From a virus, in IMG/VR virus record IMGVR_UViG_3300003937_000384, positions 1 through 58,345 of that record: a DNA stretch of 58,345 bases, one strand, 5' to 3'. The translations under genes and the position numbers were made by a program. Shown in pieces: positions 1 through 58,345 of the stretch. Under the pieces are notes generated by a model. The model had not been told where the DNA came from. It was given only the letters and a program-made list of their open reading frames with translations, and made no database searches. Positions within the stretch are counted from its first letter, which is position 1. Each line of letters opens with the position of its first letter.

Positions 1-156
1 CTACAGGCCAATCGACAGCAGCTTCTCCTTGCCCACGATGCGGTACTTCCAGCGCCCGCTGCGTGCATCGGGCGGGGTGAGGTAGAGGTACAGGCCGCCG
101 CCGTCGGTGATCTTCTGCGACTTGGCGCGCCTGATGGCTGCGTCGGTCAGAGGCAT
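1..156 (-). pseudogene. N-terminal fragment of a P4-type tyrosine integrase
   Basis: The 51 residues match the N-terminal arm-binding domain of P4-family integrases (MPLTDAAIRRAK, then DGGGLYLYL and KEKLLSIGL). Intact family members usually continue GLYP and run to about 400 residues. Here a TAG follows GL at the very first bases of the window. Either the gene is prematurely stopped or the window was cut there; sequence to the left would decide. The start lies about 160 bp from the att-like repeat at 318, the usual place for an integrase. It therefore probably belongs to a second island left of the one described here. Confidence 0.7.
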
Positions 157-317
157 TGGGGGTATCGCTTCAGTGGGTGCGGTCGGATACCCCTTGATAT
201 ACCCCCACCGTCTCATGGATTGAAACGGATTGCCCCGGTCTGCTGCGGACAATAAAAAAGCCCGGAAACCCTTGTGATGCGGGGGGGCGGGCTTCTCCGG
301 TCCTTGACGAACCGTTC
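157..317. promoter_or_regulatory. Control region upstream of the P4-type integrase
   Basis: This 161-bp stretch has no gene. It holds opposed copies of a GGGGGTAT/ATACCCC motif: GGGGGTATC near 159, and ATACCCC and ATACCCCCA near 187-207. Such repeats are plausible arm sites or operators for the adjacent integrase. A GC-rich stem followed by A/T-rich sequence near 245-300 could end transcription. Function is inferred from position only. Confidence 0.3.
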
Positions 318-336
318 GTTGGTTGAGGTGGGCGGA
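318..336. repeat. Distal att-like copy of the ssrA 3' end
   Basis: GTTGGTTGAGGTGGGCGGA here matches the ssrA 3' end at 12806-12824 at 18 of 19 positions, in the same orientation. The flanks differ on both sides, as expected for recombination cores. It marks the far end of the island whose integrase sits beside ssrA, and the near end of whatever lies to the left. Confidence 0.7.
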
Positions 337-465
337 GCCATTTGCGCCCATTTGCAACCTATTGAAAGCAAAAGATATTTTTCTTCCAAAAGGTGTAAAT
401 TTTGATGCCTCTGATGATACCCGGCATGGGGCCGAGGTGCAAAGCACAACTGCTTAGGAGCAGTT

Positions 466-1047
466 GTGCGCATTGCATCGGTGATGGTGGTGTTGACCAT
501 TTGGCTTGGAGCGTGTGGTGAGGCCGTGGCGCAGGCCGGTTCAGTTCCGCCCGCCGGAACCAAACAGGGTTGGGAGCGCCAGCATCTGGGCGACCATGTC
601 AGCGAACCCGGCGAGGCTTTACCGGACTTCCTCCGGCGCACCGGGCGAGTGCTTCATGACTACACCCGCCAGAGCGGGAACGAGGCCTGTGGCGCGATTG
701 CCAGCGACGGCCAGCGTTTTTCCCTGCGCCTCTACACAGATGGTGTGCCACACGGCTGTGCCATACGGACCAGCGAGGTGATGGAAGGTTCTGCTTTCAC
801 CGGCGAAACCATCCACAGCCATCCTTGGCAGAAGGTGCTGACGATGACACCGGCCGCCAGGGCGTGGAGCCATTTCTACAAGGACGGCAATGCCGGGGCC
901 CCGACCCTGCGCAACGACGGAGCAGTAGGGTTTAGCAGAGCCGACCGCGCTAACGGAGACGGTTGGCTGATTGCTGGCGGGCAGTTGCTGCATCTGGTCA
1001 ACGGAAAGACCGAGCGCCTTGGCCCGGTCTTCCTCTCCACGGAGTGA
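466..1047 (+). CDS. Exported JAB/MPN-like lipoprotein, possible peptidase
   Basis: The 193-residue product begins with a hydrophobic signal ending in a lipobox-like LGAC, so it is probably a lipoprotein. The body resembles Prok-JAB metallopeptidases: EACGAI (like E-x-C-G), then GETIHSHP supplying the H-x-H-P zinc ligands, and SHFYKD where the S...D motif falls, although the spacing is wider than in canonical JAMM sites. The GTG start at 466 is preceded by AGGAG at 456-460. It is a solitary gene inside the IME, facing away from the distal att. The substrate is unknown; a role in cell-wall or pilus processing is only a guess. Confidence 0.6.
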   Translation: MRIASVMVVLTIWLGACGEAVAQAGSVPPAGTKQGWERQHLGDHVSEPGEALPDFLRRTGRVLHDYTRQSGNEACGAIASDGQRFSLRLYTDGVPHGCAIRTSEVMEGSAFTGETIHSHPWQKVLTMTPAARAWSHFYKDGNAGAPTLRNDGAVGFSRADRANGDGWLIAGGQLLHLVNGKTERLGPVFLSTE

Positions 1048-1159
1048 TGCAGGTCGATGGCTTGACAACGCCTTGAGCTGCCTTAGATTTGGAACGTCGG
1101 CAGTTCACTGCCCTATGGGCAGCTTAGAAAAAAGAGAAATTGCTTTGCCCGCCGATACC

Positions 1160-1194
1160 CAAAGCCCTCGCTCACGCGGGGGCTTTGCTTTTTT
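1160..1194 (+). terminator. Rho-independent terminator
   Basis: CAAAGCCCTCG and CGGGGGCTTTG pair around a short loop and are followed by CTTTTTT. It lies downstream of the JAB-like gene and before the convergent prepilin gene end, so it may serve the plus strand mainly. Confidence 0.7.
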
Positions 1195-1248
1195 GGCTTG
1201 GCGCGGCTTGGCCTGGTCTCCCTCTCCACGGAGTGAACCAATGGCCGT

Positions 1249-2988
1249 TTACTGGCATTGGAACTCGAAGGCTGACCAGTCCGATGCGCCCACGGTTTGC
1301 CAGTAGAACGCCGAGCCATTCCCGACCACATCACAGGCGCACTCTGTTGGCCAATTGACTGGTCCGGTGCTTGGGGAACCAAATCCAGGCATTGGAGTCA
1401 GTTTCTGTTTAAGTGCGGCGACGCAGGTCCGGCGCTCTGGCGTCAATGTCTGTTCTTGAGGCCTCGCGAGGCCGCCCGAAAACGTCGCGTCATCGTTGGT
1501 ATTAACGCTCTGCGTGCAGTGAAATTGGTCAGCGAGGAACTGCGACACCGAGCAGAACACGCCCCAGCCGTAAAGCCCACCGTCGCCCCAGGAAATCCAC
1601 GATTTTCCGGTGTAGGTCGGATAGGTTCTTGCCGGAGGCGTGCAGGTGTTGGAGGTGGTAACCCAGCCACTGGATGCCGTGTAGGTGCCACTCCAGCTCT
1701 CTGAGGTGCTCGACACCGGGGACCCGGTCGCGGCCGGGCAGGACCAGGACGTGGTGCGCGTGCCGTTCTCAACGCGGTTGCGTTGTTGCCAGTGCTGACC
1801 TGCCTGCCCAGCCGGGCAACCCACGTTCTGGCTCTCTGCTGGCGAGGCGCGCGTGATTGCAACGCTGGTTGGCGGCGCAGACGTGCATGCGGGAGCACAG
1901 ATACTCGCTGCTGCCGGTAACCAGGCTGACCATGGTCCCGTCAGCGCGATTGGGCTTGCGAACGGGTCGGGGCATGAATACGTCGTAGTGCGGGTGCGGG
2001 TCTGCGGAAAAGAAGTGGCGCCACTGATGGTGAGAGTGCCTGAAGGACAAACGCCCGTTTGCGCCGCGCTTTCGCTCAACGGTAATGGCGCTGAGCAGGC
2101 GGGTGTGATGACGGGAGGGACAATAGGAAGAGTGACGGCGGGTGGCGCCGGTGGTGCGGTTGGAATTGGAGGTTGAGCGGCGATTGGCACGCATAACGCC
2201 AGCGGAGACCAGCAAGCAGGAGCAGCTACCGAATTCCAAATAAACGAACACGTTTGACCCGCAGGTGCCGTTCCTGTGGCTGGAGCCGTGGGAGCCGCTC
2301 CGCAGCCAGGAGATGGAGCAGGTGGAGTAACAGCTACGGGCGGTGGCGCCACCACCGGGGCCGGTGGTGGCGGAGCTGATGTTGGAGGGGGCGGTGGCAG
2401 TGCAACGGGTGTGAGAACTTGCGCAGACAGGCCAGTAGCGCCGCCGTAGTATGTGAACGCGAGCCGTGCTGGATTCCTGCATCGTTGAGTCGCGGCCTGG
2501 ATGTCCAATTGGGTCGGACGATGATTATTGCCGCGATTGAAGACCGATGTGTCGTCTATTTTGAGGTCATACATGCCTCCACTCGCCGCAGCAGCTAGCT
2601 TTAGGCACGCACGCGTTGGAACCGCGTGGTAAACAATCTTCAACCCTGCGTTGGGGCGGCCATCAATAGTGGCAGGCTCAAGAATAACGGGTTGCGCCCA
2701 TCGGCTCGTTAGGCCAACGCCAGAGTTCATTGAAACGGGTGGAACGCGGTCGGCAATAGCCTGAGCGGTTGTCAGTCCCGCATAGGAGCCGAGCGCTCCA
2801 TACGTCATGTCTGCATTGCGAGCGATGGTGTGAATATTCGCTTGTTCTGCGCGAACATCTGCGTTGTTTGCCGATGAATGATAGATAGCGAAAGCCGCAC
2901 CGGAAAGAAGTGTCATAGCACTCGCCGTAAACATCAGCTCGATCAATGAGATGCCACGTTGCGGATGTGGGCGGCTTGATGGCTTCAT
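1249..2988 (-). CDS. Type IV prepilin fused to proline-rich adhesin-like region
   Basis: The 579-residue product starts with a class III prepilin signal: a short basic leader, cleavage predicted after G12 (QRG|ISLIEL), Glu at mature position 5, and a hydrophobic helix. A PilS-like pilin domain runs to about residue 190. A proline-rich linker follows (about 195-230), with further Pro/Cys-rich segments to about 300. Two Cys-containing repeats with CP.G, R.R, TTSWSCP-like and WS.W motifs come next (about 310-450), then a unique C-terminal region. It looks like a pilin subunit carrying its own PilV-like tip. It lies 2 bp after the mobilization accessory gene and probably shares its transcript. 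No pilus assembly genes are in the island, so host or helper machinery would be needed. Confidence 0.75.
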   Translation of the reverse strand: MKPSSRPHPQRGISLIELMFTASAMTLLSGAAFAIYHSSANNADVRAEQANIHTIARNADMTYGALGSYAGLTTAQAIADRVPPVSMNSGVGLTSRWAQPVILEPATIDGRPNAGLKIVYHAVPTRACLKLAAAASGGMYDLKIDDTSVFNRGNNHRPTQLDIQAATQRCRNPARLAFTYYGGATGLSAQVLTPVALPPPPPTSAPPPPAPVVAPPPVAVTPPAPSPGCGAAPTAPATGTAPAGQTCSFIWNSVAAPACWSPLALCVPIAAQPPIPTAPPAPPAVTLPIVPPVITPACSAPLPLSESAAQTGVCPSGTLTISGATSFPQTRTRTTTYSCPDPFASPIALTGPWSAWLPAAASICAPACTSAPPTSVAITRASPAESQNVGCPAGQAGQHWQQRNRVENGTRTTSWSCPAATGSPVSSTSESWSGTYTASSGWVTTSNTCTPPARTYPTYTGKSWISWGDGGLYGWGVFCSVSQFLADQFHCTQSVNTNDDATFSGGLARPQEQTLTPERRTCVAALKQKLTPMPGFGSPSTGPVNWPTECACDVVGNGSAFYWQTVGASDWSAFEFQCQ

Positions 2989-2990
2989 GG

Positions 2991-3320
2991 TTAGCGCTTC
3001 TTTGCGCGGGATGCTTCTCGCTCGGCTAGATGCATTCGCCCGCGCGTGCGCATCTCATTTCGTTGTTGAACGAAGGCCGGCTTTGAGATCTGCTCTCGAT
3101 ACCCAAGTAGTAGGCCAACAAGCTCAGTCTCATCCAGTGAATCAGCCCCAGCGGCGATGACCGCGCCGCCCAGGAGAATCTTGCGGTGCGCGTCTGCTTT
3201 GCGTTCGCTAGCTCTTGTCTTTGCTTTTGATCTTTGCTCGGCCAGCATCTCCCGTGCTTTCAATTTTGCGAGACGCTCAGTAGCGGCGGTGATTTGTTCT
3301 TGTATAGAGCGTGTTGCCAT
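2991..3320 (-). CDS. Small mobilization accessory protein (TraD/MobC-like)
   Basis: This 109-residue, highly charged, helical protein begins MATRSIQEQI and has Lys/Arg-rich segments around a central ILLGGAVIAAGAD stretch. That layout is typical of small accessory genes next to MobA/MobL relaxases. It is divergent from the relaxase, with the predicted oriT between them, and leads directly into the prepilin gene. I chose the ATG at 3320 because similarity to the family layout begins there; upstream in-frame codons look non-coding. Binding at oriT is inferred from context. Confidence 0.6.
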   Translation of the reverse strand: MATRSIQEQITAATERLAKLKAREMLAEQRSKAKTRASERKADAHRKILLGGAVIAAGADSLDETELVGLLLGYREQISKPAFVQQRNEMRTRGRMHLAEREASRAKKR

Positions 3321-3528
3321 TGTTGAGTTCTCGTAATGTCCTACACCTAATGCAAACAGAAAATCGGCTATTGGCAAGTCATCGACTTGTCATATTGCAA
3401 TTCCCTGTCATCCTGAATTAGAGGGGCACAGGCGAGCGAGAGCGAGCCAGCCCCAGCGGGAAACGCGAGCGAAGCGAGCCCCGGTCTCTTGCTCGAAGCC
3501 GTCACGAATAGTGGCGGCAAGGATCAAA

Positions 3529-3565
3529 GCAAGAGCGCACTTATGGTTTCCCTGCGGGAAACCGT
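3529..3565 (-). other. Predicted oriT with MOBQ-type nick region
   Basis: Read on the minus strand, an 8-bp perfect inverted repeat (GGTTTCCC, GCA loop, GGGAAACC) is followed at once by ATAAGTGCGCTCTTGC. RSF1010/R1162-type origins have the same order: a hairpin, then TAA(A/G)TGCG and C, with cleavage after the last G. By analogy the nick falls on the minus strand between 3536 and 3535. The site lies about 110 bp upstream of the relaxase start. Confidence 0.75.
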
Positions 3566-3674
3566 GCGCCGGGGCTCCGCCCCAGACCCCGGCCCGCTTC
3601 GCAGGCCGCCCCCGATGCTAGCCCCCTCGGGGGCGTCGCCAAAAACAAGAGCAGGAGCAAGGACAAAAATCGAA

Positions 3675-5396
3675 ATGGCCATTTATCACGCCACCGTCAA
3701 AGCCTTTTCGCGCGGCAAGGGTCATTCCTCTACTGCCGCTGCGGCGTATCGTGCGGGCATTGTGATTAATGACGAATTGACCGGTATCAAACACGACTAC
3801 ACAAGGCGCAGTGGCGTTGCCTCGGTTGATATGTTGGCCCCGCAAAATGCCCCCGAATGGGCGCGAGATCCGGTCGCCTGTTTCAATCGCTCGGAAATGG
3901 CCGAGACCCGGCTAAACGCCAGGACGGCGCGAGAGCTTGAAGTTGCTCTGCCTGCAGAACTGAACGAAGCGCAGCGTCGTGCGCTCGCGTGCGACTTGGG
4001 TCAGATGTTGGTTGACCGCTATCAGGTTGCGGTGCTTGTTGCAGTCCATGAGCCCGATAAGAAAGGGGATGAGCGCAATCACCATGTGCATCTCCTTATG
4101 ACGCCTCGTCAGATCGGTCCTGATGGCCTGGGTGAACGTGCATGTGCTGAATTTGATGCGCGTGGTGGCGCAGGACCGGAGGCTATCCGCATTCTTCGTG
4201 AGGCGGTGGCTGACCGTATCAATTCGCATCTGGAACGAGCACAGGTCGCTGAACGTGTTGATCATCGCAGCCTAGCTAAGCAAGCACATGCCGCCGAAGC
4301 TGATGGCTATATCGGGTTCGCAGCCATGCTGGCTCGCGAAGCCACCCAGCACGAGGGTAAGGCAGCAACCGCGATGCGTAGGAGGGGTGAAGATAGCGAG
4401 CGGGCCACGGTAAATAACCAGATCCAAAACGCCAATCGCATTGAACTGCGTGACTACCTGGAACGCTTGGAGCAAGAGGGAAGGGTGATGGCGACGCCAC
4501 GCTCCCATACGCAAGAAGCAGCTCAACGTGAGCGGCTTGCAGCTGTTGGCAAAGAAGAGCGGCAACCGCACCTCGGGCAGGTCGCGCTGGCGCCGCCACG
4601 AGCACGAAAAAGGCCAGCATCAGTAGAGCAGCGAGCTGCACGAGTGGGGTCTGCCGCATCGCGCTTTCCGCCAAGTCTCAAGCCAGTATTGATGAAGGCG
4701 GCTAGGCGTCTTCGTAGCAAGATTGCGAACAAGCAAGCAGACGAGGCCATGGCTCGTTACGACGCTGAAATAGAGCAGCTGGAGATGGAAGCGAGACGGG
4801 TTTGGCTGGAGGATATAGATGCTGCCGTTCGGCAAAGTCTTTCGACGGTCGCCAAGCTCTTTGACATGTCGAGCAGGGCGGGCGCCTACCCCCACAGGGC
4901 GTCATATCGAAACGATATGCGCGAGCTTCACAGTTCATTGAAGCAGGTGGCTCGTGACGCCACTCGATGGGAGCGCAGGCTACAAGCCGAAGTTAAGGCA
5001 AACATTTCACTCACGGAAGCCCAAATGAAATTGGTGACATGGGAGAGGAAAAATCCCAAGCCGTCGCTCTGGAGCGGTAGCAGGCGCGATTGGGCGCAGC
5101 GGCGTCGGAGTGGCGAAGAGCGCATTGAGCGGCGCAGGACGCGGCACGATGCTGCGCGTCTAGCTACAGGCCCGGAAGCACAGGTGAAGTATGCGGCGCA
5201 GGCAGCTACGAGTGTAGAAGCTTTGGATAGGCTCGCAGCATCAATGCTGAAGCGCTATCCAATCACTGCTGATACAGCACAGCCGCACAAATCGCAGTGT
5301 TCTGGAACTACCCCAACGCGCACGCTTACGGAACAACTGAACGATAGCGAGTTGGAGAAAAAGGACCAAAGAAGATGTCGCGGACCTCGCGTCTGA
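3675..5396 (+). CDS. mobA: MobA/MobL-family (MOBQ) relaxase
   Basis: The 573-residue protein nicks and attaches to the transferred strand at oriT. The N-terminus MAIYHATVKAFSRGKGHS is typical of the family. Tyr25 (AAAAYRAG) coincides with the catalytic Tyr25 of R1162 MobA. Metal ligands are the H-x-H pair in NHHVHLL (136-139) and probably His125. The C-terminal half is Arg/Glu-rich and helical, with no primase motif. I chose ATG 3675 over an upstream in-frame start because the conserved domain begins exactly there and the upstream codons overlap oriT. A terminator follows the stop. Confidence 0.9.
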   Translation: MAIYHATVKAFSRGKGHSSTAAAAYRAGIVINDELTGIKHDYTRRSGVASVDMLAPQNAPEWARDPVACFNRSEMAETRLNARTARELEVALPAELNEAQRRALACDLGQMLVDRYQVAVLVAVHEPDKKGDERNHHVHLLMTPRQIGPDGLGERACAEFDARGGAGPEAIRILREAVADRINSHLERAQVAERVDHRSLAKQAHAAEADGYIGFAAMLAREATQHEGKAATAMRRRGEDSERATVNNQIQNANRIELRDYLERLEQEGRVMATPRSHTQEAAQRERLAAVGKEERQPHLGQVALAPPRARKRPASVEQRAARVGSAASRFPPSLKPVLMKAARRLRSKIANKQADEAMARYDAEIEQLEMEARRVWLEDIDAAVRQSLSTVAKLFDMSSRAGAYPHRASYRNDMRELHSSLKQVARDATRWERRLQAEVKANISLTEAQMKLVTWERKNPKPSLWSGSRRDWAQRRRSGEERIERRRTRHDAARLATGPEAQVKYAAQAATSVEALDRLAASMLKRYPITADTAQPHKSQCSGTTPTRTLTEQLNDSELEKKDQRRCRGPRV

Positions 5397-5408
5397 AGCT
5401 AGAAAAAC

Positions 5409-5438
5409 AATGCCCCCGAATATTCTTCGGGGGGCATT
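5409..5438. terminator. Hairpin terminator after the relaxase
   Basis: AATGCCCCCGAA pairs with TTCGGGGGGCATT across a short AT loop, 12 bp after the relaxase stop. The stem is strong, but a T-run is present only on the minus-strand side (complement of GAAAAACAA). It may act in both directions. Confidence 0.6.
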
Positions 5439-5440
5439 GA

Positions 5441-6246
5441 CAGAATTGGCGTTGGCCTCATGCTGTTTTTTAGCGGCAGCGCGTTGATAACAGCAACGGC
5501 TGCGAGTAGGTAGAAAGCAGCTCTACACACCCAGGCATCGGCCCCAAGCAACAACATAGCCGACATCGGGAAGAGCGCAACCCCTCGCAACCCAGCTGGA
5601 ACCAATGGCTATCGCACGGAGGTCCGATTAGTTCGCGCCCGGTGACAATCCGGGGCTATCCATCTCCTACGGATAGCGGCCTTAAACCGTGGAGGAATAC
5701 GTCCACATCCGGCAGCATGGCTTCTGCGTCGCGGAGGTTCCAAGGCATGGGTTCCCTAGCTGGCCTTGGATTGTGTGCCCCGTCTCGGGTCGGCCATGTA
5801 TGCGAAGGGCAAGATTGGAGAGCGTCAGGCGACAGCCTGATCACGGGGCAAAGCCCATGGGAGAGACGCCAGTGAATGCTGGTGGCAGGACCCCAGCCCC
5901 GGCGCCATGTCAGGCGTGAACCTGCCGCAGCTGTGTATTGACAGTGATCACAGCGCCGACGATGGTCCTCTGCCTAGGCAAGAGTAGGCCGGCCCGGCAA
6001 AGGTCCCCAGGCTCGCTTATTGCGGGTTGGGGGAGACTTTGCCTCGGTCGGTCGGCGGTTAGAAGCAAAGACCGAGGCAAAACAGCGGGCCCATAGTGTC
6101 CTGAGTCAGCAGGAAGATGTGTCCTGAATCGGGGGCGGAGGTGGCCTTGTCCGTAAAGGAGCACTTGGAGTTCTACAGCAGAAAAACGGAGCGGACCGAA
6201 AATTTCCGGGCGCCGACGAATGTTTTAATGTTCGGTCAAAGGCACA
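5441..6246. other. Gene-poor stretch with weak ORFs and inverted repeats
   Basis: No convincing gene is visible in about 800 bp. Candidates I do not trust include a 68-residue hydrophobic minus-strand frame (5399-5605) that runs into the terminator, a 76-residue plus-strand frame from GTG/ATG near 5689, and a 67-residue plus-strand frame at 6117-6320 that overlaps the next gene. A CTATCC/GGATAG hairpin lies near 5654-5673 and a 12-bp perfect inverted repeat at 6038-6081. The stretch could be decayed cargo. Confidence 0.4.
6038..6081. repeat. 12-bp perfect inverted repeat
   Basis: TTTGCCTCGGTC (6038-6049) and GACCGAGGCAAA (6070-6081) are exact complements around a 20-nt loop. Just downstream, two direct copies of GTGTCCTGA lie near 6097 and 6119. 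The hairpin could terminate transcription in either direction or be the scar of an inserted element; nothing else identifies it. Confidence 0.45.
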
Positions 6247-6657
6247 TCAGATTTGACCCCAAGGAAGGAAGAAGCGTGGTCCTACCTTTAGGCCGCGAAT
6301 TCGAGCTTGCCAGTCACTGATCTGTTTTATGAAGCTATCGACGGGATGCGCCGAGTGCTTACATGCTGCTATGGAATTTAGAAGCTCATTGCTAACTTGC
6401 ATCAAGGAAATTCCGGCGCCCTTGTGCTTGAGAAGGAAGAGCTCGGATGCTATCAGGTGAAGTTCTTCACTCTTATCTGAACTGATGATCTGTGTGTTAC
6501 TGGCATCGCCCATGTAGTTGATTGATCGAATAGCTCGAAGTGCCTCGTATTTCAGCGCATTGAACTTTGAGAGCTTGGCCATCAGCAAGCCCGAGTAGTA
6601 TCCAGCGGCCGTGCCGGGAATCAATGCCATCAGGAGGTCGTAGGCGAGGCTTGTCAT
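6247..6657 (-). CDS. Hypothetical membrane-anchored protein
   Basis: I do not recognise this 136-residue protein. It has an N-terminal hydrophobic segment (MTSLAYDLLMALIPGTAAGYY) and a soluble, mostly helical remainder. ATG 6657 is preferred because AAGGAAG lies about 7 nt upstream of it. The gene follows the XRE regulator on the same strand, about 60 bp away, so the two may be cotranscribed. Confidence 0.55.
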   Translation of the reverse strand: MTSLAYDLLMALIPGTAAGYYSGLLMAKLSKFNALKYEALRAIRSINYMGDASNTQIISSDKSEELHLIASELFLLKHKGAGISLMQVSNELLNSIAACKHSAHPVDSFIKQISDWQARIRGLKVGPRFFLPWGQI

Positions 6658-6719
6658 TAGGGTCTTCCTTGCTGGCACCTAGGCATAGCGTAGGAAGTCG
6701 CTAGGCCGTTCGGTGCGCG

Positions 6720-7079
6720 TCACTTGCTAGCGGGGGCGAGGCTTTTTAGAAGCGCCAGTGCTTCTTTCTGTTTTCGGGCATCAAGCTGTGTCAGCACCAA
6801 GATTGCCTCCGCAACCACGTCAGAGGCAGCAAGGAAGTAAGCGGCTGGGAGATCCAGAAGCTCCGCGAGCTTCTCAATGGTCTCCAGATCAGGCTTATGA
6901 AGGCCCCTCTCATACCTGCTGATGCGGGGCGCAGTGGTGTTTGGGTCATCCACTCCCATCAATAGTTCCCCTAGCTGGGCCTGAGTCCAGCCCTTGGCTG
7001 CGCGTGCGGCGCGGAGGCGTTGGCCAAGAGCAGTGGTTGTTGGTAACGGCGCGGGCATTCGGGGCAGCAAGAAGGGCAT
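6720..7079 (-). CDS. XRE-family transcriptional regulator
   Basis: The 119-residue protein has a Cro/CI-type helix-turn-helix at about residues 17-77: LGQRLRAARAAKGWTQ, then ISRYERGLHKPDLETIEKLA. A short helical tail follows that could dimerise. It is divergent from the three-gene operon starting at 7160, with an 80-bp shared control region, and probably controls that operon and itself. It ends about 60 bp before the membrane-anchored gene on the same strand. Confidence 0.85.
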   Translation of the reverse strand: MPFLLPRMPAPLPTTTALGQRLRAARAAKGWTQAQLGELLMGVDDPNTTAPRISRYERGLHKPDLETIEKLAELLDLPAAYFLAASDVVAEAILVLTQLDARKQKEALALLKSLAPASK

Positions 7080-7159
7080 TGACTACCCGAAGTGTGCCCG
7101 CCTAAGCTTAGCCGGTCATTTGCATTGAACGCAAATATTCGTTGGGCGAGGAGGTGGTT

Positions 7160-7639
7160 ATGGATATGAGGTGCTGGGCATTGGTGGGTCTTCTGGCGTT
7201 CACTGCTTCTGCTGACGCTATGCCCAGCCTGTCGTGCCAACTGCAGACTGGCCAGTTCAGGGTGGATGGGGGAGGGCGGCCGAAGGTATCCGCTTTCATT
7301 TGGGCCACGGGTCATGGCTCCGCGATCCCCACCGGCCCCATCCGAACCAGCATCGGCCGCATCGACTCCGTCGAAGGCCGGGACTACAAACGCGCTATCA
7401 AGCTCGATGGAAAGCCGGTTCTGCTGCCTCCCGAAGCGCATAGCGTCATTGGCTTCGGCAAGGTCTATGACTTCAAGGATGCCGTCGCTCTGGTCTATCT
7501 AGGGGAGCGTGAGGAGGACTCCTCTGCGCGGCCTAGTCAGATCGTGATCGTCATCAACAAGGCCGGGTCACTGATTGATAGCGAAGTCCTACCTGGCACT
7601 GCAACGAATCCGGGCAATCACTGCCTACTCATCGACTGA
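7160..7639 (+). CDS. Hypothetical secreted protein
   Basis: The 159-residue product carries a signal peptide (MDMRCWALVGLLAFTASADA) cleaved near ADA|MP. The mature part is a beta-rich domain of unknown family. GAGGAGG at 7148-7154 fixes the ATG at 7160. It is the first gene of a three-gene operon whose products are periplasmic, lipoprotein and inner-membrane, which suggests one envelope-associated assembly. The divergent XRE gene is its likely regulator. Function unknown. Confidence 0.65.
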   Translation: MDMRCWALVGLLAFTASADAMPSLSCQLQTGQFRVDGGGRPKVSAFIWATGHGSAIPTGPIRTSIGRIDSVEGRDYKRAIKLDGKPVLLPPEAHSVIGFGKVYDFKDAVALVYLGEREEDSSARPSQIVIVINKAGSLIDSEVLPGTATNPGNHCLLID

Positions 7640-7649
7640 AGGAACACAC

Positions 7650-7949
7650 ATGAAGAAGCTTTGGACGCTTTCCGCTACTGCGCTGCTGGTTGCTTGCTCG
7701 GGTGGTCCTGGGAGCGGCGATGTTGAGAAAGCCTTGGCCGTGTATTTCAAGGAGGCGACGGGAACGACGATGACGTTTGAGCACTTGAAGGTAGGAGAGT
7801 GCGTGCGTGGGGACAGCCCCGGCTATGCGTGCAGTGTCACCGGAACTGCGCGGTATCAGCTGGGCACTCGCACTGAGCAACAGCAGCTTGTCGGCACTTT
7901 CGTCATCGATAAGGTCGATGGCACTTGGACTGTCGTAGACCGTCGCTGA
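7650..7949 (+). CDS. Small hypothetical lipoprotein
   Basis: The 99-residue product begins MKKLWTLSATALLVACSGG, a clear lipoprotein signal with lipobox LVAC. The mature part has two further cysteines and a C-terminal beta region (TFVIDKVDGTWTVVDRR). It starts 11 bp after the preceding gene with AAGGAAC as ribosome site and belongs to the same operon. The family is unknown; small island lipoproteins of this size sometimes act in exclusion or lysozyme inhibition, but nothing here shows that. Confidence 0.65.
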   Translation: MKKLWTLSATALLVACSGGPGSGDVEKALAVYFKEATGTTMTFEHLKVGECVRGDSPGYACSVTGTARYQLGTRTEQQQLVGTFVIDKVDGTWTVVDRR

Positions 7950-7984
7950 CCCAGGTCCTTCCCAACCATCGCTAGGAAGCTCGT

Positions 7985-8521
7985 ATGTGGACCTTGTTCA
8001 AGGTAGTCCGCTGGATCATCACCGGTCTTGCACTTTGGTGGCTGTGCGGTGTGGTGTTCGAAAAGGGCACGACGGCTGAGGGTGCCGTGTTCGGGTTGAT
8101 GCTGTTCGGGCAGCTGGTCTTCTGGCCCCTTGCGCTGCTGTGGGGCTTGCCGTGGCTGTTCCGTCGCCGCGCGCCCAAACTGAAGAAGCATAGGCCTGAA
8201 GAGTTTGAGCCCACTGTTTGCCATGACCATATCGCCTTGGACCTGGGCAGGGACACTATCTGGATCCGGGAGCCCGTGAAGGGCGAGCGCTACCTGCGGC
8301 GGGCTGAAGTGCTCGCCATCCGCACTGGGGAATACAGCTACAAAGGAGTCATCACCCATCGTCTGGAAGTCCAGGTGCGGGACGTTGTTCACCCGCTCTG
8401 GCTGGTTCCTTTCGTGCGCCACTCCGACCGTTGGCTCAAGAGCACAGCTGTCAATGAGACTGAGAGGGATGAATGGTTCGCTAGGATGAAAGCTTGGCTT
8501 ACTGAAACGCGCACCATCTAA
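7985..8521 (+). CDS. Hypothetical inner-membrane protein
   Basis: The 178-residue product has two N-terminal membrane segments (about 8-25 and 35-56), a basic patch (RRRAPKLKKHR) that should face the cytoplasm, and a soluble domain rich in beta strands. That layout recalls small PH-like membrane proteins, but I see no diagnostic motif. It is the last gene of the operon begun at 7160 and ends before a shared terminator with the convergent zinc-protein gene. Confidence 0.65.
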   Translation: MWTLFKVVRWIITGLALWWLCGVVFEKGTTAEGAVFGLMLFGQLVFWPLALLWGLPWLFRRRAPKLKKHRPEEFEPTVCHDHIALDLGRDTIWIREPVKGERYLRRAEVLAIRTGEYSYKGVITHRLEVQVRDVVHPLWLVPFVRHSDRWLKSTAVNETERDEWFARMKAWLTETRTI

Positions 8522-8564
8522 GCAGCCCCATTCCAGCGAATGCAGCTAGGCAGGAAAGCAGAGT

Positions 8565-8595
8565 GGCCCATCCTCCATGCGCGGAATGATGGGCC
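8565..8595. terminator. Hairpin between convergent genes
   Basis: GGCCCATC and GATGGGCC are perfect complements around a 15-nt loop. The hairpin lies between the envelope operon (ends 8521) and the convergent zinc-protein gene (ends 8607). There is no strong T-run, so a bidirectional terminator role is likely but unproven. Confidence 0.5.
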
Positions 8596-8606
8596 TATGT
8601 TGCCTC

Positions 8607-8837
8607 TTAGTCTTCGCTTTCCTCAGGCTCCAACTTGCTCAGTTCTCCCAGTCGCAATAAACCGCGCTCGATCATGCTCTGCGCACAAGCAACACAGTAT
8701 CGATCCCAGCCCCGGTCTTTTCGCACCCCTAGTCGAATGTCTCCGCGTTCGATCCTATGTTTACTGTTAGCTTGGCAGTTGTGGGCCTTCTTCGCCCTGT
8801 CTACCATTGTCGAGACGATCAAGGACTTAGTCGCCAT
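8607..8837 (-). CDS. Small CHCC zinc-finger protein
   Basis: The 76-residue product has Cys21, His27, Cys48 and Cys51 spaced C-x5-H-x20-C-x2-C, with basic residues between them (HRIERGDIRLGVRKDRG). That fits a compact zinc-binding, possibly DNA-binding, module reminiscent of PARP-type fingers. Its ATG (8837) lies inside the end of the helicase gene, an 11-bp overlap indicating translational coupling. The two products probably act together. Confidence 0.65.
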   Translation of the reverse strand: MATKSLIVSTMVDRAKKAHNCQANSKHRIERGDIRLGVRKDRGWDRYCVACAQSMIERGLLRLGELSKLEPEESED

Positions 8838-10623
8838 CGAACAGCTTCCTGCAAACGCTTGCTGTAAGGGCATCGAACTGCCCCCGAATGGTGTCCAGTT
8901 CCACCTGTGACATCTCACTTCGTTCCCCTGGCTTCCGGCCGACCAAGGTGTTCGCCGCCTCGTTGAGAGTGGTGACTACCACTACGTAGTTGTCGCGACC
9001 AAGCCGTCTGTGATCCAACTCTCGCCCGCCATGCTTAATTCCTCGCTCATTGAGAATTCGTCCTGCGTGGAGTTGAATAAGCTCGTTAAGAGCGTCTCTG
9101 GCGGCCTGTCGTTTTGCTGCCTTAGGGACAGCGATGGGCTTGAGGGCTTGGGTAGTAGGGTCAAAGTCTGCAGGGATAATTCCGCTCTGCTTCAACAGGC
9201 GAATGGCGTCTTCCTCTTCCTGCTTTAGGAGGTGGATTTCCTGCATTTCCACCTCGGACTGCTCTTTGACCTCGGGCTTCCCATTGGTAGTGTCGCGAGG
9301 CGCATACTCACGGAACTCCGTGGGATCTGCTGGATCCAAGCCTTCAAGAGGAAGAAGCTGGTCAAAGAAGGATTGGTCATCTTCGCTGAACTGCTGGAAG
9401 TCTCCCCACCTGGCGGCAATGTTGCCGCCCGCATGAAAGATCACACTGCCCTGGTTTACAACGTCCCCCGGCGCATCTTGCTTGATTACGCGCATGATTC
9501 GCCCAACGAATTGGACGAATGGAGACAGGTTGGAGAACACGCTAAGGACCGCCGCTACCGACAGGAACGGATGGTCAAAACCTTCGCCAAGTTTTCTCAC
9601 CTGTACGATCACGTCCAGTTGATGATTCGCCAGCCTTTGCATGACTTGGTCATTCTTTTTACTCTCACGGGAATGCACAAAATCGGCCTTCCTTCCCCGT
9701 GCGCGATAAGCCTCCACAATCTGAATGCAATGCTCATAATTCAATGCCGAGGCGATTACCTTTAGGCGTGGCTCCCCTGTCAAGTTACGGAGCCGGTCGA
9801 GCTCCCTGAGGGACGCATCAACAATGGTATTCAGTGTTTCTTCGGACGTTACGATGCTTCTGCGGAAATCCGCGTCCTCCTCACCTAGGCGTCGGACCTC
9901 ATCTAGGGAGACTTCAACCTCCGAATCGCCTGGTCGCCTGACATAGCGTAAGGTCTTCGGATTGAGTTGGATTGCTTTGAGCTGTTTAACATAGCCCGCT
10001 CTGATCGCCTTGAAGATTGGGTATGAGTAAACGACGGGACCGCTCATCATCTGGCCATCAGCTCTAAGAGGCGTGGCGCTGAAGTTCACGACCGAGGCTG
10101 CAGGGAATTTTGCTTTCAGGGCCTCATAGGTTGCTGCAACGCTATGATGGCCCTCGTCGAAAATGATCAGGTCAAAGAAGTCGGCAGGAAGCGTTCGCAA
10201 CCACTTGTTGCCATCGCCGGAAATCTGCTGGATGTTTGTAATGGCAACGTGTGCGGCGTCAAGGTCACTTCGATTTGCATCGGTGCCTCTTATTTCCACT
10301 GGCTCTGGATAATTGGGGCCGTCCATCACATCGCAGCGTGCATAGAATAGCTTCTCGCTACTAAAGTCGAAATCAGCTGCCAGCTGCGTTGCAATCGCAA
10401 CGCCGGGAGCGATGATCAATGCTCGTTTCGATTTATACGCAAATGGAGTGAGCGTTATAGTTCCTGACTTTCCGCATCCCACGGGCAGTACTACGCTAAC
10501 TTCTCTTATGTCCGCACCGTCAGCTACATGCTGTGCTAGCGCCTCATAGGCTCCTTGTTGCGGTTCTCTGACCTTCGGATTTCCAGTAATGCGGGGTGCG
10601 ACATCTTGGAACGGGCTAGACAC
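8827..10623 (-). CDS. Superfamily 2 DEAD/DEAH helicase
   Basis: The 598-residue protein has Walker A PVGCGKSG (47-54), DEGHH (156-160), SATPLRADG (182-190), GEGFDHP (346-352) and QFVGRIMR (371-378). These are the full SF2 motif set in the style of type I/III restriction motor subunits and UvrB-like helicases. The last about 150 residues are helical and acidic, with no nuclease motif that I can see. The GTG start is preceded by AGGAG. With its coupled zinc protein it may be an anti-phage or DNA-processing cargo of the IME. Confidence 0.85.
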   Translation of the reverse strand: MSSPFQDVAPRITGNPKVREPQQGAYEALAQHVADGADIREVSVVLPVGCGKSGTITLTPFAYKSKRALIIAPGVAIATQLAADFDFSSEKLFYARCDVMDGPNYPEPVEIRGTDANRSDLDAAHVAITNIQQISGDGNKWLRTLPADFFDLIIFDEGHHSVAATYEALKAKFPAASVVNFSATPLRADGQMMSGPVVYSYPIFKAIRAGYVKQLKAIQLNPKTLRYVRRPGDSEVEVSLDEVRRLGEEDADFRRSIVTSEETLNTIVDASLRELDRLRNLTGEPRLKVIASALNYEHCIQIVEAYRARGRKADFVHSRESKKNDQVMQRLANHQLDVIVQVRKLGEGFDHPFLSVAAVLSVFSNLSPFVQFVGRIMRVIKQDAPGDVVNQGSVIFHAGGNIAARWGDFQQFSEDDQSFFDQLLPLEGLDPADPTEFREYAPRDTTNGKPEVKEQSEVEMQEIHLLKQEEEDAIRLLKQSGIIPADFDPTTQALKPIAVPKAAKRQAARDALNELIQLHAGRILNERGIKHGGRELDHRRLGRDNYVVVVTTLNEAANTLVGRKPGERSEMSQVELDTIRGQFDALTASVCRKLFDGD

Positions 10624-11096
10624 GCTTGTTCTCCTGGATACGTATTCTGCTCATGCGAAGTTGGGCGGCGCATTATCTGTGCGCCGTATTGGTCAGCAGC
10701 GGCTGACGTGAGATGTTCATTGCTCGCGCGGGCGTAGATGTCGGCATATTTATTGGTCGTTTTCATCCCGTGCCACAATTATCATCCCGACAGATACATC
10801 TGCCGGGCTTCTTGACGCCTACTGCGAGCTTTTACTTTCCCCCTGAAATTCCCTGGCTGATGCGCCCTTCAGTCATGAGATCCTGCCTCAGGCAACCCAT
10901 CTATTCAATAGTTTGATGTCTGTCACATTTTTGGCGGGGCGCCGCGTGCCTTTCGGCAGGGCCAGACTTGGCAAGACGCGCCGGGACGGGTGGCAAAGCA
11001 GACAGCGAGGCGATAGCAAGAGTCCAGCCCCGAATCTTGGGCACCTGGAGTGGTTGATGGCGTTGCCTAATCATTGTCGCCGCGATCCCCCGGGCG
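10624..11096. other. Intergenic region without a convincing gene
   Basis: This 473-bp stretch separates the helicase start from the integrase end. It should contain the helicase promoter. An 80-residue minus-strand frame (10536-10778) overlaps the helicase start out of frame and could be a leader peptide, but codon use gives no support. Short plus-strand frames look spurious. Confidence 0.4.
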
Positions 11097-12773
11097 CTAC
11101 GACGCCTTCCTCATCCGACTTGCTGGCGTCGTGGAGTGCGCGCTTTTGGCAAGAGCGACCGCTTTTCGTTCACGTGCAGCTGCATTCACCACCCTCCGCT
11201 TCGCTCTGAGTTGCGCTTGCTTGAGAGACTGCGCTGCCTCTCCAGGCTGATAGGCCGGCAGACCTTCGGGAACGGGGAGAAGCGCTACCGCGTCTGCGCG
11301 CGATTGGAGCGTGGGCACATCTACATAGGTTCCGAGCTCGCCGGGCATATGCGCCTTGTGCCCCGTAATGGCAGCGGCAATAGAGCTAAGCACCCCCGCA
11401 TAGAGAAGCCGGGTGCTCGCAGTATGTCGGAACGAGTGGAAGCCCATGCCGGGCTGCATCATGCCCAAGCCAACAAGATAGGCGCGGAACTGATCTCCGA
11501 GGGCGTCCCCGTAGCCTGCCTTCTTATGCCAAGGCAGGTGGGGAAACAGGCGCTCATGGCCCGACTGCGCTACATCTTCGACGTAAGTTAAGAAGCCCGC
11601 CTCCAACAAGCGTGGGTGGAGTGGGATGAAGCGCAAGGAGTTTGCGTTTTTCAGCTTTTGATCCCGCCGCCCCGCACGAATGTGGATTCCCCAAATGCCA
11701 TTCACCTCGGCCACATCGTCGGCATAGAGTTGCCCAAGCTCGTTGACCCGCGCCCCAGTGCCCGCTGCTAGCAGGACTCCCCAGTATCGATCAGGCCGCT
11801 CCTCTGACCAGGGAAGGAACTTCTCCATATCGAAGAGTTGGTTGATTTCCTCAATGCTGAAGGGGCGACGGGGGAGCGTGGCGATTGCGGTGGCCGAGCT
11901 CTGGCGCTTGATTCCATCGAGCGGCGAACGTGTGAGCAGCCCACCGGCTACTTGTGCATTGAGGAAGCTGGCCAGTCGGTCACGATGTTTGCCTAGAGTC
12001 CGATCAGACAGGCCCGCGATAACGAGCCCTTTGGCGCGTTGTTGCTTGACCTTGGCGATGATTTGCGCGGCGCTCAGTTCTTTGTATTCTGCCTTCTTGC
12101 GCGCATTGCTCGGCCAGTCATGAAGCCCATTTAGGAAGGCGCGCACTTGGGTCTCCCCCACTTGCGACATGAGCAGGTCGAGCCCTGCTATTTCGCGGAA
12201 GATGGTGAGCGTGTTTTCACTGTCGAGCAGATTGCCTGGCGATGTCTTAGCGTTCCTAAGGTCTTCCAGGTAGAGACCAACACGCTTTGTCAGGGTGTCC
12301 CCGGCTCCGGGCAGCGGTGAACTTTGGGCAAAGCCTGAGCTCGCGAGTCCCTTGATGGTGTCCAGCAGAGCTTTGGCGTCCTCGCGTCCATTCACCTGTA
12401 GGTCGGTCAATCTCGCGCCGTTAGGCAGCTCAATGTTCCCGGTCCAGCGGTCAATGGTTCCGGCCAACGCTCTCAGCAGGGCGTCCCGATCCTTCTCGGT
12501 CATTGGGCTACGTCTGATGCGGTCGAATGCCTGAGAGAGTGCCACAGCGGCGCTTGCCGCTGTAAGCCGCATCAGATCGATTGAAGCAGGGGGCAGGCGT
12601 CGCACCAGGTAGCGGGAGCCAATAAGAGGCTGTAGATCCGTAGGCACAAAAAAACGGACGTATAGCCCGCTCGGTCGGCGCAGGAAAAATGGCTTTGGCA
12701 CGGAGTGATACCTACTTTGATACCTGCAGACAGGCTCAGTTCGTGTATCACTCCGATGCCAAAACCCTTGCAA
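11097..12773 (-). CDS. int: Tyrosine integrase of the ssrA island
   Basis: The product is up to 558 residues. It has a DUF6538-like N-terminus (FFLRRPSGLYVRFFVPTDL), a SAM-like core-binding region, and catalytic motifs GARVNELGQL (Arg), SFRHTASTRL (H-x-x-R) and GELGTYVDV (nucleophile Tyr). The C-terminus is a basic helical tail. The TTG at 12773 gives the longest form; GTG 12701 is an attractive alternative because the conserved domain starts right after it. The gene begins about 35-105 bp from the ssrA 3' end and reads into the island, so it should catalyse integration and excision there. Confidence 0.9.
   Translation of the reverse strand: MQGFWHRSDTRTEPVCRYQSRYHSVPKPFFLRRPSGLYVRFFVPTDLQPLIGSRYLVRRLPPASIDLMRLTAASAAVALSQAFDRIRRSPMTEKDRDALLRALAGTIDRWTGNIELPNGARLTDLQVNGREDAKALLDTIKGLASSGFAQSSPLPGAGDTLTKRVGLYLEDLRNAKTSPGNLLDSENTLTIFREIAGLDLLMSQVGETQVRAFLNGLHDWPSNARKKAEYKELSAAQIIAKVKQQRAKGLVIAGLSDRTLGKHRDRLASFLNAQVAGGLLTRSPLDGIKRQSSATAIATLPRRPFSIEEINQLFDMEKFLPWSEERPDRYWGVLLAAGTGARVNELGQLYADDVAEVNGIWGIHIRAGRRDQKLKNANSLRFIPLHPRLLEAGFLTYVEDVAQSGHERLFPHLPWHKKAGYGDALGDQFRAYLVGLGMMQPGMGFHSFRHTASTRLLYAGVLSSIAAAITGHKAHMPGELGTYVDVPTLQSRADAVALLPVPEGLPAYQPGEAAQSLKQAQLRAKRRVVNAAARERKAVALAKSAHSTTPASRMRKAS
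12701..12755. promoter_or_regulatory. Inverted repeat at the integrase start
   Basis: CGGAGTGATAC (12701-12711) and GTATCACTCCG (12745-12755) are exact complements. Between them lies a direct repeat of TGATACCT (at about 12706 and 12719). The block sits over the alternative integrase start and next to the att core. It could hold integrase arm sites or an autoregulatory operator. Confidence 0.45.
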
Positions 12774-12803
12774 AATCAGCCACTTAGTGATAGATTTTGC
12801 AAG
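12767..12803. repeat. 11-bp inverted repeat beside the att core
   Basis: CTTGCAAAATC (12767-12777) and GATTTTGCAAG (12793-12803) are perfect complements with a 15-bp spacer, ending 2 bp before the att core. It may be an integrase or excisionase binding site, or an imported terminator for ssrA; there is no good T-run after it on the minus strand. Confidence 0.5.
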
Positions 12804-12805
12804 CA

Positions 12806-12824
12806 GTTGGTGGAGGTGGGCGGA
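12806..12824. repeat. Proximal att core in the ssrA 3' end
   Basis: GTTGGTGGAGGTGGGCGGA includes the encoded CCA end and acceptor strand of ssrA (minus strand). It differs by one base from the copy at 318-336. Integration here leaves the tmRNA intact. Confidence 0.7.
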
Positions 12825-13161
12825 ATTGAACCGCCGTCCGAAGGCACTCCATCCCCAGCACTACATGCTTAGCTCACCGTTGGATCTCGTCCCCGAACAG
12901 CACGGTGCGCAAAGCGCATCCGGGAACCAGCCTGTTGTGTTCTAGTGCCGGACTGACAGGCAGCCACCCAGCGCGATTCCATGATAGTGACTCTACACCG
13001 CGAGCATGGACACAAGCGGTTTCGAGGCTTAGGCCTTAAGCGGCCAGAGCGTAGTTGTCGTCGTTGGCAACTAGAGTTTTGCAGCTGGATTTACGAGGAA
13101 AGCTACCCCCTCGGCATGCGCCAGGCGACTTCACAACCCCCGTCGAAACCAATGCACCCCC
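12808..13161 (-). ncRNA. ssrA: Transfer-messenger RNA (tmRNA)
   Basis: The minus-strand RNA is about 354 nt and rescues stalled ribosomes with SmpB. The 5' end GGGGGUG pairs with CACCUCC before the encoded ACCA, forming a 7-bp acceptor stem. The T-arm region reads GGUUCAAUUCC (complement of 12823-12833). The tag frame at 13036-13068 encodes ANDDNYALAA followed by stop. The 5' segment also has the usual UUCGACG motif. The 3' end is the island attachment site. Confidence 0.95.
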
Positions 13162-13169
13162 GGTTTCTT

Positions 13170-13196
13170 CAAGTATTGCAAGGCTTTTGGGGTCAA
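13170..13196 (-). promoter_or_regulatory. Probable ssrA promoter
   Basis: On the minus strand TTGACC (13196-13191) and TACTTG (13175-13170) are separated by 15 bp, with the first G of tmRNA 9 nt beyond the -10. Spacing is short, so the exact hexamers are uncertain, but position relative to the RNA 5' end fits. Confidence 0.5.
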
Positions 13197-13358
13197 TGCT
13201 GGCAAAAAGCTGGCACTAACCCTGCCCAACGAGCCGAATAGTACGGCAATCTTCCTGAACAGTCACGCGGCAAGTCATTCCTGTTCATCTTCACTTGCTG
13301 AACAATCGCAGCGTATGCGACGCTCTGGCCGGACGCTTAAGGGGCAAGGAGCTCCGGC

Positions 13359-14192
13359 ATGTCGGTCACGCAATTGCTGGGACCAAGCAGCTACCTGTCT
13401 TACCTTGGTAAGGCGGGTGACGGCTGTGACGCCAACACGCACAAGGCGAGGGTGGAGTTTGAGCCTGGCACGCCAGTCGATGCCTATGTGAAGGTTTATG
13501 ACGAAGGTGACGCGCCCAAGGGTCTCGTCAACGAACTCATCGGCTACGTCTTGGCGAAGCATGCTGACATCGATGTGCCGGTGCGATCCGCGATCATGTT
13601 GTTGTCGAATGCCCAGACGGGCTACCTGCCTGATGGGTTCAGGCCGATGAAGGACGCGAGCGGCAGCGTCGTGGCGTGGTGCGTCGAGGACGTTGGCGGC
13701 AACACTCCAAAGCAGGCCTTTAGATGGAAAGAAGAGCAGGGGCTAGAGGCACTTCGTGATGACCTAAAGAAGTGGCAGAAGCTGGTTGATGTGGTTGCAC
13801 TGGATGCTTGGGTACTCAATGAGGATCGGAATCTCGGAAACCTCGTCCGCATGGCGCCAGGGAAATATGCTGTTATTGATCACGGCCGGGTCTGTACGGG
13901 GAACGCGTGGGCTGTTCCTTTGGATAGAGCTCGGGTGAGTCACACGAATAAGCTGGCTCTCGCCGCTTGGGACTCTCATAACGTCGAGCAGGCCCCTGCG
14001 AAAGTCAGATCCGGAGTTCTCAGCGCATTTGAGGCTCATGCAACCGTTCTCGCCAAGGCGGATCTCGACTTGTTGGAGTGGCTGCCCCGTCTTGTGGAGG
14101 GCCTAGAGGAACAAGACGTGAAGGATTTCCTGCAGCAGCGCGCAACTTCCGTCCCGAAACACTACAAGACAGCATTCCAGGTGCTGCTATGA
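13359..14192 (+). CDS. HipA-like serine/threonine kinase
   Basis: The 277-residue protein resembles the short HipA-type kinases. Visible features are a candidate ATP-binding Lys in YVKVY (Lys45), Glu59 (NEL), the catalytic loop D149...N154EDRNLGN161 and the metal-binding IDHG (173-176). It lacks the N-terminal half of full-length HipA (about 440 residues) and no HipB-like antitoxin is adjacent. AGGAG lies 8 nt before the ATG. Its stop overlaps the next start (ATGA), so it heads a coupled three-gene cassette. A kinase effector or sensor in defence or persistence is inferred. Confidence 0.75.
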   Translation: MSVTQLLGPSSYLSYLGKAGDGCDANTHKARVEFEPGTPVDAYVKVYDEGDAPKGLVNELIGYVLAKHADIDVPVRSAIMLLSNAQTGYLPDGFRPMKDASGSVVAWCVEDVGGNTPKQAFRWKEEQGLEALRDDLKKWQKLVDVVALDAWVLNEDRNLGNLVRMAPGKYAVIDHGRVCTGNAWAVPLDRARVSHTNKLALAAWDSHNVEQAPAKVRSGVLSAFEAHATVLAKADLDLLEWLPRLVEGLEEQDVKDFLQQRATSVPKHYKTAFQVLL

Positions 14193-15040
14193 ATCTGACA
14201 AGTCTACTCAGGACGTCCAATTCGAGTGCTGGCCAGGCCGTTGAAGGCGTGTGGCAGAACATTCGCTGGCTGCCTGATGCGGCCACAGGTGAAGTATTGA
14301 ACCTTGGCGTCCGGTTCAGGGCAGGCACTGGACAGAGCATAGTGCGCCTGATCGACTCATTCGATAGGGTCAAATGTCTTTATGACGCCAGCGTGGCAAG
14401 CGATGCGGAGTTTCTCGTGAGGGTCGTCGGTGACGCGTTGGCGGCTGGATTCGAGATACCAGCAACTGGCATCTTCCTCAGCGAGGAAAAGTATGCCTCC
14501 GGAACCAACGCCCGTGCAGTTGTCGATGACCTTTTTTTCCGAACCGTTCCGCTGGCCCGCCCGCGCGCGGACGCAGAGCGCGGCGGCAAGGGGCTGAAGA
14601 CGGAGCCGAATGACGCCATCAGAAGTGTCGTCTTTGACGAGCTACGGCGCATCTCAGGACTTCGCGCTGAGTCCATCATCCGCGGGGAGAACCAATTCGA
14701 GGTTAGGGAGCCCGGGAAGACTCACTACCTAGATATTCCACTCCAGTCCAATCGGGCGCTCGGTACGATCGTCTCGGCAAGGTTCGCCAAAAGGAAGGAT
14801 GCCGAGCTAAGGCTCTTGCGCGCAGACAACGATCTGCAGATTGCAAAGCGTGTCTACCAAGGAGATCGGATGCTGATGTACGTGGTTCGACATGATTCAG
14901 GAGCTGCAGCAGCCGAGCGGTTTGATGAGCTGCTGGATGATTTCTCATGGAAATTCAGTAGGGTCGGAGTAGAAATGAAGAGCTACTCTGATCCTCTGCT
15001 GGTTGCCGAAGACGTCGTCACTGATATGTTGGCCGCCTAG
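14189..15040 (+). CDS. DUF3037-like protein of the HipA cassette
   Basis: The 283-residue product has an N-terminal segment (VWQNIRWLPDAATGEVLNLG) resembling the start of DUF3037 proteins, which often neighbour short HipA kinases. The rest is mixed alpha/beta without motifs I know. It overlaps the kinase stop by 4 bp and is followed 12 bp later by the third gene. It may be the partner, target or antitoxin of the kinase; the sequence alone does not say which. Confidence 0.6.
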   Translation: MNLTSLLRTSNSSAGQAVEGVWQNIRWLPDAATGEVLNLGVRFRAGTGQSIVRLIDSFDRVKCLYDASVASDAEFLVRVVGDALAAGFEIPATGIFLSEEKYASGTNARAVVDDLFFRTVPLARPRADAERGGKGLKTEPNDAIRSVVFDELRRISGLRAESIIRGENQFEVREPGKTHYLDIPLQSNRALGTIVSARFAKRKDAELRLLRADNDLQIAKRVYQGDRMLMYVVRHDSGAAAAERFDELLDDFSWKFSRVGVEMKSYSDPLLVAEDVVTDMLAA

Positions 15041-15052
15041 GAGGAGCTCGGT

Positions 15053-15751
15053 TTGGACGGACAGCTAGACAGCGAACCTGATGCACCCACTGAGGACTTG
15101 GGTGAGTTTGGGGGTTCGGGCTGGTATCGACGGACCAGAGCAGATCTCTATGCTGCCGCGACGCACCTATTCGCCTTTCAGCGGGAAAGGGAATGCGAGC
15201 GCTACTTTCTCTTAGCGGCGATCCGTAGGACGCTCTCCCTGGAGATGGCGTTCCGCCAAGCTGTTGACTCGAAGAACGGTCAAATGGCTATGACCATTGT
15301 CAGGTTGAATCTTGATACCTTGGCCAGGACATACGCACTTTACTGGGCCGAGCAGACTCCCGGTCTGACGGCGGAAGAGTTTGCCAGGCGTGTCGCATCG
15401 GGTGTGAGTATCAAGGATATGAAGCTTCGTGGGGCAAAGGAAAAGGCTAGCGATCGATGGCTGATAGATCAGATTAAGCCCTTGGCAGATTGGATCCCGG
15501 ATGTCTATCGACGAACATCGGGTGCCATCCATTTCTCTGAATTTCACATCGCGCAGATGCTCCAGCAGTCCAAAAAAAAGGGTGCGGAAGGGGACGGTTC
15601 CGTCCTCATAAGGCTGGCTCTTGGGCCGACCGATGAAGTGCGAAGCCCGACCCGTTACCGCGAGGTTTCCCAAGCCTTTCTCCACATTACGATGATGTTG
15701 ATCGCACTGCTAAAGCACAGGTGTGAGCTAGCCCATCTTGCCAGGCAGTAA
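15053..15751 (+). CDS. Third cassette gene with an HEPN-like motif
   Basis: The 232-residue protein is almost all helix and resembles DUF5677-type proteins. YRRTSGAIH (152-160) gives R-x5/6-H, the spacing of HEPN ribonuclease active sites. Conserved-looking polar residues occur in the preceding helices. It starts at TTG 15053 with AGGAGG at 15040-15045. Its last 24 bp overlap the convergent integrase end. If the HEPN reading is right, this would be an RNase effector; the motif is short, so chance remains possible. Confidence 0.55.
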   Translation: MDGQLDSEPDAPTEDLGEFGGSGWYRRTRADLYAAATHLFAFQRERECERYFLLAAIRRTLSLEMAFRQAVDSKNGQMAMTIVRLNLDTLARTYALYWAEQTPGLTAEEFARRVASGVSIKDMKLRGAKEKASDRWLIDQIKPLADWIPDVYRRTSGAIHFSEFHIAQMLQQSKKKGAEGDGSVLIRLALGPTDEVRSPTRYREVSQAFLHITMMLIALLKHRCELAHLARQ

Positions 15752-16897
15752 GGTCCAGACGGCCGCGGCCTTCGCACCAGCATCGGGGACCATCGACGGG
15801 ATCCACCGGCCGTACTTCTTCGCGGTGATCGTCCAGTCGCGGTGCCCCATCTGCCTCGCGACCCACATGACGTTCTCGCCGGCGCTGAGCGCCTGGGAAG
15901 CGAAGGTGTGGCGCATCTGATACGGGTAGCGATACCTGACCCCAGCCTTGCGCAGTGCGCGCTGCCATTCGCCGGCGCGGATGCTCTGATCCGACCCCCA
16001 CCGCGCATTCGTCCTGGGATCATGGAAGACGAACTCGCCGGCGGTGGCGGTATGGGCACGCTGGGCCTTCAGGGCATCGATCGCTGGTTGCAGCAGCTGC
16101 ACCTCGCGCACGCCGGACTCTGTCTTGGGTGCCTTCATCTTGCCCATGACCCAGGCACGCCGGATCTTGACCGTTCCCTTGCGCCAGTCGATGTCCGACC
16201 AGCAGAGGCCGATCATTTCCGAGGTGCGCAGGCCCGTGGCGAAGTTGAACTGGCAGTAGTTGCGGACCTGGTCCTCGCGGCAGGCGGCCAGGATTGCCTG
16301 GACTTCCTCCGGCGTGAAGGGATCGACCTCTTCGCGCGCATTGGCCTTGGCACGCCGCTTCACCCTGAACCCGTCGAGGGGATTGCTGGGGATCAAGTCG
16401 TCGGCCACGGCCTCATCCAGCGCACCGCGGAGCGGGCCCAGGACGTTGTTGATGCGCTTCGCCGACGTCGACTCGTCGAACGTGGCTACCAGCTCCTTCA
16501 GCGCGATACGGTCGAAGTCACGCAGCGCGATCGCTCCGCAGCGCGGCACCAGGATGTTCTCGACGATGCGCCGGTAGCCGATCAGGCTGCTGTGCTCGAG
16601 CTCGGGCTCTTTCTGCGCCAGCCACCGGGTCAGCACCTGCTCCAGGTTGTCCAGGGCTGCAGGGCGGGTGGCGACCTGACGGGCACGCTTGCTGTTGGGA
16701 AAGTGGGTGGCGTAGTCGAACGTGCCTTTCTCGATCTCGATCTTGATCTGCCCCAGCAGGTTTTCGCAGTACCGCAGATTTCGTGCGGTTGGGGGCAGTT
16801 TCAGCCGTTCGCGACAGCGCTTGCCGCGGTAGTGAAAGGTTATCTCGATGCTGCCTTGTGAAACTGGCCTGACGCCGCTCTGCCTTGGACTACCCAC
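15728..16897 (-). CDS. int: Prophage tyrosine integrase
   Basis: The 389-residue protein begins with a DUF3596-type arm-binding domain (IEITFHYRGKRCRERL), a core-binding domain, and the catalytic set GLRTSEMIGL (Arg), YQMRHTFAS (H-x-x-R), GHRDW and KKYGRW (Tyr). It marks the left end of the large prophage. I prefer GTG 16897; a TTG at 16969 is also open. Its start overlaps the excisionase gene. The att site was not identified. Confidence 0.9.
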   Translation of the reverse strand: MGSPRQSGVRPVSQGSIEITFHYRGKRCRERLKLPPTARNLRYCENLLGQIKIEIEKGTFDYATHFPNSKRARQVATRPAALDNLEQVLTRWLAQKEPELEHSSLIGYRRIVENILVPRCGAIALRDFDRIALKELVATFDESTSAKRINNVLGPLRGALDEAVADDLIPSNPLDGFRVKRRAKANAREEVDPFTPEEVQAILAACREDQVRNYCQFNFATGLRTSEMIGLCWSDIDWRKGTVKIRRAWVMGKMKAPKTESGVREVQLLQPAIDALKAQRAHTATAGEFVFHDPRTNARWGSDQSIRAGEWQRALRKAGVRYRYPYQMRHTFASQALSAGENVMWVARQMGHRDWTITAKKYGRWIPSMVPDAGAKAAAVWTLLPGKMG

Positions 16898-17118
16898 TCT
16901 TCGTACCCCTCCAAATCGATCAGGTTTCTTCCATCTGGCGCCTTGATGAACACCGCGCCCTCCAGCCAATCGCCGCGCTTGATCTTCGAGTTGACCGCGT
17001 CGACCGTGTAGCCGGTCAGCGCCTCAAACTGCTTGAGCGTGACGAATCGGACCGGGCGCAGGTTCGCGGGGGATGCGGTCCTCGACAATCCTCGTGACGA
17101 GGATCCGTAGCTACTCAT
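16840..17118 (-). CDS. xis: Excisionase-like protein
   Basis: The 92-residue product contains a compact winged-helix region: VRFVTLKQFEALTGYT, KIKRGDWLEGAVF, then NLIDLEGYEEWV. This is the pattern of Xis-type recombination directionality factors. It overlaps the integrase start by 58 bp if GTG 16897 is used, and the upstream gene by 8 bp. It should bind near the att site and favour excision. Confidence 0.75.
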   Translation of the reverse strand: MSSYGSSSRGLSRTASPANLRPVRFVTLKQFEALTGYTVDAVNSKIKRGDWLEGAVFIKAPDGRNLIDLEGYEEWVVQGRAASGQFHKAASR

Positions 17119-17341
17119 GGGACACCGCCTGCAGGCTCCAGAGGACCGACGGGCGCTCGTCGGGACCGTGGAAGGGCGCGCGCTGCACGCGGCCGGTCTT
17201 GGCCAGTTGGTGCAGGTAGCTGCTGACCCGGTTCGAAGGCAGCTGCAGCTCGGCGGCCAGCTCGCCGGCCAGGCCCGGCCCCTCCTGCAGCAGCTGCAGG
17301 ATCCGGGTAGCGGTGCCGTCAGCAGTGCCTGCATCAGCCAT
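17111..17341 (-). CDS. Small winged-helix DNA-binding protein
   Basis: The 76-residue product reads as a winged helix: ATRILQLLQEGPGLAGELAA, SNRVSSYLHQLAKTGRVQRA, then a wing. This layout fits ArsR/MarR-like or phage early regulators. It overlaps neighbours on both sides by 8 bp in the leftward operon. Its target is unknown; control of int/xis is possible from position. Confidence 0.65.
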   Translation of the reverse strand: MADAGTADGTATRILQLLQEGPGLAGELAAELQLPSNRVSSYLHQLAKTGRVQRAPFHGPDERPSVLWSLQAVSHE

Positions 17342-17606
17342 GGTCTGCCTCAGCTGCTCCTGGGTGGCCCGGGCACCCGGTACCGCTGTAGTCGAAGCCT
17401 TCGCAGACCGGTCCGAGCGGGATGACCCTACGGCCGTTGGCCAGGTGGTCGGTCAGCACCCGGCGGGCTTCGGCTGCAGTTACCGGCTCTCCGGACGGGC
17501 TGCGCTGGAAGAGCCCTTTCAGCTCGCGGCCGGTCATATTGATCAGCGCGCCGGCGACGTCCAGGTGCAGGTGGTAGCGCACGGGAAGGCGGTCAGAAGT
17601 GTTCAT
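17334..17606 (-). CDS. Hypothetical phage early protein
   Basis: I do not recognise this 90-residue protein. It is soluble, with two cysteines near the C-terminus (VCEGFDYSGTGCPG). It overlaps the upstream gene by ATGA (17603-17606) and the downstream gene by 8 bp. The coupling supports that it is translated. Confidence 0.55.
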   Translation of the reverse strand: MNTSDRLPVRYHLHLDVAGALINMTGRELKGLFQRSPSGEPVTAAEARRVLTDHLANGRRVIPLGPVCEGFDYSGTGCPGHPGAAEADHG

Positions 17607-18163
17607 TCGGCGGGCTCCTGGTGTTGGGTGCTGCGCTCGGCAGCGTTCAAAGCGGCGCGCCGCTGGGCGAAGCCGCGGCAGGCGCTGATGGCGTTGCCGT
17701 GCTCGTCGACGGCTTCGTGGCAGAGGAAGGGGCGCTCGCCCGGGGTGGAGCAGTAGCAGGCGTCCTCCGTGGTCGGGAGGCATTGGTTGGCCACGGTGCC
17801 GGCGCGAAACGCACAGCCTCCGCAGAGCGGGCCAGGGTCGATGCCGGCGGCCAGCACGATGCCGTTGAGGGCGCCCAGGATGCAGGGCATGTTGATGCGC
17901 TCGGCCTCGTGCGGCCACACGTGGCCCTGCAGCACCAGCAGGTCCGTGGCCTGCTCGCGGGCGTTGTAGGCGACATGGTTGGCCAGGCCAATGAACTCGC
18001 CGAACAGGTCGGCCATGGCCCGAGTGCCGATCTGCGCGGCCAGGCGTCGCAGCGCCGGTCGGCGGAGATCCATGGGGACCGCTGCGATCGCGCGCAGCTC
18101 ACTGGCCAGATCCGGGTGGATGTTGTGGTCGGTGGCGCGATCGCGCGCTGAGGTGTCAGCCAT
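17603..18163 (-). CDS. Hypothetical cysteine-rich phage protein
   Basis: The 186-residue product is helical in its first half. A cysteine-rich second half (PLCGGCAFRAGTVANQCL, then ACYCSTPGERPFLCHEA) could bind zinc or an iron-sulfur cluster. ATG 18163 is chosen because it overlaps the upstream 58-residue gene by 8 bp, as throughout this operon. Function unknown. Confidence 0.65.
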   Translation of the reverse strand: MADTSARDRATDHNIHPDLASELRAIAAVPMDLRRPALRRLAAQIGTRAMADLFGEFIGLANHVAYNAREQATDLLVLQGHVWPHEAERINMPCILGALNGIVLAAGIDPGPLCGGCAFRAGTVANQCLPTTEDACYCSTPGERPFLCHEAVDEHGNAISACRGFAQRRAALNAAERSTQHQEPAE

Positions 18164-18332
18164 TCGGCTTCTCCTTCGCAACGGCGATCATGTGTGTGGA
18201 ACCAATGATCTGAACGTTCTTGACGTACCGATCGCCGGCGCAGATCACCGCATAGTCGTTCACGAGGATCCGCTCCTGCAGGACCTTGCCCGTAGTGGGA
18301 TCAGTGACCGTTACCTTGATGGGGTCAGCCAT
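18156..18332 (-). CDS. Small hypothetical phage protein (58 aa)
   Basis: The frame begins MADPIKVTVTDP and ends KEKPNG, and is predicted to be beta-rich. It fills the space between two real genes and overlaps both (8 bp each), the same coupling style as its neighbours. No family recognised. Confidence 0.6.
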   Translation of the reverse strand: MADPIKVTVTDPTTGKVLQERILVNDYAVICAGDRYVKNVQIIGSTHMIAVAKEKPNG

Positions 18333-18507
18333 TGGTCGTATCTCCTGGGCCGAAGAAGGCGGCCAAAGCCAGGTAGATCGCCTGGCCTTGGTCGTGGGTC
18401 ATGTCGAGACAGAGGCCGCAGCCAAACAGCTGCAGATCGAAAGCAACTGTGTTCTCGATGGTCAGCTGACCTTCCTCGCCGGTGATGTCGATCGCGACCT
18501 CAGCCAT
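18325..18507 (-). CDS. Small hypothetical phage protein (60 aa)
   Basis: The product starts MAEVAIDITGEEG, with a Cys pair (FGCGLCLDM) and a short hydrophobic patch. It overlaps the preceding and following genes by 8 bp each. The conserved tiling is the main evidence that it is real. Confidence 0.55.
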   Translation of the reverse strand: MAEVAIDITGEEGQLTIENTVAFDLQLFGCGLCLDMTHDQGQAIYLALAAFFGPGDTTNG

Positions 18508-18949
18508 GGTCTGCCTCCTGCGGCAGCAGCTTCTGCTGCTGTACGTGCTCGATCACCGTCTGCCCGCTGGAAAGCAGGATGTGTGACAGGAACGCGGCCT
18601 CGAAGGTCAGCATGCCGATCTCGATTGCCGTGACCTGGCCCTTCACCCAGTCGCGCAGGATCGAGTAGACGGCGACGCCGCCGATCTTGAGCGCCTTGGC
18701 TTCGTGTTCGGCTCGAGTGGCCCGGATCCGGGGGCCGTAAGGGTGCTCGCGCAACCAGGCGGCTGCGTAGCCGCGCGCGCTGGCCTTGAGCTGCACCTGC
18801 CGGCCGCGGTGCTCGAACTGAATGAACAGCTCGCCGGTCTCGTAGTCTTCACCCGTGGCGAAGCGCTGGCAGCCGAAGCTTCGCAACATCTTCTGGATGT
18901 CATTGATCGCGTTGTTGCCGCTGGTGGCGTTCTCGTAGGGGAGGCTCAT
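18500..18949 (-). CDS. Hypothetical phage early protein
   Basis: The 149-residue soluble protein has an N-terminal helical part and a beta region (LFIQFEHRGRQVQLKASARG). No catalytic motif is evident. It overlaps the 252-residue gene upstream by 4 bp and the 60-residue gene downstream by 8 bp. Confidence 0.6.
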   Translation of the reverse strand: MSLPYENATSGNNAINDIQKMLRSFGCQRFATGEDYETGELFIQFEHRGRQVQLKASARGYAAAWLREHPYGPRIRATRAEHEAKALKIGGVAVYSILRDWVKGQVTAIEIGMLTFEAAFLSHILLSSGQTVIEHVQQQKLLPQEADHG

Positions 18950-19704
18950 GTACCCACCGCCTGACCAAGGGCGTGGTCGGCTTTCGCCAGCGGCGCAGGG
19001 ACGGCAATGTCGCTGGGCAGGCCTGTCGGCTCGGCAGCGCCTGCGGCATCGTCATATGCAAGGACTGCTCGGGCGACGGCGTACAGGCGCCATAGGAAGT
19101 GGAAGGTGTACTGCTGCAGCGAGGATGCGTATTCCCAGGCGTCGGTGATGCGGAAGTCACTGTAGTCGGGGTCGCTCGGCTCGAAGTCCGACATAGCGCC
19201 GATCGCATTGCTCAGGGCATCGTGATCTTCCGAGTCATTCAGCACTTCGAGCTCGAGCTCCTGCCACAGTCGGGCCACCCATTCCGGGGGCGTGTCCGGA
19301 TCCACCAGGTCGTCAGGGTCTACGCGTTCCTCGACGTATTCCTTGAACAGGCGCATCACCAGGTCGCGGAAGAGGCGCGCGCTGAATTCCTTCTTCCCGC
19401 CGTCGTTGGCCACGCACTTCTCGGCCCAGTAGCCATCGTTTACGAACAGGCTGCCGGCCTTTTCATGCTCTGCAGGCGTTGCGCGGAAGAACTCGAACAT
19501 GTCGTGCAGACGCTTGAAAACGGCAGTTCCCATGTCGCCGGAGATCGCCAGGTGTCCGGGCCAGGTGACGATGTCGAAGCCGTAGATGTAGGTTCCGGGC
19601 CGGCGGAACTGCAGGTGCCGGTGCACGCCGTCGTCGACCACGATCCGCAGCTCATGGGTAGCCGTATCGGCGAGGAAGCGGGGGAGGACGTCACTGCGGT
19701 TCAT
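18946..19704 (-). CDS. Hypothetical acidic phage protein
   Basis: The 252-residue product is acidic (ERVDPDDLVDPDTPPEW) with mixed secondary structure and Trp/Phe-rich patches. No known motif. Acidic early phage proteins sometimes mimic DNA or inhibit host enzymes, but that is only a possibility. It overlaps neighbours by 4 and 14 bp. Confidence 0.6.
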   Translation of the reverse strand: MNRSDVLPRFLADTATHELRIVVDDGVHRHLQFRRPGTYIYGFDIVTWPGHLAISGDMGTAVFKRLHDMFEFFRATPAEHEKAGSLFVNDGYWAEKCVANDGGKKEFSARLFRDLVMRLFKEYVEERVDPDDLVDPDTPPEWVARLWQELELEVLNDSEDHDALSNAIGAMSDFEPSDPDYSDFRITDAWEYASSLQQYTFHFLWRLYAVARAVLAYDDAAGAAEPTGLPSDIAVPAPLAKADHALGQAVGT

Positions 19705-19987
19705 GGGTATCTCCGGACTGTGCGGACGAGGCCTGGGCGGCCTTCAGGGCGGTTTGCCAAGCGGGTATCAGGCTGTCGTCGGCGCCGAGCAGCTGCAGCA
19801 GGCCGGGCCGATGGCCAGCGGTGATGCGGCCGCCGGCGCGCAGAACCAGCAGCACCTGCGACTTCTTCGTGAGAGGCAGCTGGTGGACGTTGATGACCTT
19901 GCCGCCCGCGATCTCAACCAAGTTGCTGAGGTCAGGGCCGGTGGCCAGGTCGCAGCCGAAGGTCGGTGCAGGTTGTTTCGCAGTCAT
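19691..19987 (-). CDS. Hypothetical phage early protein (98 aa)
   Basis: The protein begins MTAKQPAPTFGCDL and has a helical second half (LIPAWQTALKAAQASSAQ). No family recognised. It lies 2 bp after the 85-residue gene and overlaps the next start by 14 bp. Confidence 0.55.
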   Translation of the reverse strand: MTAKQPAPTFGCDLATGPDLSNLVEIAGGKVINVHQLPLTKKSQVLLVLRAGGRITAGHRPGLLQLLGADDSLIPAWQTALKAAQASSAQSGDTHEPQ

Positions 19988-19989
19988 CG

Positions 19990-20247
19990 TCAGCGCCTCT
20001 GGCTCGGCGGCAGCGTAGGGAGCTGCTGGGGTTCGGCAACTGCCGCCGTCAGGTTTCCGGTTTCATGCGCCAGCCGGATTGCATCGAGCTCGACCTTCAC
20101 CGCGCCGATGTAGGTGGTGGCCACGATGGTCGAGGCCTTGGCGCGCTCGATGACCTGGCCCATCTGTTCGGCACTCAGATCGTCGTCGCCCAGGCGTTCG
20201 AGCATGGCGACCAGGTGATCGCGGACGTCACTGACCTTGTTCTTCAT
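19990..20247 (-). CDS. Hypothetical helical phage protein (85 aa)
   Basis: An acidic, helical protein (MKNKVSDVRDHLVAMLERLG, DDDLSAEQMGQVIERAK) of the kind often seen as small phage accessory factors. It overlaps the end of the HNH gene by 20 bp and precedes the 98-residue gene by 2 bp. Function unknown. Confidence 0.55.
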   Translation of the reverse strand: MKNKVSDVRDHLVAMLERLGDDDLSAEQMGQVIERAKASTIVATTYIGAVKVELDAIRLAHETGNLTAAVAEPQQLPTLPPSQRR

Positions 20248-20950
20248 CTTCTTGCTCCTTGATTCGCCGCCTGACCCGGCGCGTGATGCTGGACTTCAGG
20301 TGGACAAGTTCTTTCAGTTCCGGAGGGAACCGGTTGTGGTAGCTGTTGCGCCGCATGTTCTCGGCGAGGGTCACGGTTTCGAGGCGATCAGCAGTGATCT
20401 CGGTGGCGACCAGCGTCTTCAGGCCGGGCCGGAACACCACGAGGTGTCCCTCCGGTACCGGGCCGTTTGCTGCCTCCCAGACCATCACGTGCACCGGGCG
20501 CCATCGATTGACCGGGAACAGGGCTGGGTCGTCTGTGACCTTGCGCATCAGCACCCTGCGTTTCGGATCCACCTTCTCGGTCCCGATCGGCACGTAGTTG
20601 CGAGCCTCGCTGGCCGGCCGTCCCTTCTTGAACTGGGTTTCCCGCATTCGGCCGGCGTGCCAGCCCGGCCTGCGCAGTCCCTTGTTCGACGGTGTGATGC
20701 CGGGCTTGAAGCGCGAGGCGATCGATCCCGCCTCCTGCGTTCCGTTCCAGAGCGCGGCCAGCGGCTGGGTGTGGAAGTCCTCGGCCTTCTGCAGCCCCAG
20801 CGCCGCGGCCCTTCGATACACCGCCGCCTTGGGCCGCTCGAGGACGTGCGCGATCAGGAAGGCGGGGAACCGCGGCCAGTTGAGCCGCAGCGTCTCGTCC
20901 TCGTCGGCCGTCCAGGGCCGGCGTGCATTGGGGTGTGAGGGGCGCGCCAT
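20228..20950 (-). CDS. HNH endonuclease-like protein
   Basis: The 240-residue product has an N-terminal Myb/SANT-like or HTH segment (PWTADEDETLRLNW, then AVYRRAAALGL) and a central HNH_3-like core: HVMVWEAANGPVPEGHLVVF, followed by Asn in ENMRRNSYHNR. The first His and the GH pair fit a beta-beta-alpha metal site. It could be a homing-type nuclease or phage DNA-processing enzyme. It overlaps the next gene by 20 bp. Confidence 0.7.
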   Translation of the reverse strand: MARPSHPNARRPWTADEDETLRLNWPRFPAFLIAHVLERPKAAVYRRAAALGLQKAEDFHTQPLAALWNGTQEAGSIASRFKPGITPSNKGLRRPGWHAGRMRETQFKKGRPASEARNYVPIGTEKVDPKRRVLMRKVTDDPALFPVNRWRPVHVMVWEAANGPVPEGHLVVFRPGLKTLVATEITADRLETVTLAENMRRNSYHNRFPPELKELVHLKSSITRRVRRRIKEQEDEEQGQ

Positions 20951-20953
20951 GGG

Positions 20954-21670
20954 TCACGGGCTCCACCCGGAACTGTCTGGGGTGTGCATCTGCTGCCGCG
21001 CGCGCTGCCGAACGGCTTCCTTCCGGAAATACTCGCGGTGCTCGATCTTCTGGCCGCGGATGCGGAAGCCCCAGCTGCAGGCGCGCGGTGGCAGCGTCAG
21101 CACCAGCGTCCAGGTGCCTTCAGCCTGCAGATCCTCGGCCAGCGCGATGCGATGCCAGCCCTCAGCACGGCGGAACAGCAGCTGGCCAGCGCCATACCAG
21201 GTCGATGAGTACGGTTCCTCGGCGATCGCGGACGGCACCGCGTCCGGTACAGCCGGCAGCGGCCCGTCGAAGGGGCGGTGTTCGAAGTAGCCGCCGCGCA
21301 GGATCAGGCTGAAGAAGGACCAAGGGTGGTCGTGGAAGACGCCGCCGTGGTCGCTGCTGCGGATGTGGTGCAGGCGCAGGGCCAACCAGGGCCGGGGGTG
21401 GCCACGGTCGTCGACGCCGGCGCGGCCGATACGCAGCAGCCAGAAGCGATCCATGTACGGAGTGCCGTCGGCGTTGACCAGGTGGAAGTAGGGCGTGCGG
21501 GCGCCGCGCCGGATCAGTGCTGTGGCGAGGCGGTCCAGCACGCGACGGCCGACAGTGCGGGGCGGCGCCTGCAGATCCATGTACCTGCCGCAGCGGCCGC
21601 ACGATTCCATATCCGGCCAGTCTCGGGCGCACCCGAACAGGGCACAGATGAAGGCGCGCACCCGGCTCAC
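20954..21670 (-). CDS. Cupin-like phage protein
   Basis: The 238-residue product has a double-stranded beta-helix signature: HGGVFHDHPW (two His ligands), LILRGGYFEH, then a distal GWHRIAL with another His. An N-terminal four-Cys segment (FGCARDW, ESCGRCGRYM) may bind zinc. GTG 21670 is chosen because it overlaps the upstream stop by 4 bp. The substrate is unknown; nucleotide or base modification is one option for a phage cupin. Confidence 0.6.
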   Translation of the reverse strand: MSRVRAFICALFGCARDWPDMESCGRCGRYMDLQAPPRTVGRRVLDRLATALIRRGARTPYFHLVNADGTPYMDRFWLLRIGRAGVDDRGHPRPWLALRLHHIRSSDHGGVFHDHPWSFFSLILRGGYFEHRPFDGPLPAVPDAVPSAIAEEPYSSTWYGAGQLLFRRAEGWHRIALAEDLQAEGTWTLVLTLPPRACSWGFRIRGQKIEHREYFRKEAVRQRARQQMHTPDSSGWSP

Positions 21671-21918
21671 GGCTGCTCGCCCTTGTAGGTCGCGACCAGG
21701 CCGCTTGCTGCGGTCAACGTGCCGGCCTCGATCTGGCGCAGGCGGCGGGCACGCTCGGCCCGGCCGCCGCCCGGCGGTGCCCAAGTCGTCCGGTGGCGTG
21801 CCGGCATGCGGCGCACAGGTGCTGCAGGCGCTGCAGGGTAGGACTGCGACTGGCTCAGCAGGCTGGCCAGGAGCATGTTGAGGAATGGGCGGCGGCTGGT
21901 CACGAGGATCGGATACAT
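21667..21918 (-). CDS. Hypothetical basic phage protein (83 aa)
   Basis: The product begins MYPILVTSRRPFLNMLLASL, a short hydrophobic start, followed by an Arg-rich helical region (RAERARRLRQIEAG). It may be membrane-associated. It lies 7 bp after rdgC and overlaps the cupin start by 4 bp. Confidence 0.5.
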   Translation of the reverse strand: MYPILVTSRRPFLNMLLASLLSQSQSYPAAPAAPVRRMPARHRTTWAPPGGGRAERARRLRQIEAGTLTAASGLVATYKGEQP

Positions 21919-21925
21919 GAGGACC

Positions 21926-22828
21926 TCAGGCGTAGGTGGTGAGGCGGAAGTGCTCGCGGACCAGGTCGTAGAGGCGACCCACTTCCCCGATCTGCAGTGC
22001 GAAACGGGTATCGAGCTCGGCACGCCGGCCGTCCTCATCACCTTGGTCGAGTTGGTCCAACGCGCCGTCCAGGAAGCGGAGCTTTCGAACGATCAGGTCG
22101 TCGCCGAGGACGAAGGAGAGGTGGTCATCCAGCACCAGGGCGAGCTTGGTGACCTGCTTGCCCGTCTCCAGGTGCAGGTCGACCTCGTCGCAGCGCAGTT
22201 CCTGGTGCTGGCAGCGAACGATTGCGCCGCCCTCGACCGGATCGCGCAGCTCGCACTCCTCGCCCAGGCTGAGGCCTTCGGGCAGGGGCTCGCCGGCAAC
22301 CCAGCTGGTCAGGATCGCCCGTGGCGATACCTCGGCGTTCAGGGGCAGAGCGGGGAAGCTGCCGACCACATTGCGCAGCTGGCTCATGGCGGCCTCGCCG
22401 GTCTTGCGGCTGCTGGTGTCGACGAACACGACGCCGCGCTGGTGGTCCAGGTAGAGATCCGTGCGGGTTGGGCGGACGAAGGCCCGAGGCAGCAGCTCGT
22501 GCAGCAGGTCGTCCTTGATGCGTTTCCGTTCGCGGCCGCCGGGGCGACGCCCTTCCTGCTCTTCGATGTCCTGCAGCTTGAGGTCGAGCAGGTTGTTCAC
22601 CACCGCCGGCGGCAGGATCTTCTCTTCGGCTCCGATGGCCATCCACACGCATCGGCCGACCTCGTGCGACAGCAGCTCCTTCTCTTCGCGGCCGAACGGC
22701 GAAATGAAGCCGACCGAGCACATTTCCAGCGGGCCTACCGGTTTCAGGGCGCTCGCCTGCAGGCCTTCCTGCCAGTCGAACATCTGCAGCTGCGGATAGG
22801 TGAACATCGTGAGATTGCGGAAGAACAT
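21926..22828 (-). CDS. rdgC: Recombination-associated protein RdgC
   Basis: The 300-residue product matches the RdgC family in length (about 303 in E. coli) and landmarks: N-terminal MFFRNLTMFTY, VGFISPFG, ILPPAVVNNLL, RRPGGRERKRIKDDLL and LRDPVEGG. RdgC forms a ring-shaped DNA-binding dimer that limits RecA activity. In a prophage it may protect replicating DNA or modulate recombination. It is coupled to the upstream 52-residue gene by ATGA. Confidence 0.95.
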   Translation of the reverse strand: MFFRNLTMFTYPQLQMFDWQEGLQASALKPVGPLEMCSVGFISPFGREEKELLSHEVGRCVWMAIGAEEKILPPAVVNNLLDLKLQDIEEQEGRRPGGRERKRIKDDLLHELLPRAFVRPTRTDLYLDHQRGVVFVDTSSRKTGEAAMSQLRNVVGSFPALPLNAEVSPRAILTSWVAGEPLPEGLSLGEECELRDPVEGGAIVRCQHQELRCDEVDLHLETGKQVTKLALVLDDHLSFVLGDDLIVRKLRFLDGALDQLDQGDEDGRRAELDTRFALQIGEVGRLYDLVREHFRLTTYA

Positions 22829-22986
22829 CAGGTGTCTCCGGTCTGTTCAGAAGTGACGCTGCTGCCTTCGGGCAGCTCGGAAAGGCCCAGGGTGTAGAGC
22901 GCGTCGTCGATCGCGGCCTGCTCGGCTTCTGCGATGACGCTGTGCGGTCCAGCCACGCCCGGGATGTGGACGTGGAAGAGCCTCAC
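22828..22986 (-). CDS. Small hypothetical protein upstream of rdgC
   Basis: The 52-residue product starts at GTG 22986 (VRLFHVHIPGVAGPHSV) and ends SEQTGDT. The start overlaps the upstream stop and the stop overlaps rdgC, both by about 4 bp, which supports this short reading over a longer GC-rich extension. Function unknown. Confidence 0.5.
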   Translation of the reverse strand: MRLFHVHIPGVAGPHSVIAEAEQAAIDDALYTLGLSELPEGSSVTSEQTGDT

Positions 22987-23246
22987 GGTCGGCAGGCCTC
23001 TGCTATGCGCTGGAACTTGCGCGCCCAGGTGGCCAGGTCCGGCTTCATCCCCGCGCTCCACGCGATCTGGAAGATCGTGCCGAAGCGGATCCGCAGCTCG
23101 CGCCACTGGTCCGGCGGTGCGATCGACACCGCGCGCTGGTAGCGCTCCACGCGCGCTGCGGGCGTGATCGCCGGCGGCATGCGTTGCACGTCGTGCTGGA
23201 GGATCGCGTCGACGCCGTGGCCCAGCAGGTGCAGGTCTGCCGTCAT
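22983..23246 (-). CDS. Hypothetical phage protein (87 aa)
   Basis: The product (MTADLHLLGHGVDAILQHDV) ends with a basic, aromatic region (FGTIFQIAWSAGMKPDLATW). It overlaps the 82-residue gene upstream and the 52-residue gene downstream by 4 bp each. No family recognised. Confidence 0.55.
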   Translation of the reverse strand: MTADLHLLGHGVDAILQHDVQRMPPAITPAARVERYQRAVSIAPPDQWRELRIRFGTIFQIAWSAGMKPDLATWARKFQRIAEACRP

Positions 23247-23491
23247 GACATGGCCCTCCCGTGCACTACCCAGAACAGCTCGACCAACGCCCGCGGCACT
23301 GAGGGCATTGCCCGCGTCTCGTAGAACGCGGCTTCGATGATCTGTTCGAAGGTGCGGCCATCTGGCGCGCGCGCTGCTTCGCCGTCGACCTTCAGCCGGT
23401 TCGTGAGGTATTCCTTGCTCTGCGGTCCCAGGTTCTCGACCAGGTCGTCGAGGTCGATCTCGGCGTCGATCGTCATGTTCACGATGGTCAT
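23243..23491 (-). CDS. Hypothetical phage protein (82 aa)
   Basis: The product starts MTIVNMTIDAEIDLDDLVEN, with a helical middle (GRTFEQIIEAAFYETRAM). Four-base overlaps on both sides show it is translated in the leftward operon. Function unknown. Confidence 0.55.
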   Translation of the reverse strand: MTIVNMTIDAEIDLDDLVENLGPQSKEYLTNRLKVDGEAARAPDGRTFEQIIEAAFYETRAMPSVPRALVELFWVVHGRAMS

Positions 23492-23616
23492 GACAGCACC
23501 GCCCGGGATCCAAACCCTACCGCCACGCCCAGCAGGAAGCCGGCCGTGCCGCCAATGACCAGCACCCGCCGGAACAGGACCGCGGTGGCCTCGGCGATGA
23601 TCTCTTCCGCACTCAT
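23488..23616 (-). CDS. Tiny single-pass membrane protein (42 aa)
   Basis: The product begins MSAEEIIAEATAVLFRRV and has one membrane helix (VLVIGGTAGFLLGVAVGF). It is coupled by ATGA overlaps at both ends. Small membrane proteins of early phage operons often act on host envelope functions; no specific role can be assigned. Confidence 0.5.
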   Translation of the reverse strand: MSAEEIIAEATAVLFRRVLVIGGTAGFLLGVAVGFGSRAVLS

Positions 23617-23876
23617 GCGGCACCGCCTTTGCCACGCGCGAGGGCGCGTTGGCAGCGAGGGCAGGTCACAGGAAGCGATTCGCAGGCGGTCCAGCCTACG
23701 GAACGGCGGCCTGGCGCTGCCCCGCATAGAGCCTTGCCGGTGGCTTCGACATATCCGCCGTTGCGCCGCACTTGGGTGTACGGGATCGCGTGCAGGTTTG
23801 TGCCCTGTCCGCGCTCGAGGCCGTTTGCACAGCGGCCGGCCAGCTTCGCCACCAGCACTTCAGCAGCGGTGTTCAT
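23613..23876 (-). CDS. Hypothetical zinc-ribbon phage protein
   Basis: The 87-residue product ends with a CPRC pair (LPVTCPRCQRAL), with ALCGAAPG and TACESL upstream, giving a plausible four-Cys zinc site. A His/Tyr-rich segment precedes it (NLHAIPYTQVRRNGG). It overlaps both neighbours by 4 bp. Role unknown; nucleic-acid binding would fit. Confidence 0.55.
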   Translation of the reverse strand: MNTAAEVLVAKLAGRCANGLERGQGTNLHAIPYTQVRRNGGYVEATGKALCGAAPGRRSVGWTACESLPVTCPRCQRALARGKGGAA

Positions 23877-24292
23877 GCGGCACCGCCCTGGGGCATCACG
23901 AAGCGGTAGCCGCGCAGGCGGATGGTCTCGATGGCGTGCTTGTGGCCAGCGGCAGCGAGCTTGCGGCGCACTCGCGATACCAGCACCTGCAGGACGTTGG
24001 ACTCCCGCGAGGGTGGCTTGCTGTCCGGGTACATCGCGGCATGCAGCGTGTCGACTTCCACGAGGCGATCGGGCGCACCGACCAGGACCTGCATCACCAC
24101 GGCCTCGGTGCGGCTGAGCTTGATGCTGCTGCCGGCGATCAGCAGGCGCTGCCCCATCATGACGGGCGCGGTATGGCTGGCGGCCTCGCCGCAGCTGCTG
24201 CAGAGATCCTTGTCGATCCAGGAGCAGCCGCCGCGGCAGGCCTGCAGCTCGGTGCAGCCGCAGATGCGGCAGCGGCGTTCGGTGAAGGCCAT
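23873..24292 (-). CDS. Zinc-finger plus OmpR-type winged-helix regulator
   Basis: The 139-residue product has an N-terminal Cys cluster (RCRICGCTELQAC, then CSWIDKDLCSSCG) and a C-terminal Trans_reg_C domain: SRTEAVVMQVLVGAP, ESNVLQVLVSRVRRKL, then IRLRGYRFV. OmpR-family regulators normally have a receiver domain in place of the zinc module, so this is an unusual architecture. It is near the start of the leftward operon and probably regulates phage genes. Confidence 0.75.
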   Translation of the reverse strand: MAFTERRCRICGCTELQACRGGCSWIDKDLCSSCGEAASHTAPVMMGQRLLIAGSSIKLSRTEAVVMQVLVGAPDRLVEVDTLHAAMYPDSKPPSRESNVLQVLVSRVRRKLAAAGHKHAIETIRLRGYRFVMPQGGAA

Positions 24293-24792
24293 CAGTGCAC
24301 CTCCACGAAAGCCAGGTCATAGATGACGCACCGCGCCCGGGCCACCACAGGGGAGGTGGCTTCCGTCGACAGGGGGACGACGGTATTGGCCCGGGCGCAG
24401 GCGTCGGGGGAAACGGAATAGGTACCGCCGGCAACGGCGTCGACGGCATCGAGCGCGAGCTGCCAGCGGTAGGGGGAAAAGTCCTTGGCCAGCGCAGCGG
24501 AGACGCCGGCGGCGCAGTCCGGCACGCGGCCGGCATCGTTGAAGCCGTTGAGCACTGCCTGCGCGATGGTGGTGCGCAGGCCCCAATCGTTCTCGCTGGC
24601 CAGGGTGTAGACCTCCAGCGCCGCGCAGATGCGCGGGCTGGTGATCACCAGCGCGGCTGGTGCCCGGACGGTCTGGCCGGGGTCGTCTGTTGAAGGGGAC
24701 GAAGTGGAGAAGGTGGCGCCAATGCCGGTGGCAGTGGCGATGCCAAGTGCCAGGTACAGCGACGAAGACAGTGCAGACATGTGCTCAACCAT
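24292..24792 (-). CDS. Hypothetical exported protein, first gene of left operon
   Basis: The 166-residue product has an N-terminal hydrophobic segment (LSSSLYLALGIATATGIGAT), then a Cys-containing helical domain (ENDWGLRTTIAQAVLNGFND). The helical part faintly recalls SleB-type hydrolases but lacks their clear catalytic signature. ATG 24792 and ATG 24780 are both possible. It lies directly downstream of the left operators, so it would be repressed in the lysogen. Confidence 0.55.
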   Translation of the reverse strand: MVEHMSALSSSLYLALGIATATGIGATFSTSSPSTDDPGQTVRAPAALVITSPRICAALEVYTLASENDWGLRTTIAQAVLNGFNDAGRVPDCAAGVSAALAKDFSPYRWQLALDAVDAVAGGTYSVSPDACARANTVVPLSTEATSPVVARARCVIYDLAFVEVH

Positions 24793-24809
24793 CCGTGCTT
24801 GGGATGTTG

Positions 24810-24853
24810 AGCACTCTAGTGCTTAATTATTCATTGTCAAGCACTTTAATGCC
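24810..24853 (-). promoter_or_regulatory. Left operator/promoter region (OL/PL-like)
   Basis: Two repressor-type sites occur: AGCACTCTAGTGCT (24810-24823, perfect palindrome) and AGCACTTTAATGCC (24840-24853, 11 of 14). A minus-strand promoter CTGCCG-17 bp-GACAAT can be drawn with the second site in its spacer, the same geometry as the right promoter. A TTGACA is also present but has no good -10. It should drive the leftward early operon. Confidence 0.6.
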
Positions 24854-25434
24854 TACGGCAGCGGAGGCGGCATTGCGCGTGGCCACATTCCGCGCTCAAT
24901 CAGGGCTGCGCGTGCAGACTGAAGCAGTTGATCTGGGTCGTGGGCAGGTGACGACTCCCACGCCTCTTCAGCGATACGCATCAACTCGAAGCAGATCTCT
25001 CGTTGGGTGAAATCGAGCGCCATTTCCCGGTTCTGTGGTGAGTCCCAAAAGCGGGCCACGGCCTGCCGCCAAGCGCCTTCACTCGCGCCCATCGTCGGGG
25101 GGACATTGGCGTTTCCGCCGAGCCAGTTTCCAAAGAGGGTGGGCTGCCAATCTGCTGCCCGAGTAGCAAACCACTCTGCTACGACCGCTTCCTGGGTCGA
25201 TAGCATGACCTTGGCATGGATGCGGCGTTCGTCTCCGAAGCGGCTCCGTAGAGTTCCATTGCCTGGAGCCCCGGGAATCCAGTCCCAGGACGTCCCTTGT
25301 TCAATGAACTTGGCGCAGTCGCGCGCGATTTCCATGACCTGGTAGTAAACGGGATTCTTGTCTACTCGGACCACAATCGTTCCAGTCCGTTCATACACGG
25401 ACCGGCAGTAGCACTGTGTCCCGAGAAGCCCCAT
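24853..25434 (-). CDS. Hypothetical protein cotranscribed with the repressor
   Basis: The 193-residue product starts 3 bp after the repressor stop and ends at the left operators, so it should be expressed in the lysogen. It is soluble and mixed alpha/beta with Trp-rich patches (TSWDWIPGAPGNG). No motif recognised. Lysogen-expressed neighbours of the repressor often give superinfection immunity or phage exclusion, which makes that a reasonable but untested guess. Confidence 0.6.
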   Translation of the reverse strand: MGLLGTQCYCRSVYERTGTIVVRVDKNPVYYQVMEIARDCAKFIEQGTSWDWIPGAPGNGTLRSRFGDERRIHAKVMLSTQEAVVAEWFATRAADWQPTLFGNWLGGNANVPPTMGASEGAWRQAVARFWDSPQNREMALDFTQREICFELMRIAEEAWESSPAHDPDQLLQSARAALIERGMWPRAMPPPLP

Positions 25435-25437
25435 GAG

Positions 25438-25821
25438 TTAGCCGGCTGTACGTAGCCGCGCGTCAGCGGCACCAGTTGAACGATTCATTGCGGACATTAG
25501 GCGTTCCACAGTTTCGCGGTCGCCAGGCTCCAGCTGCAGAAAGGTTCCCAGCAAGCTGGATGCAGACTCCAGGAGGACCGGATCTGCCGGGAAGTCGGGT
25601 AGCAGGAGCGCCCACGGCGCTATCGAATACGCGCCCGCAATTGCATCAATGGTACGGACTGTCGGGTTCTTGAAATGGCCTCGGCCGTAGGTCATCAGGT
25701 CGCCGATCGCGCGCTGCGAGACTCCCGCGCGTTGAGCAAGCGACGCTTGGGAATCCCCCCGCGCTTGCATGAACCGGCGAACGTTGTCCGCAATCGTGAC
25801 CACAGTGTCTGCTTTTGCCAT
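25438..25821 (-). CDS. CI-like phage repressor (XRE family)
   Basis: The 127-residue protein has an HTH near residues 12-62: VRRFMQARGDSQASLAQRAG, then VSQRAIGDLMTYGRGHFKNP. The short helical C-terminus has no LexA/S24 autocleavage domain, so induction must work by another route. ATG 25821 is chosen because upstream in-frame codons would run through the operators. It probably binds AGCAyTCTAGTGCT in both flanking control regions. Confidence 0.75.
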   Translation of the reverse strand: MAKADTVVTIADNVRRFMQARGDSQASLAQRAGVSQRAIGDLMTYGRGHFKNPTVRTIDAIAGAYSIAPWALLLPDFPADPVLLESASSLLGTFLQLEPGDRETVERLMSAMNRSTGAADARLRTAG

Positions 25822-25832
25822 TCGTTCAGCGT

Positions 25833-25887
25833 AAGCACCGAGGCGGGCATTTCGGTGCTTGCCGGATAAGCATTCTAGTGCTACAAA
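25833..25887 (+). promoter_or_regulatory. Right operator/promoter (OR/PR-like), leaderless start
   Basis: TTGCCG (25859-25864), a 17-bp spacer and TACAAA (25882-25887) form a plus-strand promoter. The spacer contains AGCATTCTAGTGCT (25869-25882), matching the left operator at 13 of 14 positions. A second palindrome AAGCACCGA/TCGGTGCTT (25833-25860) overlaps the -35 and lies upstream of the repressor start. Transcription should begin at about 25894-25895, the ATG itself. Confidence 0.7.
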
Positions 25888-25894
25888 GTCGGAC

Positions 25895-26215
25895 ATGGAC
25901 GCCGATACCCTCTTGCATCAAACCGTGGTGCGCCTACGTGCGCATGAAGGGAAGTACGCCGAGATCGCCCGGCAGAACCCGGACATCGGCTATTCGTGGC
26001 TGACGAAGCTGGCGCACGGGCAGATCACGAACCCGACGATCGCCAGCCTGCAGCAGCTGATCGACGCGCTGAACGCCTTCGAAGGCCTGGAGCGGGGCGG
26101 CCTGGCCGAAGTGGTGGCGCAGGCGGATCCGGTTATGGATCCGGTTCTGGAACTGCGCGCCGAACCGAGCGGCGACGTGGACGCCGGCCGCATCGTCCCG
26201 CTGGAGACAGCCTGA
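25895..26215 (+). CDS. Cro-like regulator, leaderless
   Basis: The 106-residue protein starts MDADTLLHQTVVRL and has an HTH core: YAEIARQNPDIGYSWLTKLA, then ITNPTIASLQQLIDAL. It is divergent from the repressor, the Cro position. The predicted transcription start coincides with the ATG and no Shine-Dalgarno is present, so translation is probably leaderless. The next gene overlaps the stop (TGATG). Confidence 0.7.
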   Translation: MDADTLLHQTVVRLRAHEGKYAEIARQNPDIGYSWLTKLAHGQITNPTIASLQQLIDALNAFEGLERGGLAEVVAQADPVMDPVLELRAEPSGDVDAGRIVPLETA

Positions 26216-26505
26216 TGGCTGCGCGGAACCTTGCCAATCCTCAAGATGGGGAGCTCAACGGGTATCACGCTCTCGTTGGGCGGGTCGTCTTGGCCGACTG
26301 GGTGGACTCCCATCGGATGGATGGGTGGCACCGCGGCGACGCGGATGCCTCGCCGATGGCCTGCCGGTCGGCAGGTCTGCTAGTCGCCGCGTCGGAAGAG
26401 GCGGTGGTTGTGGCAGGCAGCTGGTCGACGGAAGAGGAACCTCAGCGCTGCGGCGCGATGACGATTCCAACCAAGGCCCTCATTGCGCTGAGGGCCTTGG
26501 AATGA
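26215..26505 (+). CDS. Hypothetical protein of the right early operon
   Basis: The 96-residue product begins MAARNLANPQDGELNGYHAL and has several Trp residues. Its last codons are built on a 12-bp perfect inverted repeat. It overlaps the Cro-like gene stop by one base and converges on the 46-residue gene. The N-terminus ARNLANPQDGE resembles the start of the 97-residue gene at 27437 (ARRHLSNPREGE), suggesting a shared origin. Confidence 0.55.
   Translation: MAARNLANPQDGELNGYHALVGRVVLADWVDSHRMDGWHRGDADASPMACRSAGLLVAASEEAVVVAGSWSTEEEPQRCGAMTIPTKALIALRALE
26471..26500. terminator. Hairpin inside the gene end, between convergent genes
   Basis: CCAAGGCCCTCA and TGAGGGCCTTGG are exact complements around TTGCGC. 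The hairpin lies over the last codons of the 96-residue gene, just before the convergent 46-residue gene ends at 26512. It probably stops transcription in both directions, but no T-run adjoins it. Confidence 0.55.
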
Positions 26506-26511
26506 CGCTGA

Positions 26512-26652
26512 TTACTTCTTCTTCGGCTTGTTCGGGGCCTGGGTCAGTGCGGATGCCGCGACCGACTTCACTGCCTTCGACGATTTCGGATCACTCAACA
26601 GCTTGGATGCGGTCGATGCGACTTTCTTGCCGGTCTTTTCGTTCTGTGCCAT
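26512..26652 (-). CDS. Small basic protein of a widespread orphan type
   Basis: The 46-residue product (MAQNEKTGKKVASTASKLLS, ending NKPKKK) is Lys/Ser/Ala-rich. It fits a small family I know from many proteobacteria (MA..K.GK.VAS.ASK.L) with no assigned function. It stands alone on the minus strand between rightward phage genes, so it needs its own promoter and may be expressed in the lysogen. Confidence 0.65.
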   Translation of the reverse strand: MAQNEKTGKKVASTASKLLSDPKSSKAVKSVAASALTQAPNKPKKK

Positions 26653-26730
26653 TTCGACGTTCCTTGAACGGTGCGGTGGATTCCGCACGGTCAATGGTAG
26701 CCATTGCTGGGCGCATGCAGGGAGGGGGCC

Positions 26731-27165
26731 ATGGCCGCTGAGACGAGGCCTGTCCGCCGGTGGGGCCGGCTTCTTCCCGACCAGCTCAATCCCCGGGTCT
26801 GGGTACGCAACTGGCTGACGAAGCCAACGAAGGCCGAAAGCACCGCAGCTGAGCAGCGGTACCAGGCGGCCCTTGCTGGAATTCGCAGCCAAGCGTTGCG
26901 TGACGCTGCCAGCAGGGCCCGTGCCTTGGATGAAATCGGCGTTTCTCAGCAGCGATTTGACCAGGCGCTTGCCGCCGCGCGCGATTGCGCTACCGCTGAA
27001 GCAATGCTTGCGGGGCAACTTCGAGAGCTACTTGCTCGAATGCGGCAGCGTAACGAGGCGTCGTACCCGTCCCCAGAGGCCCATCCTGACGCCAGCGCAG
27101 CTCCAGTGCGGCCTGAGCGCGATCCCGGGTCCGTTGGTCGCTCACTTCCAGGAGAAGAGGGATGA
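26731..27165 (+). CDS. Hypothetical helical phage protein
   Basis: The 144-residue product starts at ATG 26731 after GGGAGGGG. A Trp/Arg-rich N-terminus is followed by a long amphipathic helix (AEQRYQAALAGIRSQALRDA). The last about 55 residues overlap the convergent gene at 26990-27355 on the other strand and are Pro-rich. Part or all of this frame could be non-coding. Confidence 0.45.
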   Translation: MAAETRPVRRWGRLLPDQLNPRVWVRNWLTKPTKAESTAAEQRYQAALAGIRSQALRDAASRARALDEIGVSQQRFDQALAAARDCATAEAMLAGQLRELLARMRQRNEASYPSPEAHPDASAAPVRPERDPGSVGRSLPGEEG

Positions 27166-27355
27166 CGGCTTCCATCGCCGCCGCACGCCCGCGCGCGCTG
27201 TCCAAGAGGGAGACAAGTCCCTCGATCGCACTTGCGTGGTCGGCTTGGATCCGCTCCAGATCGTGGATTCGAATGTTCAGCGCCTCGCGCTGCCTTTCCT
27301 GTTCTCCCAATAACTCGTGCAGCTGGTCAATGCGGACCTCGGCTGACAAAGCCAT
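26990..27355 (-). CDS. Coiled-coil protein, antisense to its neighbour
   Basis: The 121-residue product begins MALSAEVRIDQLHELLGEQE and forms a long coiled coil to about residue 85. GGAGA lies 8 nt before the ATG. It converges on and overlaps the plus-strand 144-residue gene by 176 bp. Its composition looks coding up to the overlap. Function unknown. Confidence 0.5.
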   Translation of the reverse strand: MALSAEVRIDQLHELLGEQERQREALNIRIHDLERIQADHASAIEGLVSLLDSARGRAAAMEAVIPLLLEVSDQRTRDRAQAALELRWRQDGPLGTGTTPRYAAAFEQVALEVAPQALLQR

Positions 27356-27436
27356 GGCGCTTCTCCGGTTGGTGGCTGGTGGTGTGGAAATCCCAGCCTA
27401 CCAGCCGGAGGGCGCCGCCTCTTGGAGGAAATGCTG

Positions 27437-27730
27437 ATGGCCCGTCGACACCTCAGCAACCCTCGAGAAGGGGAGAGCCAGGGCCACGGACGTGAGATCC
27501 GCGAGCTGCGCGCGTTGCGCAACCAGGTCCGGGACCTGCAGCGCCAGGTCGATGACCTCACAGCCTGGCGTGCCCAGCGGGAGGCGTCAGCCCGGATAGC
27601 TGCGGCGACGTTGGCGGCGATTGAGGCAGCCCCTTCCAGGGCGTCGAGGGAAGTCCGGCCGGCCGGACTTTTGGCGCGTGTCGCTTCGGCGATGCGCGCG
27701 CTGTTTGCGCAGGGAGGTCGCAATGAATAG
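27437..27730 (+). CDS. Hypothetical coiled-coil phage protein (97 aa)
   Basis: The product starts MARRHLSNPREGESQGHGRE, has a heptad-like segment (LRALRNQVRDLQRQVDDL), and ends with a basic tail. TTGGAGGAA at 27422-27430 sits 6 nt before ATG 27437; an ATG at 27431 is too close to it. The next plus-strand frame overlaps the stop by 8 bp. Confidence 0.55.
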   Translation: MARRHLSNPREGESQGHGREIRELRALRNQVRDLQRQVDDLTAWRAQREASARIAAATLAAIEAAPSRASREVRPAGLLARVASAMRALFAQGGRNE

Positions 27731-28181
27731 CGGGCACCAGAAGCGCGGTCGGGCAAGCACACTGCCACCCACCACGCCTACCGTCATGACTGCAGCGCTT
27801 CAGCGCATTGGTGCGCTGGAGCGCCAAGTGCGCGCGCTGCGGGAATCCGCAGCGCGCGGAACCGTCGAAAAACGGGATCAGCCGATTACATGCCCATGCC
27901 AGGAGACTGGTCCTCATCTTCCCGGTCGCGCGCTGCTTGGGCCTCACGCCGCTGAACCTCATGGGCAGCCCGTTGGCGCTGCAATTCCACCGCCGCATTC
28001 TGACGGGTCCGCTCCCGATCGTCCTTCGCCGCTTGAACCTTCTTCTCGACATCCTCAAGTCGCGCAATCACTCGGTCGAGGGCGGCGCGCTTGCTGGCGG
28101 CGACGTTTTTTGTTCGCGCTGTTTGGATGGTCGCCTGAACGTAGGAAAGGAGAACCGATGGTTCGTGATGACTGCCAATAA
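27723..28181 (+). CDS. Doubtful hypothetical protein overlapping an antisense gene
   Basis: The 152-residue frame starts MNSGHQKRGRASTLPPTTPT and has a short coiled coil (AALQRIGALERQVRALRE). From about residue 55 it lies antisense to the coiled-coil gene at 27886-28281 and becomes Pro/Arg-rich, which looks like shadow. The N-terminal third may be a real gene that has lost its proper end. Confidence 0.35.
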   Translation: MNSGHQKRGRASTLPPTTPTVMTAALQRIGALERQVRALRESAARGTVEKRDQPITCPCQETGPHLPGRALLGPHAAEPHGQPVGAAIPPPHSDGSAPDRPSPLEPSSRHPQVAQSLGRGRRACWRRRFLFALFGWSPERRKGEPMVRDDCQ

Positions 28182-28281
28182 GCAGCTGAACGAGGGTCTC
28201 CGTCGCCATCAGCTCGTTTTCGAGCGCAGCGATTTTATCGTCGTACTTCGCAAGGCGTTGCTCAAGCTCACTAGGGGTCAT
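27886..28281 (-). CDS. Coiled-coil protein on the minus strand
   Basis: The 131-residue product (MTPSELEQRLAKYDDKIAAL) is a nearly continuous coiled coil rich in Glu, Arg, Lys and Gln, ending SPGMGM. AAGGAG lies about 6 nt before the ATG. It sits antisense within rightward early genes, like the 121-residue protein at 26990. Function unknown. Confidence 0.6.
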   Translation of the reverse strand: MTPSELEQRLAKYDDKIAALENELMATETLVQLLIGSHHEPSVLLSYVQATIQTARTKNVAASKRAALDRVIARLEDVEKKVQAAKDDRERTRQNAAVELQRQRAAHEVQRREAQAARDREDEDQSPGMGM

Positions 28282-28389
28282 GCCTTTCTCCTTGGTTGGT
28301 AACGCAAAGCGATTCTGCCATTCGTTCATAAATTTGTCCGCGCGTAAATTGCACCCCTCGCGCGGATCCTCCAACACCCGAGGACTCCC

Positions 28390-28917
28390 ATGCCCTGGAT
28401 CGATGAAACCTGGCTGCAGGACGCACTGGCGGCCCTGAAGGCCACGTGCGATGTCGACGCACACACCCGCAACGCGATGATCCAATTCCTTCTGGACAAC
28501 GGCTTCTGGGACCAGGAGAAGCTGAAGGACTGGACCAGCGCTGTAGCCAAGTTCAACAGCTGCCTCAACCCGAACAAGGCCGAGTTCTTCAAGATCGGCG
28601 AGCTGTGGGCGCTGATGCGCCGCTTCGGCCGCCACCAGCTCTTCCTGGCCATGGCCGCAGATCTCGGCTACGAGGTCCGCCCGATCCCCACCGAGCACCG
28701 CCGGCAGGAGCTGATGCAGCAGCTGCTAGACGTCCAGGCGCAGTGTGCAGCCGCCGTGGAGCGCGCCGCCAGCCAGCTGGAACGCCTCAACACGCCCGCG
28801 CCGGAGCCGCGCCCAGGTGCCATCCATGGACAGGGTCGCGCGCAGTTCAGCACCAGCCCGAGCGATTGGAGCGCGCCCACCAGGGGCAACGCCGTCCAAA
28901 GCGTGGGCTGCCCGTAA
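28390..28917 (+). CDS. Hypothetical phage early protein
   Basis: The 175-residue product has a structured N-terminal two-thirds (MPWIDETWLQDALAALKATC, then FGRHQLFLAMAADLGYEVRP) and a helical, then Pro-rich tail. No motif recognised. It directly precedes the replication genes, the place of lambda CII, and could be a regulator or replication accessory. Confidence 0.65.
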   Translation: MPWIDETWLQDALAALKATCDVDAHTRNAMIQFLLDNGFWDQEKLKDWTSAVAKFNSCLNPNKAEFFKIGELWALMRRFGRHQLFLAMAADLGYEVRPIPTEHRRQELMQQLLDVQAQCAAAVERAASQLERLNTPAPEPRPGAIHGQGRAQFSTSPSDWSAPTRGNAVQSVGCP

Positions 28918-28934
28918 CGGGATAGGCCTGCGCA

Positions 28935-29981
28935 ATGAGCAACAAAATCACGGAGCTCTGCTGGCCACTGCAGATGCCACCGCCCGCAAAGGCGGTGCTG
29001 ATGGCGATCGCGTGGCACGCAGACGACTTCGGCATGGCCTTCCCGGGCTTCACCACGCTGATCGAGAAGACCTGCCTGAGCAAGACAGCACTGCTCAGCG
29101 CGATTGCGTGGTTGGAAGACAACCAGGTGCTGACCATTCGCCGCGGCGGCAGTGATGCCGGCGGCACCAAGTACAGCAACCGATACAGCCTCAACCTCAG
29201 CCGTCTGGACAAGAACGCATTCGCATCGAAGCCGCGGCGAGCGTCCAAACCGGTTCGCCAGACGGACCGGTCCGAGAGCGACGAGGGTGTTGACCGGTCC
29301 GGCACGCACACCGGTACGGATGCCGAACCGGTCCGCGACACGGACGGGTTTGGAGAGATTGGTGGCGCCGACCGGTACGCCGGAAGTACCGGTGCGCAAG
29401 AACGACCGGTACGTCTCGCGAACTCGACAGGTACGTCTGGCGGACCTGACCGGTCCGTCTCGCGTACTCAACCGGTCCGCGAGACGGACCCTAAAGGTCA
29501 TGAAAGGTCAGTAAAGGTCATTGAATCGTCAAACGCGCAGGTGCGCGACGACGAAGCGGTGGTGCCGCAGCTCAGTGCCGACGAGGTCAATCGCGAGCTG
29601 ATGGGCATCCCCCGTTTGCCGCCGGGTCTGGACCCGCAGGTCCTGGCCAGGTTCGTGCGGCACCGCCGCGTGCTGGGGAAGCCGATGACGATCAGCAGCT
29701 GGTTGGAGCTGCAGCCGCGCTTCCGCCAGCTCACGGCCGACGGCCACGACCTCAACCGCTCCCTGCGCCAGACGATGGCTGCAGGCCTGGCACTGCCCGT
29801 AACACCGAAACCCGAGGGGACCGACCATGCCAACAATTCAGGCTCTGCTGCCGAACGAGTCCGACGTCGAGCAGAAGAAGACGAGCTCCGTGACGCCGCT
29901 GCAGAGGCAGACGCCGCCGCCGGCACAGCAGGCGCCCTTGACGGCCCGGGCTACGCGAACGCTGTGGGTGCGCATGGCTGA
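28935..29981 (+). CDS. Replication initiator, lambda O-like
   Basis: The 348-residue product begins with a winged-helix domain (about 1-100): VLMAIAWHADDFGMAFPGFT, then LSKTALLSAIAWLEDNQVLT. A low-complexity linker (about 105-195) is encoded by the iteron array, and a C-terminal region with RFRQLTADGHDLNRSLRQTM follows. The layout matches lambda O: N-terminal origin binding, origin within the gene, C-terminal helicase-loader contact. It overlaps the P-like gene by 155 bp. Confidence 0.8.
   Translation: MSNKITELCWPLQMPPPAKAVLMAIAWHADDFGMAFPGFTTLIEKTCLSKTALLSAIAWLEDNQVLTIRRGGSDAGGTKYSNRYSLNLSRLDKNAFASKPRRASKPVRQTDRSESDEGVDRSGTHTGTDAEPVRDTDGFGEIGGADRYAGSTGAQERPVRLANSTGTSGGPDRSVSRTQPVRETDPKGHERSVKVIESSNAQVRDDEAVVPQLSADEVNRELMGIPRLPPGLDPQVLARFVRHRRVLGKPMTISSWLELQPRFRQLTADGHDLNRSLRQTMAAGLALPVTPKPEGTDHANNSGSAAERVRRRAEEDELRDAAAEADAAAGTAGALDGPGYANAVGAHG
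29249..29520 (+). other. Replication origin: iterons plus AT-richer repeats
   Basis: Eleven copies of ACCGGTNCG, two slightly degenerate, start at 29249, 29266, 29293, 29310, 29327, 29371, 29388, 29405, 29427, 29449 and 29471. Intervals are mostly 17 or 22 bp. Three tandem 10-bp units containing AAAGGTCA follow (29491-29520), leading into less GC-rich sequence. The array sits inside the initiator gene, as in lambdoid origins. Confidence 0.8.
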
Positions 29982-30528
29982 GATCTACGGCTACCGCTGG
30001 ACCAGCGCCTACGGTGAGGATCCCAGCGGCGGCGCTGCCGCGACGTGGGCGAAGGGGCTTGCCGGTCTCACCGGCGAGCAGCTGGCAGCAGGCCTGGGCT
30101 CCAGCATAGCCTCGGCCGATCCGTGGCCACCGACCCTGCCGGAGTTCCGGCTGCGCTGCCTGGGTGTGCCAAGCTTCGCCGCTGTCCGCAACGACACCGG
30201 CCGCCGGGACGGCTTTACGCGCCTGGTGTGGCAGTACCTGGACGGCCATCGCTACCGCACATCGAGTGCCGACAAGAGCGATCGCCTGTTGCGGGAGGCG
30301 TACGACCAGGCGCGCGAATACGTGATGCGCGGCGGTAGCCTGCCGGAAGAGCCGGTGGCGGTCATCGGCCAGGCTGCTGTGGCCACGCCGGTACCGGCCA
30401 GCCCTGAAGCACTCCGCCGTGCTGAGCGCGAGATCGCGGAGATCTTCGGCAAGGGATCTGCAGAGCCAGGCAACGACGACCATCCGCCGGCGACGGGCAA
30501 GATGGCAGCGGCAGGGCTGGATCGATGA
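29827..30528 (+). CDS. Replication protein, lambda P-like
   Basis: The 233-residue product starts inside the O-like gene in another frame. Its central part (LWVRMAEIYGYRWTSAYGED, then WPPTLPEFRLRCLG) matches the pattern of P-type helicase loaders, which bring the host replicative helicase to the initiator. The first about 35 residues are Pro/Gln-rich. The next gene overlaps by 4 bp. Confidence 0.7.
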   Translation: MPTIQALLPNESDVEQKKTSSVTPLQRQTPPPAQQAPLTARATRTLWVRMAEIYGYRWTSAYGEDPSGGAAATWAKGLAGLTGEQLAAGLGSSIASADPWPPTLPEFRLRCLGVPSFAAVRNDTGRRDGFTRLVWQYLDGHRYRTSSADKSDRLLREAYDQAREYVMRGGSLPEEPVAVIGQAAVATPVPASPEALRRAEREIAEIFGKGSAEPGNDDHPPATGKMAAAGLDR

Positions 30529-31064
30529 TCGACCAGGAGCAACTGCGCAGCTACCACCGGTCGCAGGTGCTGTACGCCCTGCAGCAGGCCAGCGAGCCGA
30601 TGACGGCCTCCGAAGTGCACGAGGGCATGACTACCCTGGCGCTGGCCATGGGCCACCCCAGGGAATGCGCGGCGATCACCCCAGCCGCCGTGGCCGGGAT
30701 TCTGCGCGGCATGCTCGGCGAGCAGCTGGTCACCCAGGGCGAAGACAGGGCCAATCGCCGTTATGGGCGTGCCGAACCGACCTGGTCGGCCGCAGCAGGC
30801 CAGGCGCGGGTCCTGCAGCCGGCGGCCCCGGGCAGGAGCACGGCAGCATCTGCTGCCGCGTCACCGATGGCGGGGCAGGGTGCGCAGTTCCGCCAGATCA
30901 CCATTGATCAGCGCCTAGCATTCCTGCAGGCCGAGTGCGCCACGCTCCTGGCGGACGTGACAAAGGAACATGCGGCGTTCGAGCTCCGGGTTCGAAACCA
31001 GCTGGAGGCGTTCGAAGCGCGCGCTGCACGGCTGCTCGGCTTGCCGCAGGACGGTGGCCAATGA
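30525..31064 (+). CDS. Hypothetical winged-helix-like protein
   Basis: The 179-residue product has an N-terminal HTH-like region (QVLYALQQASEPMTASEVHE), an Ala-rich linker, and a C-terminal coil (EHAAFELRVRNQLEAFEARA). It is coupled to the P-like gene and the DUF1064 gene by 4-bp overlaps. A role in replication or gene control is inferred from position. Confidence 0.6.
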   Translation: MIDQEQLRSYHRSQVLYALQQASEPMTASEVHEGMTTLALAMGHPRECAAITPAAVAGILRGMLGEQLVTQGEDRANRRYGRAEPTWSAAAGQARVLQPAAPGRSTAASAAASPMAGQGAQFRQITIDQRLAFLQAECATLLADVTKEHAAFELRVRNQLEAFEARAARLLGLPQDGGQ

Positions 31065-31492
31065 GCAACCGCGGGCTCCGATACAACCGGATTGAGGACA
31101 TGCCGCAGGGCATGCAGCAGCTGGTGCACAAGGCTGGCCAGGCTGCACCTACGCGGGGGCCGGCCGAACACCAGGTGCGTGCACCGATGGAGAAGCGGCC
31201 GAAGTACGGCAACGTGATCACCACCGTGGACGGGATCCGCTTCGACTCCAAGCGCGAGGCGCGCTACTACGAGCAGCTGAAACTGCGGCAGCAGGCCGGC
31301 GAGGTGCATTTCTGGCTGCGTCAGGTGCCGATCCACCTGCCCGGCGGGACCAGGTACGTCCTGGACTTCCTGGTGTTCCTGCGCGATGGGAATGTCGACT
31401 TCGTGGACGTGAAGGGGCGGGAGACGAAGGAGTTCCGCATCAAGAAGCGCGAGGTCGAGCACCACTATCCGATCAAGGTGCTGCTGGCATGA
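31061..31492 (+). CDS. DUF1064 nuclease-like protein
   Basis: The 143-residue product fits the DUF1064 family of phage nucleases: GIRFDSKREARYYEQL, FWLRQVPIHLPGG, YVLDFLVFLRDGNVDFVDVK. It has the D...E...D-x-K pattern of restriction-like folds (Glu in KREARYYE, Asp in VLDF, Asp and Lys in VDVKG). It may resolve or trim replication and recombination intermediates. Confidence 0.8.
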   Translation: MSNRGLRYNRIEDMPQGMQQLVHKAGQAAPTRGPAEHQVRAPMEKRPKYGNVITTVDGIRFDSKREARYYEQLKLRQQAGEVHFWLRQVPIHLPGGTRYVLDFLVFLRDGNVDFVDVKGRETKEFRIKKREVEHHYPIKVLLA

Positions 31493-32445
31493 GCGGTTGG
31501 AGACCCAGCGGCCGCGGAATCGGTACTAGCGTCGACCTCAGTGCGGTGGCCACCACCGACCTGCTGCGCGAGATCGAAGTGGCGTTCCTCAAGGGGAAGA
31601 AGATCCCGTCCTGCGCCAACTGCAACGGCAAGGCGAGGGTGTGCTGGCCTGGCCGCGAGTCGCAGCTGGTGCAGTTCCAATGCCGACATTGTGGGCCCCG
31701 GGGAGCCATCTTCGACAGCAGCGCGCCAGTCCAGTGCGGCCGCTGCGGTTCCACCCCGACCGGCCTATACCCGCGCGGCGCGCAGATGCAGTGCTGCAGC
31801 TGTGGGGCATCCTCAGCTGTGTTCGTTGGCCAGGATCCTGCCGGTGCTCTGGCGGCGGCGCTGGATGCCTGGTGCCGCCGTACACCGGTTCTTCCATCGG
31901 CGGCGGCCGACAGTGCAAGCCTGCGGCGCCGTGGCGCCGCCCCGGATGGCTTCGACGATGAAGGGAAGGGCGATGTGCTGGAGCTGCTGTCGCGCCTACT
32001 GGTCGGTGGGAGCTACCGCATGCCAGTGGAGGGGCGCAGCACCTTGGCGCCGCTGGGCAGCAGCGACATCGCCGGCGCGGTCGGCTACATGCGCAACCCG
32101 CTGGAAAAGCACACCGCGCTCGCCGTAGCGACGAGGATGGGCCCCGCTGCGATCGCAAGGCTCTCCCTCGCGGCCTATCGTCAGGTGTCCAAGGACGTGC
32201 GCGCAATGCGACCGCGGCCGCTGGATCTCGGCAAGCCGGCCGATCGGTGGCGCCTTCGCCTGGTGATCTACGACGCAGCCCACGAACTGGTGTGGCCGGA
32301 GCGGCGCCAGCCGTTCGCTGGCCTGGCCAAGTCCGCAAAGATGCGCAAGGGCAACTACATCAAGGCCCACAAGTGCGCCAGCGCTGTCCTGCAGGAAGCG
32401 CTTCACGGTGGCAGGCTGGGCTTCCGTAAGGCGTTGTGGCGCTAG
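31489..32445 (+). CDS. Zinc-ribbon protein, candidate late antiterminator
   Basis: The 318-residue product has several Cys pairs in its first half (SCANCNG, FQCRHCG, QCGRCG, QCCSCG), suggesting two zinc ribbons. A helical C-terminal domain ends KGNYIKAHKCASAVLQEAL. It occupies the lambda Q position: last gene of the right early operon, before the late region. A Q-like role is inferred from position, not from a clear family match. Confidence 0.5.
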   Translation: MSGWRPSGRGIGTSVDLSAVATTDLLREIEVAFLKGKKIPSCANCNGKARVCWPGRESQLVQFQCRHCGPRGAIFDSSAPVQCGRCGSTPTGLYPRGAQMQCCSCGASSAVFVGQDPAGALAAALDAWCRRTPVLPSAAADSASLRRRGAAPDGFDDEGKGDVLELLSRLLVGGSYRMPVEGRSTLAPLGSSDIAGAVGYMRNPLEKHTALAVATRMGPAAIARLSLAAYRQVSKDVRAMRPRPLDLGKPADRWRLRLVIYDAAHELVWPERRQPFAGLAKSAKMRKGNYIKAHKCASAVLQEALHGGRLGFRKALWR

Positions 32446-32939
32446 TGACGGAGGGTCAAGGAGTCTTCAAATATTTTGGGAATGAATCGCGTACTTGCGT
32501 CCGCGCGGTCTCTTGCTGCCCGGTAGTCAGCGGTGTGCTGTCGGTATTGCTCGCCCTCTGATGACTGCATGTTGGTCCTGGCAAGAGCCATGGGCGTAAG
32601 CGTCGAAATGACTTGCTCATCAAGCTTTTGAACGACTTCATTTCCGAAGACCCAACGCATTTCATGCTTCAGCATGCTGATCTCGATCAGTGCGTGATCC
32701 ATCTCTTTCTGCCTACCGACCATTGCTGTCTGAACTAGTTCGCGAAAGCGGCTGTAGATCTTGTATCGGCGGTCGAACAGATCCGCAATCAGCTTGTTGC
32801 GCGCTGTTTCAGCTTGCTGGACCGCAGTACGCCACTGCCGCCAAGCAATGCCGCCAACTGCAATTGCGACGAGGGTCTGGGCGCATGCCGTGAAAAATTT
32901 GATTTGTAGTTCCGTCAGTCCTGCCACAGTCTCGATCAT
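32442..32939 (-). CDS. Moron: membrane-anchored protein
   Basis: The 165-residue product has an N-terminal membrane segment (FFTACAQTLVAIAVGGIAW) followed by a helical cytoplasmic region. ATG 32939 is preferred because GGGAGGG precedes it. It is on the minus strand against the phage's rightward genes, as lysogen-expressed morons usually are. Superinfection exclusion is a reasonable guess. Confidence 0.6.
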   Translation of the reverse strand: MIETVAGLTELQIKFFTACAQTLVAIAVGGIAWRQWRTAVQQAETARNKLIADLFDRRYKIYSRFRELVQTAMVGRQKEMDHALIEISMLKHEMRWVFGNEVVQKLDEQVISTLTPMALARTNMQSSEGEQYRQHTADYRAARDRADASTRFIPKIFEDSLTLRH

Positions 32940-33036
32940 TGCGACACCCTCCCTGTATTGGCCTGGATTATTGCATTTGTTAAGGTTTGTTAGGGGCAAG
33001 GATCGTCCGAGCCACAGAGCGAGATGGAGAAGTTAG

Positions 33037-33480
33037 ATGGGTCTGTTTTCTAAACCGCAGCTTCGCACCGAAGTGCTGAGAGCTGCAGATGGTCTGGTCA
33101 GGCTAATGGTGGACACGAGCGCCGAAGCTGAGCCGCTGGGTACTGCTGCTGCAGGCGTTCAACCTTCGGATATCCTGAATGATCCAAAGGGAAAAGAGCT
33201 TGCCGACTTCGTCCAGAATTCACTCCAAGCAGGGGTCAACAACTACCACCGCCTGACCGTGTATCTGCCGTACGTCCACAGTCATTGGGGCGACGAAGCG
33301 GTAGACGTGATCAATGAGCTTTTCCGTAGATTCAATGGTTTGTGGGTTGCGCTTGTGTTCTTGCCTGGCTCGACTGGATCTGAGCGTGACGAGAGAATCA
33401 AGACGCTTCTCGGTGCAGACGACCCGAATGGCGGGAAGCTGTGGGCGCTCAATAATGAGCTGGTTCGGTTGATGCCATAA
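33037..33480 (+). CDS. Moron: hypothetical soluble protein
   Basis: The 147-residue product (MGLFSKPQLRTEVLRAADGL) is soluble and mixed alpha/beta with no motif I know. It is divergent from the membrane moron at 32442-32939, sharing a 97-bp promoter region, and is followed by tandem palindromes that may terminate it. It seems to be an insert between the Q-like gene and the lysis genes. Confidence 0.6.
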   Translation: MGLFSKPQLRTEVLRAADGLVRLMVDTSAEAEPLGTAAAGVQPSDILNDPKGKELADFVQNSLQAGVNNYHRLTVYLPYVHSHWGDEAVDVINELFRRFNGLWVALVFLPGSTGSERDERIKTLLGADDPNGGKLWALNNELVRLMP

Positions 33481-33503
33481 CGTTCACTTAGCTGACCTCA
33501 CTT

Positions 33504-33539
33504 GTTCCTCATGAGGAAGATTTTTTCCTCATGAGGAAC
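33504..33539. repeat. Tandem 14-bp palindromes
   Basis: TTCCTCATGAGGAA occurs at 33505-33518 and again at 33525-33538, separated by GATTTT. The whole block is itself a 15-bp inverted repeat (GTTCCTCATGAGGAA pairing with its complement). The first copy followed by TTTTTT would make a terminator for the moron; as DNA the two identical palindromes look like paired operator sites. Confidence 0.65.
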
Positions 33540-33610
33540 CGCAGTTGCTTCGGGAACCGAAAGTAGGTTTGAATTCCTACAGTGGGCGTTCTTATGGGCG
33601 CCTCAATTCA

Positions 33611-33662
33611 AAGGCCGTTGATTGACCAGGACGTGGGAGTCCGCTGGTCGATCAGCGGCCTT
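33611..33662 (+). terminator. Long hairpin upstream of the tRNA
   Basis: A 19-bp stem with two G-U pairs (33611-33629 with 33644-33662) encloses a 14-nt loop and is followed by CTTGTTT. It could be the late-operon attenuator that a Q-type protein would overcome. The preceding 33541-33610 has no gene; it holds GTAGG-TTTGAATT-CCTAC, which resembles a T-arm. Confidence 0.5.
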
Positions 33663-33668
33663 CTTGTT

Positions 33669-33745
33669 TGCGGGGTAGAGCAGTCCGGCAGCTCGCGTGG
33701 CTCATAACCACGAGGTCGGTGGTTCGAATCCACCTCCCGCTACCA
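33669..33745 (+). tRNA. tRNA-Met(CAT), initiator-like
   Basis: The full cloverleaf is present in 77 nt: acceptor UGCGGGG/UCCCGCU, D-stem GAGC/GCUC, anticodon stem CGUGG/CCACG with loop CUCAUAA, variable AGGUC, T-stem GGUGG/CCACC with UUCGAAU, and encoded ACCA. Position 1 does not pair with 72 (U with U), and the D-stem has A11-U24. Both are marks of bacterial initiator tRNA. The anticodon stem keeps two of the three G-C pairs initiators use. It lies just upstream of the holin gene. Confidence 0.85.
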
Positions 33746-33877
33746 AACGGCCGGTAGTCATGGCCACCACTCAAGCCAGCACATAGGCCGTCGTGAGACG
33801 CGCCGCTGGTGTCCGCGCGACCTTGCAACCGCGGTAGTGGTGGGCCATGCCGGCCTCCTTTCATTGGGGGAACCGCG

Positions 33878-34132
33878 GTGAGCATCAAAGAGCAGATCAC
33901 AACGGACCTGGCGGTCGCAGGTTCGAAGATCGGAGCGGTCGTGAGCGTCACCGCCGCGACGTACTCGCCGGGCTACACCCTGAGCGACTGGGCCCTGATC
34001 GGCACAATCATCTTCACCACGGTGCAGACGTTCACCGTAATGGTGAAGAACTGGGGCGACTGGTCTGCCTGGTGGACCGCGCGGATGGGCAATGCCAAGC
34101 GATTCTGGGCGTGGATCCGCCGCCGTGGCTGA
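33878..34132 (+). CDS. Holin-like protein
   Basis: The 84-residue product starts at GTG 33878 and has two hydrophobic segments (LAVAGSKIGAVVSVTAATY and WALIGTIIFTTVQTFTVMV) and a basic tail (RFWAWIRRRG). That is the size and layout of small two-helix phage holins. It overlaps the endolysin start by 8 bp. With a SAR endolysin partner it would act as a pinholin or membrane depolariser. Confidence 0.75.
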   Translation: MSIKEQITTDLAVAGSKIGAVVSVTAATYSPGYTLSDWALIGTIIFTTVQTFTVMVKNWGDWSAWWTARMGNAKRFWAWIRRRG

Positions 34133-34667
34133 CACCAAGCTCAGCACCAAGCAACGCGTCGGTTTCGCCGCCGCGCCGCTGGCGTTGATTGGCGCGCTCG
34201 TCGCTGCCCTGGGCACGAACGACTCGGCGCACGAAGGGCGCCGCTATACGCCGTACTACGACTCGGCCGGCATCCTGACCGTCTGCGCCGGCATCACGGG
34301 CCCGGCGGTGGTGAAGGGTAAGCGCTACACCGACGAAGAATGCACCAGGCTGGAGACGGCCTACGTGCGCACCATGCTCGGCCACATGGGGCAGTGCGTT
34401 CGCGGCGAGTTCGAATTCCACGAGATCAAGGCTTGGGGCCACTTCGCCTACAACATCGGCACGCCGGCCTTCTGTGCCAGCACCGCGGCGAAGCGGCTCA
34501 ACGCCGGCGAGCGCCAGGCCGCATGCACCGAAATGTGGAAGTGGCGGCTCGTCAGGATCGATGGTGTGAAGCGCGATTGCGCGCTGCCGCAGTGGCGTTC
34601 GAAGTGCGGCGGCATCATCGATCGCCGGCAGTGGGAAATGGCCACCTGCCAAGGCCGCCTGCAGTGA
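34125..34667 (+). CDS. SAR endolysin, GH24 lysozyme
   Basis: The 180-residue enzyme cleaves peptidoglycan. An N-terminal weakly hydrophobic SAR segment (VGFAAAPLALIGALVAALG) replaces a cleavable signal. The catalytic triad Glu37-x8-Asp46-x5-Thr52 is present (HEGRRYTPYYDSAGILT). Several cysteines could regulate activation by disulfide exchange. GTG start; coupled to the holin and the i-spanin. Confidence 0.9.
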   Translation: MADTKLSTKQRVGFAAAPLALIGALVAALGTNDSAHEGRRYTPYYDSAGILTVCAGITGPAVVKGKRYTDEECTRLETAYVRTMLGHMGQCVRGEFEFHEIKAWGHFAYNIGTPAFCASTAAKRLNAGERQAACTEMWKWRLVRIDGVKRDCALPQWRSKCGGIIDRRQWEMATCQGRLQ

Positions 34668-35038
34668 TCACCAGGTCGGCGATCAGTGCCTGGTGGGCAG
34701 CCTGGAAGTGGGTGGCCATCCTGGCCGGTCTGCTGGCCATGTCGCTCTGGCTCAACGTCAGGCAGTACGGCGATCGCCGTGAGGCTGCAGCTGCAGCTCG
34801 CGCCGCCACCCTCGAAGACACGCTGGAGGTGACGGCGGGGATCGCACGCCAGGCTCAGACCGACAGCGCCCAGCTGCTGCAGCGGCTCGAGGGGATCGCT
34901 GCACGCGGCGAGCGGACGAGGACCATCTACCGAGCAGCAGCTGCAGCGCAGCCGCTGCCAGCCAACTGCGCCCCGGGTCAGGCCCGGGTCGACGCCATCA
35001 ACCAGGCCCTCGGGCCGACCAGCAGGACCGCGAAGTGA
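34664..35038 (+). CDS. Rz-like inner-membrane spanin
   Basis: The 124-residue product has an N-terminal signal anchor (WVAILAGLLAMSLWLNVRQY) and a periplasmic coiled coil (LEDTLEVTAGIARQAQTDSA). That is the i-spanin architecture that, with an outer-membrane lipoprotein, completes lysis. GTG start overlaps the endolysin stop (GTGA). Confidence 0.75.
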   Translation: MITRSAISAWWAAWKWVAILAGLLAMSLWLNVRQYGDRREAAAAARAATLEDTLEVTAGIARQAQTDSAQLLQRLEGIAARGERTRTIYRAAAAAQPLPANCAPGQARVDAINQALGPTSRTAK

Positions 35039-35364
35039 CCCAGAAGCCCTCGATCGGACGGATCGTCCACTACACCCTGAGCGACACCGACGCGCTGCGG
35101 ATCAATGCGCGCCGGACCGACGGTCCGTCCATCCAGGAGCGGCTGCTCGACAGCACCTGGCCAGTAGGTGCACAGGCCCACGTCGGCAACCGGGCAGCCG
35201 CCGGCGACGTGCTGCCCGCCCTGGTCGTGGTGGTCCAGCCGAACGGCCAGGTCAACGCCCAGGTGTTCCTCGACGGCAATGACGTGCTGTGGGTCACCAG
35301 CCGTGACGAGGCCAGTGAGGAATCCGGCAGCCACCCCGGCCGCTGGCACTGGCCGCAGCGCTGA
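35035..35364 (+). CDS. Hypothetical late phage protein
   Basis: The 109-residue product (MTQKPSIGRIVHYTLSDTDA) is beta-rich and soluble. Similar small proteins with GRIVHY at the start occur in the late regions of several phages, without known function. Here it separates the two spanin genes. It overlaps the i-spanin stop by 4 bp. Confidence 0.6.
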   Translation: MTQKPSIGRIVHYTLSDTDALRINARRTDGPSIQERLLDSTWPVGAQAHVGNRAAAGDVLPALVVVVQPNGQVNAQVFLDGNDVLWVTSRDEASEESGSHPGRWHWPQR

Positions 35365-35368
35365 CGCC

Positions 35369-35665
35369 ATGAAGCTGCGCCAGGCTCTCCCGATCGCGGC
35401 ACTGATCCTGCTGGTGGGCTGCACGCAGCACCTGCAGCGTGTGCCGGCGCAGTGCGACGCGATGTGCTTCCGCCCGTGCGTCGACGCCGGCGAAGACACC
35501 GGCGTGCGTGTGACGGCCGATCCGGCAGCCGCTGACGCCTGGGACAACATCGGCGGGGACGTGGTCGGCCAGCTGGCCGATAAGCTCCGCACCTGCGACG
35601 TGCGACGGAAGGCCTGCGAGCAGTGCCTGCGCCGGATCGACGCCAAGAACGTAATCCAGCTTTGA
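35369..35665 (+). CDS. Rz1-like outer-membrane lipoprotein spanin
   Basis: The 98-residue product has a lipoprotein signal (MKLRQALPIAALILLVGCTQ; lipobox LVGC) and several more cysteines (CDAMCFRPC, RKACEQC). It is longer than lambda Rz1 and not embedded in the Rz gene. Position and lipobox support o-spanin function; the Cys-rich body is unusual. Confidence 0.65.
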   Translation: MKLRQALPIAALILLVGCTQHLQRVPAQCDAMCFRPCVDAGEDTGVRVTADPAAADAWDNIGGDVVGQLADKLRTCDVRRKACEQCLRRIDAKNVIQL

Positions 35666-35694
35666 GCGCCATCCCGACGCCATAGGAGAGCAAC

Positions 35695-35979
35695 ATGCAG
35701 AACCAGCAGGCCAGCACAACCCCACTGGCGGAGCCGCAGACCCCGATCGAATCCGCCGTGAAGGACCTGGCACGGGTTCAGCAGGATGTGCACATCGCGG
35801 TTGAGCAGCTGGCGCGCCGCCTCGCACCGGTACTGGCGGAGACCAAGCCCGACGCTTCTGCCTCCAAGGGGCGCGCCGTCGGCGCATCGCCGCTTCTCGA
35901 AGACCTGTTCCAGCAGCGGGACGCAGCCGCGGCCATCCTGGACGTCGTCAACATGCTGCACGCTCAGCTGACCCTGTGA
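35695..35979 (+). CDS. Hypothetical phage protein (94 aa)
   Basis: A helical, Gln/Ala-rich protein (MQNQQASTTPLAEPQTPIES) with a C-terminal helix (LEDLFQQRDAAAAILDVVNM). The AGGAG site 8 nt upstream is clear. It overlaps the next GTG start by 4 bp. No family recognised. Confidence 0.6.
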   Translation: MQNQQASTTPLAEPQTPIESAVKDLARVQQDVHIAVEQLARRLAPVLAETKPDASASKGRAVGASPLLEDLFQQRDAAAAILDVVNMLHAQLTL

Positions 35980-36380
35980 GCCGGACGCCCGCCAGCTTCA
36001 GCCTCACGGTCGTGCGCGGCGCCACCTGGGAGGACGACTTCACCTACACCAACCCGGATGGGAGCCCGTTCGACCTGACCGGCTACCAGGCGCGGATGCA
36101 GGTGCGGACGCTGGCGGGCCAGTTCGGGCTGACCGAGACCGACACCCTGGTCATGGAGCTCAGTACCGCGGCCGGCTCGCTGTTCATCGCCGATCCGTTG
36201 GACGGGGTGGTCTCGATCACCGTGCCAGCGGTGGCCACCGAGGTGCTGAACCCGGCGAACGCGCGCAAGGTGAAGCACTGCTACAGCCTGGAGCTGTTCA
36301 AGCCGGCGGGCGCGGATCCGGAGTACGTGATCCCGCTGGTGGCCGGCAAGGTCACTGTCCAGGGCGAGACGACACGCTGA
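35976..36380 (+). CDS. Beta-rich phage virion-associated protein
   Basis: The 134-residue product has FSLTVVRGATWEDDFTYTNP and GSPFDLTGYQARMQVR, a pattern I know from many phages' small beta-sandwich proteins encoded near tail-fibre genes. It probably belongs to the fibre or baseplate cassette. GTG start; next gene overlaps by one base. Confidence 0.65.
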   Translation: MSRTPASFSLTVVRGATWEDDFTYTNPDGSPFDLTGYQARMQVRTLAGQFGLTETDTLVMELSTAAGSLFIADPLDGVVSITVPAVATEVLNPANARKVKHCYSLELFKPAGADPEYVIPLVAGKVTVQGETTR

Positions 36381-36928
36381 TGCCTGTGATCCGAGCCAGC
36401 GAGGGAGCAGCACGCGTGATCGTGGTTGAGCGCCGCGGCGCCGTCGCCATACGAGATCCGCGCACGCCGGTCGTCACCACAGCCCGACCGACCCAGGTCG
36501 AGGCAATCCAGGCAGACACGCGGACGGTTGAGGTTGCAGCGCGCGGCGCGCAGGGCCCTGCAGGTCCGGCCGGCCGTGATGGAACGTCACCGGAAGCGAC
36601 GTACCCGGTCGGAGAGCCAATCCATGGTCACCGCGTGGTCCGCCTGGACAACGGCAAGGCCTACCACCCAGACACGGCGGTGCTGGAGCACGCGCAGGCC
36701 TGTATCGGCCTCGCGTTGCAGTCGGCGACCACTGGCGACGTCACGGTGCGCCTGGCCGGCACGGTCGAGGAAGGCAGCTGGTCCTGGCTAGGCGGCGCGG
36801 TGTGGTGTGGCCCCGACGGTGCACTGACGCAGAGCCCAAGCGCCTCTGGCTGGCTGCTGTGTGTGGGCCGAGCCCTCAACGCCACCACATTGATGATCGA
36901 CTTCGACACCCCCATCGCACGGATCTGA
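36380..36928 (+). CDS. Phage structural protein with short collagen-like segment
   Basis: The 182-residue product has a GAQGPAGPAGRDG collagen-like stretch at about residues 55-67, followed by a compact beta domain. Such linkers trimerise phage fibres and appendages. It sits within the receptor-binding cassette, so a fibre or head-decoration role is likely. Confidence 0.6.
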   Translation: MPVIRASEGAARVIVVERRGAVAIRDPRTPVVTTARPTQVEAIQADTRTVEVAARGAQGPAGPAGRDGTSPEATYPVGEPIHGHRVVRLDNGKAYHPDTAVLEHAQACIGLALQSATTGDVTVRLAGTVEEGSWSWLGGAVWCGPDGALTQSPSASGWLLCVGRALNATTLMIDFDTPIARI

Positions 36929-36932
36929 ACCC

Positions 36933-37457
36933 ATGGCCGACAAGACCCTCCAGCTCAAGCAGAACATCCCCACCGAGGTCGAGGCCACGGTAGTCTCGTC
37001 CGGCGCTTCGAGCGCCGGCAAGATCCCGGCCCTAGGCCCTGATGGCCGGTTTGACCCGAGCACTATGCCCGCTGGCATCGGTGCAGATACGAAGGTGCTT
37101 CCGGCCACCGAGATCCTGGCCGCCGGCGACTTTGTGAACATCTACGTCAATGCCACCACACCCAGCGTGCGCAAAGCGGACGCGAGCGCGGCCAGCGCTG
37201 GCAAGAAGGCTCATGGGTTCGTGCGCGAAGGAGTTGCACAAGGCGCGAATGCGACGGTGTACTTCGAAGGGCCGAACAGCTCCCTCTCCGGACTGACTGC
37301 AGGGCTCACCTATGTGCTGAGCCACACGACCCCCGGCGGCGTCCTGGCGCTGTCGGCGGGCACGGCCACTGCAGGGCACATTCTCCAGGAGGTGGGGGTG
37401 GCCACTGCGGCAGGCGAGATCAATGTTGAGCTCGGCCAGCCGGTGATGCGCGGCTGA
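36933..37457 (+). CDS. Hypothetical phage virion protein (decoration-like)
   Basis: The 174-residue protein (MADKTLQLKQNIPTEVEATV) is beta-rich. The second half (GFVREGVAQGANATVYFEGP, then GLTYVLSHTTPGGV) resembles capsid-decoration or fibre-cap folds with repeated Gly-turns. Assigned to the same cassette by position. Confidence 0.55.
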   Translation: MADKTLQLKQNIPTEVEATVVSSGASSAGKIPALGPDGRFDPSTMPAGIGADTKVLPATEILAAGDFVNIYVNATTPSVRKADASAASAGKKAHGFVREGVAQGANATVYFEGPNSSLSGLTAGLTYVLSHTTPGGVLALSAGTATAGHILQEVGVATAAGEINVELGQPVMRG

Positions 37458-37458
37458 T

Positions 37459-37665
37459 ATGGCGGCGCGGCGTCCACTGGTCCTCGATGCGAGCAACCGT
37501 ATCGGGGAATTGCCTGCCGCCGACAGTCTGGTCGGCATGCCGGTTTACTTGCGCATTGGCTTGCGTAATGGCGCAACTGCCTCGCTGCCGCTGTCAACGG
37601 ACTACAGGCTTGCCATCGGTCTGCAGGCCGGCGGCACGGCCACTATCCAGGCGACGCTGACGTGA
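37459..37665 (+). CDS. Small hypothetical virion protein (68 aa)
   Basis: A beta-rich product (MAARRPLVLDASNRIGELPA) ending ATIQATLT. It lies 1 bp after the previous stop and overlaps the next GTG by 4 bp. It may be a short connector in the fibre cassette. Confidence 0.5.
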   Translation: MAARRPLVLDASNRIGELPAADSLVGMPVYLRIGLRNGATASLPLSTDYRLAIGLQAGGTATIQATLT

Positions 37666-38729
37666 CTGTGCGGATCCCGATTATCTTCAATCCCGCAACT
37701 GGCCGCCTGGAAGAACTGGGGTTGGCCGATAGCATTGCTGGAACGGAGATCGAGGGGCTGATGGGGCGTAACCGCTTCATCAACGGGGACATGCGCATCT
37801 GGCAGCGTGGTGTCAGTTTTAGCGCGAGCGGTGCCGTTGGGAAGGTGTTCTGCGCCGATCGGTGGTTCGTGGAGCGAAGTACGAGCACGATGGCAGTCGC
37901 GCGGCAGGACACTACGGTCAGTGACAGGGCCATCATTGGGCCTGTCGCGAACTACATGCGCGTGAGCGTGGCAGCCAGCGCTGGTGCAGGCCACTACGCC
38001 CTGTTGGCGCAAGACGTGGAAGATGTGCTCACGTTCGCTGGACAAACTGTAGTTGTGTCGGGATGGTTCCGTGCGCAGTCCAGCATGAACATCAGCCTGG
38101 AGGCTATCCAAGTCACCAACGGTGGCAGCGGCAACCCTTCCTTCAGCAGTGCCTCACAGCGGGTAACTACCTCATGGCAGTACCTGTCCTTTGTCGTTCC
38201 GATCGCTGCGTTCAATCAGGCAATTATCCCTGGCTCACGACTGCGTCTACGGTTCTGGATGTCAGGCGGATCTGACTGGGCCAGCTCGACCAATGTAGGA
38301 ACGCAGAATGGTTATTTTGACTACGCTCTTGTCCAGACCGAGCAAGGTGTAGTCGCTTCTCCATTTGAACGCCGTCTCGATGCTATCGAAATGCTGATGT
38401 GCCAGCGCTTCTACGAAAAGACTCTCGACGTAGATGTGCTGCCGACCACTTCGAACTACTTCGGTCGCGTTGCATTCGGTTCGCCTGTCATTGGCGGGAA
38501 CATGACGTTCCTATCGGTTCCATTCAAGGTGACAAAGCGCGGTGCACCTGCAGTCACAGTGTGGAGCGCCACGCCAACACCCGCTGCGGGATTTGTTGGC
38601 CAGGACGATGGGTCGACGGTTCCCGTGTCAGTGCAGAATGTGGGTTCCAACGGCGCACAGATCTCGTGGAGCAATACGCCGGGTCGCTGGGGTGGCTTCT
38701 TCCAGATGACCTCAGACGCGGAGTTCTGA
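37662..38729 (+). CDS. Candidate receptor-binding tail fibre protein
   Basis: The 355-residue product has an N-terminal attachment-like segment (RNRFINGDMRIWQRG), then a carbohydrate-binding-like beta domain (TVVVSGWFRAQSSMNISLEA, YFDYALVQTEQG) and the motif FERRLDAIEMLMCQRFYEK. This domain order is common in phage tail fibres and spikes. The next gene is fibre-chaperone sized. Confidence 0.7.
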   Translation: MTVRIPIIFNPATGRLEELGLADSIAGTEIEGLMGRNRFINGDMRIWQRGVSFSASGAVGKVFCADRWFVERSTSTMAVARQDTTVSDRAIIGPVANYMRVSVAASAGAGHYALLAQDVEDVLTFAGQTVVVSGWFRAQSSMNISLEAIQVTNGGSGNPSFSSASQRVTTSWQYLSFVVPIAAFNQAIIPGSRLRLRFWMSGGSDWASSTNVGTQNGYFDYALVQTEQGVVASPFERRLDAIEMLMCQRFYEKTLDVDVLPTTSNYFGRVAFGSPVIGGNMTFLSVPFKVTKRGAPAVTVWSATPTPAAGFVGQDDGSTVPVSVQNVGSNGAQISWSNTPGRWGGFFQMTSDAEF

Positions 38730-38730
38730 A

Positions 38731-39210
38731 GTGTTTCAGCTGACCGAGCGCCCCGAGATCATCAAGTGTCTGGAGACTGGCGCTTTCTTCCACACGCTGA
38801 GCGATACCTGGATTGGGCAGGCCTATCGCGACTGGCTCGAAGCTGGCAATACGCCGCAGCCGTGCCCACCTCCATACGAGCTGTACTCCAAAGAGCACTT
38901 TCAAGCGATCCGCGCGGCCGCGTGGGAGTGGATGACGGTAGAGGTGAGGGCGCGCCGCTACGACAACATCGAAACCTGTTGCAGCTACTACAACAGCGGC
39001 GTGGAGCGGTACCGACTGGAGGCTCGGGCGATGGTTGCCTGGCGCGATGCTGTGAATCTGAGACTTGAACAGCTGGTGCTGGCCCCTCCGGCTGGCATTG
39101 AGACCTGGGACCAGGTTTGCCCGCTGCTGCCACAACCCGCCCAGTTCAATTGGCCGTCCAGCGTTGAGCTCCCGCTCGGGGTAGGTGACGGCCCCGCAAT
39201 TCGACTTTGA
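38731..39210 (+). CDS. Probable tail-fibre assembly or accessory protein
   Basis: The 159-residue product starts at GTG 38731, one base after the fibre gene. It is rich in Trp and Tyr in the middle (RAAAWEWMTVEVRARRYDNI) and recalls small fibre-assembly proteins. Position directly after the fibre gene is the main support. Confidence 0.5.
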   Translation: MFQLTERPEIIKCLETGAFFHTLSDTWIGQAYRDWLEAGNTPQPCPPPYELYSKEHFQAIRAAAWEWMTVEVRARRYDNIETCCSYYNSGVERYRLEARAMVAWRDAVNLRLEQLVLAPPAGIETWDQVCPLLPQPAQFNWPSSVELPLGVGDGPAIRL

Positions 39211-39234
39211 TCCAGTCTGAGAGGAACCCAGCCA

Positions 39235-39843
39235 GTGGCCGGAAAGATTGACCCGGCGACGGGCCTGCAGGACCAGCAACGGCGGTTCGCGGACGAGTAC
39301 CTGGTCGACTTCAATGGAACCGCCGCCTACATGCGTGCCGGCTACAAGGCCACCGGCGCAGCAGCTAGCGCCGCGGCCGCGAGGCTGCTGGCCAACACCA
39401 AGGTGCAGGCCTACCTGGCCAGCAGGAAGGAAGAGCTGCTGCTGTCGCAGCGGGTCGACCAGGAAGCGGTGCTGGCCCGGTTGGCGTTCATGGCCCTGGG
39501 TGACATCCGCACCTTGTTCGACCAGCACGGCAACCTGAAGCCGATGAGCGAGCTCACTGTGGAAGAGGCCAGCCTGGTCCAAGGCGTGGAGGTGTTCGAA
39601 GAGTGGGAGGGGCGAGGCGACGAGCGTCGCGCAGTCGGCCTTACCAAGAAGATCAAGCTGGTCAGCCGGCTCGATGCGGTGAAGACCCTGGGCACGCACT
39701 TCGGCATGTTCGCCAAGAAGGTCGAGCACACCGGCAAGAACGGAGGCCCGATCGAGAGCCAGACGCGGATCCTGGGCGATGTGATGGATCTGATCGACGG
39801 TTCTGATACCGGCCCCGGCCCAGCGACGTCGCGGAGCAAGTAG
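39235..39843 (+). CDS. terS: Small terminase subunit
   Basis: The 202-residue product carries the Terminase_2 pattern: GLQDQQRRFADEYLVDFNGT, AYMRAGYKATGAAASAAAAR, LLANTKVQAYLASRKEE. It recognises the packaging site and recruits the large subunit. GTG start with GAGAGGAA upstream. The large subunit follows 3 bp later. Confidence 0.9.
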   Translation: MAGKIDPATGLQDQQRRFADEYLVDFNGTAAYMRAGYKATGAAASAAAARLLANTKVQAYLASRKEELLLSQRVDQEAVLARLAFMALGDIRTLFDQHGNLKPMSELTVEEASLVQGVEVFEEWEGRGDERRAVGLTKKIKLVSRLDAVKTLGTHFGMFAKKVEHTGKNGGPIESQTRILGDVMDLIDGSDTGPGPATSRSK

Positions 39844-39846
39844 GCC

Positions 39847-41400
39847 GTGGAGGAACTGAGCGACCAGGACGCCAGCCGAATCATCGAGAAGCTGGGCGAT
39901 CGGTGGTGGCGGCTGAACAACCTGTACTACATCACCGACAAGTTCGGTCGACGGGTGCAGTTCAAGCTGAACGAGGTGCAGGCGGACCTCGATGACAACC
40001 TGCACACGTTGAACCTGGCGCTGAAGTCGCGCCAGCACGGCATCACGACCTGGGCCTGCATCCGCGCCCTGGACATGGCGCTGTTCAAGAAGAACACCAA
40101 GGCAGGTGTGGTCGCCCATACCGCCGGCGATGCCGCCAAGTTCTTCCGCAGCAAGGTGCTGTACGCATACGACAACCTGCCGGACTGGCTGAAGAAGATC
40201 CGGCCGGCGGTCCGGCGCGACATGCGCGACGGCGTCCTGGAACTGGCCAACGGCTCCAGCATCGAGGTGTCGGTTTCCCACCGCGGCGGCACGCTGACCT
40301 TCCTGCACATCTCCGAGTACGGCCCGATGTGCGCCATGTATCCGGAGCGGGCAGGGGAGGTGGCTTCCGGCGCACTGAACGCGATCGCCTCCGGCAACAT
40401 CGTGGTGATCGAGTCGACTGCCTATGGCGCCGCCGGCGACTTCTACGAGCGCTGCCAGACGGCGATCGAGCTGGACCGACAGATCCGCGCCGGCACCGCC
40501 AAGCTGACGGCGATGGATTACCGCTTCCACTTCTATCCGTGGTTCCGGGATCCGATCAACGAGCTCGATCCGGACGGCGTCAAGCTCACGGCCGAGGACG
40601 AGGCCTACTTCGCCAAGGTCGAGGCGGAGATGAACTACATGCTGCGGCCTGAGCAGAAGGCCTGGTACGTCAAGAAGGCGGCCGAGCAGCGCGACAAGAT
40701 GAAGCGGGAGCACCCCAGCACGCCGGAAGAGGCCTTCCAGGCGAGCACTGAAGGTGCGTACTACGGCAAGGAAATGGCCGCCGCCGACAGCAGCGGGCGG
40801 ATCACTGATCTCCCGATCAACCCGCAGGTGCCGATCCACACCTTCTGGGACATCGGGCGCAGCGATGCGACGAGCATCTGGTTCATGCAGGAGAACGGCC
40901 CCTGGCTGGACTTCGTCGACTTCTACGAGAACTCCGGCTTCGGCGTGGCGCACTACGCCAAGGTGCTGAAGGAGCGGGGCTACTTGTACGGCAAGCACTA
41001 CTGGCCGCACGACGGCGCCAATGAGGACTGGTCCGCCAACGAGAACCGAGTGCAGGTCGCCGGCAAGCTGGGGGTCAAGCCTATTGTCGTAGTGCCCCGG
41101 ATCAACGACATCACCGAGGGCATCGACATGGTCCGCAACATGCTGCCGCGCTGCCGGTTTGACAGGATCCGTTGTGGTCCGCCGAAGGCGGGCGAGGGCC
41201 GCGGCGGGCTGGAGGCGCTGCGCCGCTACACCAAGGTCTGGAACGACAAAACGGAGACGTACTCCGACCTCCCATTCCACAACTGGGCCAGCAACCCCTG
41301 CGACGCGATCCGGCAGGCGGCTCAGGGCTACGTCAGCAGCAGCGGCCGCCGTGTCGGCGAGTCGCGCGGCATGGCCAACGACAACTGGAGAACCGCATGA
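39847..41400 (+). CDS. terL: Large terminase subunit
   Basis: The 517-residue packaging motor and nuclease. It has a degenerate Walker A region (LKSRQHGITTW), a Walker B-like FLHISEYGPM, and an RNase H-like nuclease half (HTFWDIGRSDATSIWF, YWPHDGANEDW). Length fits the family. The next gene overlaps by ATGA. Confidence 0.9.
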   Translation: MEELSDQDASRIIEKLGDRWWRLNNLYYITDKFGRRVQFKLNEVQADLDDNLHTLNLALKSRQHGITTWACIRALDMALFKKNTKAGVVAHTAGDAAKFFRSKVLYAYDNLPDWLKKIRPAVRRDMRDGVLELANGSSIEVSVSHRGGTLTFLHISEYGPMCAMYPERAGEVASGALNAIASGNIVVIESTAYGAAGDFYERCQTAIELDRQIRAGTAKLTAMDYRFHFYPWFRDPINELDPDGVKLTAEDEAYFAKVEAEMNYMLRPEQKAWYVKKAAEQRDKMKREHPSTPEEAFQASTEGAYYGKEMAAADSSGRITDLPINPQVPIHTFWDIGRSDATSIWFMQENGPWLDFVDFYENSGFGVAHYAKVLKERGYLYGKHYWPHDGANEDWSANENRVQVAGKLGVKPIVVVPRINDITEGIDMVRNMLPRCRFDRIRCGPPKAGEGRGGLEALRRYTKVWNDKTETYSDLPFHNWASNPCDAIRQAAQGYVSSSGRRVGESRGMANDNWRTA

Positions 41401-41675
41401 ACGTTTCCCCGCGCGAGCGGAATAGGCCCACCACGGTCGAGCTGGTCGACCTGCTGTCGATGCTGGTGGCCGCAGCAGATGAAGGGCAACTGGTAAGCGT
41501 TGCTTTCATGTTGCGATCGCCGGAAGGCGACACGATGGTCGACTACCGTGGCAGCCACGAGCTGAGCGAGCTCACCGCTCGTACCGTCCTGCAGCGCATT
41601 GCCCAGGACATTGCCAACACGCATCCGGCGATCGCCGCGCAGATCCAGGCGGATCTCGGCAGGAAGGCGAACTGA
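41397..41675 (+). CDS. Hypothetical phage protein (92 aa)
   Basis: The product is soluble (MNVSPRERNRPTTVELVDLL) with an alpha/beta pattern (GQLVSVAFMLRSPEGDTMVD). It overlaps the terminase stop by 4 bp and lies between terminase and portal. No family recognised. Confidence 0.6.
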   Translation: MNVSPRERNRPTTVELVDLLSMLVAAADEGQLVSVAFMLRSPEGDTMVDYRGSHELSELTARTVLQRIAQDIANTHPAIAAQIQADLGRKAN

Positions 41676-41676
41676 C

Positions 41677-41865
41677 GTGGAAGAGCGTGATGTCGAGCAG
41701 CTGGCCATCCACCTGCAGCAGGCCCGCGCGTATGCGCGGTATCTGCCAGGCGGCGAGAACCACGGCAGCCTGGTCGAGGACCACGTCCTGACACCGGACC
41801 AGGCAGCAGCGGCGGTAGTGGAAGAGCTGAATGCAGCGCTGGAGCTTCTGGGAGCAGAGGCATGA
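41677..41865 (+). CDS. Small helical phage protein (62 aa)
   Basis: The product starts at GTG 41677 (VEERDVEQLAIHLQQARAYA) and is entirely helical, ending ALELLGAEA. It overlaps the next gene by 4 bp. The tight packing supports it. Confidence 0.5.
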   Translation: MEERDVEQLAIHLQQARAYARYLPGGENHGSLVEDHVLTPDQAAAAVVEELNAALELLGAEA

Positions 41866-42335
41866 GCGCCGAGGTCGAGCTCGCCCCGGATGGCTTCGTG
41901 TGGTGTGGCAAGAAGGGAGATCTCACCCTCTACCTGACCCACATCGTGCGCGATGGCGACGACGACGCGGCTCTCTACATCCGCAACGAGAACCGCCGCG
42001 TCGAGGGAATGAACCCGGTGACTGGCATGATCGCCTACGGCAGCCCGGCTTACGTGGTGCCGTTCCGCGACTTCTGGATCTTCCGGCCGGAAGACAAGGA
42101 CCGCGGTCGGCACCACCACATCGGCGACATGGTCGCCCGCCTGCAGAACGCCTCGGTCGCGCTCTACGGCCTGGACGTGCCGGCCTACCGCCACCGCATC
42201 CACGACGCCATCCTCGAATTCTGCGAGGACGTGAAGAACCTGCGGCCGCCGGCGGAGCAGACCCGGGAGCAGTGGCTCGGCGAGATGGCCCGAATGGGGA
42301 TCCAGATCAAGATCAACGGGCAGAAGGTGAACTGA
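41862..42335 (+). CDS. Hypothetical phage protein before the portal
   Basis: The 157-residue product (MSAEVELAPDGFVWCGKKGD) has a beta-rich N-terminal half and a helical C-terminus (EQWLGEMARMGIQIKINGQK). It overlaps the portal ATG by one base. Function unknown. Confidence 0.6.
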   Translation: MSAEVELAPDGFVWCGKKGDLTLYLTHIVRDGDDDAALYIRNENRRVEGMNPVTGMIAYGSPAYVVPFRDFWIFRPEDKDRGRHHHIGDMVARLQNASVALYGLDVPAYRHRIHDAILEFCEDVKNLRPPAEQTREQWLGEMARMGIQIKINGQKVN

Positions 42336-44506
42336 TGCAGACGATCGAGAACTTGCGCAGCGAGCCGGCCTACGACCCCGGCGCTGCTGACGTGGCCACC
42401 GCGGCGCCGCCGGACGTGGAAGGCCACCCGCTGGACAGCCTGGAGAATCGCCGCCTCCACGCGAAGCTGCTGGACTACTGGTACACCGCCCTCGATGCGT
42501 TCTACGACAACCGCATCGAGCAGATGCTCGACTACGACTTCTATGACCACATCCAGTGGTCGCAGGAAGACCGCGCTGTCCTGGCAGCCCGGCACCAGGC
42601 GCCGCTGACCTACAACAAGATCAAGATGGCCATCGACTGGGTCATCGGCACGGAGCGACGCACCCGAATCGATGGCGTGGTGCACCCCCGCGCCGAGGAC
42701 GACGTCGACATTGCAGCGGTGAAGTCGGAGCTGATGAAGTACCTCAGCGACACCAACCGCGTGCCCTGGGCGCGAAGCCAGGCCTTCAAGGACGCTGCGA
42801 TCGCCGGGTGCGGCTGGACAGAGGAATCGATCCGGACCGATCGCGCGGACGAGCCGGTGATGGTTGGCCACATTCCCTGGCGGCAGATGCGGCGGGATCC
42901 GGTCAGCCGGGCGCTGGATCTGAGCGACTGTCGCTTCCTGGTGCGGGAGAAGTTTGCCGATCTGGACTATTCCGAGGCGATGTTCCCCGATCGCATCGAG
43001 CTCGTGAACCGGGCGGCCCAGGATCACTACGACGGCGACAACGGCGCCTTCGACGAAGAGCTGGACCTGCCCCAGGTCTTCCGCCGTTACGACAGCCGCG
43101 GCCATACCGTGACCGGCCGGCGCATCACCGGCAGGGCCTCTCTGGATAGCCGGTGTCGCCTGCGAGTCCGTCTGATCGAGTGCTGGTTCAAACGCCCGGT
43201 CGCGCACAAGCGCCTTTGGGGCGGCGAGTTCCGGGGCGATCGCTTCGACCCGAACAACCCCGAGCACCAGGCAGCGTTGGCAGCGATGAAGAGCCAGGCC
43301 GCGCCGGTCTACTCGCTGTCCGATGCCGTGGTTGAGGAAATGTGGTGTGCGATCTTCACCGAGGGCGGCCTGCTGCAGCTCAAACGCAGCCCGTTCCGCC
43401 ACGGGCGGTTCCCCTACACCCCGTACTGGTGCTATCGGCGCAACCGCGATGGCATGGAGTACGGCCTGGTCCGCGGCGTGCGCGACTCGCAGGAAGACCT
43501 GAATAAGCGCATGAGCAAGCTGCTCTGGGCGCTGAGCACCAACCAGCTGTTCTACGAGGAAGGCGCCATCGATGAGGATCGCGTCGACGAAGTGAAGCGC
43601 GAGATCGCCAAGCCCAATGGTGCCATCCCCCTGAAGAATGGCGGTTTGGCTAGGATCAAGGTGGAGCGCAACCTCGATGTGGCCGAGGCTCAGATCAAGC
43701 TGCTGGAGCTGGACGCGGCGCACATCCATGACGGCTCCGGTGTGAATCGCGAACTGCTGGGACGTGAAACCAACGCGGCCAGCGGCCGGGCGATCTTGGC
43801 CAAGCAGCAGGAAGGTGCCGTGAGCACCGCGGAGCTGTTCGACAACTACCGCCTGGGCATCCAGCTCAGCGGCGAAAAGCAGCTGTCGCTCACCGAGCAG
43901 TTCATGACCGAGGAACGGCAGTTCCGCATCGTTGGCGAGCGCAAGGGCCTGGACTGGCGCGTGATCAACCAGCTGCGCCTGGACACGCTCAACAACGTCT
44001 GGGTCGTCGACAACGACATCAGTCGCAACCAGGCCGACTTCATTGTCGACCAGCAGGACTTCCGCGAATCGATGCGTCAGGCCTTCGCCGAGCAGTTCTT
44101 CGACATGCTGGGCAAGCTGCCACCGGAGATGTCCATCCAGCTGCTGGATCTGGCCTTCGACATGATCGACATGCCGGGCAAGGACGAGGTGGTGCAGCGC
44201 ATCCGCAAGATCACCGGCCAGTCGGACAACGACCAGGACGTCGACAGCCCCGAGGCGCAGGCGCGTCAGCAGCAGGAAGCCCAGGACCGCGAGGTCGCCC
44301 TGCGCGAGCGCATGGCCAAAGTCGGACTGGACGAGGCCAAGCGCGAAGAGATCATGGCCAAGGCCAAGGCTTTGCAGATCAAGACCAAGGGTGACGCGCT
44401 CAACGTTGCCGAGCTGATCGAGATCCTGCTCCCCCTCGCTCCGGCGGCCGACCGCCTCCTGAGCACCCAACAGACCCCCGAGGAAACCGCTCATGCAGCA
44501 GCCTGA
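42335..44506 (+). CDS. P22-like portal protein
   Basis: The 723-residue product matches P22-type portals in length (P22 gp1 is 725) and pattern: LTYNKIKMAIDWVIGTERRT, GYSEAMFPD-like DYSEAMFPDR, FPYTPYWCYRRNRDG, GLVRGVRDSQEDLNKRMSK. It forms the DNA entry and exit ring at the head vertex. The last 14 bp overlap the scaffold gene. Confidence 0.9.
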   Translation: MQTIENLRSEPAYDPGAADVATAAPPDVEGHPLDSLENRRLHAKLLDYWYTALDAFYDNRIEQMLDYDFYDHIQWSQEDRAVLAARHQAPLTYNKIKMAIDWVIGTERRTRIDGVVHPRAEDDVDIAAVKSELMKYLSDTNRVPWARSQAFKDAAIAGCGWTEESIRTDRADEPVMVGHIPWRQMRRDPVSRALDLSDCRFLVREKFADLDYSEAMFPDRIELVNRAAQDHYDGDNGAFDEELDLPQVFRRYDSRGHTVTGRRITGRASLDSRCRLRVRLIECWFKRPVAHKRLWGGEFRGDRFDPNNPEHQAALAAMKSQAAPVYSLSDAVVEEMWCAIFTEGGLLQLKRSPFRHGRFPYTPYWCYRRNRDGMEYGLVRGVRDSQEDLNKRMSKLLWALSTNQLFYEEGAIDEDRVDEVKREIAKPNGAIPLKNGGLARIKVERNLDVAEAQIKLLELDAAHIHDGSGVNRELLGRETNAASGRAILAKQQEGAVSTAELFDNYRLGIQLSGEKQLSLTEQFMTEERQFRIVGERKGLDWRVINQLRLDTLNNVWVVDNDISRNQADFIVDQQDFRESMRQAFAEQFFDMLGKLPPEMSIQLLDLAFDMIDMPGKDEVVQRIRKITGQSDNDQDVDSPEAQARQQQEAQDREVALRERMAKVGLDEAKREEIMAKAKALQIKTKGDALNVAELIEILLPLAPAADRLLSTQQTPEETAHAAA

Positions 44507-45488
44507 CAACGCGGGCCAGCATTCGCTGGCCGCGAACGAACTGGAAATGACCGAGGGCGAGCGCGCCGCGCTGGCCAGCGCTGACGGTGCCACCCCTGGC
44601 GATGCCGCCGCAGGAACCGGCACCACCGATGCGCCGGCAGCCGACACCGCAACCGCCGCGCCGGCCGCCGAAGGCTCAGCTGTTCCAGCAGCAGCCACTC
44701 CAGCGGACGGTGCAGCGCAGCCTGACGCAGCGGCCGCCGCTGCCGTGGCAGCTGCTGCAGAAGGGACGGCCTCTGCGCCGCCGGCAGCGTCCGAGCCGCC
44801 ACCGGCCACGCCCTTCGTGCCGACCTATGCAGCCGATGAGCGCGACTACGGCAAGGAAATCGGCGAGATCAACGGCAAGCTGCAGGCCCTGAAGGAGAAG
44901 TACAAGGCCGGTGACGTCGAGGATGAGGTGTACGAGCAGCAGTACGAGGATCTGCGCGACGAGCGCAGCCGCGTCGAGCGCGCCCAGGACATTGCCACCC
45001 TGCAGCAGCAGCTCAGCCAGCAGAATGCCGACCAGTCCTGGGCGTACCTGCAGCGCCAGTTCCTCTCCCGCCCGGAAAATGCCGCGATCGCCGCGAGCCC
45101 GATGCGCTTCGCTGCGTGGGAGCAGGCGATGCAGTCGGTGGTTAACGAAGCCGCAGCCGCTGGCCGCCAGCTCACCGACTGGGACATTCTGGCCGGCGCG
45201 CGCGATCTGCTGGTGACCGAGGGCCTGCTGCAGGCTTCCGCTGCCGCGACCGCCCCGCCGGTGGCGCAGGCACCGGCAAAGCCGGATCGTAGCGCGCCGC
45301 TGGGCGATGTGCCGGCCACACTGAGCACGGTACCTGCAGCCGCTGACCCGACCTCCCGATCGACCGCTGACGCTGCGGCTGGAATGGACAACATCGAGGA
45401 CATCGAGTCGTTCCTGGCCGGGAAGTCGGAGAGCGAGCGCGATCGCATCCTGCGTGATGTGCCGGGCTCCTTCGTGGCGGACAACTGA
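44493..45488 (+). CDS. Scaffolding protein
   Basis: The 331-residue product has a long Ala/Pro/Thr-rich acidic N-terminal region (about 30-105) and a coiled-coil middle (GEINGKLQALKEKYKAGDVE, YEDLRDERSRVERAQDIATL). Location between portal and capsid is diagnostic for a head scaffold. Confidence 0.8.
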   Translation: MQQPDNAGQHSLAANELEMTEGERAALASADGATPGDAAAGTGTTDAPAADTATAAPAAEGSAVPAAATPADGAAQPDAAAAAAVAAAAEGTASAPPAASEPPPATPFVPTYAADERDYGKEIGEINGKLQALKEKYKAGDVEDEVYEQQYEDLRDERSRVERAQDIATLQQQLSQQNADQSWAYLQRQFLSRPENAAIAASPMRFAAWEQAMQSVVNEAAAAGRQLTDWDILAGARDLLVTEGLLQASAAATAPPVAQAPAKPDRSAPLGDVPATLSTVPAAADPTSRSTADAAAGMDNIEDIESFLAGKSESERDRILRDVPGSFVADN

Positions 45489-45493
45489 GCCCC

Positions 45494-45709
45494 ATGCCCA
45501 AGCTGCACACCACCCTGGAGCCTGGCGACGTGGTCCTGATCCCGTCGGGGTCAGGCGCGTCGATCACCTTCACCGAGAAGAGCGGCAAGCGCTCGCGGGT
45601 GATCATCGAATCCAACACCCCGGTGACCATCACCCGAGCCGGTGAGCAGCAACCTACTGGCGGCGCACTTCAGCGCGTAGCGCGCCGGCCTACGCCCACA
45701 ACGGGCTGA
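45494..45709 (+). CDS. Small beta protein, possibly CsrA-like
   Basis: The 71-residue product (MPKLHTTLEPGDVVLIPSGS) contains RSRVIIESNTPVTITRAGE, whose R-(V/I)-x-I-x-(A/N)-P-x-x-V-x-(V/I)-x-R pattern recalls the RNA-binding edge of CsrA. The N-terminal strand differs from CsrA, so this is tentative. It sits between scaffold and major capsid genes. Confidence 0.5.
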   Translation: MPKLHTTLEPGDVVLIPSGSGASITFTEKSGKRSRVIIESNTPVTITRAGEQQPTGGALQRVARRPTPTTG

Positions 45710-45786
45710 ACATCCTCAAAACCTGCGCAGTAGTGCGGGTCAACGACAGAGGCGCAGAAGTGCCGTGATCTCCCTGGAGAAGCAAC

Positions 45787-46896
45787 ATGGCACAGACGAT
45801 CGTGGGTCTGAACGACCCCAAGGCCCGGAAGCTGTGGTCTGCGGACCTCATGGTTTCGGTATCCAAACAGTCCTACTGGACGCGCAAGATGATGGGCAAG
45901 GGCTCGGAGACCTCGATGCCGGTCATGCTGCAGACCGACCTGGAACAGGAAGCGGGCGACACCATCAGCTACGACCTGTCCGTGCAGCTGTCCGGTGGCG
46001 TCATCGAAGGCGACCAGAAGGCCGAGGGAAAGGGCGAGAAGCTCGACTTCTTCACCGACAAGGTCTTCATCGACCAGGCCCGAAAGCCGGTCAGCTGCGG
46101 CGGCCGCATGAGCCGCAAGCGCACCGTCCACGACCTGCGCAAGGTCGGCCGCAACCGCCTGACCGAATTCTGGGCGCGCTTCTACGACGAGCTCTTCTTC
46201 ATGTACGGCTCGGGCGCCCGCGGCATCAACGAGGACTACAACGTCCCGCTGAACTATGCCGGTCGCGCAGGCAACCCGTTCGAGACGCCGGACAGCTCGC
46301 ACATCCTGTTCGGCGACGGCGCCAGCAAGGCATCGCTGACCGCGGCCGGCAAGATGAGCCGTGTCCTCATCGAGCGCGCCAACACCAAGGCCGCTTCGCA
46401 GGGTGGCGGTTCGACCCAGGTGGCCGAGATCCAGCCGATCACCATTGCCGGCGGCGAGCACTTCGTCACCGTCATGCACCCGTTCCAGGCGCATGACCTG
46501 AAGACCTCCACGGATCCGGGCAACTGGCTGGACATCCAGAAGGCGGCTGCAGCTGCCGAAGGTGCCAGCAACCCGATCTTCAAGGACAACCTGGGCATGA
46601 TCGGCAACACGATCCTGCACAAGCACAAGTCCGTGGTGCGCTTCGGGGACTACGGCGCCGGTGGCAACGTTGCAGCGGCTCGCGCGCTGTACCTGGGCCG
46701 CCAGGCCCTGGTGCTGGCCTTCGGCTCGCCGGGCAACGGCCTGCGCTTCGACTGGTCCGAGGTTCCGCTCGACCACGGCAACGACATCGAGATCTGCGCC
46801 GGCGCCATCTTCGGCATCAAGAAGACGCGCTTCAACGGCAAGGACTTCGGCACGATCGCCCTGGATACCGCCGCGGCCGATCCGAACCCGCAGTAA
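45787..46896 (+). CDS. Major capsid protein, N4-gp56-like
   Basis: The 369-residue product fits the N4-gp56 family: KLWSADLMVSVSKQSYWTRK, GDTISYDLSVQLSGG, FFTDKVFIDQARKPV, GGRMSRKRTVHDLRKVGRNR, GAIFGIKKTRFNGKDFG. It builds the icosahedral head. GGAG precedes the ATG and a strong hairpin follows the stop. Confidence 0.9.
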   Translation: MAQTIVGLNDPKARKLWSADLMVSVSKQSYWTRKMMGKGSETSMPVMLQTDLEQEAGDTISYDLSVQLSGGVIEGDQKAEGKGEKLDFFTDKVFIDQARKPVSCGGRMSRKRTVHDLRKVGRNRLTEFWARFYDELFFMYGSGARGINEDYNVPLNYAGRAGNPFETPDSSHILFGDGASKASLTAAGKMSRVLIERANTKAASQGGGSTQVAEIQPITIAGGEHFVTVMHPFQAHDLKTSTDPGNWLDIQKAAAAAEGASNPIFKDNLGMIGNTILHKHKSVVRFGDYGAGGNVAAARALYLGRQALVLAFGSPGNGLRFDWSEVPLDHGNDIEICAGAIFGIKKTRFNGKDFGTIALDTAAADPNPQ

Positions 46897-46906
46897 GCCT
46901 CACACC

Positions 46907-46932
46907 AAGAGCCCCGGCATGCCGGGGCTCTT
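46907..46932 (+). terminator. Hairpin after the capsid gene
   Basis: AAGAGCCCCGGCA and TGCCGGGGCTCTT form a perfect 13-bp stem with no loop spacer, 10 bp after the capsid stop. There is no T-run, so it may stabilise the capsid transcript or reduce readthrough rather than stop it. Confidence 0.6.
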
Positions 46933-46967
46933 GCGTTCAGAACCTACATCCTTCGCAGGAGAAATCC

Positions 46968-47414
46968 ATGTCCACGAAACTCGCAATTGGCCGCAACAGC
47001 GGCGCATCGTCGCCGGCCGCCGGCCTGCTGGTGGTCAACGACTACAGCTGGCCGGTTGAAGCCGGTGCGGATGGCGATCTGGTGCTGATCGGCGAGCTGC
47101 CGGCCAACCACAAGCTGCACAGCCAGGGCTCGGGCCTGTTCGCCAAGCTGGACGCCGGCGGCAAGCTGGCCGCGCAGAACGTCACCATCTTCATCCCCGA
47201 CGCGATCGACGGCGCCTCTGCGGCCGACAATACCGTCATTGCGCCGACCGCAGTGGTTGCCGATACCGCGGCCTTCATCCCGGTGTCCTTGCACCTGATC
47301 GCCGAGGCCCTGGGCTCCAAGCCGGTGAACCGCCCGGTGTACGTGAAGCTCAATACCGCCCCCGGTGCTCAGCAGGGCGAGCTGATCCTGCGCCTGGCTG
47401 CCTTCCCGGCCTGA
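46968..47414 (+). CDS. Virion protein, probable head decoration
   Basis: The 148-residue product (MSTKLAIGRNSGASSPAAGL) is beta-rich and lies right after the major capsid gene, where head-decoration or cement proteins are encoded. GAGGA-type ribosome site upstream. The family was not recognised. Confidence 0.6.
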   Translation: MSTKLAIGRNSGASSPAAGLLVVNDYSWPVEAGADGDLVLIGELPANHKLHSQGSGLFAKLDAGGKLAAQNVTIFIPDAIDGASAADNTVIAPTAVVADTAAFIPVSLHLIAEALGSKPVNRPVYVKLNTAPGAQQGELILRLAAFPA

Positions 47415-47424
47415 GCCCTCAACC

Positions 47425-47455
47425 GTAGCGGGGCTGCGGCTGCAGCCCCGCCTAC
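47425..47455 (+). terminator. Hairpin between virion genes
   Basis: GTAG-CGGGGCTGC and GCAGCCCCG-CCTAC pair around GGCT. Like the hairpin after the capsid gene it lacks a T-run and lies between two highly expressed virion genes. Confidence 0.5.
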
Positions 47456-47467
47456 CAGGAGCATCCC

Positions 47468-48028
47468 ATGCTGATTGCATGCAAGTTCAAGCGCCCCAAG
47501 GCGCCTGTTGAGCTCGACGGCAACGTGTACTTCTTCGTGCCGATCGATCCCGCCAATGCCGATTCGGAGCACGTCGCCGACGTCGAGAACTCCGACCACA
47601 TCCAGCGGCTGCTGGGTATCCCGGAGGCCTACTACATCGCCCGGGCCCAGAGCCTGCAGACCGCCACCAAGCCGGTACTGCCGGTCGCCCCCATTGCAGA
47701 GCAGGACCCGCCGCCGCCGGCTGGCAGCAGCACCGGTGCCGGTACCGACGTCGGACGCTCGGACATCACCACCGGCACCGACACCGACACCGGCAACAAC
47801 GAGCCGCCCGCCGGCGCCAACCTGGCTGCCACGCTGCCGCCGGAGATCGTTGAGGCCGCGGCACAACTGAACGGCCTGAGCTGGCAGAAGCTGAAGGCCG
47901 AGTTGGCCAAGGGGGGCATCGCCAAGGTCGTGATCAAGGCTGCCCTCGATCTGGAGCTGGCCAAGCCGGAGCCCGACCAGCGCGGCACCACCCTGAAGGT
48001 GCTGAGCCAGGCGCTCGAGGAAGCCTGA
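47468..48028 (+). CDS. Hypothetical virion or head-completion protein
   Basis: The 186-residue product starts MLIACKFKRPKAPVELDGNV. A Pro/Thr/Gly-rich linker (about 75-115) joins an N-terminal beta domain to a helical C-terminus (GLSWQKLKAELAKGGIAKVV) that resembles HeH/LEM-like two-helix modules. The position suggests head completion. Confidence 0.55.
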   Translation: MLIACKFKRPKAPVELDGNVYFFVPIDPANADSEHVADVENSDHIQRLLGIPEAYYIARAQSLQTATKPVLPVAPIAEQDPPPPAGSSTGAGTDVGRSDITTGTDTDTGNNEPPAGANLAATLPPEIVEAAAQLNGLSWQKLKAELAKGGIAKVVIKAALDLELAKPEPDQRGTTLKVLSQALEEA

Positions 48029-48029
48029 C

Positions 48030-48710
48030 GTGGAGGCGCGCACCCTCAGCCAGTTGATCGAGGAATGCCGGGAAGAGCTCGACGACGACGTGGCTCCCTA
48101 CCTGTGGAGTGACGCCGCGCTGACCCGGCACCTCAACGAAGCTGTGGAAGAGGCGTGCATTCGGGCGCGGCTGCTCGTGGAGAGCGGCCGCCCCGATATT
48201 TGCCACATCAACCTGGAGCCGGGCCGGGCCGATTACCTGCTTCATCCGACCGTGTACGTGGTCCGGCGCGCGGTGCTGGCCAGCAACCTGTCCGACCCGC
48301 TCTGCAGGATCACCAGCGCCGCCCTGGACGGACGGCACCACCACTGGCGCACCGAGGCAGGGCGCCCGGAATACCTGGTCCGCGATCGACAGGCGCGCGA
48401 GGTGTCGGTGAGCCCGGTGCCTGCGGAAGTCGATGTCCTGCAGCTCACGCTCTGGCGCGTGCCGGAGGCCGCCGAGGCGATGGAAGACAGCGAGGACGAG
48501 CCCGTGATCGATGCCATCCACCACCGGAAGCTGGTGCACTGGGCCTGCTGGCGGGCCCTGAACAAGCGCGATTCAGAGCAGCGCAGCACCGCGGACGCCG
48601 ACCGACACCTCGCACTGTTCGAGAGCTACTTCGGCGAGCGGCCCACCGCGCGCGCGCTGCAGCAGCTGTCGATCGACCCTGCCACCGGCACCCAACCCAT
48701 GTGGTTCTGA
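48030..48710 (+). CDS. Head-tail adaptor-like protein
   Basis: The 226-residue product (MEARTLSQLIEECREELDDD) begins with helices typical of podovirus adaptors (P22 gp4-like position), then LPHLYL-type beta segments. Order portal-capsid-adaptor supports the call. GTG start, 1 bp after the previous stop. Confidence 0.65.
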   Translation: MEARTLSQLIEECREELDDDVAPYLWSDAALTRHLNEAVEEACIRARLLVESGRPDICHINLEPGRADYLLHPTVYVVRRAVLASNLSDPLCRITSAALDGRHHHWRTEAGRPEYLVRDRQAREVSVSPVPAEVDVLQLTLWRVPEAAEAMEDSEDEPVIDAIHHRKLVHWACWRALNKRDSEQRSTADADRHLALFESYFGERPTARALQQLSIDPATGTQPMWF

Positions 48711-48711
48711 C

Positions 48712-50025
48712 ATGCCCGTTCGCGATGAAGATCTCCGCCCAGCAGGCCCCTGGCCCCTGGGCATCAATAACGTGGCCGGAGAAGGGGCGCTGCCGACGGA
48801 TGAGAACGGGATCCCGCGCGCGCTGCGTGAGGCGAACAACGTTGACCTGGACGCCGCCGGTCGGCCGCAACGCCGGCGCGGGCATCAGCGTTTCCGGTCT
48901 GGCGCGCTGACCCATTCGCTGTGGAGCCATGAGCACCTGCAGTACGGGCTCTTTGTCGACGGCGGACAGCTTCATGCCCTGCATGAGGATGAGCGGGCGG
49001 AAGCGCTGGGCATCGACGTAGGCCTGGATCCGCTGAGCTACGCACTGATCGGCGATCGCGTCTTCTTCAACAACAGCACTTCCTGCGGGGTGCTCGACAT
49101 CGACCTGCAGGGGTATTCCTGGTCGCCTGAACACCCCGCGGGCCAGCCGGTACTGGTACCGTCCGCCGCAAGTGCGCTGGCGCCGGGGCAGTACCAGGTG
49201 GCGGTGACCTTCATGGATCGGCTTGGCCGCGAGTCGGGCAGTACGCTGGCCGCGGTGATCGACATTGCCGAGGGCGGCGGGTTCGAGCTGAGGGACATTC
49301 CGCTGCCGGTGGCGCCGGATACGACTTCGGTCGCGGTGTACGTCTCCGGGCCGAACGACCAGGTGCTGCGGCAGTACGTCATCCTGCCGGCCGGCACCCG
49401 CTCGGCGCCGGTGCTGTCTGCCGGCGAGGGCAGGGCGCTGACCACTCAGTTCCTTCGCCCGCTGCCGCCGGGCCACATCGTGCGCGGTGCGCACGGCCGG
49501 CAGTTCGTCGCCTGTGGCCAAGAGGTGCTGTGGTCGGAGGCACTGCGCTACGGCATGTTCCGACCATCAGCCAACCGCATGCGTTTCAATGCGCCGATCG
49601 ACTTGATGGAGCCCATTGGCGATGGGTTGCCGGATGGAGCCGGACTCTTCGTTGCCGCCGGCGCGCGCACCTATTGGTATGCCGGTGCCGATCCCAAGGA
49701 CTTCAGCCAGGTAGTGGCGCGCGGCAGCGGCGCGGTTCCAGGCTCAGCCATGGTCGTCAACGGTGACGTGATCGGGTTGCAGTCCGCCGCGCCGGTGCTG
49801 ATCTGGCTCGCTCGCGACGGCTACTTCTGCATCGGTCTGCCGGGCGGTCAGGTGCAGGTGCTGAAGAAGGGGGAGGCGGTCATCGATGACGCCGACCATG
49901 CCGCGCTGCTGCTCCGCCAGCAGGACGGACTCAGCCAGCTCGTCGCCGCGCTGCGCGCACCGCAAGGCCAGTCGCTGGCGGTCACTGATCGAGCCGTCGC
50001 CCACGTCATCCACCGGGACCCCTGA
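48712..50025 (+). CDS. Tail hub or stopper-like virion protein
   Basis: The 437-residue product is beta-rich with repeated strand-turn units (LWSHEHLQYGLFVDGGQLHA, YGMFRPSANRMRF, GDVIGLQSAAPVLIWLARDG) suggesting a beta-propeller. Propeller-type hub proteins follow the adaptor in P22-like phages (gp10 position). It lies 1 bp after the adaptor gene. Confidence 0.6.
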   Translation: MPVRDEDLRPAGPWPLGINNVAGEGALPTDENGIPRALREANNVDLDAAGRPQRRRGHQRFRSGALTHSLWSHEHLQYGLFVDGGQLHALHEDERAEALGIDVGLDPLSYALIGDRVFFNNSTSCGVLDIDLQGYSWSPEHPAGQPVLVPSAASALAPGQYQVAVTFMDRLGRESGSTLAAVIDIAEGGGFELRDIPLPVAPDTTSVAVYVSGPNDQVLRQYVILPAGTRSAPVLSAGEGRALTTQFLRPLPPGHIVRGAHGRQFVACGQEVLWSEALRYGMFRPSANRMRFNAPIDLMEPIGDGLPDGAGLFVAAGARTYWYAGADPKDFSQVVARGSGAVPGSAMVVNGDVIGLQSAAPVLIWLARDGYFCIGLPGGQVQVLKKGEAVIDDADHAALLLRQQDGLSQLVAALRAPQGQSLAVTDRAVAHVIHRDP

Positions 50026-50028
50026 CCC

Positions 50029-50202
50029 ATGACCTTGTTGGCCAAACCGGACGACGTGAAGCGTCGCCTGGAGATCTGCCGCGCCTGTCCGAACGCCGAG
50101 CGCGTAGGACGTCGCCTTTTTCTGCGCTGCGGCCTCTGCAGCTGCCCCCTGGCAAGCAAGACCCGATTCCAAGGGGCCTCCTGCCCCGCGGGCAAATGGT
50201 AA
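50029..50202 (+). CDS. Small cysteine-rich zinc protein (57 aa)
   Basis: The frame begins MTLLAKPDDVKRRLEICRAC and ends CPAGKW, with Cys pairs in CRAC, CGLC, SCPL and ASCPAG. The spacing suits one or two zinc ribbons, as in small proteins seen in several phage virion operons. It starts 3 bp after the previous stop. Confidence 0.65.
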   Translation: MTLLAKPDDVKRRLEICRACPNAERVGRRLFLRCGLCSCPLASKTRFQGASCPAGKW

Positions 50203-50221
50203 CCACCGAAGGAGCAAATCG

Positions 50222-50854
50222 ATGAACGTCATGAAGGCCCTGCAGTCCCTGGGCGCGGTGGGGCGCGATGCAATTCGCGCGATCCGCCAGCACAAGCACG
50301 AACTGTGCGAATCGGGCATCTACATTCCCGGCGCGCGCGTCAGCATCGGCGGCATCTTCCGCCATGCACACGGACCTGCAGGTGGCGAGTTCGGCCCGTG
50401 GCAGGTTGACCCGAACCGCCTGGTCAACGAAGGCCTGAACTATCTGTTGAACGCCGGCATGGGTGGCAGCAGTCAGCAGACCGCTTTCTACCTGGCCCCC
50501 TTCACGGGAAATGTCACCCCGGCAGCCGACTGGAAGGGCAGCACGTTCAAGGACGTGGCCACCGAATTCACAAGCTACGCCCCGGCGACCCGACTGCCTT
50601 GGACCACGACCCCGTCCACTGCGGAAGCCATTGGCAATACGGCGGCATTGGCGGCAGCGACCTTGACCTATGCCGCGGGCGGTCCCTACAACCTGTACGG
50701 AATTGGGCTGCTGACCGGTTCGGCGAAGGGCGCAACCGCGAACATCCTGATCGCAGCGACCCGGTTCGCGACTCCGCGCACCAACCAGCTCGCTGGCGAC
50801 AAGCTGGCGATCGAGTACGTGCTCTCTGCCAAGGACGGGGGTGACGTCTCGTAA
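50222..50854 (+). CDS. Hypothetical virion protein (210 aa)
   Basis: The product has a basic helical start (VGRDAIRAIRQHKHELCESG), then an Ala/Thr/Gly-rich beta region (YLAPFTGNVTPAADWKGSTF). It resembles phage proteins annotated only as structural. AAGGAG lies upstream, and the next gene overlaps by one base. Confidence 0.6.
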   Translation: MNVMKALQSLGAVGRDAIRAIRQHKHELCESGIYIPGARVSIGGIFRHAHGPAGGEFGPWQVDPNRLVNEGLNYLLNAGMGGSSQQTAFYLAPFTGNVTPAADWKGSTFKDVATEFTSYAPATRLPWTTTPSTAEAIGNTAALAAATLTYAAGGPYNLYGIGLLTGSAKGATANILIAATRFATPRTNQLAGDKLAIEYVLSAKDGGDVS

Positions 50855-52755
50855 TGAGCGGCGGGCGCTACACCGGCTGGACGCCGATCGTGGTAGTCGG
50901 TGACCGGACAGCCGCTTCACTGCATGTGCCGGCGGCTCGGAAGCTGCTGGGCTACGTCGTGCAGGAGGCGGCACGGAACGGACTCGGGACCGCCAGTGCG
51001 CGGCAGGAGGCCGATGACGGAACCGTCGTAGTGGCCGAGAAGATCGGTGAACTGACGCGATTGACGATCGTCACGCCGGAGCCTGAGCCGCCGCTCGAGC
51101 CCCTTGATCCCATGGGCGGATTCATCCTGTGGCCTCGCTGGAACGTGCACACCGGCAACCCGGCGGACCGTGGTTCCCTGGTGGATCCTGCCGGGGAGAA
51201 TCCAGCGGCCTGGCTTGAGTTCACCGGTAGAAGCCTCGTGACGCGCTACTGGAGGCGATGGGACGTCGTCGACAACATCAATGGGGCTCGCTACGAGAGC
51301 TATAACCAGCCGCACCTGTATCCCTCCGGCCTGTACTACTTCGGCAACGTCGACTGGAAGGACGGTAAGGATGTGGCTCTGTCGTTCTACGGATATGGGG
51401 CTCGCTACCTTCGGGAGCTGTCGCTCAGCGACGCCGGCGCGCGCTGGATCTTCCAGCAGGGGCAAATCCTCTTCGATCGCGTTGCCTATGCGGACGCGAT
51501 GGTCGAGGCGCCACCCGACTATCTGTCCTGGCGGGTGACATCTGGCTGTCTTCGTAGAGGAGCTGCCGGCCATCAAGAGTTGCTGGTGACCTTCACACAC
51601 TACCTGAACAACCAGCCGACGACGGCTCAATCCGCGTTTGTGGCGTTCAGAGTCAATCGGAATGAGGGAACACCCGAGAAGGGCGATTGGGAGGTCGTGC
51701 AAGGAAGCCATCGCCTCCTGGGCATGACGCCTGGCCGGATCAACCCAGAGGGCGGAACGTCGGCCGACGGCTTCGCGGACTCGGCGCTGCCCTGGTTCTT
51801 CAATGCAGACGGGACCAAGGCGGTTCGGACCGTGAGTAGCGAGCCGACCTTGGCATTCGGCTTGGTGGAGACGATGACGCAGGAGGTGGACATCTCCGAC
51901 GGTGCCATCGACCACAAGCTGACCCAAGCCGAATATCTGATCGGGAACTACACCAACGTGCTTGGGGCCTTTGCGCTCGTGGCGCCAACGCGTGGCTTGG
52001 TGGCCTCGGACTACGCCGGCGTAGAGCGCAAGGATGCCTATCTGGCACTTCGCCTTAGCCAAGGTCAGGTAGCTACCGAGGCAACAGGGTACCGCGGCAC
52101 CTTGCGCGTGCTTGCCGTGCTGGAATTTGACGGCGGGGAGATCCCCCTGATCGATCGGGATTTCACCGTCGGCAATGATCGCCAGGACTATCACCAACTT
52201 GCTTGCATGGATCTGCGCCACAACTTGTTCTGTGGCTGGCGCATCCAAGGCTCCAATGGGGCCCACACCATTCAGCCGTTTGCGTACATGGGCGGCCGCT
52301 TGGTGTATGGCGCAGTCGAGCCGGTTAACTGGGATCCGACCAGTGGACAGCCGGCACCGTTCCTGGGGCTGGATACCAGGCCGCCAGGATTCGTCATCGA
52401 CGGCCTGGTGTTCGGTGCTTACTGGACTGGCGCGGCCGGATCGGGATGGGGGCCGCGCAGAGGCGACCAGCAGGGCGTGATCTGGCGCAAACACCCACGC
52501 GAGGGTCTGATTTTCTTCTCGGCCGCTTCCGGTCTCAGAACGGCAATGGTGCAACGACAGGGCATCAGGGACTTCCTCGGCTTCGATTGGAGTGGGGGAT
52601 GGAACTACTGCAAGGGCCGCTACTGCGTGTCGATCCCCGGGCCCTACACCGGCACGCTCAACTACCTGACGGGCTACGAGCTCGGCGCGGTCACTGGCGT
52701 CACAGCGGACGACCGTCGCTTCTATCCGCTGGCGGCACTGCCGAAACCTATATAG
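50854..52755 (+). CDS. Large hypothetical tail or virion protein
   Basis: The 633-residue product is a beta-rich protein with many aromatic residues (LYPSGLYYFGNVDWKDGKDV, GWNYCKGRYCVSIPGPYTG). No enzyme motif is evident. It may be a tail component or adhesion module; the position among virion genes is the only evidence. Confidence 0.6.
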   Translation: MSGGRYTGWTPIVVVGDRTAASLHVPAARKLLGYVVQEAARNGLGTASARQEADDGTVVVAEKIGELTRLTIVTPEPEPPLEPLDPMGGFILWPRWNVHTGNPADRGSLVDPAGENPAAWLEFTGRSLVTRYWRRWDVVDNINGARYESYNQPHLYPSGLYYFGNVDWKDGKDVALSFYGYGARYLRELSLSDAGARWIFQQGQILFDRVAYADAMVEAPPDYLSWRVTSGCLRRGAAGHQELLVTFTHYLNNQPTTAQSAFVAFRVNRNEGTPEKGDWEVVQGSHRLLGMTPGRINPEGGTSADGFADSALPWFFNADGTKAVRTVSSEPTLAFGLVETMTQEVDISDGAIDHKLTQAEYLIGNYTNVLGAFALVAPTRGLVASDYAGVERKDAYLALRLSQGQVATEATGYRGTLRVLAVLEFDGGEIPLIDRDFTVGNDRQDYHQLACMDLRHNLFCGWRIQGSNGAHTIQPFAYMGGRLVYGAVEPVNWDPTSGQPAPFLGLDTRPPGFVIDGLVFGAYWTGAAGSGWGPRRGDQQGVIWRKHPREGLIFFSAASGLRTAMVQRQGIRDFLGFDWSGGWNYCKGRYCVSIPGPYTGTLNYLTGYELGAVTGVTADDRRFYPLAALPKPI

Positions 52756-52763
52756 GAGCCTTC

Positions 52764-53237
52764 ATGGCGGTCATCACTTCCACCGGGTTCGAAGCATCCC
52801 TGCTTGGGCCCATGTCCTTTGACGCGATCTTCCGGAACGGCTGCATCGAGATTCGCTCTGGCATCCAGCCCGCACGCGCCGACTTGCCACCCACCGGTGA
52901 GCTGCTGGCTCGCATCACCCGCGATGGTGGCCAATGGCAGGCAGGCGCCTCGGCCAACGGGCTTCACTTCGTTCGCAATGGGCGTTACGTCTACAAGGAT
53001 CCGGTGGAGCGCTGGCTCCTACGAGGCATCGCCAACGGCCTGGCCGGATGGTTCCGACTCGTCGGCAACGAGCCGGATCCCGGACAGATGTCCTTCACGG
53101 CACCGCGCATTGATGGCGCGATCGGATTGGATGACGGATCTGCCGGCGACTTCCAGATGCGGCTTCCGACGCTTGCAGTGACTGCCGACACCAGCATCGA
53201 GCTGGGTGATTGGTGGTACGCGATTCCCCCCCTCTGA
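52764..53237 (+). CDS. Small virion protein, paralogue of 55944 gene
   Basis: The 157-residue product contains RIDGAIGLDD and GDFQMRL, which match FIDGAIGFQW and GDFELRI in the 111-residue protein at 55944. The two look like paralogues of one small beta domain. TAGGAG precedes the ATG. Confidence 0.6.
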   Translation: MAVITSTGFEASLLGPMSFDAIFRNGCIEIRSGIQPARADLPPTGELLARITRDGGQWQAGASANGLHFVRNGRYVYKDPVERWLLRGIANGLAGWFRLVGNEPDPGQMSFTAPRIDGAIGLDDGSAGDFQMRLPTLAVTADTSIELGDWWYAIPPL

Positions 53238-53253
53238 ATCAGGACGACGAATC

Positions 53254-53724
53254 ATGACGATCTCAATTCCTCTTGCTCAGGCGCTGCTGCAGCAGGTCAA
53301 GAGTGCCCTCGATGGTGGCTTCATCTATATCTACGCCGGTCCGGTGCCGGCAACGGCCGACGCCGCCCTGGACATGAGCGGTGCACACACCCAGGTAGCC
53401 AAGCTGGAGGCATCCGGCCAGGGCCTGACCTTCGCCGCTCCGGTAGGCAATGTTCTGCCGAAAAGTCCCTCGGAGGAATGGCAGGGCCTGATCGCGTTCG
53501 AAGGCGCCAATGCGGCCGCTCCGAACCTCTCACCTTCGTTCTATCGATTCTGTGCCAACGGCGATGATGGCCGGGGTGCGACGACCGGCATTCGCTTGCA
53601 GGGGACTGCCGGTGGCCCTGCGTCAAACGCGGCGGTGCTCTTCAGCTCCGACACCGTGGTAGCCAACGGCAGCAACAGCACCGGCATCAGCATCTTCAAT
53701 GTGGTCGCCGACCAGGCCAGCTGA
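53254..53724 (+). CDS. Hypothetical virion protein (156 aa)
   Basis: The product (MTISIPLAQALLQQVKSALD) is beta-rich, with a repeated Gly/Ala/Ser pattern after the first helix. It fits small structural proteins, with no specific match. It lies 16 bp after the previous stop and 1 bp before the next start. Confidence 0.6.
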   Translation: MTISIPLAQALLQQVKSALDGGFIYIYAGPVPATADAALDMSGAHTQVAKLEASGQGLTFAAPVGNVLPKSPSEEWQGLIAFEGANAAAPNLSPSFYRFCANGDDGRGATTGIRLQGTAGGPASNAAVLFSSDTVVANGSNSTGISIFNVVADQAS

Positions 53725-53725
53725 C

Positions 53726-54463
53726 ATGTTGTCCAAGCCGCCGATTGCGACATTCATTCCCCCGAGGCCGGCGAGGGAGGCGCTACCGTACCGGGCGCCG
53801 TATACGGTCTGCGGGGCGGAGCCCGCCAAGGGCTACTGGCGGCAGTCCTGCAGCGAAGGGACGATGGCCGTGCCGAAGGACGGGGCGGTGCAGCTGCCGC
53901 AGAACGCGGTGATTCTGGGCTACGAGCAGTCGGGCGGCGGCAACTACGTCCGATACCAGGTTTGCCGCAGCGTGTTCGTCCAGACGGCCCCCCCAGGGCC
54001 TATCACGTGCACCAGCTACCCGGAGCAGAAGGCGCAACCTGCGTCGCCCAGGATTCCGGGACGCTTCGAGTATGCGGACGTGTTTGCGTGGGACGCCGGA
54101 GCGCGAAGCGACGCCGAGCTCGACGGAGACCTGGCCATGAGGTTGACCATGAATCGAACGGTTGGCGTTGTGGTGGGCCTCTGCACCGATCGGGACCGGC
54201 TGGAAGATCCCGCAGCGATCCTCCATGGGCTCTATTTCCATCAGAGCCAGGGCGGGTCGATGCAGGCCTGTGCAATCGAATCGGGTGCGAAGGTCACCGA
54301 AGTCAGGTCATACACCGCTTCCGATGCCTGGGAGGTCCGCAGGGTGGGCGGGGTGATCGAGTACATGTGCAATGGCGTCGTCTTCTATCGATCGCAGAAA
54401 CGCAGCCATGGCCAGGTGCTGGTCGGCTGCGCCGTCTTCGCCACGGGAGACGTCATCGAATGA
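53726..54463 (+). CDS. Hypothetical virion protein (245 aa)
   Basis: The product (MLSKPPIATFIPPRPAREAL) has a Pro-rich start, several cysteines, and a beta-rich C-terminal domain (VIEYMCNGVVFYRSQKR) that recalls concanavalin-like lectin strands. It overlaps the next gene by ATGA. A carbohydrate-binding appendage is possible. Confidence 0.55.
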   Translation: MLSKPPIATFIPPRPAREALPYRAPYTVCGAEPAKGYWRQSCSEGTMAVPKDGAVQLPQNAVILGYEQSGGGNYVRYQVCRSVFVQTAPPGPITCTSYPEQKAQPASPRIPGRFEYADVFAWDAGARSDAELDGDLAMRLTMNRTVGVVVGLCTDRDRLEDPAAILHGLYFHQSQGGSMQACAIESGAKVTEVRSYTASDAWEVRRVGGVIEYMCNGVVFYRSQKRSHGQVLVGCAVFATGDVIE

Positions 54464-55941
54464 CCATCGAGTTTGTGCCTCTGGACTTCGTATCGGTCCA
54501 AGGAACCGCGCGCAGCACGGTGATGCTTCGTGCGCGGGGCGTTGGTCCTGGTCTCGCGGGTAACGGTTCTGCCCAACTCAAGCTCGGCAGTGCTGGTGTC
54601 GCGCACGTTCGCTTCGGAGGTGGTGTCGATCCTGTTGTGCCAGCGCACGGCAGTGCGGCGCTGCTGCTGCGCGCTGAGGGCGTGGGATCCACTCACCTTG
54701 CGGGGGAGGGCGGCGTCTCGATCGAGCTCCGAGCCGCCGGCTTCCAGGCCACTCCTGGTCACGGCGGTGGCGCAGCGAAGCTGGCGCTGAACGCGCGTGG
54801 ACGCCAGCTCACGGGGCCGATGGCATTCGCCGGGCTGGAGGCGAATCCCCGCATGATCTCCGCTTTCGGCGGATTGTGGTTTGTCAGCCCGCGTGCGGCG
54901 ATCGCGGTGAGCCAGGTTCCATCAACACTGCCGACCCATGTTCTGAGCGAAGCAATCACTGTGGCTGCAGGACGCCGTAGCAGCCAGTCGAGCAAGAGCT
55001 CGGTCTCCGACGCGTTGAGCCTTGAGGAAGCAGCGGCGATCGTTTATCAGCTGCTGGTGGACGAAGGGGTCATGTTCGCACCTGCGCTGAAGGCGACGGT
55101 CTCAAAGCTGGAGCGCGTACTGGATAGGCTTCTGCTGCTTGGCGCCTGCCAGTCCTACGCCGACGCAGTCAATGCGATTGCCGGCGGCCTATGGTTCGGC
55201 GCCTTGACGGAAGCCCTGAAGTCCGAACGTGTGGTGGAAAGCCTGATCACCTCGGAGGTTGTCGGGACCCTGCAGAGGGCGGCCGATCGCCTGGCCGAGT
55301 CCATGTTGATTAATGCCGACACATTCGGATCTGGCACTGGCGTGGTGCTGGTCAACGAGCGCGCGCTGATTGCAACCGGTGAGGTCAGCGTAGCAGAGGC
55401 CTTGCAGCATCTGGGCGACAGCATTGGATTCGTGACGCGCCTTGCGCTGGATACCGGCGAGTACGTGGCATGGGTGCTGAACACAGAGAACCGCGCGCTG
55501 AGCCGGTACACGGACTATCCGTTCAACAGCTTCGCCAAGATCGGTGGCAGATACTACGGTGCGGCAGCCAACGGTCTGCATCGACTCGAAGGCAATGACG
55601 ACGATGGTGAACCGATTGCCGCTCGAATCAGGCTGGGGCTTTCTGCCTTGGGGACTCGCCGGCTCAAGCGCGTCCCAGAGGCTTTCGTCGGGTACACCAG
55701 TGATGGTGTCTTGCTTCTGCACGTGATCACGGTGAACGAGGAATCCGGTCAGAAAGAGGCCGCTATCTACAAGATCCTGGAACGCCCTGCGACCAGTACA
55801 CGCGAGACGCGCTGGAAGCTGGGGAAGGGGATCAAAGCGGTCGACTTCGATTTCATCATCGAGAACGTGGACGGCGCCGACTTCGATCTCGCGGCGATCG
55901 ATTTCAGGCCGATCTATCTCGAACGAAGGACGAGGGGGTAG
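54460..55941 (+). CDS. Virion protein with N-terminal tandem beta repeats
   Basis: The 493-residue product opens with four or five related units of about 30 residues (GSAQLKLGSAG, GSAALLLRAEGVG, GGVSIELRAAGFQ, GGAAKLALNARG). A helical middle (EAAAIVYQLLVDEGVMFAPA) and a C-terminal beta domain (GGRYYGAAANGLHRLEGNDD) follow. The repeats suggest a beta-solenoid or shaft. Confidence 0.6.
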   Translation: MTIEFVPLDFVSVQGTARSTVMLRARGVGPGLAGNGSAQLKLGSAGVAHVRFGGGVDPVVPAHGSAALLLRAEGVGSTHLAGEGGVSIELRAAGFQATPGHGGGAAKLALNARGRQLTGPMAFAGLEANPRMISAFGGLWFVSPRAAIAVSQVPSTLPTHVLSEAITVAAGRRSSQSSKSSVSDALSLEEAAAIVYQLLVDEGVMFAPALKATVSKLERVLDRLLLLGACQSYADAVNAIAGGLWFGALTEALKSERVVESLITSEVVGTLQRAADRLAESMLINADTFGSGTGVVLVNERALIATGEVSVAEALQHLGDSIGFVTRLALDTGEYVAWVLNTENRALSRYTDYPFNSFAKIGGRYYGAAANGLHRLEGNDDDGEPIAARIRLGLSALGTRRLKRVPEAFVGYTSDGVLLLHVITVNEESGQKEAAIYKILERPATSTRETRWKLGKGIKAVDFDFIIENVDGADFDLAAIDFRPIYLERRTRG

Positions 55942-55943
55942 CT

Positions 55944-56279
55944 GTGGCAGGTCCTTGCTTCTGGCGTGACCTAAAGGGAGTAGTTCAGGAATGTGGCGAA
56001 GGCCCTGAGCCACAGACTCTCGAGTTCTACTTCAGAAATGGCTTCTTCTACGACTACCACAATCCCGATTTCATTGATGGAGCTATTGGGTTTCAGTGGG
56101 GGGGCGACTTCGAACTACGCATTGGCCCGCCGACCGGTCCAATGGTTGTGCCGATGGTTTTCGAAGCGGAGCAAGAGCGCTATGCCCCCGGGGAGAGCAT
56201 TGCCGGCGATGAGATTCCGGGCGTAGCCGTCCAGGGTAGCAATCAGTGGAACGTCCTCATTTTCATTCAGTGGACTTGA
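55944..56279 (+). CDS. Small virion protein (111 aa)
   Basis: The product (MAGPCFWRDLKGVVQECGEG) shares the DGAIG...GDF(E/Q)(L/M)R core with the protein at 52764. GTG start 2 bp after the previous stop. Probably a compact beta domain used as a connector or tip. Confidence 0.6.
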   Translation: MAGPCFWRDLKGVVQECGEGPEPQTLEFYFRNGFFYDYHNPDFIDGAIGFQWGGDFELRIGPPTGPMVVPMVFEAEQERYAPGESIAGDEIPGVAVQGSNQWNVLIFIQWT

Positions 56280-56292
56280 TCGGAGAAACAAC

Positions 56293-58182
56293 ATGGCAAC
56301 TACCTGGTGTCCCGACCTATCGGCAGACGCTGCGATCACGCTCGTGGGCAGTGCCCACGACAAGTTCATGGATCTGGGGGCGCAAACGTACAGCCTGGCA
56401 ATAGCCAACCTCGAAGGGCTCAACAGCGTTCGGCTGGATCCAGTCGACTTCAACGTCGATTTTCGCTTCGCCGATCCCCAGGCAACCTTCCAGCGGCCGC
56501 GTCGTCCTGACCTGGATGAGGGTGCGCTGGAGTTTCGCGCACCAGATCTGCCACTGCCCAGCGCCCCGGGATTCACTGCCTCAGCGATCTCAATCAGCGA
56601 AGCGCCGGAGCTCGATGCTCAACCGCCTACGCTGGCTTTCGGGGCGAAGCCGACCACACCGAATGTGGCCGAACCGGTGCTGCCCGTGGATCCGGCGGAG
56701 ATCGTGCTGCCGCTGGAACCGACCTATGTACTGCCCCAGGTGCCGACGTTTGAGACGCTGAACCTGCCCGACGTCCCGAACATCTCGCTGCCTGAGTTCG
56801 ATGCGGAGAAGCCAATCTTCATCGAGCCGCCGTTCAATGACACCTGGCAGTTTGAGGCTACGCCGTATGTCGGCACGCTGGTGGAAACGCTCACAGCCAC
56901 GCTGAAGCCGATGATCATCGGTAGCCAGGCGCTGCCCAAGATCATTGAGGATGCGATCTTCCAGCGAGCCCGAAGCCGCATCGAGCTCGACACACAGCGG
57001 AACGTTGAGCAGGCTGTTTCGGAGTTCGGCGCTCGTGGCTTCGCTGAACCGCAGGGCATGCTGGCCGGTCGGATCCTTGAGATCCGCCAGACAGGTCAAG
57101 GGGCCGTCGCCGAGGCGTCCCGGGATACCGCGATCAAGCAGTTCGAAGAATCGCTGGCCAACCAGCGCATGGCGATTGCGCAGGGGGCCGCCCTCGAGGG
57201 GACGCTGGCACAGCTGCACACCGAAGAGCAGAAGGTGATGCTCCAGGCGGCTACGTTCCAGCGCGAGACCGTCATCGCAGTTCTGAACGCCCGGATCTCG
57301 GTGTTCAATGCCCGCCTGCAGGCCTACCAGACCGACGCCCAGGTGCTGCGTGATCGCATCCAGGCGGAGCTGGCCAAGGTCGAGGTGTTTCGGGCTCAGA
57401 TCGAAGGGGAACGGGCACGCGGCGAGATCAACGAGCAGCGTGTGCGCCTCTATGAGTCGCAGCTGCGTGGCGTTACCACTCTGGCCGACTTCTACCGCAC
57501 CCGTGTCGAGGCGGTGAAGGTCCAGGCCGACATCAACCGGTTCGGCATCGACAAGTACCGGGCCCAGGTCGATGCCTACGAGGCGCGCTGGCGCGCCCAC
57601 GTCGCCGAGTGGCAGGGCTACACGGCGAGCGTTGAGGGTGAGGGAAAGCGAGCGGATCTGTACCGCACGCTCGTCGATGCCAACGCCAAGCGCGTCGATG
57701 CCTGGGCAGCCAGCAACAACATGCAGTTTGAGGCTGAGCGCCTGCGCATGGCCCAGCATGGTGTGAACCTCGACGTGTGGCGCGCCGGCATCACTCGCTG
57801 GGATGCCACCCTGAGTAGCGAGCGCGCGCGCCTGGCAGCTGTCGGTCAGGCGTTCGACGCGAAGGCGCGAATCTACAGCGCCGACGCCGGGGTAGAACAG
57901 ACAGCCTCGGCCGCCGCCGATCGCAGTTTCGAGCTCGGCTTGGCACGGGAGAGAGCTTCCGTTGAGGCACAGCTGCAACACGCCCAGATGCGGATCCAAC
58001 AGATGCTCGGCCTGCTATCCCAGTCGGGCGAGATCCAGCGCGCGAAAGCGCAGATCTCCAGCCAGTTGGCCGCAAGCACGATGAGTGCCGTCAATTACGG
58101 GGCCAGCGTCTCCAGTGGCCGCAGCAAATCCAGTTCTTGCTCGCAGAACTTCAGCTTCCAAGGCGAGATCGCGGACGCCTGA
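56293..58182 (+). CDS. Long coiled-coil virion protein, possible ejection protein
   Basis: The 629-residue product has a Pro-rich beta N-terminus (about 1-175) and then about 430 residues of helix and coiled coil (FNARLQAYQTDAQVLRDRIQ, AEWQGYTASVEGEGKRADLY). Long helical proteins late in podovirus operons are often internal proteins ejected with DNA. That role is inferred from shape and position. Confidence 0.6.
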   Translation: MATTWCPDLSADAAITLVGSAHDKFMDLGAQTYSLAIANLEGLNSVRLDPVDFNVDFRFADPQATFQRPRRPDLDEGALEFRAPDLPLPSAPGFTASAISISEAPELDAQPPTLAFGAKPTTPNVAEPVLPVDPAEIVLPLEPTYVLPQVPTFETLNLPDVPNISLPEFDAEKPIFIEPPFNDTWQFEATPYVGTLVETLTATLKPMIIGSQALPKIIEDAIFQRARSRIELDTQRNVEQAVSEFGARGFAEPQGMLAGRILEIRQTGQGAVAEASRDTAIKQFEESLANQRMAIAQGAALEGTLAQLHTEEQKVMLQAATFQRETVIAVLNARISVFNARLQAYQTDAQVLRDRIQAELAKVEVFRAQIEGERARGEINEQRVRLYESQLRGVTTLADFYRTRVEAVKVQADINRFGIDKYRAQVDAYEARWRAHVAEWQGYTASVEGEGKRADLYRTLVDANAKRVDAWAASNNMQFEAERLRMAQHGVNLDVWRAGITRWDATLSSERARLAAVGQAFDAKARIYSADAGVEQTASAAADRSFELGLARERASVEAQLQHAQMRIQQMLGLLSQSGEIQRAKAQISSQLAASTMSAVNYGASVSSGRSKSSSCSQNFSFQGEIADA

Positions 58183-58210
58183 TCCGCCTCAACTTCATAA
58201 GGGGAATCGC

Positions 58211-58345
58211 ATGGCCATCAACGATCGAGACGAACTGAACCCCGTCGGCGCCGCGCCCGGGCAGCCCCGCATTGCCGCCCGACCGAGTCCCGGCACGGCC
58301 TTCGGCTCGGCGCTGCGCAGCGGTGTCGCCGGCACAGCCACGATG
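58211..58345 (+). CDS. Partial virion gene, cut by the window edge
   Basis: Forty-five codons are visible, starting MAINDRDELNPVGAAPGQPR after AAGGGGAA. The N-terminus is Pro/Ala-rich and unstructured. It is the next gene of the virion operon; too little is present to identify it. Confidence 0.6.
   Translation, partial: MAINDRDELNPVGAAPGQPRIAARPSPGTAFGSALRSGVAGTATM

What the first reader, a model, noticed from the sequence alone, without database searches (positions are those of the whole stretch)
13359..15751. Candidate new three-gene system: HipA-like kinase, DUF3037-like, HEPN-like
Seen: three tightly coupled genes (4-bp overlap, 12-bp gap) at the edge of a prophage. The first has kinase loop and metal motifs, and the third has R-x5/6-H in a helical protein. 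Known: HipA kinases and HEPN RNases are recurring toxins in defence systems, and short HipA kinases often neighbour DUF3037 proteins. Inference: a kinase-regulated RNase system giving abortive infection or prophage protection.
Basis: partly seen in the sequence, partly recalled or inferred. Interest (0 to 1): 0.75.

Follow-up and report, generated by a model that had tools for sequence, protein, structure and literature searches.

The report
Prophage HipAD pair plus unrelated gene
A bacterial virus sleeping in its host's genome carries, next to its integration gene, a likely copy of an already described two-gene kinase toxin-antitoxin defence pair (HipAD) and, right behind it, a separate wandering gene of unknown function; the three do not look like a new conserved system.

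Summary
The three genes and their spacing are real and lie inside a prophage, between its left end (about 13,273) and its integrase. They are best read as two modules, not one system.

Genes 1-2 (kinase, DUF3037-like) recur side by side in 13 of 13 further kinase loci examined. They match the architecture of the published HipAD/DS-6 and PADLOC PDC-M66 pair: a HipA-like kinase toxin restrained by a DUF3037 protein, with reported anti-phage activity. None of the 13 has gene 3.

Gene 3 belongs to a separate family, distantly matching Pfam DUF5677. In 17 other loci examined it occurs without the kinase: prophages, plasmids, other contigs and, in two genomes, integron-like arrays. A sister prophage (86% identical kinase and gene 2) lacks exactly gene 3. 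Two surveys (398 and 395 genomes) found no genome with both.

The HEPN-RNase reading of gene 3 is unproven. The R-x5/6-H arginine is absent from 11 of 18 relatives; the conserved motif is Y-x3-[SC]-x3-H-x-S. Solved HEPN domains are among the structural matches, but unrelated helical bundles score as high.

Verdict: a probable new member of a known kind (HipAD-type) beside an independently acquired, uncharacterised gene.

The parts
13359..14192 (+). HipA-like kinase (277 aa), putative toxin/effector of a HipAD-type pair
   Evidence: phrog_11186 E 6.5e-37; HipA_2 sub-threshold, 16 of 27 bits; 5 of 10 family rows match HipA_2 at E<=0.001 and 4 of 10 match PDC-M66A at E<=0.1; catalytic residues unvarying in 14 rows
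14189..15040 (+). DUF3037-like partner (283 aa), putative antitoxin
   Evidence: phrog_14695 E 2.1e-27; PDC-M66B E 0.014; 2 of 9 rows match DUF3037 at E<=0.1, best 3.9e-4; 3 of 9 match PDC-M66B, best 2.8e-7; follows the kinase in 13 of 13 other loci by position, 11 of 13 also by profile, 3 of these 11 being in the profile's seed
15053..15751 (+). Independent cargo gene (232 aa), DUF5677-like all-helical protein, function unknown
   Evidence: no match of its own in Pfam, PADLOC, NCBIfam or PHROGs at E<=1; 4 of 10 family rows match DUF5677, best E 1.2e-6; model pLDDT 78; kinase or gene 2 found in 0 of 17 other loci
15728..16969 (-). Phage tyrosine integrase converging on gene 3, 24-bp overlap
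   Evidence: phrog_1 integrase E 1.6e-64
13250..13273 (.). Left junction of prophage and host, with CTGAACAGTCAC shared by window, sister prophage and host
   Evidence: host match ends at 13273; alignments
12808..13161 (-). Host tmRNA gene left of the prophage end

Best explanation
Two independent cargo modules sit side by side in the slot between the prophage's left end and its integrase. Module 1 (13359-15040) is a HipAD-type pair: a short HipA-like kinase, toxic when free, held in check by the DUF3037-like protein of the overlapping gene. On infection by another phage the restraint is probably lost and the kinase stops growth of the infected cell, protecting the lysogen population and the resident prophage (toxin and antitoxin roles are reported in print for relatives; the trigger and the substrate are inferred or unknown). 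Module 2 (15053-15751) is a DUF5677-like helical protein that is found by itself on prophages, plasmids and in integron-like arrays. It was either gained at the gene 2/integrase junction or lost from the sister prophage (order not known). It may be a single-gene defence factor, but nothing here shows that.
For: Pair: the kinase is followed directly by a partner ORF in 13 of 13 further loci; 8 of the 9 plasmid records with the kinase also hold gene 2, most of them near-identical small plasmids. Published pair: passages on HipAD/DS-6 and the Retron-Sda1 section, where deleting the kinase abolished Bas51 defence and deleting DUF3037 was toxic. Gene 3 separate: 0 of 13 pair loci and 0 of 17 gene-3 loci have the other module; no genome with both among 398 (9 kinase, 4 gene 3) and 395 (2 kinase, 5 gene 3). 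Sister prophage L005 aligns over 12808-15038 and 15755-17351 and lacks the stretch between. Gene 3 relatives L027 and L028 stand without the pair, convergent to an ORF that I read by eye as another integrase. Gene 3 relatives in G479 and G292 lie in arrays of attC-like repeats. Cargo G+C is 55-57% against 64-65% for integrase and portal.
Against: P0001 is below Pfam's HipA_2 cutoff and P0002 has no direct DUF3037 match, so the HipAD assignment runs through relatives at 19-48% identity. Kinase rows also match other models (PDC-M03A in up to 3 of 10, PI3_PI4_kinase in 2 of 10). DUF1829, which DS-6B is said to carry, was not seen in P0002 or in the other 8 gene-2 rows at E<=0.1. The 12-bp gap and shared strand make co-transcription of gene 3 with the pair likely, so functional coupling in this one prophage cannot be excluded. 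In G654 a gene-3 relative overlaps a RES-like ORF by 4 bp, so gene 3 may sometimes work with a toxin-like partner. The kinase model failed (pLDDT 36), so its fold was not tested. The loci sampled are few and their flanks differ in length.
Confidence: 0.77

Rival explanations
1. A true three-gene system: the HipA-like kinase phosphorylates or otherwise controls a HEPN-like RNase (gene 3), with the DUF3037-like protein as sensor or antitoxin, giving abortive infection.
For: Same strand, 4-bp overlap and 12-bp gap; all-helical model, with a solved HEPN domain protein (4nqf) aligning at Z 8.7, rmsd 3.0 A over 127 residues, sacsin HEPN at Z 7.4 and 3.4 A, and Roquin ROQ chains at Z 7.8-8.0 and 3.3-3.4 A (that Roquin holds a HEPN-type domain is recalled).
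Against: No second example: 0 of 13 pair loci, 0 of 17 gene-3 loci, no genome with both in two surveys. The sister prophage has the pair without gene 3. An arginine 5-7 residues before His160 is present in only 7 of 18 rows.
Confidence: 0.08
2. Gene 3 is a mobile add-on that works with different toxin-like neighbours (HipAD here, a RES-like protein in G654), for example as an accessory or immunity factor.
For: In G654 gene 3 overlaps by 4 bp a 366-aa ORF that looks RES-like by eye; in the window it trails the pair.
Against: 6 of 17 loci have no same-strand ORF of 80 aa or more within 60 bp; in the other 11 the neighbouring ORFs differ from locus to locus and were not tested as genes. In G479 gene 3 lies between two attC-like sites. 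The RES label is recalled, not tested by profile; a PDB sequence search gave nothing.
Confidence: 0.12
3. The pair is an addiction or persistence module of the HipBA/HipBST kind rather than an anti-phage device.
For: Toxin-antitoxin modules, hipBA among them, are tied to genetic stability and antibiotic tolerance (PMC8262856, abstract and outline seen); relatives lie on small plasmids.
Against: None of the three proteins matched a HipB or HipS model. The DUF3037 pairing is the one reported as anti-phage. Addiction and defence do not exclude each other.
Confidence: 0.15

Closest known systems
HipAD / DS-6 (PMC13092281, passages read; first report cited there as Brenes and Laub 2025, not held) and PADLOC PDC-M66
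   Same: HipA-like kinase gene followed directly by a DUF3037-type gene; conserved kinase residues; mobile-element setting here and, judging by the cited title only, in the first report
   Different: Low sequence similarity (sub-threshold to HipA_2 and to the PDC-M66 models); no DUF1829 match seen in gene 2; followed here by gene 3
Retron-Sda1 HipA/DUF3037 pair (PMC12548924, section 10 read)
   Same: Same two-gene kinase/DUF3037 architecture; there the kinase acts as toxin and the DUF3037 protein neutralises it
   Different: There it stands beside a retron RT and ncRNA; a retron was not searched for here
Pfam DUF5677 (for gene 3)
   Same: 4 of 10 gene-3 family rows match at E<=1, best 1.2e-6
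   Different: P0003 itself does not match; one paper in the library names the family (listing seen only)
HEPN RNases (for gene 3)
   Same: All-helical, with a conserved His at a helix end; 4nqf and sacsin HEPN are among the structural matches with the lowest rmsd
   Different: No conserved R-x4-6-H; unrelated helical bundles reach equal or higher Z

Membership tests
HipAD / PDC-M66 pair | HipA-like kinase gene directly followed by a DUF3037-type gene | tested here: met
   4-bp overlap; same order in 13 of 13 further loci, partner recognised by profile in 11 of 13, of which 3 seeded the profile. That gene 2 is DUF3037-type rests on the row on DUF3037 / PDC-M66B
HipAD / PDC-M66 pair | Kinase matches HipA_2 / PDC-M66A | tested here: inconclusive
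   P0001: HipA_2 16 of 27 bits, no PDC-M66A match. Relatives: L008 33.9 bits against a cutoff of 27; 5 of 10 rows HipA_2 at E<=0.001; 4 of 10 rows PDC-M66A at E<=0.1, best 8e-9
HipAD / PDC-M66 pair | Kinase catalytic residues present | tested here: met
   E59, D156, N161, D174 in 14 of 14 rows, K45 in 13 of 13
HipAD / PDC-M66 pair | Second protein matches DUF3037 / PDC-M66B | tested here: inconclusive
   P0002: PDC-M66B E 0.014, no DUF3037 match. Relative L051 gene 2: DUF3037 20.7 of 22.6 bits and PDC-M66B E 2.9e-4
HipAD / PDC-M66 pair | Anti-phage activity, kinase toxicity, neutralisation by the partner | not testable with these tools
   Reported for relatives in PMC12548924 and PMC13092281
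HEPN ribonuclease (gene 3) | Conserved R-x4-6-H motif | tested here: not met
   His160 in 18 of 18 rows, but Arg 5, 6 or 7 residues before it in 7 of 18
HEPN ribonuclease (gene 3) | HEPN fold | tested here: inconclusive
   Model pLDDT 78, but about 51-53 over residues 161-200; 4nqf_B Z 8.7 at 3.0 A, 3o10_D Z 7.4 at 3.4 A, against 7-helix proteins up to Z 9.5 at 4.2 A; best Foldseek E 0.35
Pfam DUF5677 (gene 3) | Profile match | tested here: inconclusive
   No match for P0003; 4 of 10 family rows at E<=1, best 1.2e-6
Three-gene defence system as proposed | Conserved three-gene neighbourhood | tested here: not met
   0 of 13 other pair loci and 0 of 17 other gene-3 loci; no genome with both among 398 and among 395

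The most novel reading that the evidence does not exclude
Gene 3 is a new type of single-gene anti-phage effector that travels by prophage, plasmid and integron cassette. In this prophage it has been recruited into one transcript with a HipAD-type kinase/antitoxin pair, so that the kinase and the DUF5677-like effector act as a layered, co-regulated response.
Probability: 0.1. Interest if true: 0.6.

Novelty: new member of a known kind. Interest (0 to 1): 0.3.

Why it matters
It adds a distant, prophage-borne candidate member to the recently described HipAD/PDC-M66 pair, one that the curated models score below threshold. It also singles out a separate, travelling DUF5677-like gene family (prophage int slots, plasmids, integron-like arrays) with a sharp conserved motif, a reasonable candidate for a stand-alone defence test. 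And it corrects a tempting but unsupported three-gene reading.

Tried and rejected
Three-gene operon: rejected because no second example was found in the loci and genomes examined. HEPN RNase for gene 3: not adopted, because the Arg of R-x4-6-H is not conserved and the structural matches do not stand above other helical bundles; the rhodopsin- and GPCR-like matches are read as a common helix arrangement, not kinship. The AlphaFold model of the kinase from 3 sequences failed (pLDDT 35.8) and no fold search was made with it. PDB sequence searches gave no credible relatives: no match for the kinase and gene-2 families at E<=0.1, none for P0003 alone at E<=1, and only weak matches, among them designed proteins and CDK12, for the gene-3 family (best E 0.034) and for P0001 (best E 0.037). 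Viral-contig scans with L008, L051 and L007 kinases found no relatives. No gene-3 relative was found among annotated phage records and no DNA match of the cassette there. Rfam had no match in four gene-3 loci. Promoter and terminator scans found nothing above shuffles. A strict attC scan found no site near gene 3 in any of 18 loci, window included; a relaxed one, tuned after seeing the repeats, found sites within 250 bp in 2 of 17 (L063 on both sides, L050 on one).

Dropped before counts: marginal kinase matches in G122 and G091 (E 5e-5 and 8e-4, stops inside; they are in the 9 of 398 but not in the 13 loci) and a marginal gene-3 match in G614 (E 6.6e-4; in the 5 of 395 but not in the 17 loci). 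The 4 of 398 for gene 3 include the centre genome G001. Not fetched: second Sinorhizobium plasmid H4, second Moraxella phage H2, and 8 of the 9 plasmid kinase records. L034 was found with gene 2, not with the kinase.

Full report
Observation. The three ORFs are real and as tightly packed as stated: kinase 13359-14192, gene 2 14189-15040 (4-bp overlap), gene 3 15053-15751 (12-bp gap), all on the + strand. The window is a virus record of 58,345 bases. To the left lies a tmRNA gene, 12808-13161 on the - strand. To the right a phage integrase, 15728-16969(-), runs toward gene 3; terminase and portal genes lie further right. I read about 13,273 as the left end of the prophage, so the three genes are prophage cargo between the end of the element and its integrase. 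Their G+C is 54.9-57.2%, against 64.3% for the integrase and 64.9% for the portal gene.

Genes 1 and 2. The kinase matches phrog_11186 (6.5e-37) and gene 2 phrog_14695 (2.1e-27), both of unknown function. Direct Pfam and PADLOC evidence is thin: HipA_2 at 16 of 27 bits for the kinase and PDC-M66B at E 0.014 for gene 2. Relatives narrow the gap. Of 10 kinase rows, 5 match HipA_2 at E<=0.001 and 4 match PDC-M66A at E<=0.1; some rows also match PI3_PI4_kinase (2 of 10) or PDC-M03A models (up to 3 of 10). Of 9 gene-2 rows, 2 match DUF3037 and 3 match PDC-M66B at E<=0.1. The kinase of L008 passes the HipA_2 cutoff (33.9 bits). In 14 aligned kinases E59, D149, D156, R157, N161 and D174 do not vary, nor does K45 in the 13 rows that reach it. 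D156 (in NEDRNLGN) and D174 (in IDHG) fit the catalytic loop and the metal-binding Asp of protein kinases; that mapping is by analogy, recalled.

The pair is a unit. In 13 further loci (L005, L007, L008, L034, L041-L047, L058, L059) the kinase is followed directly by an ORF of about 280-315 aa. In 11 of 13 the gene-2 profile recognises it (L005, L007 and L008 seeded that profile); in L042 and L045 only position and size do. In plasmids, 9 records hold the kinase and 8 of these 9 hold gene 2. In print this architecture is HipAD/DS-6: PMC13092281, passages and part 1 of its reference list, reports anti-phage protection and loss of defence when a predicted catalytic kinase residue is changed. It cites as first report a paper titled 'E. 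[quoted passage not shown] PMC12548924 (passages, section 10 read) finds such pairs called PDC-M66 by PADLOC, likens them to DS-6, and reports that kinase deletion abolished defence against Bas51 while deletion of the DUF3037 gene was toxic. That supports kinase = toxin, DUF3037 protein = antitoxin. Phage trigger and kinase substrate were not given in the passages I read.

Gene 3. P0003 has no match of its own in Pfam, PADLOC, NCBIfam or PHROGs at E<=1. Relatives were found by scans and tblastn and by genome searches. I examined 17 distinct loci besides the window: viral or prophage contigs (L004, L027, L028, L030, L031), plasmids (L009-L011) and chromosomal or unassigned contigs (L002, L003, L048-L050, L060-L063). 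None carries the kinase or gene 2 within the DNA held, flank sizes differing and some ending close to gene 3, as in L003. In L027 and L028 (66 and 64% identical) gene 3 ends 12 bases from a convergent ORF that I read by eye as an integrase of another type, so the same kind of slot appears to be used without HipAD. In 398 genomes of the phylum of G001 (Celeribacter) 9 had the kinase (query phrog_11186) and 4 gene 3; in 395 genomes of the family of G306, 2 had the kinase (query P0001) and 5 gene 3; no genome was in both lists. At such low frequencies chance overlap would be near zero, so this shows lack of obligate linkage, not avoidance.

The sister prophage L005 is the cleanest single test. 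It aligns with the window over 12808-15038 (81% DNA identity) and 15755-17351 (89%), with kinase and gene 2 at 86% protein identity, and lacks the stretch 15039-15754, that is gene 3 and its immediate borders. Gain here or loss there cannot be told from two records.

Integron-like arrays. In G479 (L063) gene 3 lies between two attC-like hairpin repeats (5929-5988 and 6605-6716) in a run of 13 such sites in 12.6 kb (1.03 per kb). Ten pair loci used as a control gave 13 in 115 kb (0.11 per kb). In G292 (L050; 7 sites, 0.56 per kb) one called site abuts gene 3, and a similar repeat is visible by eye on the other side. In the other 15 of 17 loci no site was called within 250 bp; in G178 and G581 direct repeats lie around or near the gene but did not pass the scan. 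The relaxed scan was tuned after the repeats were seen, and the strict one found no site near gene 3 in any of 18 loci, so the contrast is illustrative. It suggests that gene 3 can travel as a one-gene cassette.

HEPN question. Among 18 aligned rows R59, N75, R84, D88, R92, G117, D134, L137, Y152, H160, S162 and F209 do not vary, whereas an Arg 5, 6 or 7 residues before H160 is found in only 7 of 18. The conserved motif is thus Y-x3-[SC]-x3-H-x-S, not R-x5/6-H. Four of 10 family rows match DUF5677 at E<=1 (best 1.2e-6) and one matches DUF6988 at E 0.021, among other chance-level matches. DUF6988 is among the domains that DefensePredictor newly implicates in defence, but a single weak match carries little weight. 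The model (pLDDT 78, weaker over residues 161-200) aligns to HEPN domains 4nqf_B (Z 8.7, 3.0 A, 127 residues) and 3o10_D (Z 7.4, 3.4 A, 123 residues), and to Roquin ROQ chains (Z 7.8-8.0, 3.3-3.4 A), at rmsd values below those of most other rows; but seven-helix proteins reach Z 9.5 at 4.2 A, and Foldseek's best E is 0.35. HEPN-like is possible; an active HEPN RNase is not shown.

Reading. The locus is a prophage cargo slot holding a HipAD-type defence pair and an unrelated, independently mobile gene. Shown: gene order, motif conservation, pair conservation, absence of the triplet elsewhere in the loci examined, sister prophage without gene 3. Inferred: defence function of this pair (from relatives), co-transcription of gene 3 (from spacing), and any role of gene 3.

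Noticed in passing
L063:3441-9905 and L050:3938-11498: Relatives of gene 3 lie inside runs of attC-like repeats, i.e. probable chromosomal integron cassette arrays.
   Followed up: partly
L062:6564-7664: In G654 a gene-3 relative overlaps by 4 bp a 366-aa ORF that looks by eye like a HEPN/RES N-terminal plus RES toxin; the label is recalled, not tested by profile.
   Followed up: partly
window 11097-12773: A second integrase on the - strand (phrog_1, 5.7e-27) abuts the 3' end of the tmRNA gene, so two different elements appear to flank a host stretch of about 470 bases holding tmRNA.
   Followed up: partly
L034:2621-4876: In a metagenomic viral contig the pair follows and overlaps an HTH, repressor-like ORF (read by eye), which may couple the pair to phage control.
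   Followed up: no
L007:3459-5592: Moraxella phage Mcat22 carries the kinase/gene 2 pair, annotated as hypothetical proteins, after a 139-aa ORF.
   Followed up: no
L002:5908-6663: The Celeribacter relative of gene 3 has an in-frame stop near its start and may be a pseudogene or start later.
   Followed up: no

What the first reader, a model, noticed from the sequence alone, without database searches (positions are those of the whole stretch)
33669..33745. Phage-borne tRNA with initiator hallmarks
The tRNA-Met(CAT) lacks a 1:72 pair and has A11-U24, both typical of fMet initiators, while only two of the three G-C pairs in the anticodon stem remain. Phages usually carry elongator tRNAs. An initiator-like tRNA just before the lysis operon could support late translation initiation, especially as many late genes here use GTG.
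Basis: partly seen in the sequence, partly recalled or inferred. Interest (0 to 1): 0.65.

Follow-up and report, generated by a model that had tools for sequence, protein, structure and literature searches.

The report
Phage-carried initiator tRNA, late operon
A family of viruses of Stenotrophomonas bacteria carries its own copy of the tRNA that starts every protein, unchanged in nearly all relatives and placed at the head of the late genes, with an altered stem found in many phages but in none of the bacterial genomes sampled.

Summary
The tRNA at 33669-33745 is real and is an initiator-type (fMet) tRNA. It has U1xU72, G2-C71, C3-G70, A11-U24, CAU, an encoded CCA, G30-C40 and G31-C39, but U29-A41 in place of G29-C41. 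The Stenotrophomonas host's own fMet tRNA also has U1xU72. The two share 63 of 77 bases; five stem pairs are exchanged by double changes, and the acceptor end, D-stem and anticodon loop are the same. All 25 phages aligned with the window (mostly prophages) carry the identical tRNA, between a mosaic break at about 33490 and the holin gene, where neighbouring third codon positions vary at 46% of sites. It sits behind a terminator-like hairpin, apparently as first gene of the late operon. U29-A41 occurs in 15 of 104 distinct phage-contig initiator tRNAs. It occurs in no bacterial copy in 398 Pseudomonadota or 398 same-order genomes; the only match is this prophage. Phage-borne initiator tRNAs are already known, so this is a new variant of a known kind. 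Most likely it is a late-expressed initiator that supplements or replaces the host pool. Escape from tRNA-fMet-cleaving toxins is possible but untested. A role specific to GTG starts is not supported.

The parts
33669..33745 (+). initiator-type tRNA-fMet(CAU) with encoded CCA; U1xU72, A11-U24, U29-A41, G30-C40, G31-C39
   Evidence: ARAGORN, Rfam, comparison with host tRNAs, identical in all 25 aligned phages
33494..33668 (+). conserved non-coding leader upstream of the tRNA; a mosaic breakpoint with variable gene content lies at about 33490
   Evidence: alignment of relatives; fold z-score -5.6 for 33539-33668
33505..33538 (.). two perfect 14-bp palindromes TTCCTCATGAGGAA, start to start 20 bp, variable linker: possible tandem operator for a dimeric late regulator, or one long hairpin
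   Evidence: conservation; fold z-score -7.4
33611..33669 (+). long terminator-like hairpin with tail CTTGTTT, ending on tRNA base 1
33746..33877 (+). conserved structured spacer between tRNA and holin, ending at the holin ribosome-binding site
   Evidence: 6 of 132 sites variable; fold -61.8 kcal/mol, z -2.1
33878..34132 (+). holin, GTG start
   Evidence: PHROG 920; reading frame
34092..34667 (+). endolysin (lysozyme type)
   Evidence: PHROG 7, E 4.5e-32
31489..32445 (+). 318-aa protein with zinc-ribbon-like N-terminus, in the position of a lambda-Q-like late regulator (candidate only)
   Evidence: weak S27e zinc-ribbon match; found in all relatives whose loci reach it; structure model unusable

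Best explanation
It is a working initiator tRNA gene of a temperate Stenotrophomonas phage, transcribed as the first gene of the late (lysis-structural) operon behind a hairpin leader. Host enzymes would process it, charge it with methionine and formylate it. It would then enter the ribosomal P site and keep translation initiation going when phage late mRNA is most abundant and the host's own fMet tRNA may be limiting or damaged. Shown by sequence: initiator anatomy, purifying selection, late-operon synteny, and phage-restricted U29-A41. Inferred: transcription, processing, formylation, use in initiation, and the benefit.
For: All formylation determinants named in the review PMC7949028 (1x72 mismatch, G2:C71, C3:G70, A11:U24) are present, and the acceptor end, D-stem and anticodon loop are the same as in the host initiator. 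Host elongator Met and Ile2 lack them. Ten of the 14 differences from the host initiator form five compensated double changes in stem pairs. In the aligned relatives 0 of 77 tRNA sites vary, against 33 of 71 holin third positions (after correcting a one-base label shift). The rare variants are conservative: G7.U66 to A7-U66 in L104 and a D-loop change in L096. Synteny tRNA-holin-endolysin holds in every relative with an endolysin at least 85% identical. Detrevirus FBPa47 also carries an initiator-like tRNA-Met, with three other tRNAs, directly before its holins.
Against: No expression data. The promoter scan found no sigma-70-type site in 33300-34200. U29-A41 departs from the usual G29-C41, and an E. 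coli mutant with all three pairs replaced (UA/CG/AU) is inactive in initiation (PMC10486304). More distant relatives with 66-77% identical endolysins lack the tRNA, so it is dispensable for this kind of lysis module. The host already has at least two fMet genes.
Confidence: 0.6

Rival explanations
1. The tRNA is a cleavage-resistant replacement: host toxins that cut or modify initiator tRNA (VapC-type nucleases between anticodon loop and stem, AtaT-type acetyltransferases) fire during infection, and the re-written anticodon stem lets the phage copy escape, so phage initiation continues.
For: All three upper anticodon-stem pairs (27:43, 28:42, 29:41) differ from the host. U29-A41 is widespread in phages and absent from 398 Pseudomonadota and 398 same-order bacterial genomes outside this prophage. 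VapC toxins cut fMet tRNA in the anticodon stem-loop (PMC8522696). A PIN-domain gene (Pfam PF01850) is present in G001 and G040, which carry this prophage tRNA. Other phage initiators change loop base 33 to C, also absent from the same sampled bacteria.
Against: The anticodon loop and cleavage site of this tRNA are identical to the host's, whereas the published evasion cases change the loop (PMC10264068). The PIN hits are weak and not shown to be VapC or to act on fMet; G025 carries the tRNA and has none. T-stem pairs are re-written too (2 of 5), so divergence is not confined to the anticodon arm.
Confidence: 0.25
2. The tRNA works mainly as RNA punctuation: RNase P and 3'-end processing at the tRNA release the holin-endolysin mRNA with a defined, structured 5' end, and charging is incidental.
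For: It is embedded in a strongly structured conserved leader (z -7.35 over 420 nt), and the spacer to the holin is nearly as conserved as the tRNA.
Against: Punctuation would not preserve initiator-specific bases or the unpaired 1:72; any tRNA would do. The tRNA, unlike the leader, is invariant in the aligned set.
Confidence: 0.08
3. It is a captured host gene or passenger of no present use, or an attachment-site relic.
For: Prophages do integrate in tRNA genes (general knowledge), and some viral contigs in the survey carry an fMet copy close to the contig end.
Against: It is internal to the phage, 20.5 kb from ssrA, differs from host fMet at 14 sites with compensated pairs, and shows 0 of 77 variable sites.
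Confidence: 0.05

Closest known systems
Bacterial initiator tRNA-fMet (host Stenotrophomonas copies)
   Same: U1xU72, G2-C71, C3-G70, A11-U24, CUCAUAA loop, G30-C40, G31-C39, encoded CCA
   Different: 14 of 77 bases differ; U29-A41 instead of G29-C41; phage-encoded in a late operon
Initiator-like tRNA-Met genes of other phages (Caulobacter phages, Xanthomonas phage Elanor, Janthinobacterium phage Donnerlittchen, mycobacteriophages)
   Same: phage-borne, A11-U24 and CAU in those whose sequence was read here; Elanor also has U29-A41
   Different: Elanor and Donnerlittchen carry theirs after the terminase gene, not before lysis genes; Donnerlittchen has C33
tRNA cluster before the holins of Detrevirus FBPa47 (Met, Gly, Asn, Thr)
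   Same: initiator-like tRNA-Met directly upstream of the lysis genes
   Different: part of a four-tRNA cluster, three G-C pairs intact, C33, 75% identical
Phage tRNAs proposed to evade anticodon nucleases (PMC10264068)
   Same: phage tRNA diverged from a host tRNA that known toxins target
   Different: here the anticodon loop is unchanged; that paper notes phages generally avoided encoding tRNA-fMet in the VapC-LT2/Shigella case

Membership tests
bacterial initiator tRNA-fMet | no Watson-Crick pair at 1:72 | tested here: met
   U1xU72, as in the host
bacterial initiator tRNA-fMet | formylation determinants G2:C71, C3:G70, A11:U24 | tested here: met
bacterial initiator tRNA-fMet | CAU anticodon in CUCAUAA loop with G30-C40 and G31-C39 | tested here: met
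   30:40 is G-C in 102 of 104 viral-contig initiators
bacterial initiator tRNA-fMet | G29-C41, first of the three G-C pairs (usual, not universal, so not taken as defining) | tested here: not met
   U29-A41 here; many listed bacterial chromosomal initiators have A29-U41, so a G-C pair at 29:41 is not required for membership
bacterial initiator tRNA-fMet | is formylated and initiates in the P site | not testable with these tools
   needs biochemistry
elongator tRNA-Met or tRNA-Ile2(CAU) | G1-C72 and C11-G24 as in the host copies | tested here: not met
nuclease-evading phage tRNA (PMC10264068) | anticodon-loop change at the toxin's recognition or cut site | tested here: not met
   loop identical to host; only the stem differs
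nuclease-evading phage tRNA (PMC10264068) | resistance to a host tRNA-fMet nuclease | not testable with these tools
   needs cleavage assay

The most novel reading that the evidence does not exclude
Phage-borne initiator tRNAs form a class of their own, with anticodon-arm variants (U29-A41; in other phages C33) that bacteria do not use, kept because they let the phage go on initiating translation when host defences cut or cap the host's initiator tRNA, or because they pass a different initiation checkpoint.
Probability: 0.25. Interest if true: 0.75.

Novelty: new variant of a known kind. Interest (0 to 1): 0.48.

Why it matters
Initiator tRNA is the bottleneck of every protein made in a bacterium and the target of several toxins. 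A single, invariant, late-operon initiator tRNA with a stem not found in the sampled bacteria gives a clean system for asking why phages carry tRNAs: codon usage cannot easily explain an initiator, so the choice is between pool supply and escape from tRNA-directed defence, and both can be tested with one gene deletion. The natural U29-A41 variants also probe which of the three conserved G-C pairs initiation needs: in 104 distinct phage-contig initiators the middle pair 30:40 is almost fixed while 29:41 is A-U, G-C or U-A.

Tried and rejected
Attachment-site relic: rejected, since the gene is internal, diverged and invariant. Elongator Met or Ile2: rejected on 1:72, 11:24 and identity. GTG-specific initiation: no basis in the tRNA, whose anticodon loop equals the host's. 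A second, degenerate tRNA in the leader (a T-arm-like hairpin near 33565): neither ARAGORN nor Rfam supports it. Late regulator as a lambda-Q relative: AlphaFold model of 31489-32445 too poor (mean pLDDT 46), so no fold search was made. Literature: no paper found on phage-specific 29:41 or C33 initiator variants in the held library, which is not proof of absence.

Full report
Observation. ARAGORN and Rfam (57.9 bits) both place one tRNA at 33669-33745, anticodon CAU. Numbered in the standard way it has U1xU72, G2-C71, C3-G70, G4-C69, A11-U24, C27-G43, G28-C42, U29-A41, G30-C40, G31-C39, loop CUCAUAA, T-loop TTCGAAT, and an encoded CCA.

Where it comes from. The window is an IMG/VR record. Its major head protein is 99% identical to one in Stenotrophomonas maltophilia EA1 and 95% to one in Stenotrophomonas sp. 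PS02298. Position 15-58 kb has 61-68% G+C and phage genes: CII-like, O-like, P-like and Holliday-resolvase genes, then the tRNA, holin, endolysin, tail fibre, terminase, portal and head genes. The left 15 kb is lower in G+C (56-60%) and holds the host ssrA plus genes of another mobile element.

Initiator, not elongator. The genome of strain EA1 has fMet genes reading TGCGGGGTGGAGCAGTCTGGCAGCTCGTCGGGCTCATAACCCGAAGGTCGCAGGTTCAAATCCTGCCCCCGCTACCA, an elongator Met gene and an Ile2(CAU) gene. The phage tRNA shares 63, 49 and 45 bases with them. The host initiator has U1xU72 too, so this mismatch is a trait of the host's initiators and not of the phage. The 14 differences are: five compensated pair exchanges (27:43, 28:42, 29:41, 50:64, 51:63), one G-C to G.U change (7:66), and three single sites (9, 17a, 57). 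The acceptor pairs 1-6, the D-stem and the anticodon loop are untouched. The review PMC7949028 lists the 1x72 mismatch, G2:C71, C3:G70 and A11:U24 as the formylation features; all are present.

Selection. Exact 40-base matches occur in 24 viral contigs; 23 of them, and prophages in two Stenotrophomonas genomes, carry the identical 77-base tRNA, while a third genome differs by one base. In the alignment of the window with 25 relatives no tRNA base varies. Position labels are one base too high, so its label 'c1' is the true third codon position: 33 of 71 holin third positions vary, against 0 of 77 tRNA sites, 6 of 132 sites in the downstream spacer and 28 of 175 in the upstream leader. The naive chance of 0 of 77 at the synonymous rate is about 1e-21; shared ancestry makes that figure only indicative. 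Rare variants are mild: A7-U66 for G7.U66 in L104, D-loop changes in L096 and L104, and one prophage (G040, L031) with U43 that breaks 27:43.

Surroundings. Gene content upstream of about 33490 is not alignable between relatives, whereas everything from there through the endolysin is collinear. The leader holds two perfect 14-bp palindromes 20 bp apart with a variable linker and a long hairpin with a CTTGTTT tail that ends on the first base of the tRNA. The whole 420 nt folds 7.35 standard deviations below shuffles. By analogy with lambda (late promoter, terminator, then lysis genes; from general knowledge) I infer a late promoter and an antiterminated or activated leader, with the tRNA as first product of the late transcript. 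No promoter was found by the simple scan. The conserved protein at 31489-32445, zinc-ribbon-like and in the position of lambda Q, is a candidate regulator only. Relatives with endolysins 66-77% identical have neither tRNA nor palindromes.

U29-A41. A dedicated scan found at least 120 stretches with U29-A41, giving 58 distinct tRNAs with stems paired at 86-100% of positions apart from 1:72 at 34%. Of 398 Pseudomonadota genomes, 272 contain the free-stem pattern but only one matches U29-A41, and that match is this prophage; the same holds for 398 genomes of the host's order. A Fisher test of 15/104 against 0/271 gives p about 2e-9, although the units differ (distinct tRNAs against genomes) and viral contigs may come from hosts outside Pseudomonadota. 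Xanthomonas phage Elanor also has U29-A41.

How it most likely works. The parsimonious reading is a late-expressed, host-processed, formylated initiator that supplements or replaces the host pool. Codon supply is an unlikely reason, since the host has the same anticodon in at least two gene copies. That leaves quantity, timing, or protection. Protection is attractive because VapC toxins cut fMet tRNA between anticodon stem and loop (PMC8522696), and because the upper anticodon stem is fully re-written here. But the loop is unchanged and the T-stem changed as well, so I hold it at 0.25. An E. coli mutant with all three pairs replaced (U29:A41/C30:G40/A31:U39) cannot initiate (PMC10486304); whether U29:A41 alone matters was not found in the papers read.

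GTG. A crude caller gives 15 ATG and 12 GTG starts in the late region, but portal, major head protein and connector use ATG, and nothing in the tRNA favours GTG over what the host initiator can do.

Novelty. Phage-borne initiator-like tRNAs are known, and so is an initiator-like tRNA-Met before lysis genes. What appears undescribed in the library searched is the U29-A41 form absent from the sampled bacteria, its invariance, and its fixed place at the head of a late operon.

Limits. No expression or biochemistry. Viral-contig scans were capped and patterns fix several bases. Bacterial controls cover Pseudomonadota only. Some viral-contig tRNAs are probably host copies at prophage ends, which would inflate the A-U and G-C classes, not U-A.

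Noticed in passing
L061, L062 and the loci from L333 on brought in (not in the window): Initiator-type tRNAs with C33 instead of the near-universal U33 (loop CCCAUAA): 112 viral-contig stretches, 91 distinct tRNAs, and 0 of 398 Pseudomonadota genomes. The 1:72 pair is present in only 15% while other stem positions pair in 87-100%.
   Followed up: partly
12808-13161 (-) and 11097-12773 (-): Host tmRNA gene (tag ANDDNYALAA) with a tyrosine integrase right behind its 3' end, pointing away from the phage genes. In the Stenotrophomonas genomes G001 and G025 ssrA likewise lies about 20.5 kb from the phage tRNA, so this prophage sits beside ssrA; in G040 the distance is only about 4.5 kb.
   Followed up: partly
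1-15000: Lower G+C (56-60% against 61-68%) with a MobA/MobL relaxase (3489-5396), a PilS-like pilin gene (1249-2988) and a helicase (8827-10623): a neighbouring mobilisable element included in the virus record.
   Followed up: no
33505-33538: Tandem perfect palindromes TTCCTCATGAGGAA with conserved arms and variable linker; may be an operator for a late regulator rather than an RNA hairpin.
   Followed up: partly
31489-32445: Conserved 318-aa zinc-ribbon-like protein in the lambda-Q position, found in all relatives whose loci reach it; no family assignment.
   Followed up: partly
L059 4041-4116: Initiator tRNA of Xanthomonas phage Elanor, also with U29-A41, is not annotated in its GenBank record.
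   Followed up: no
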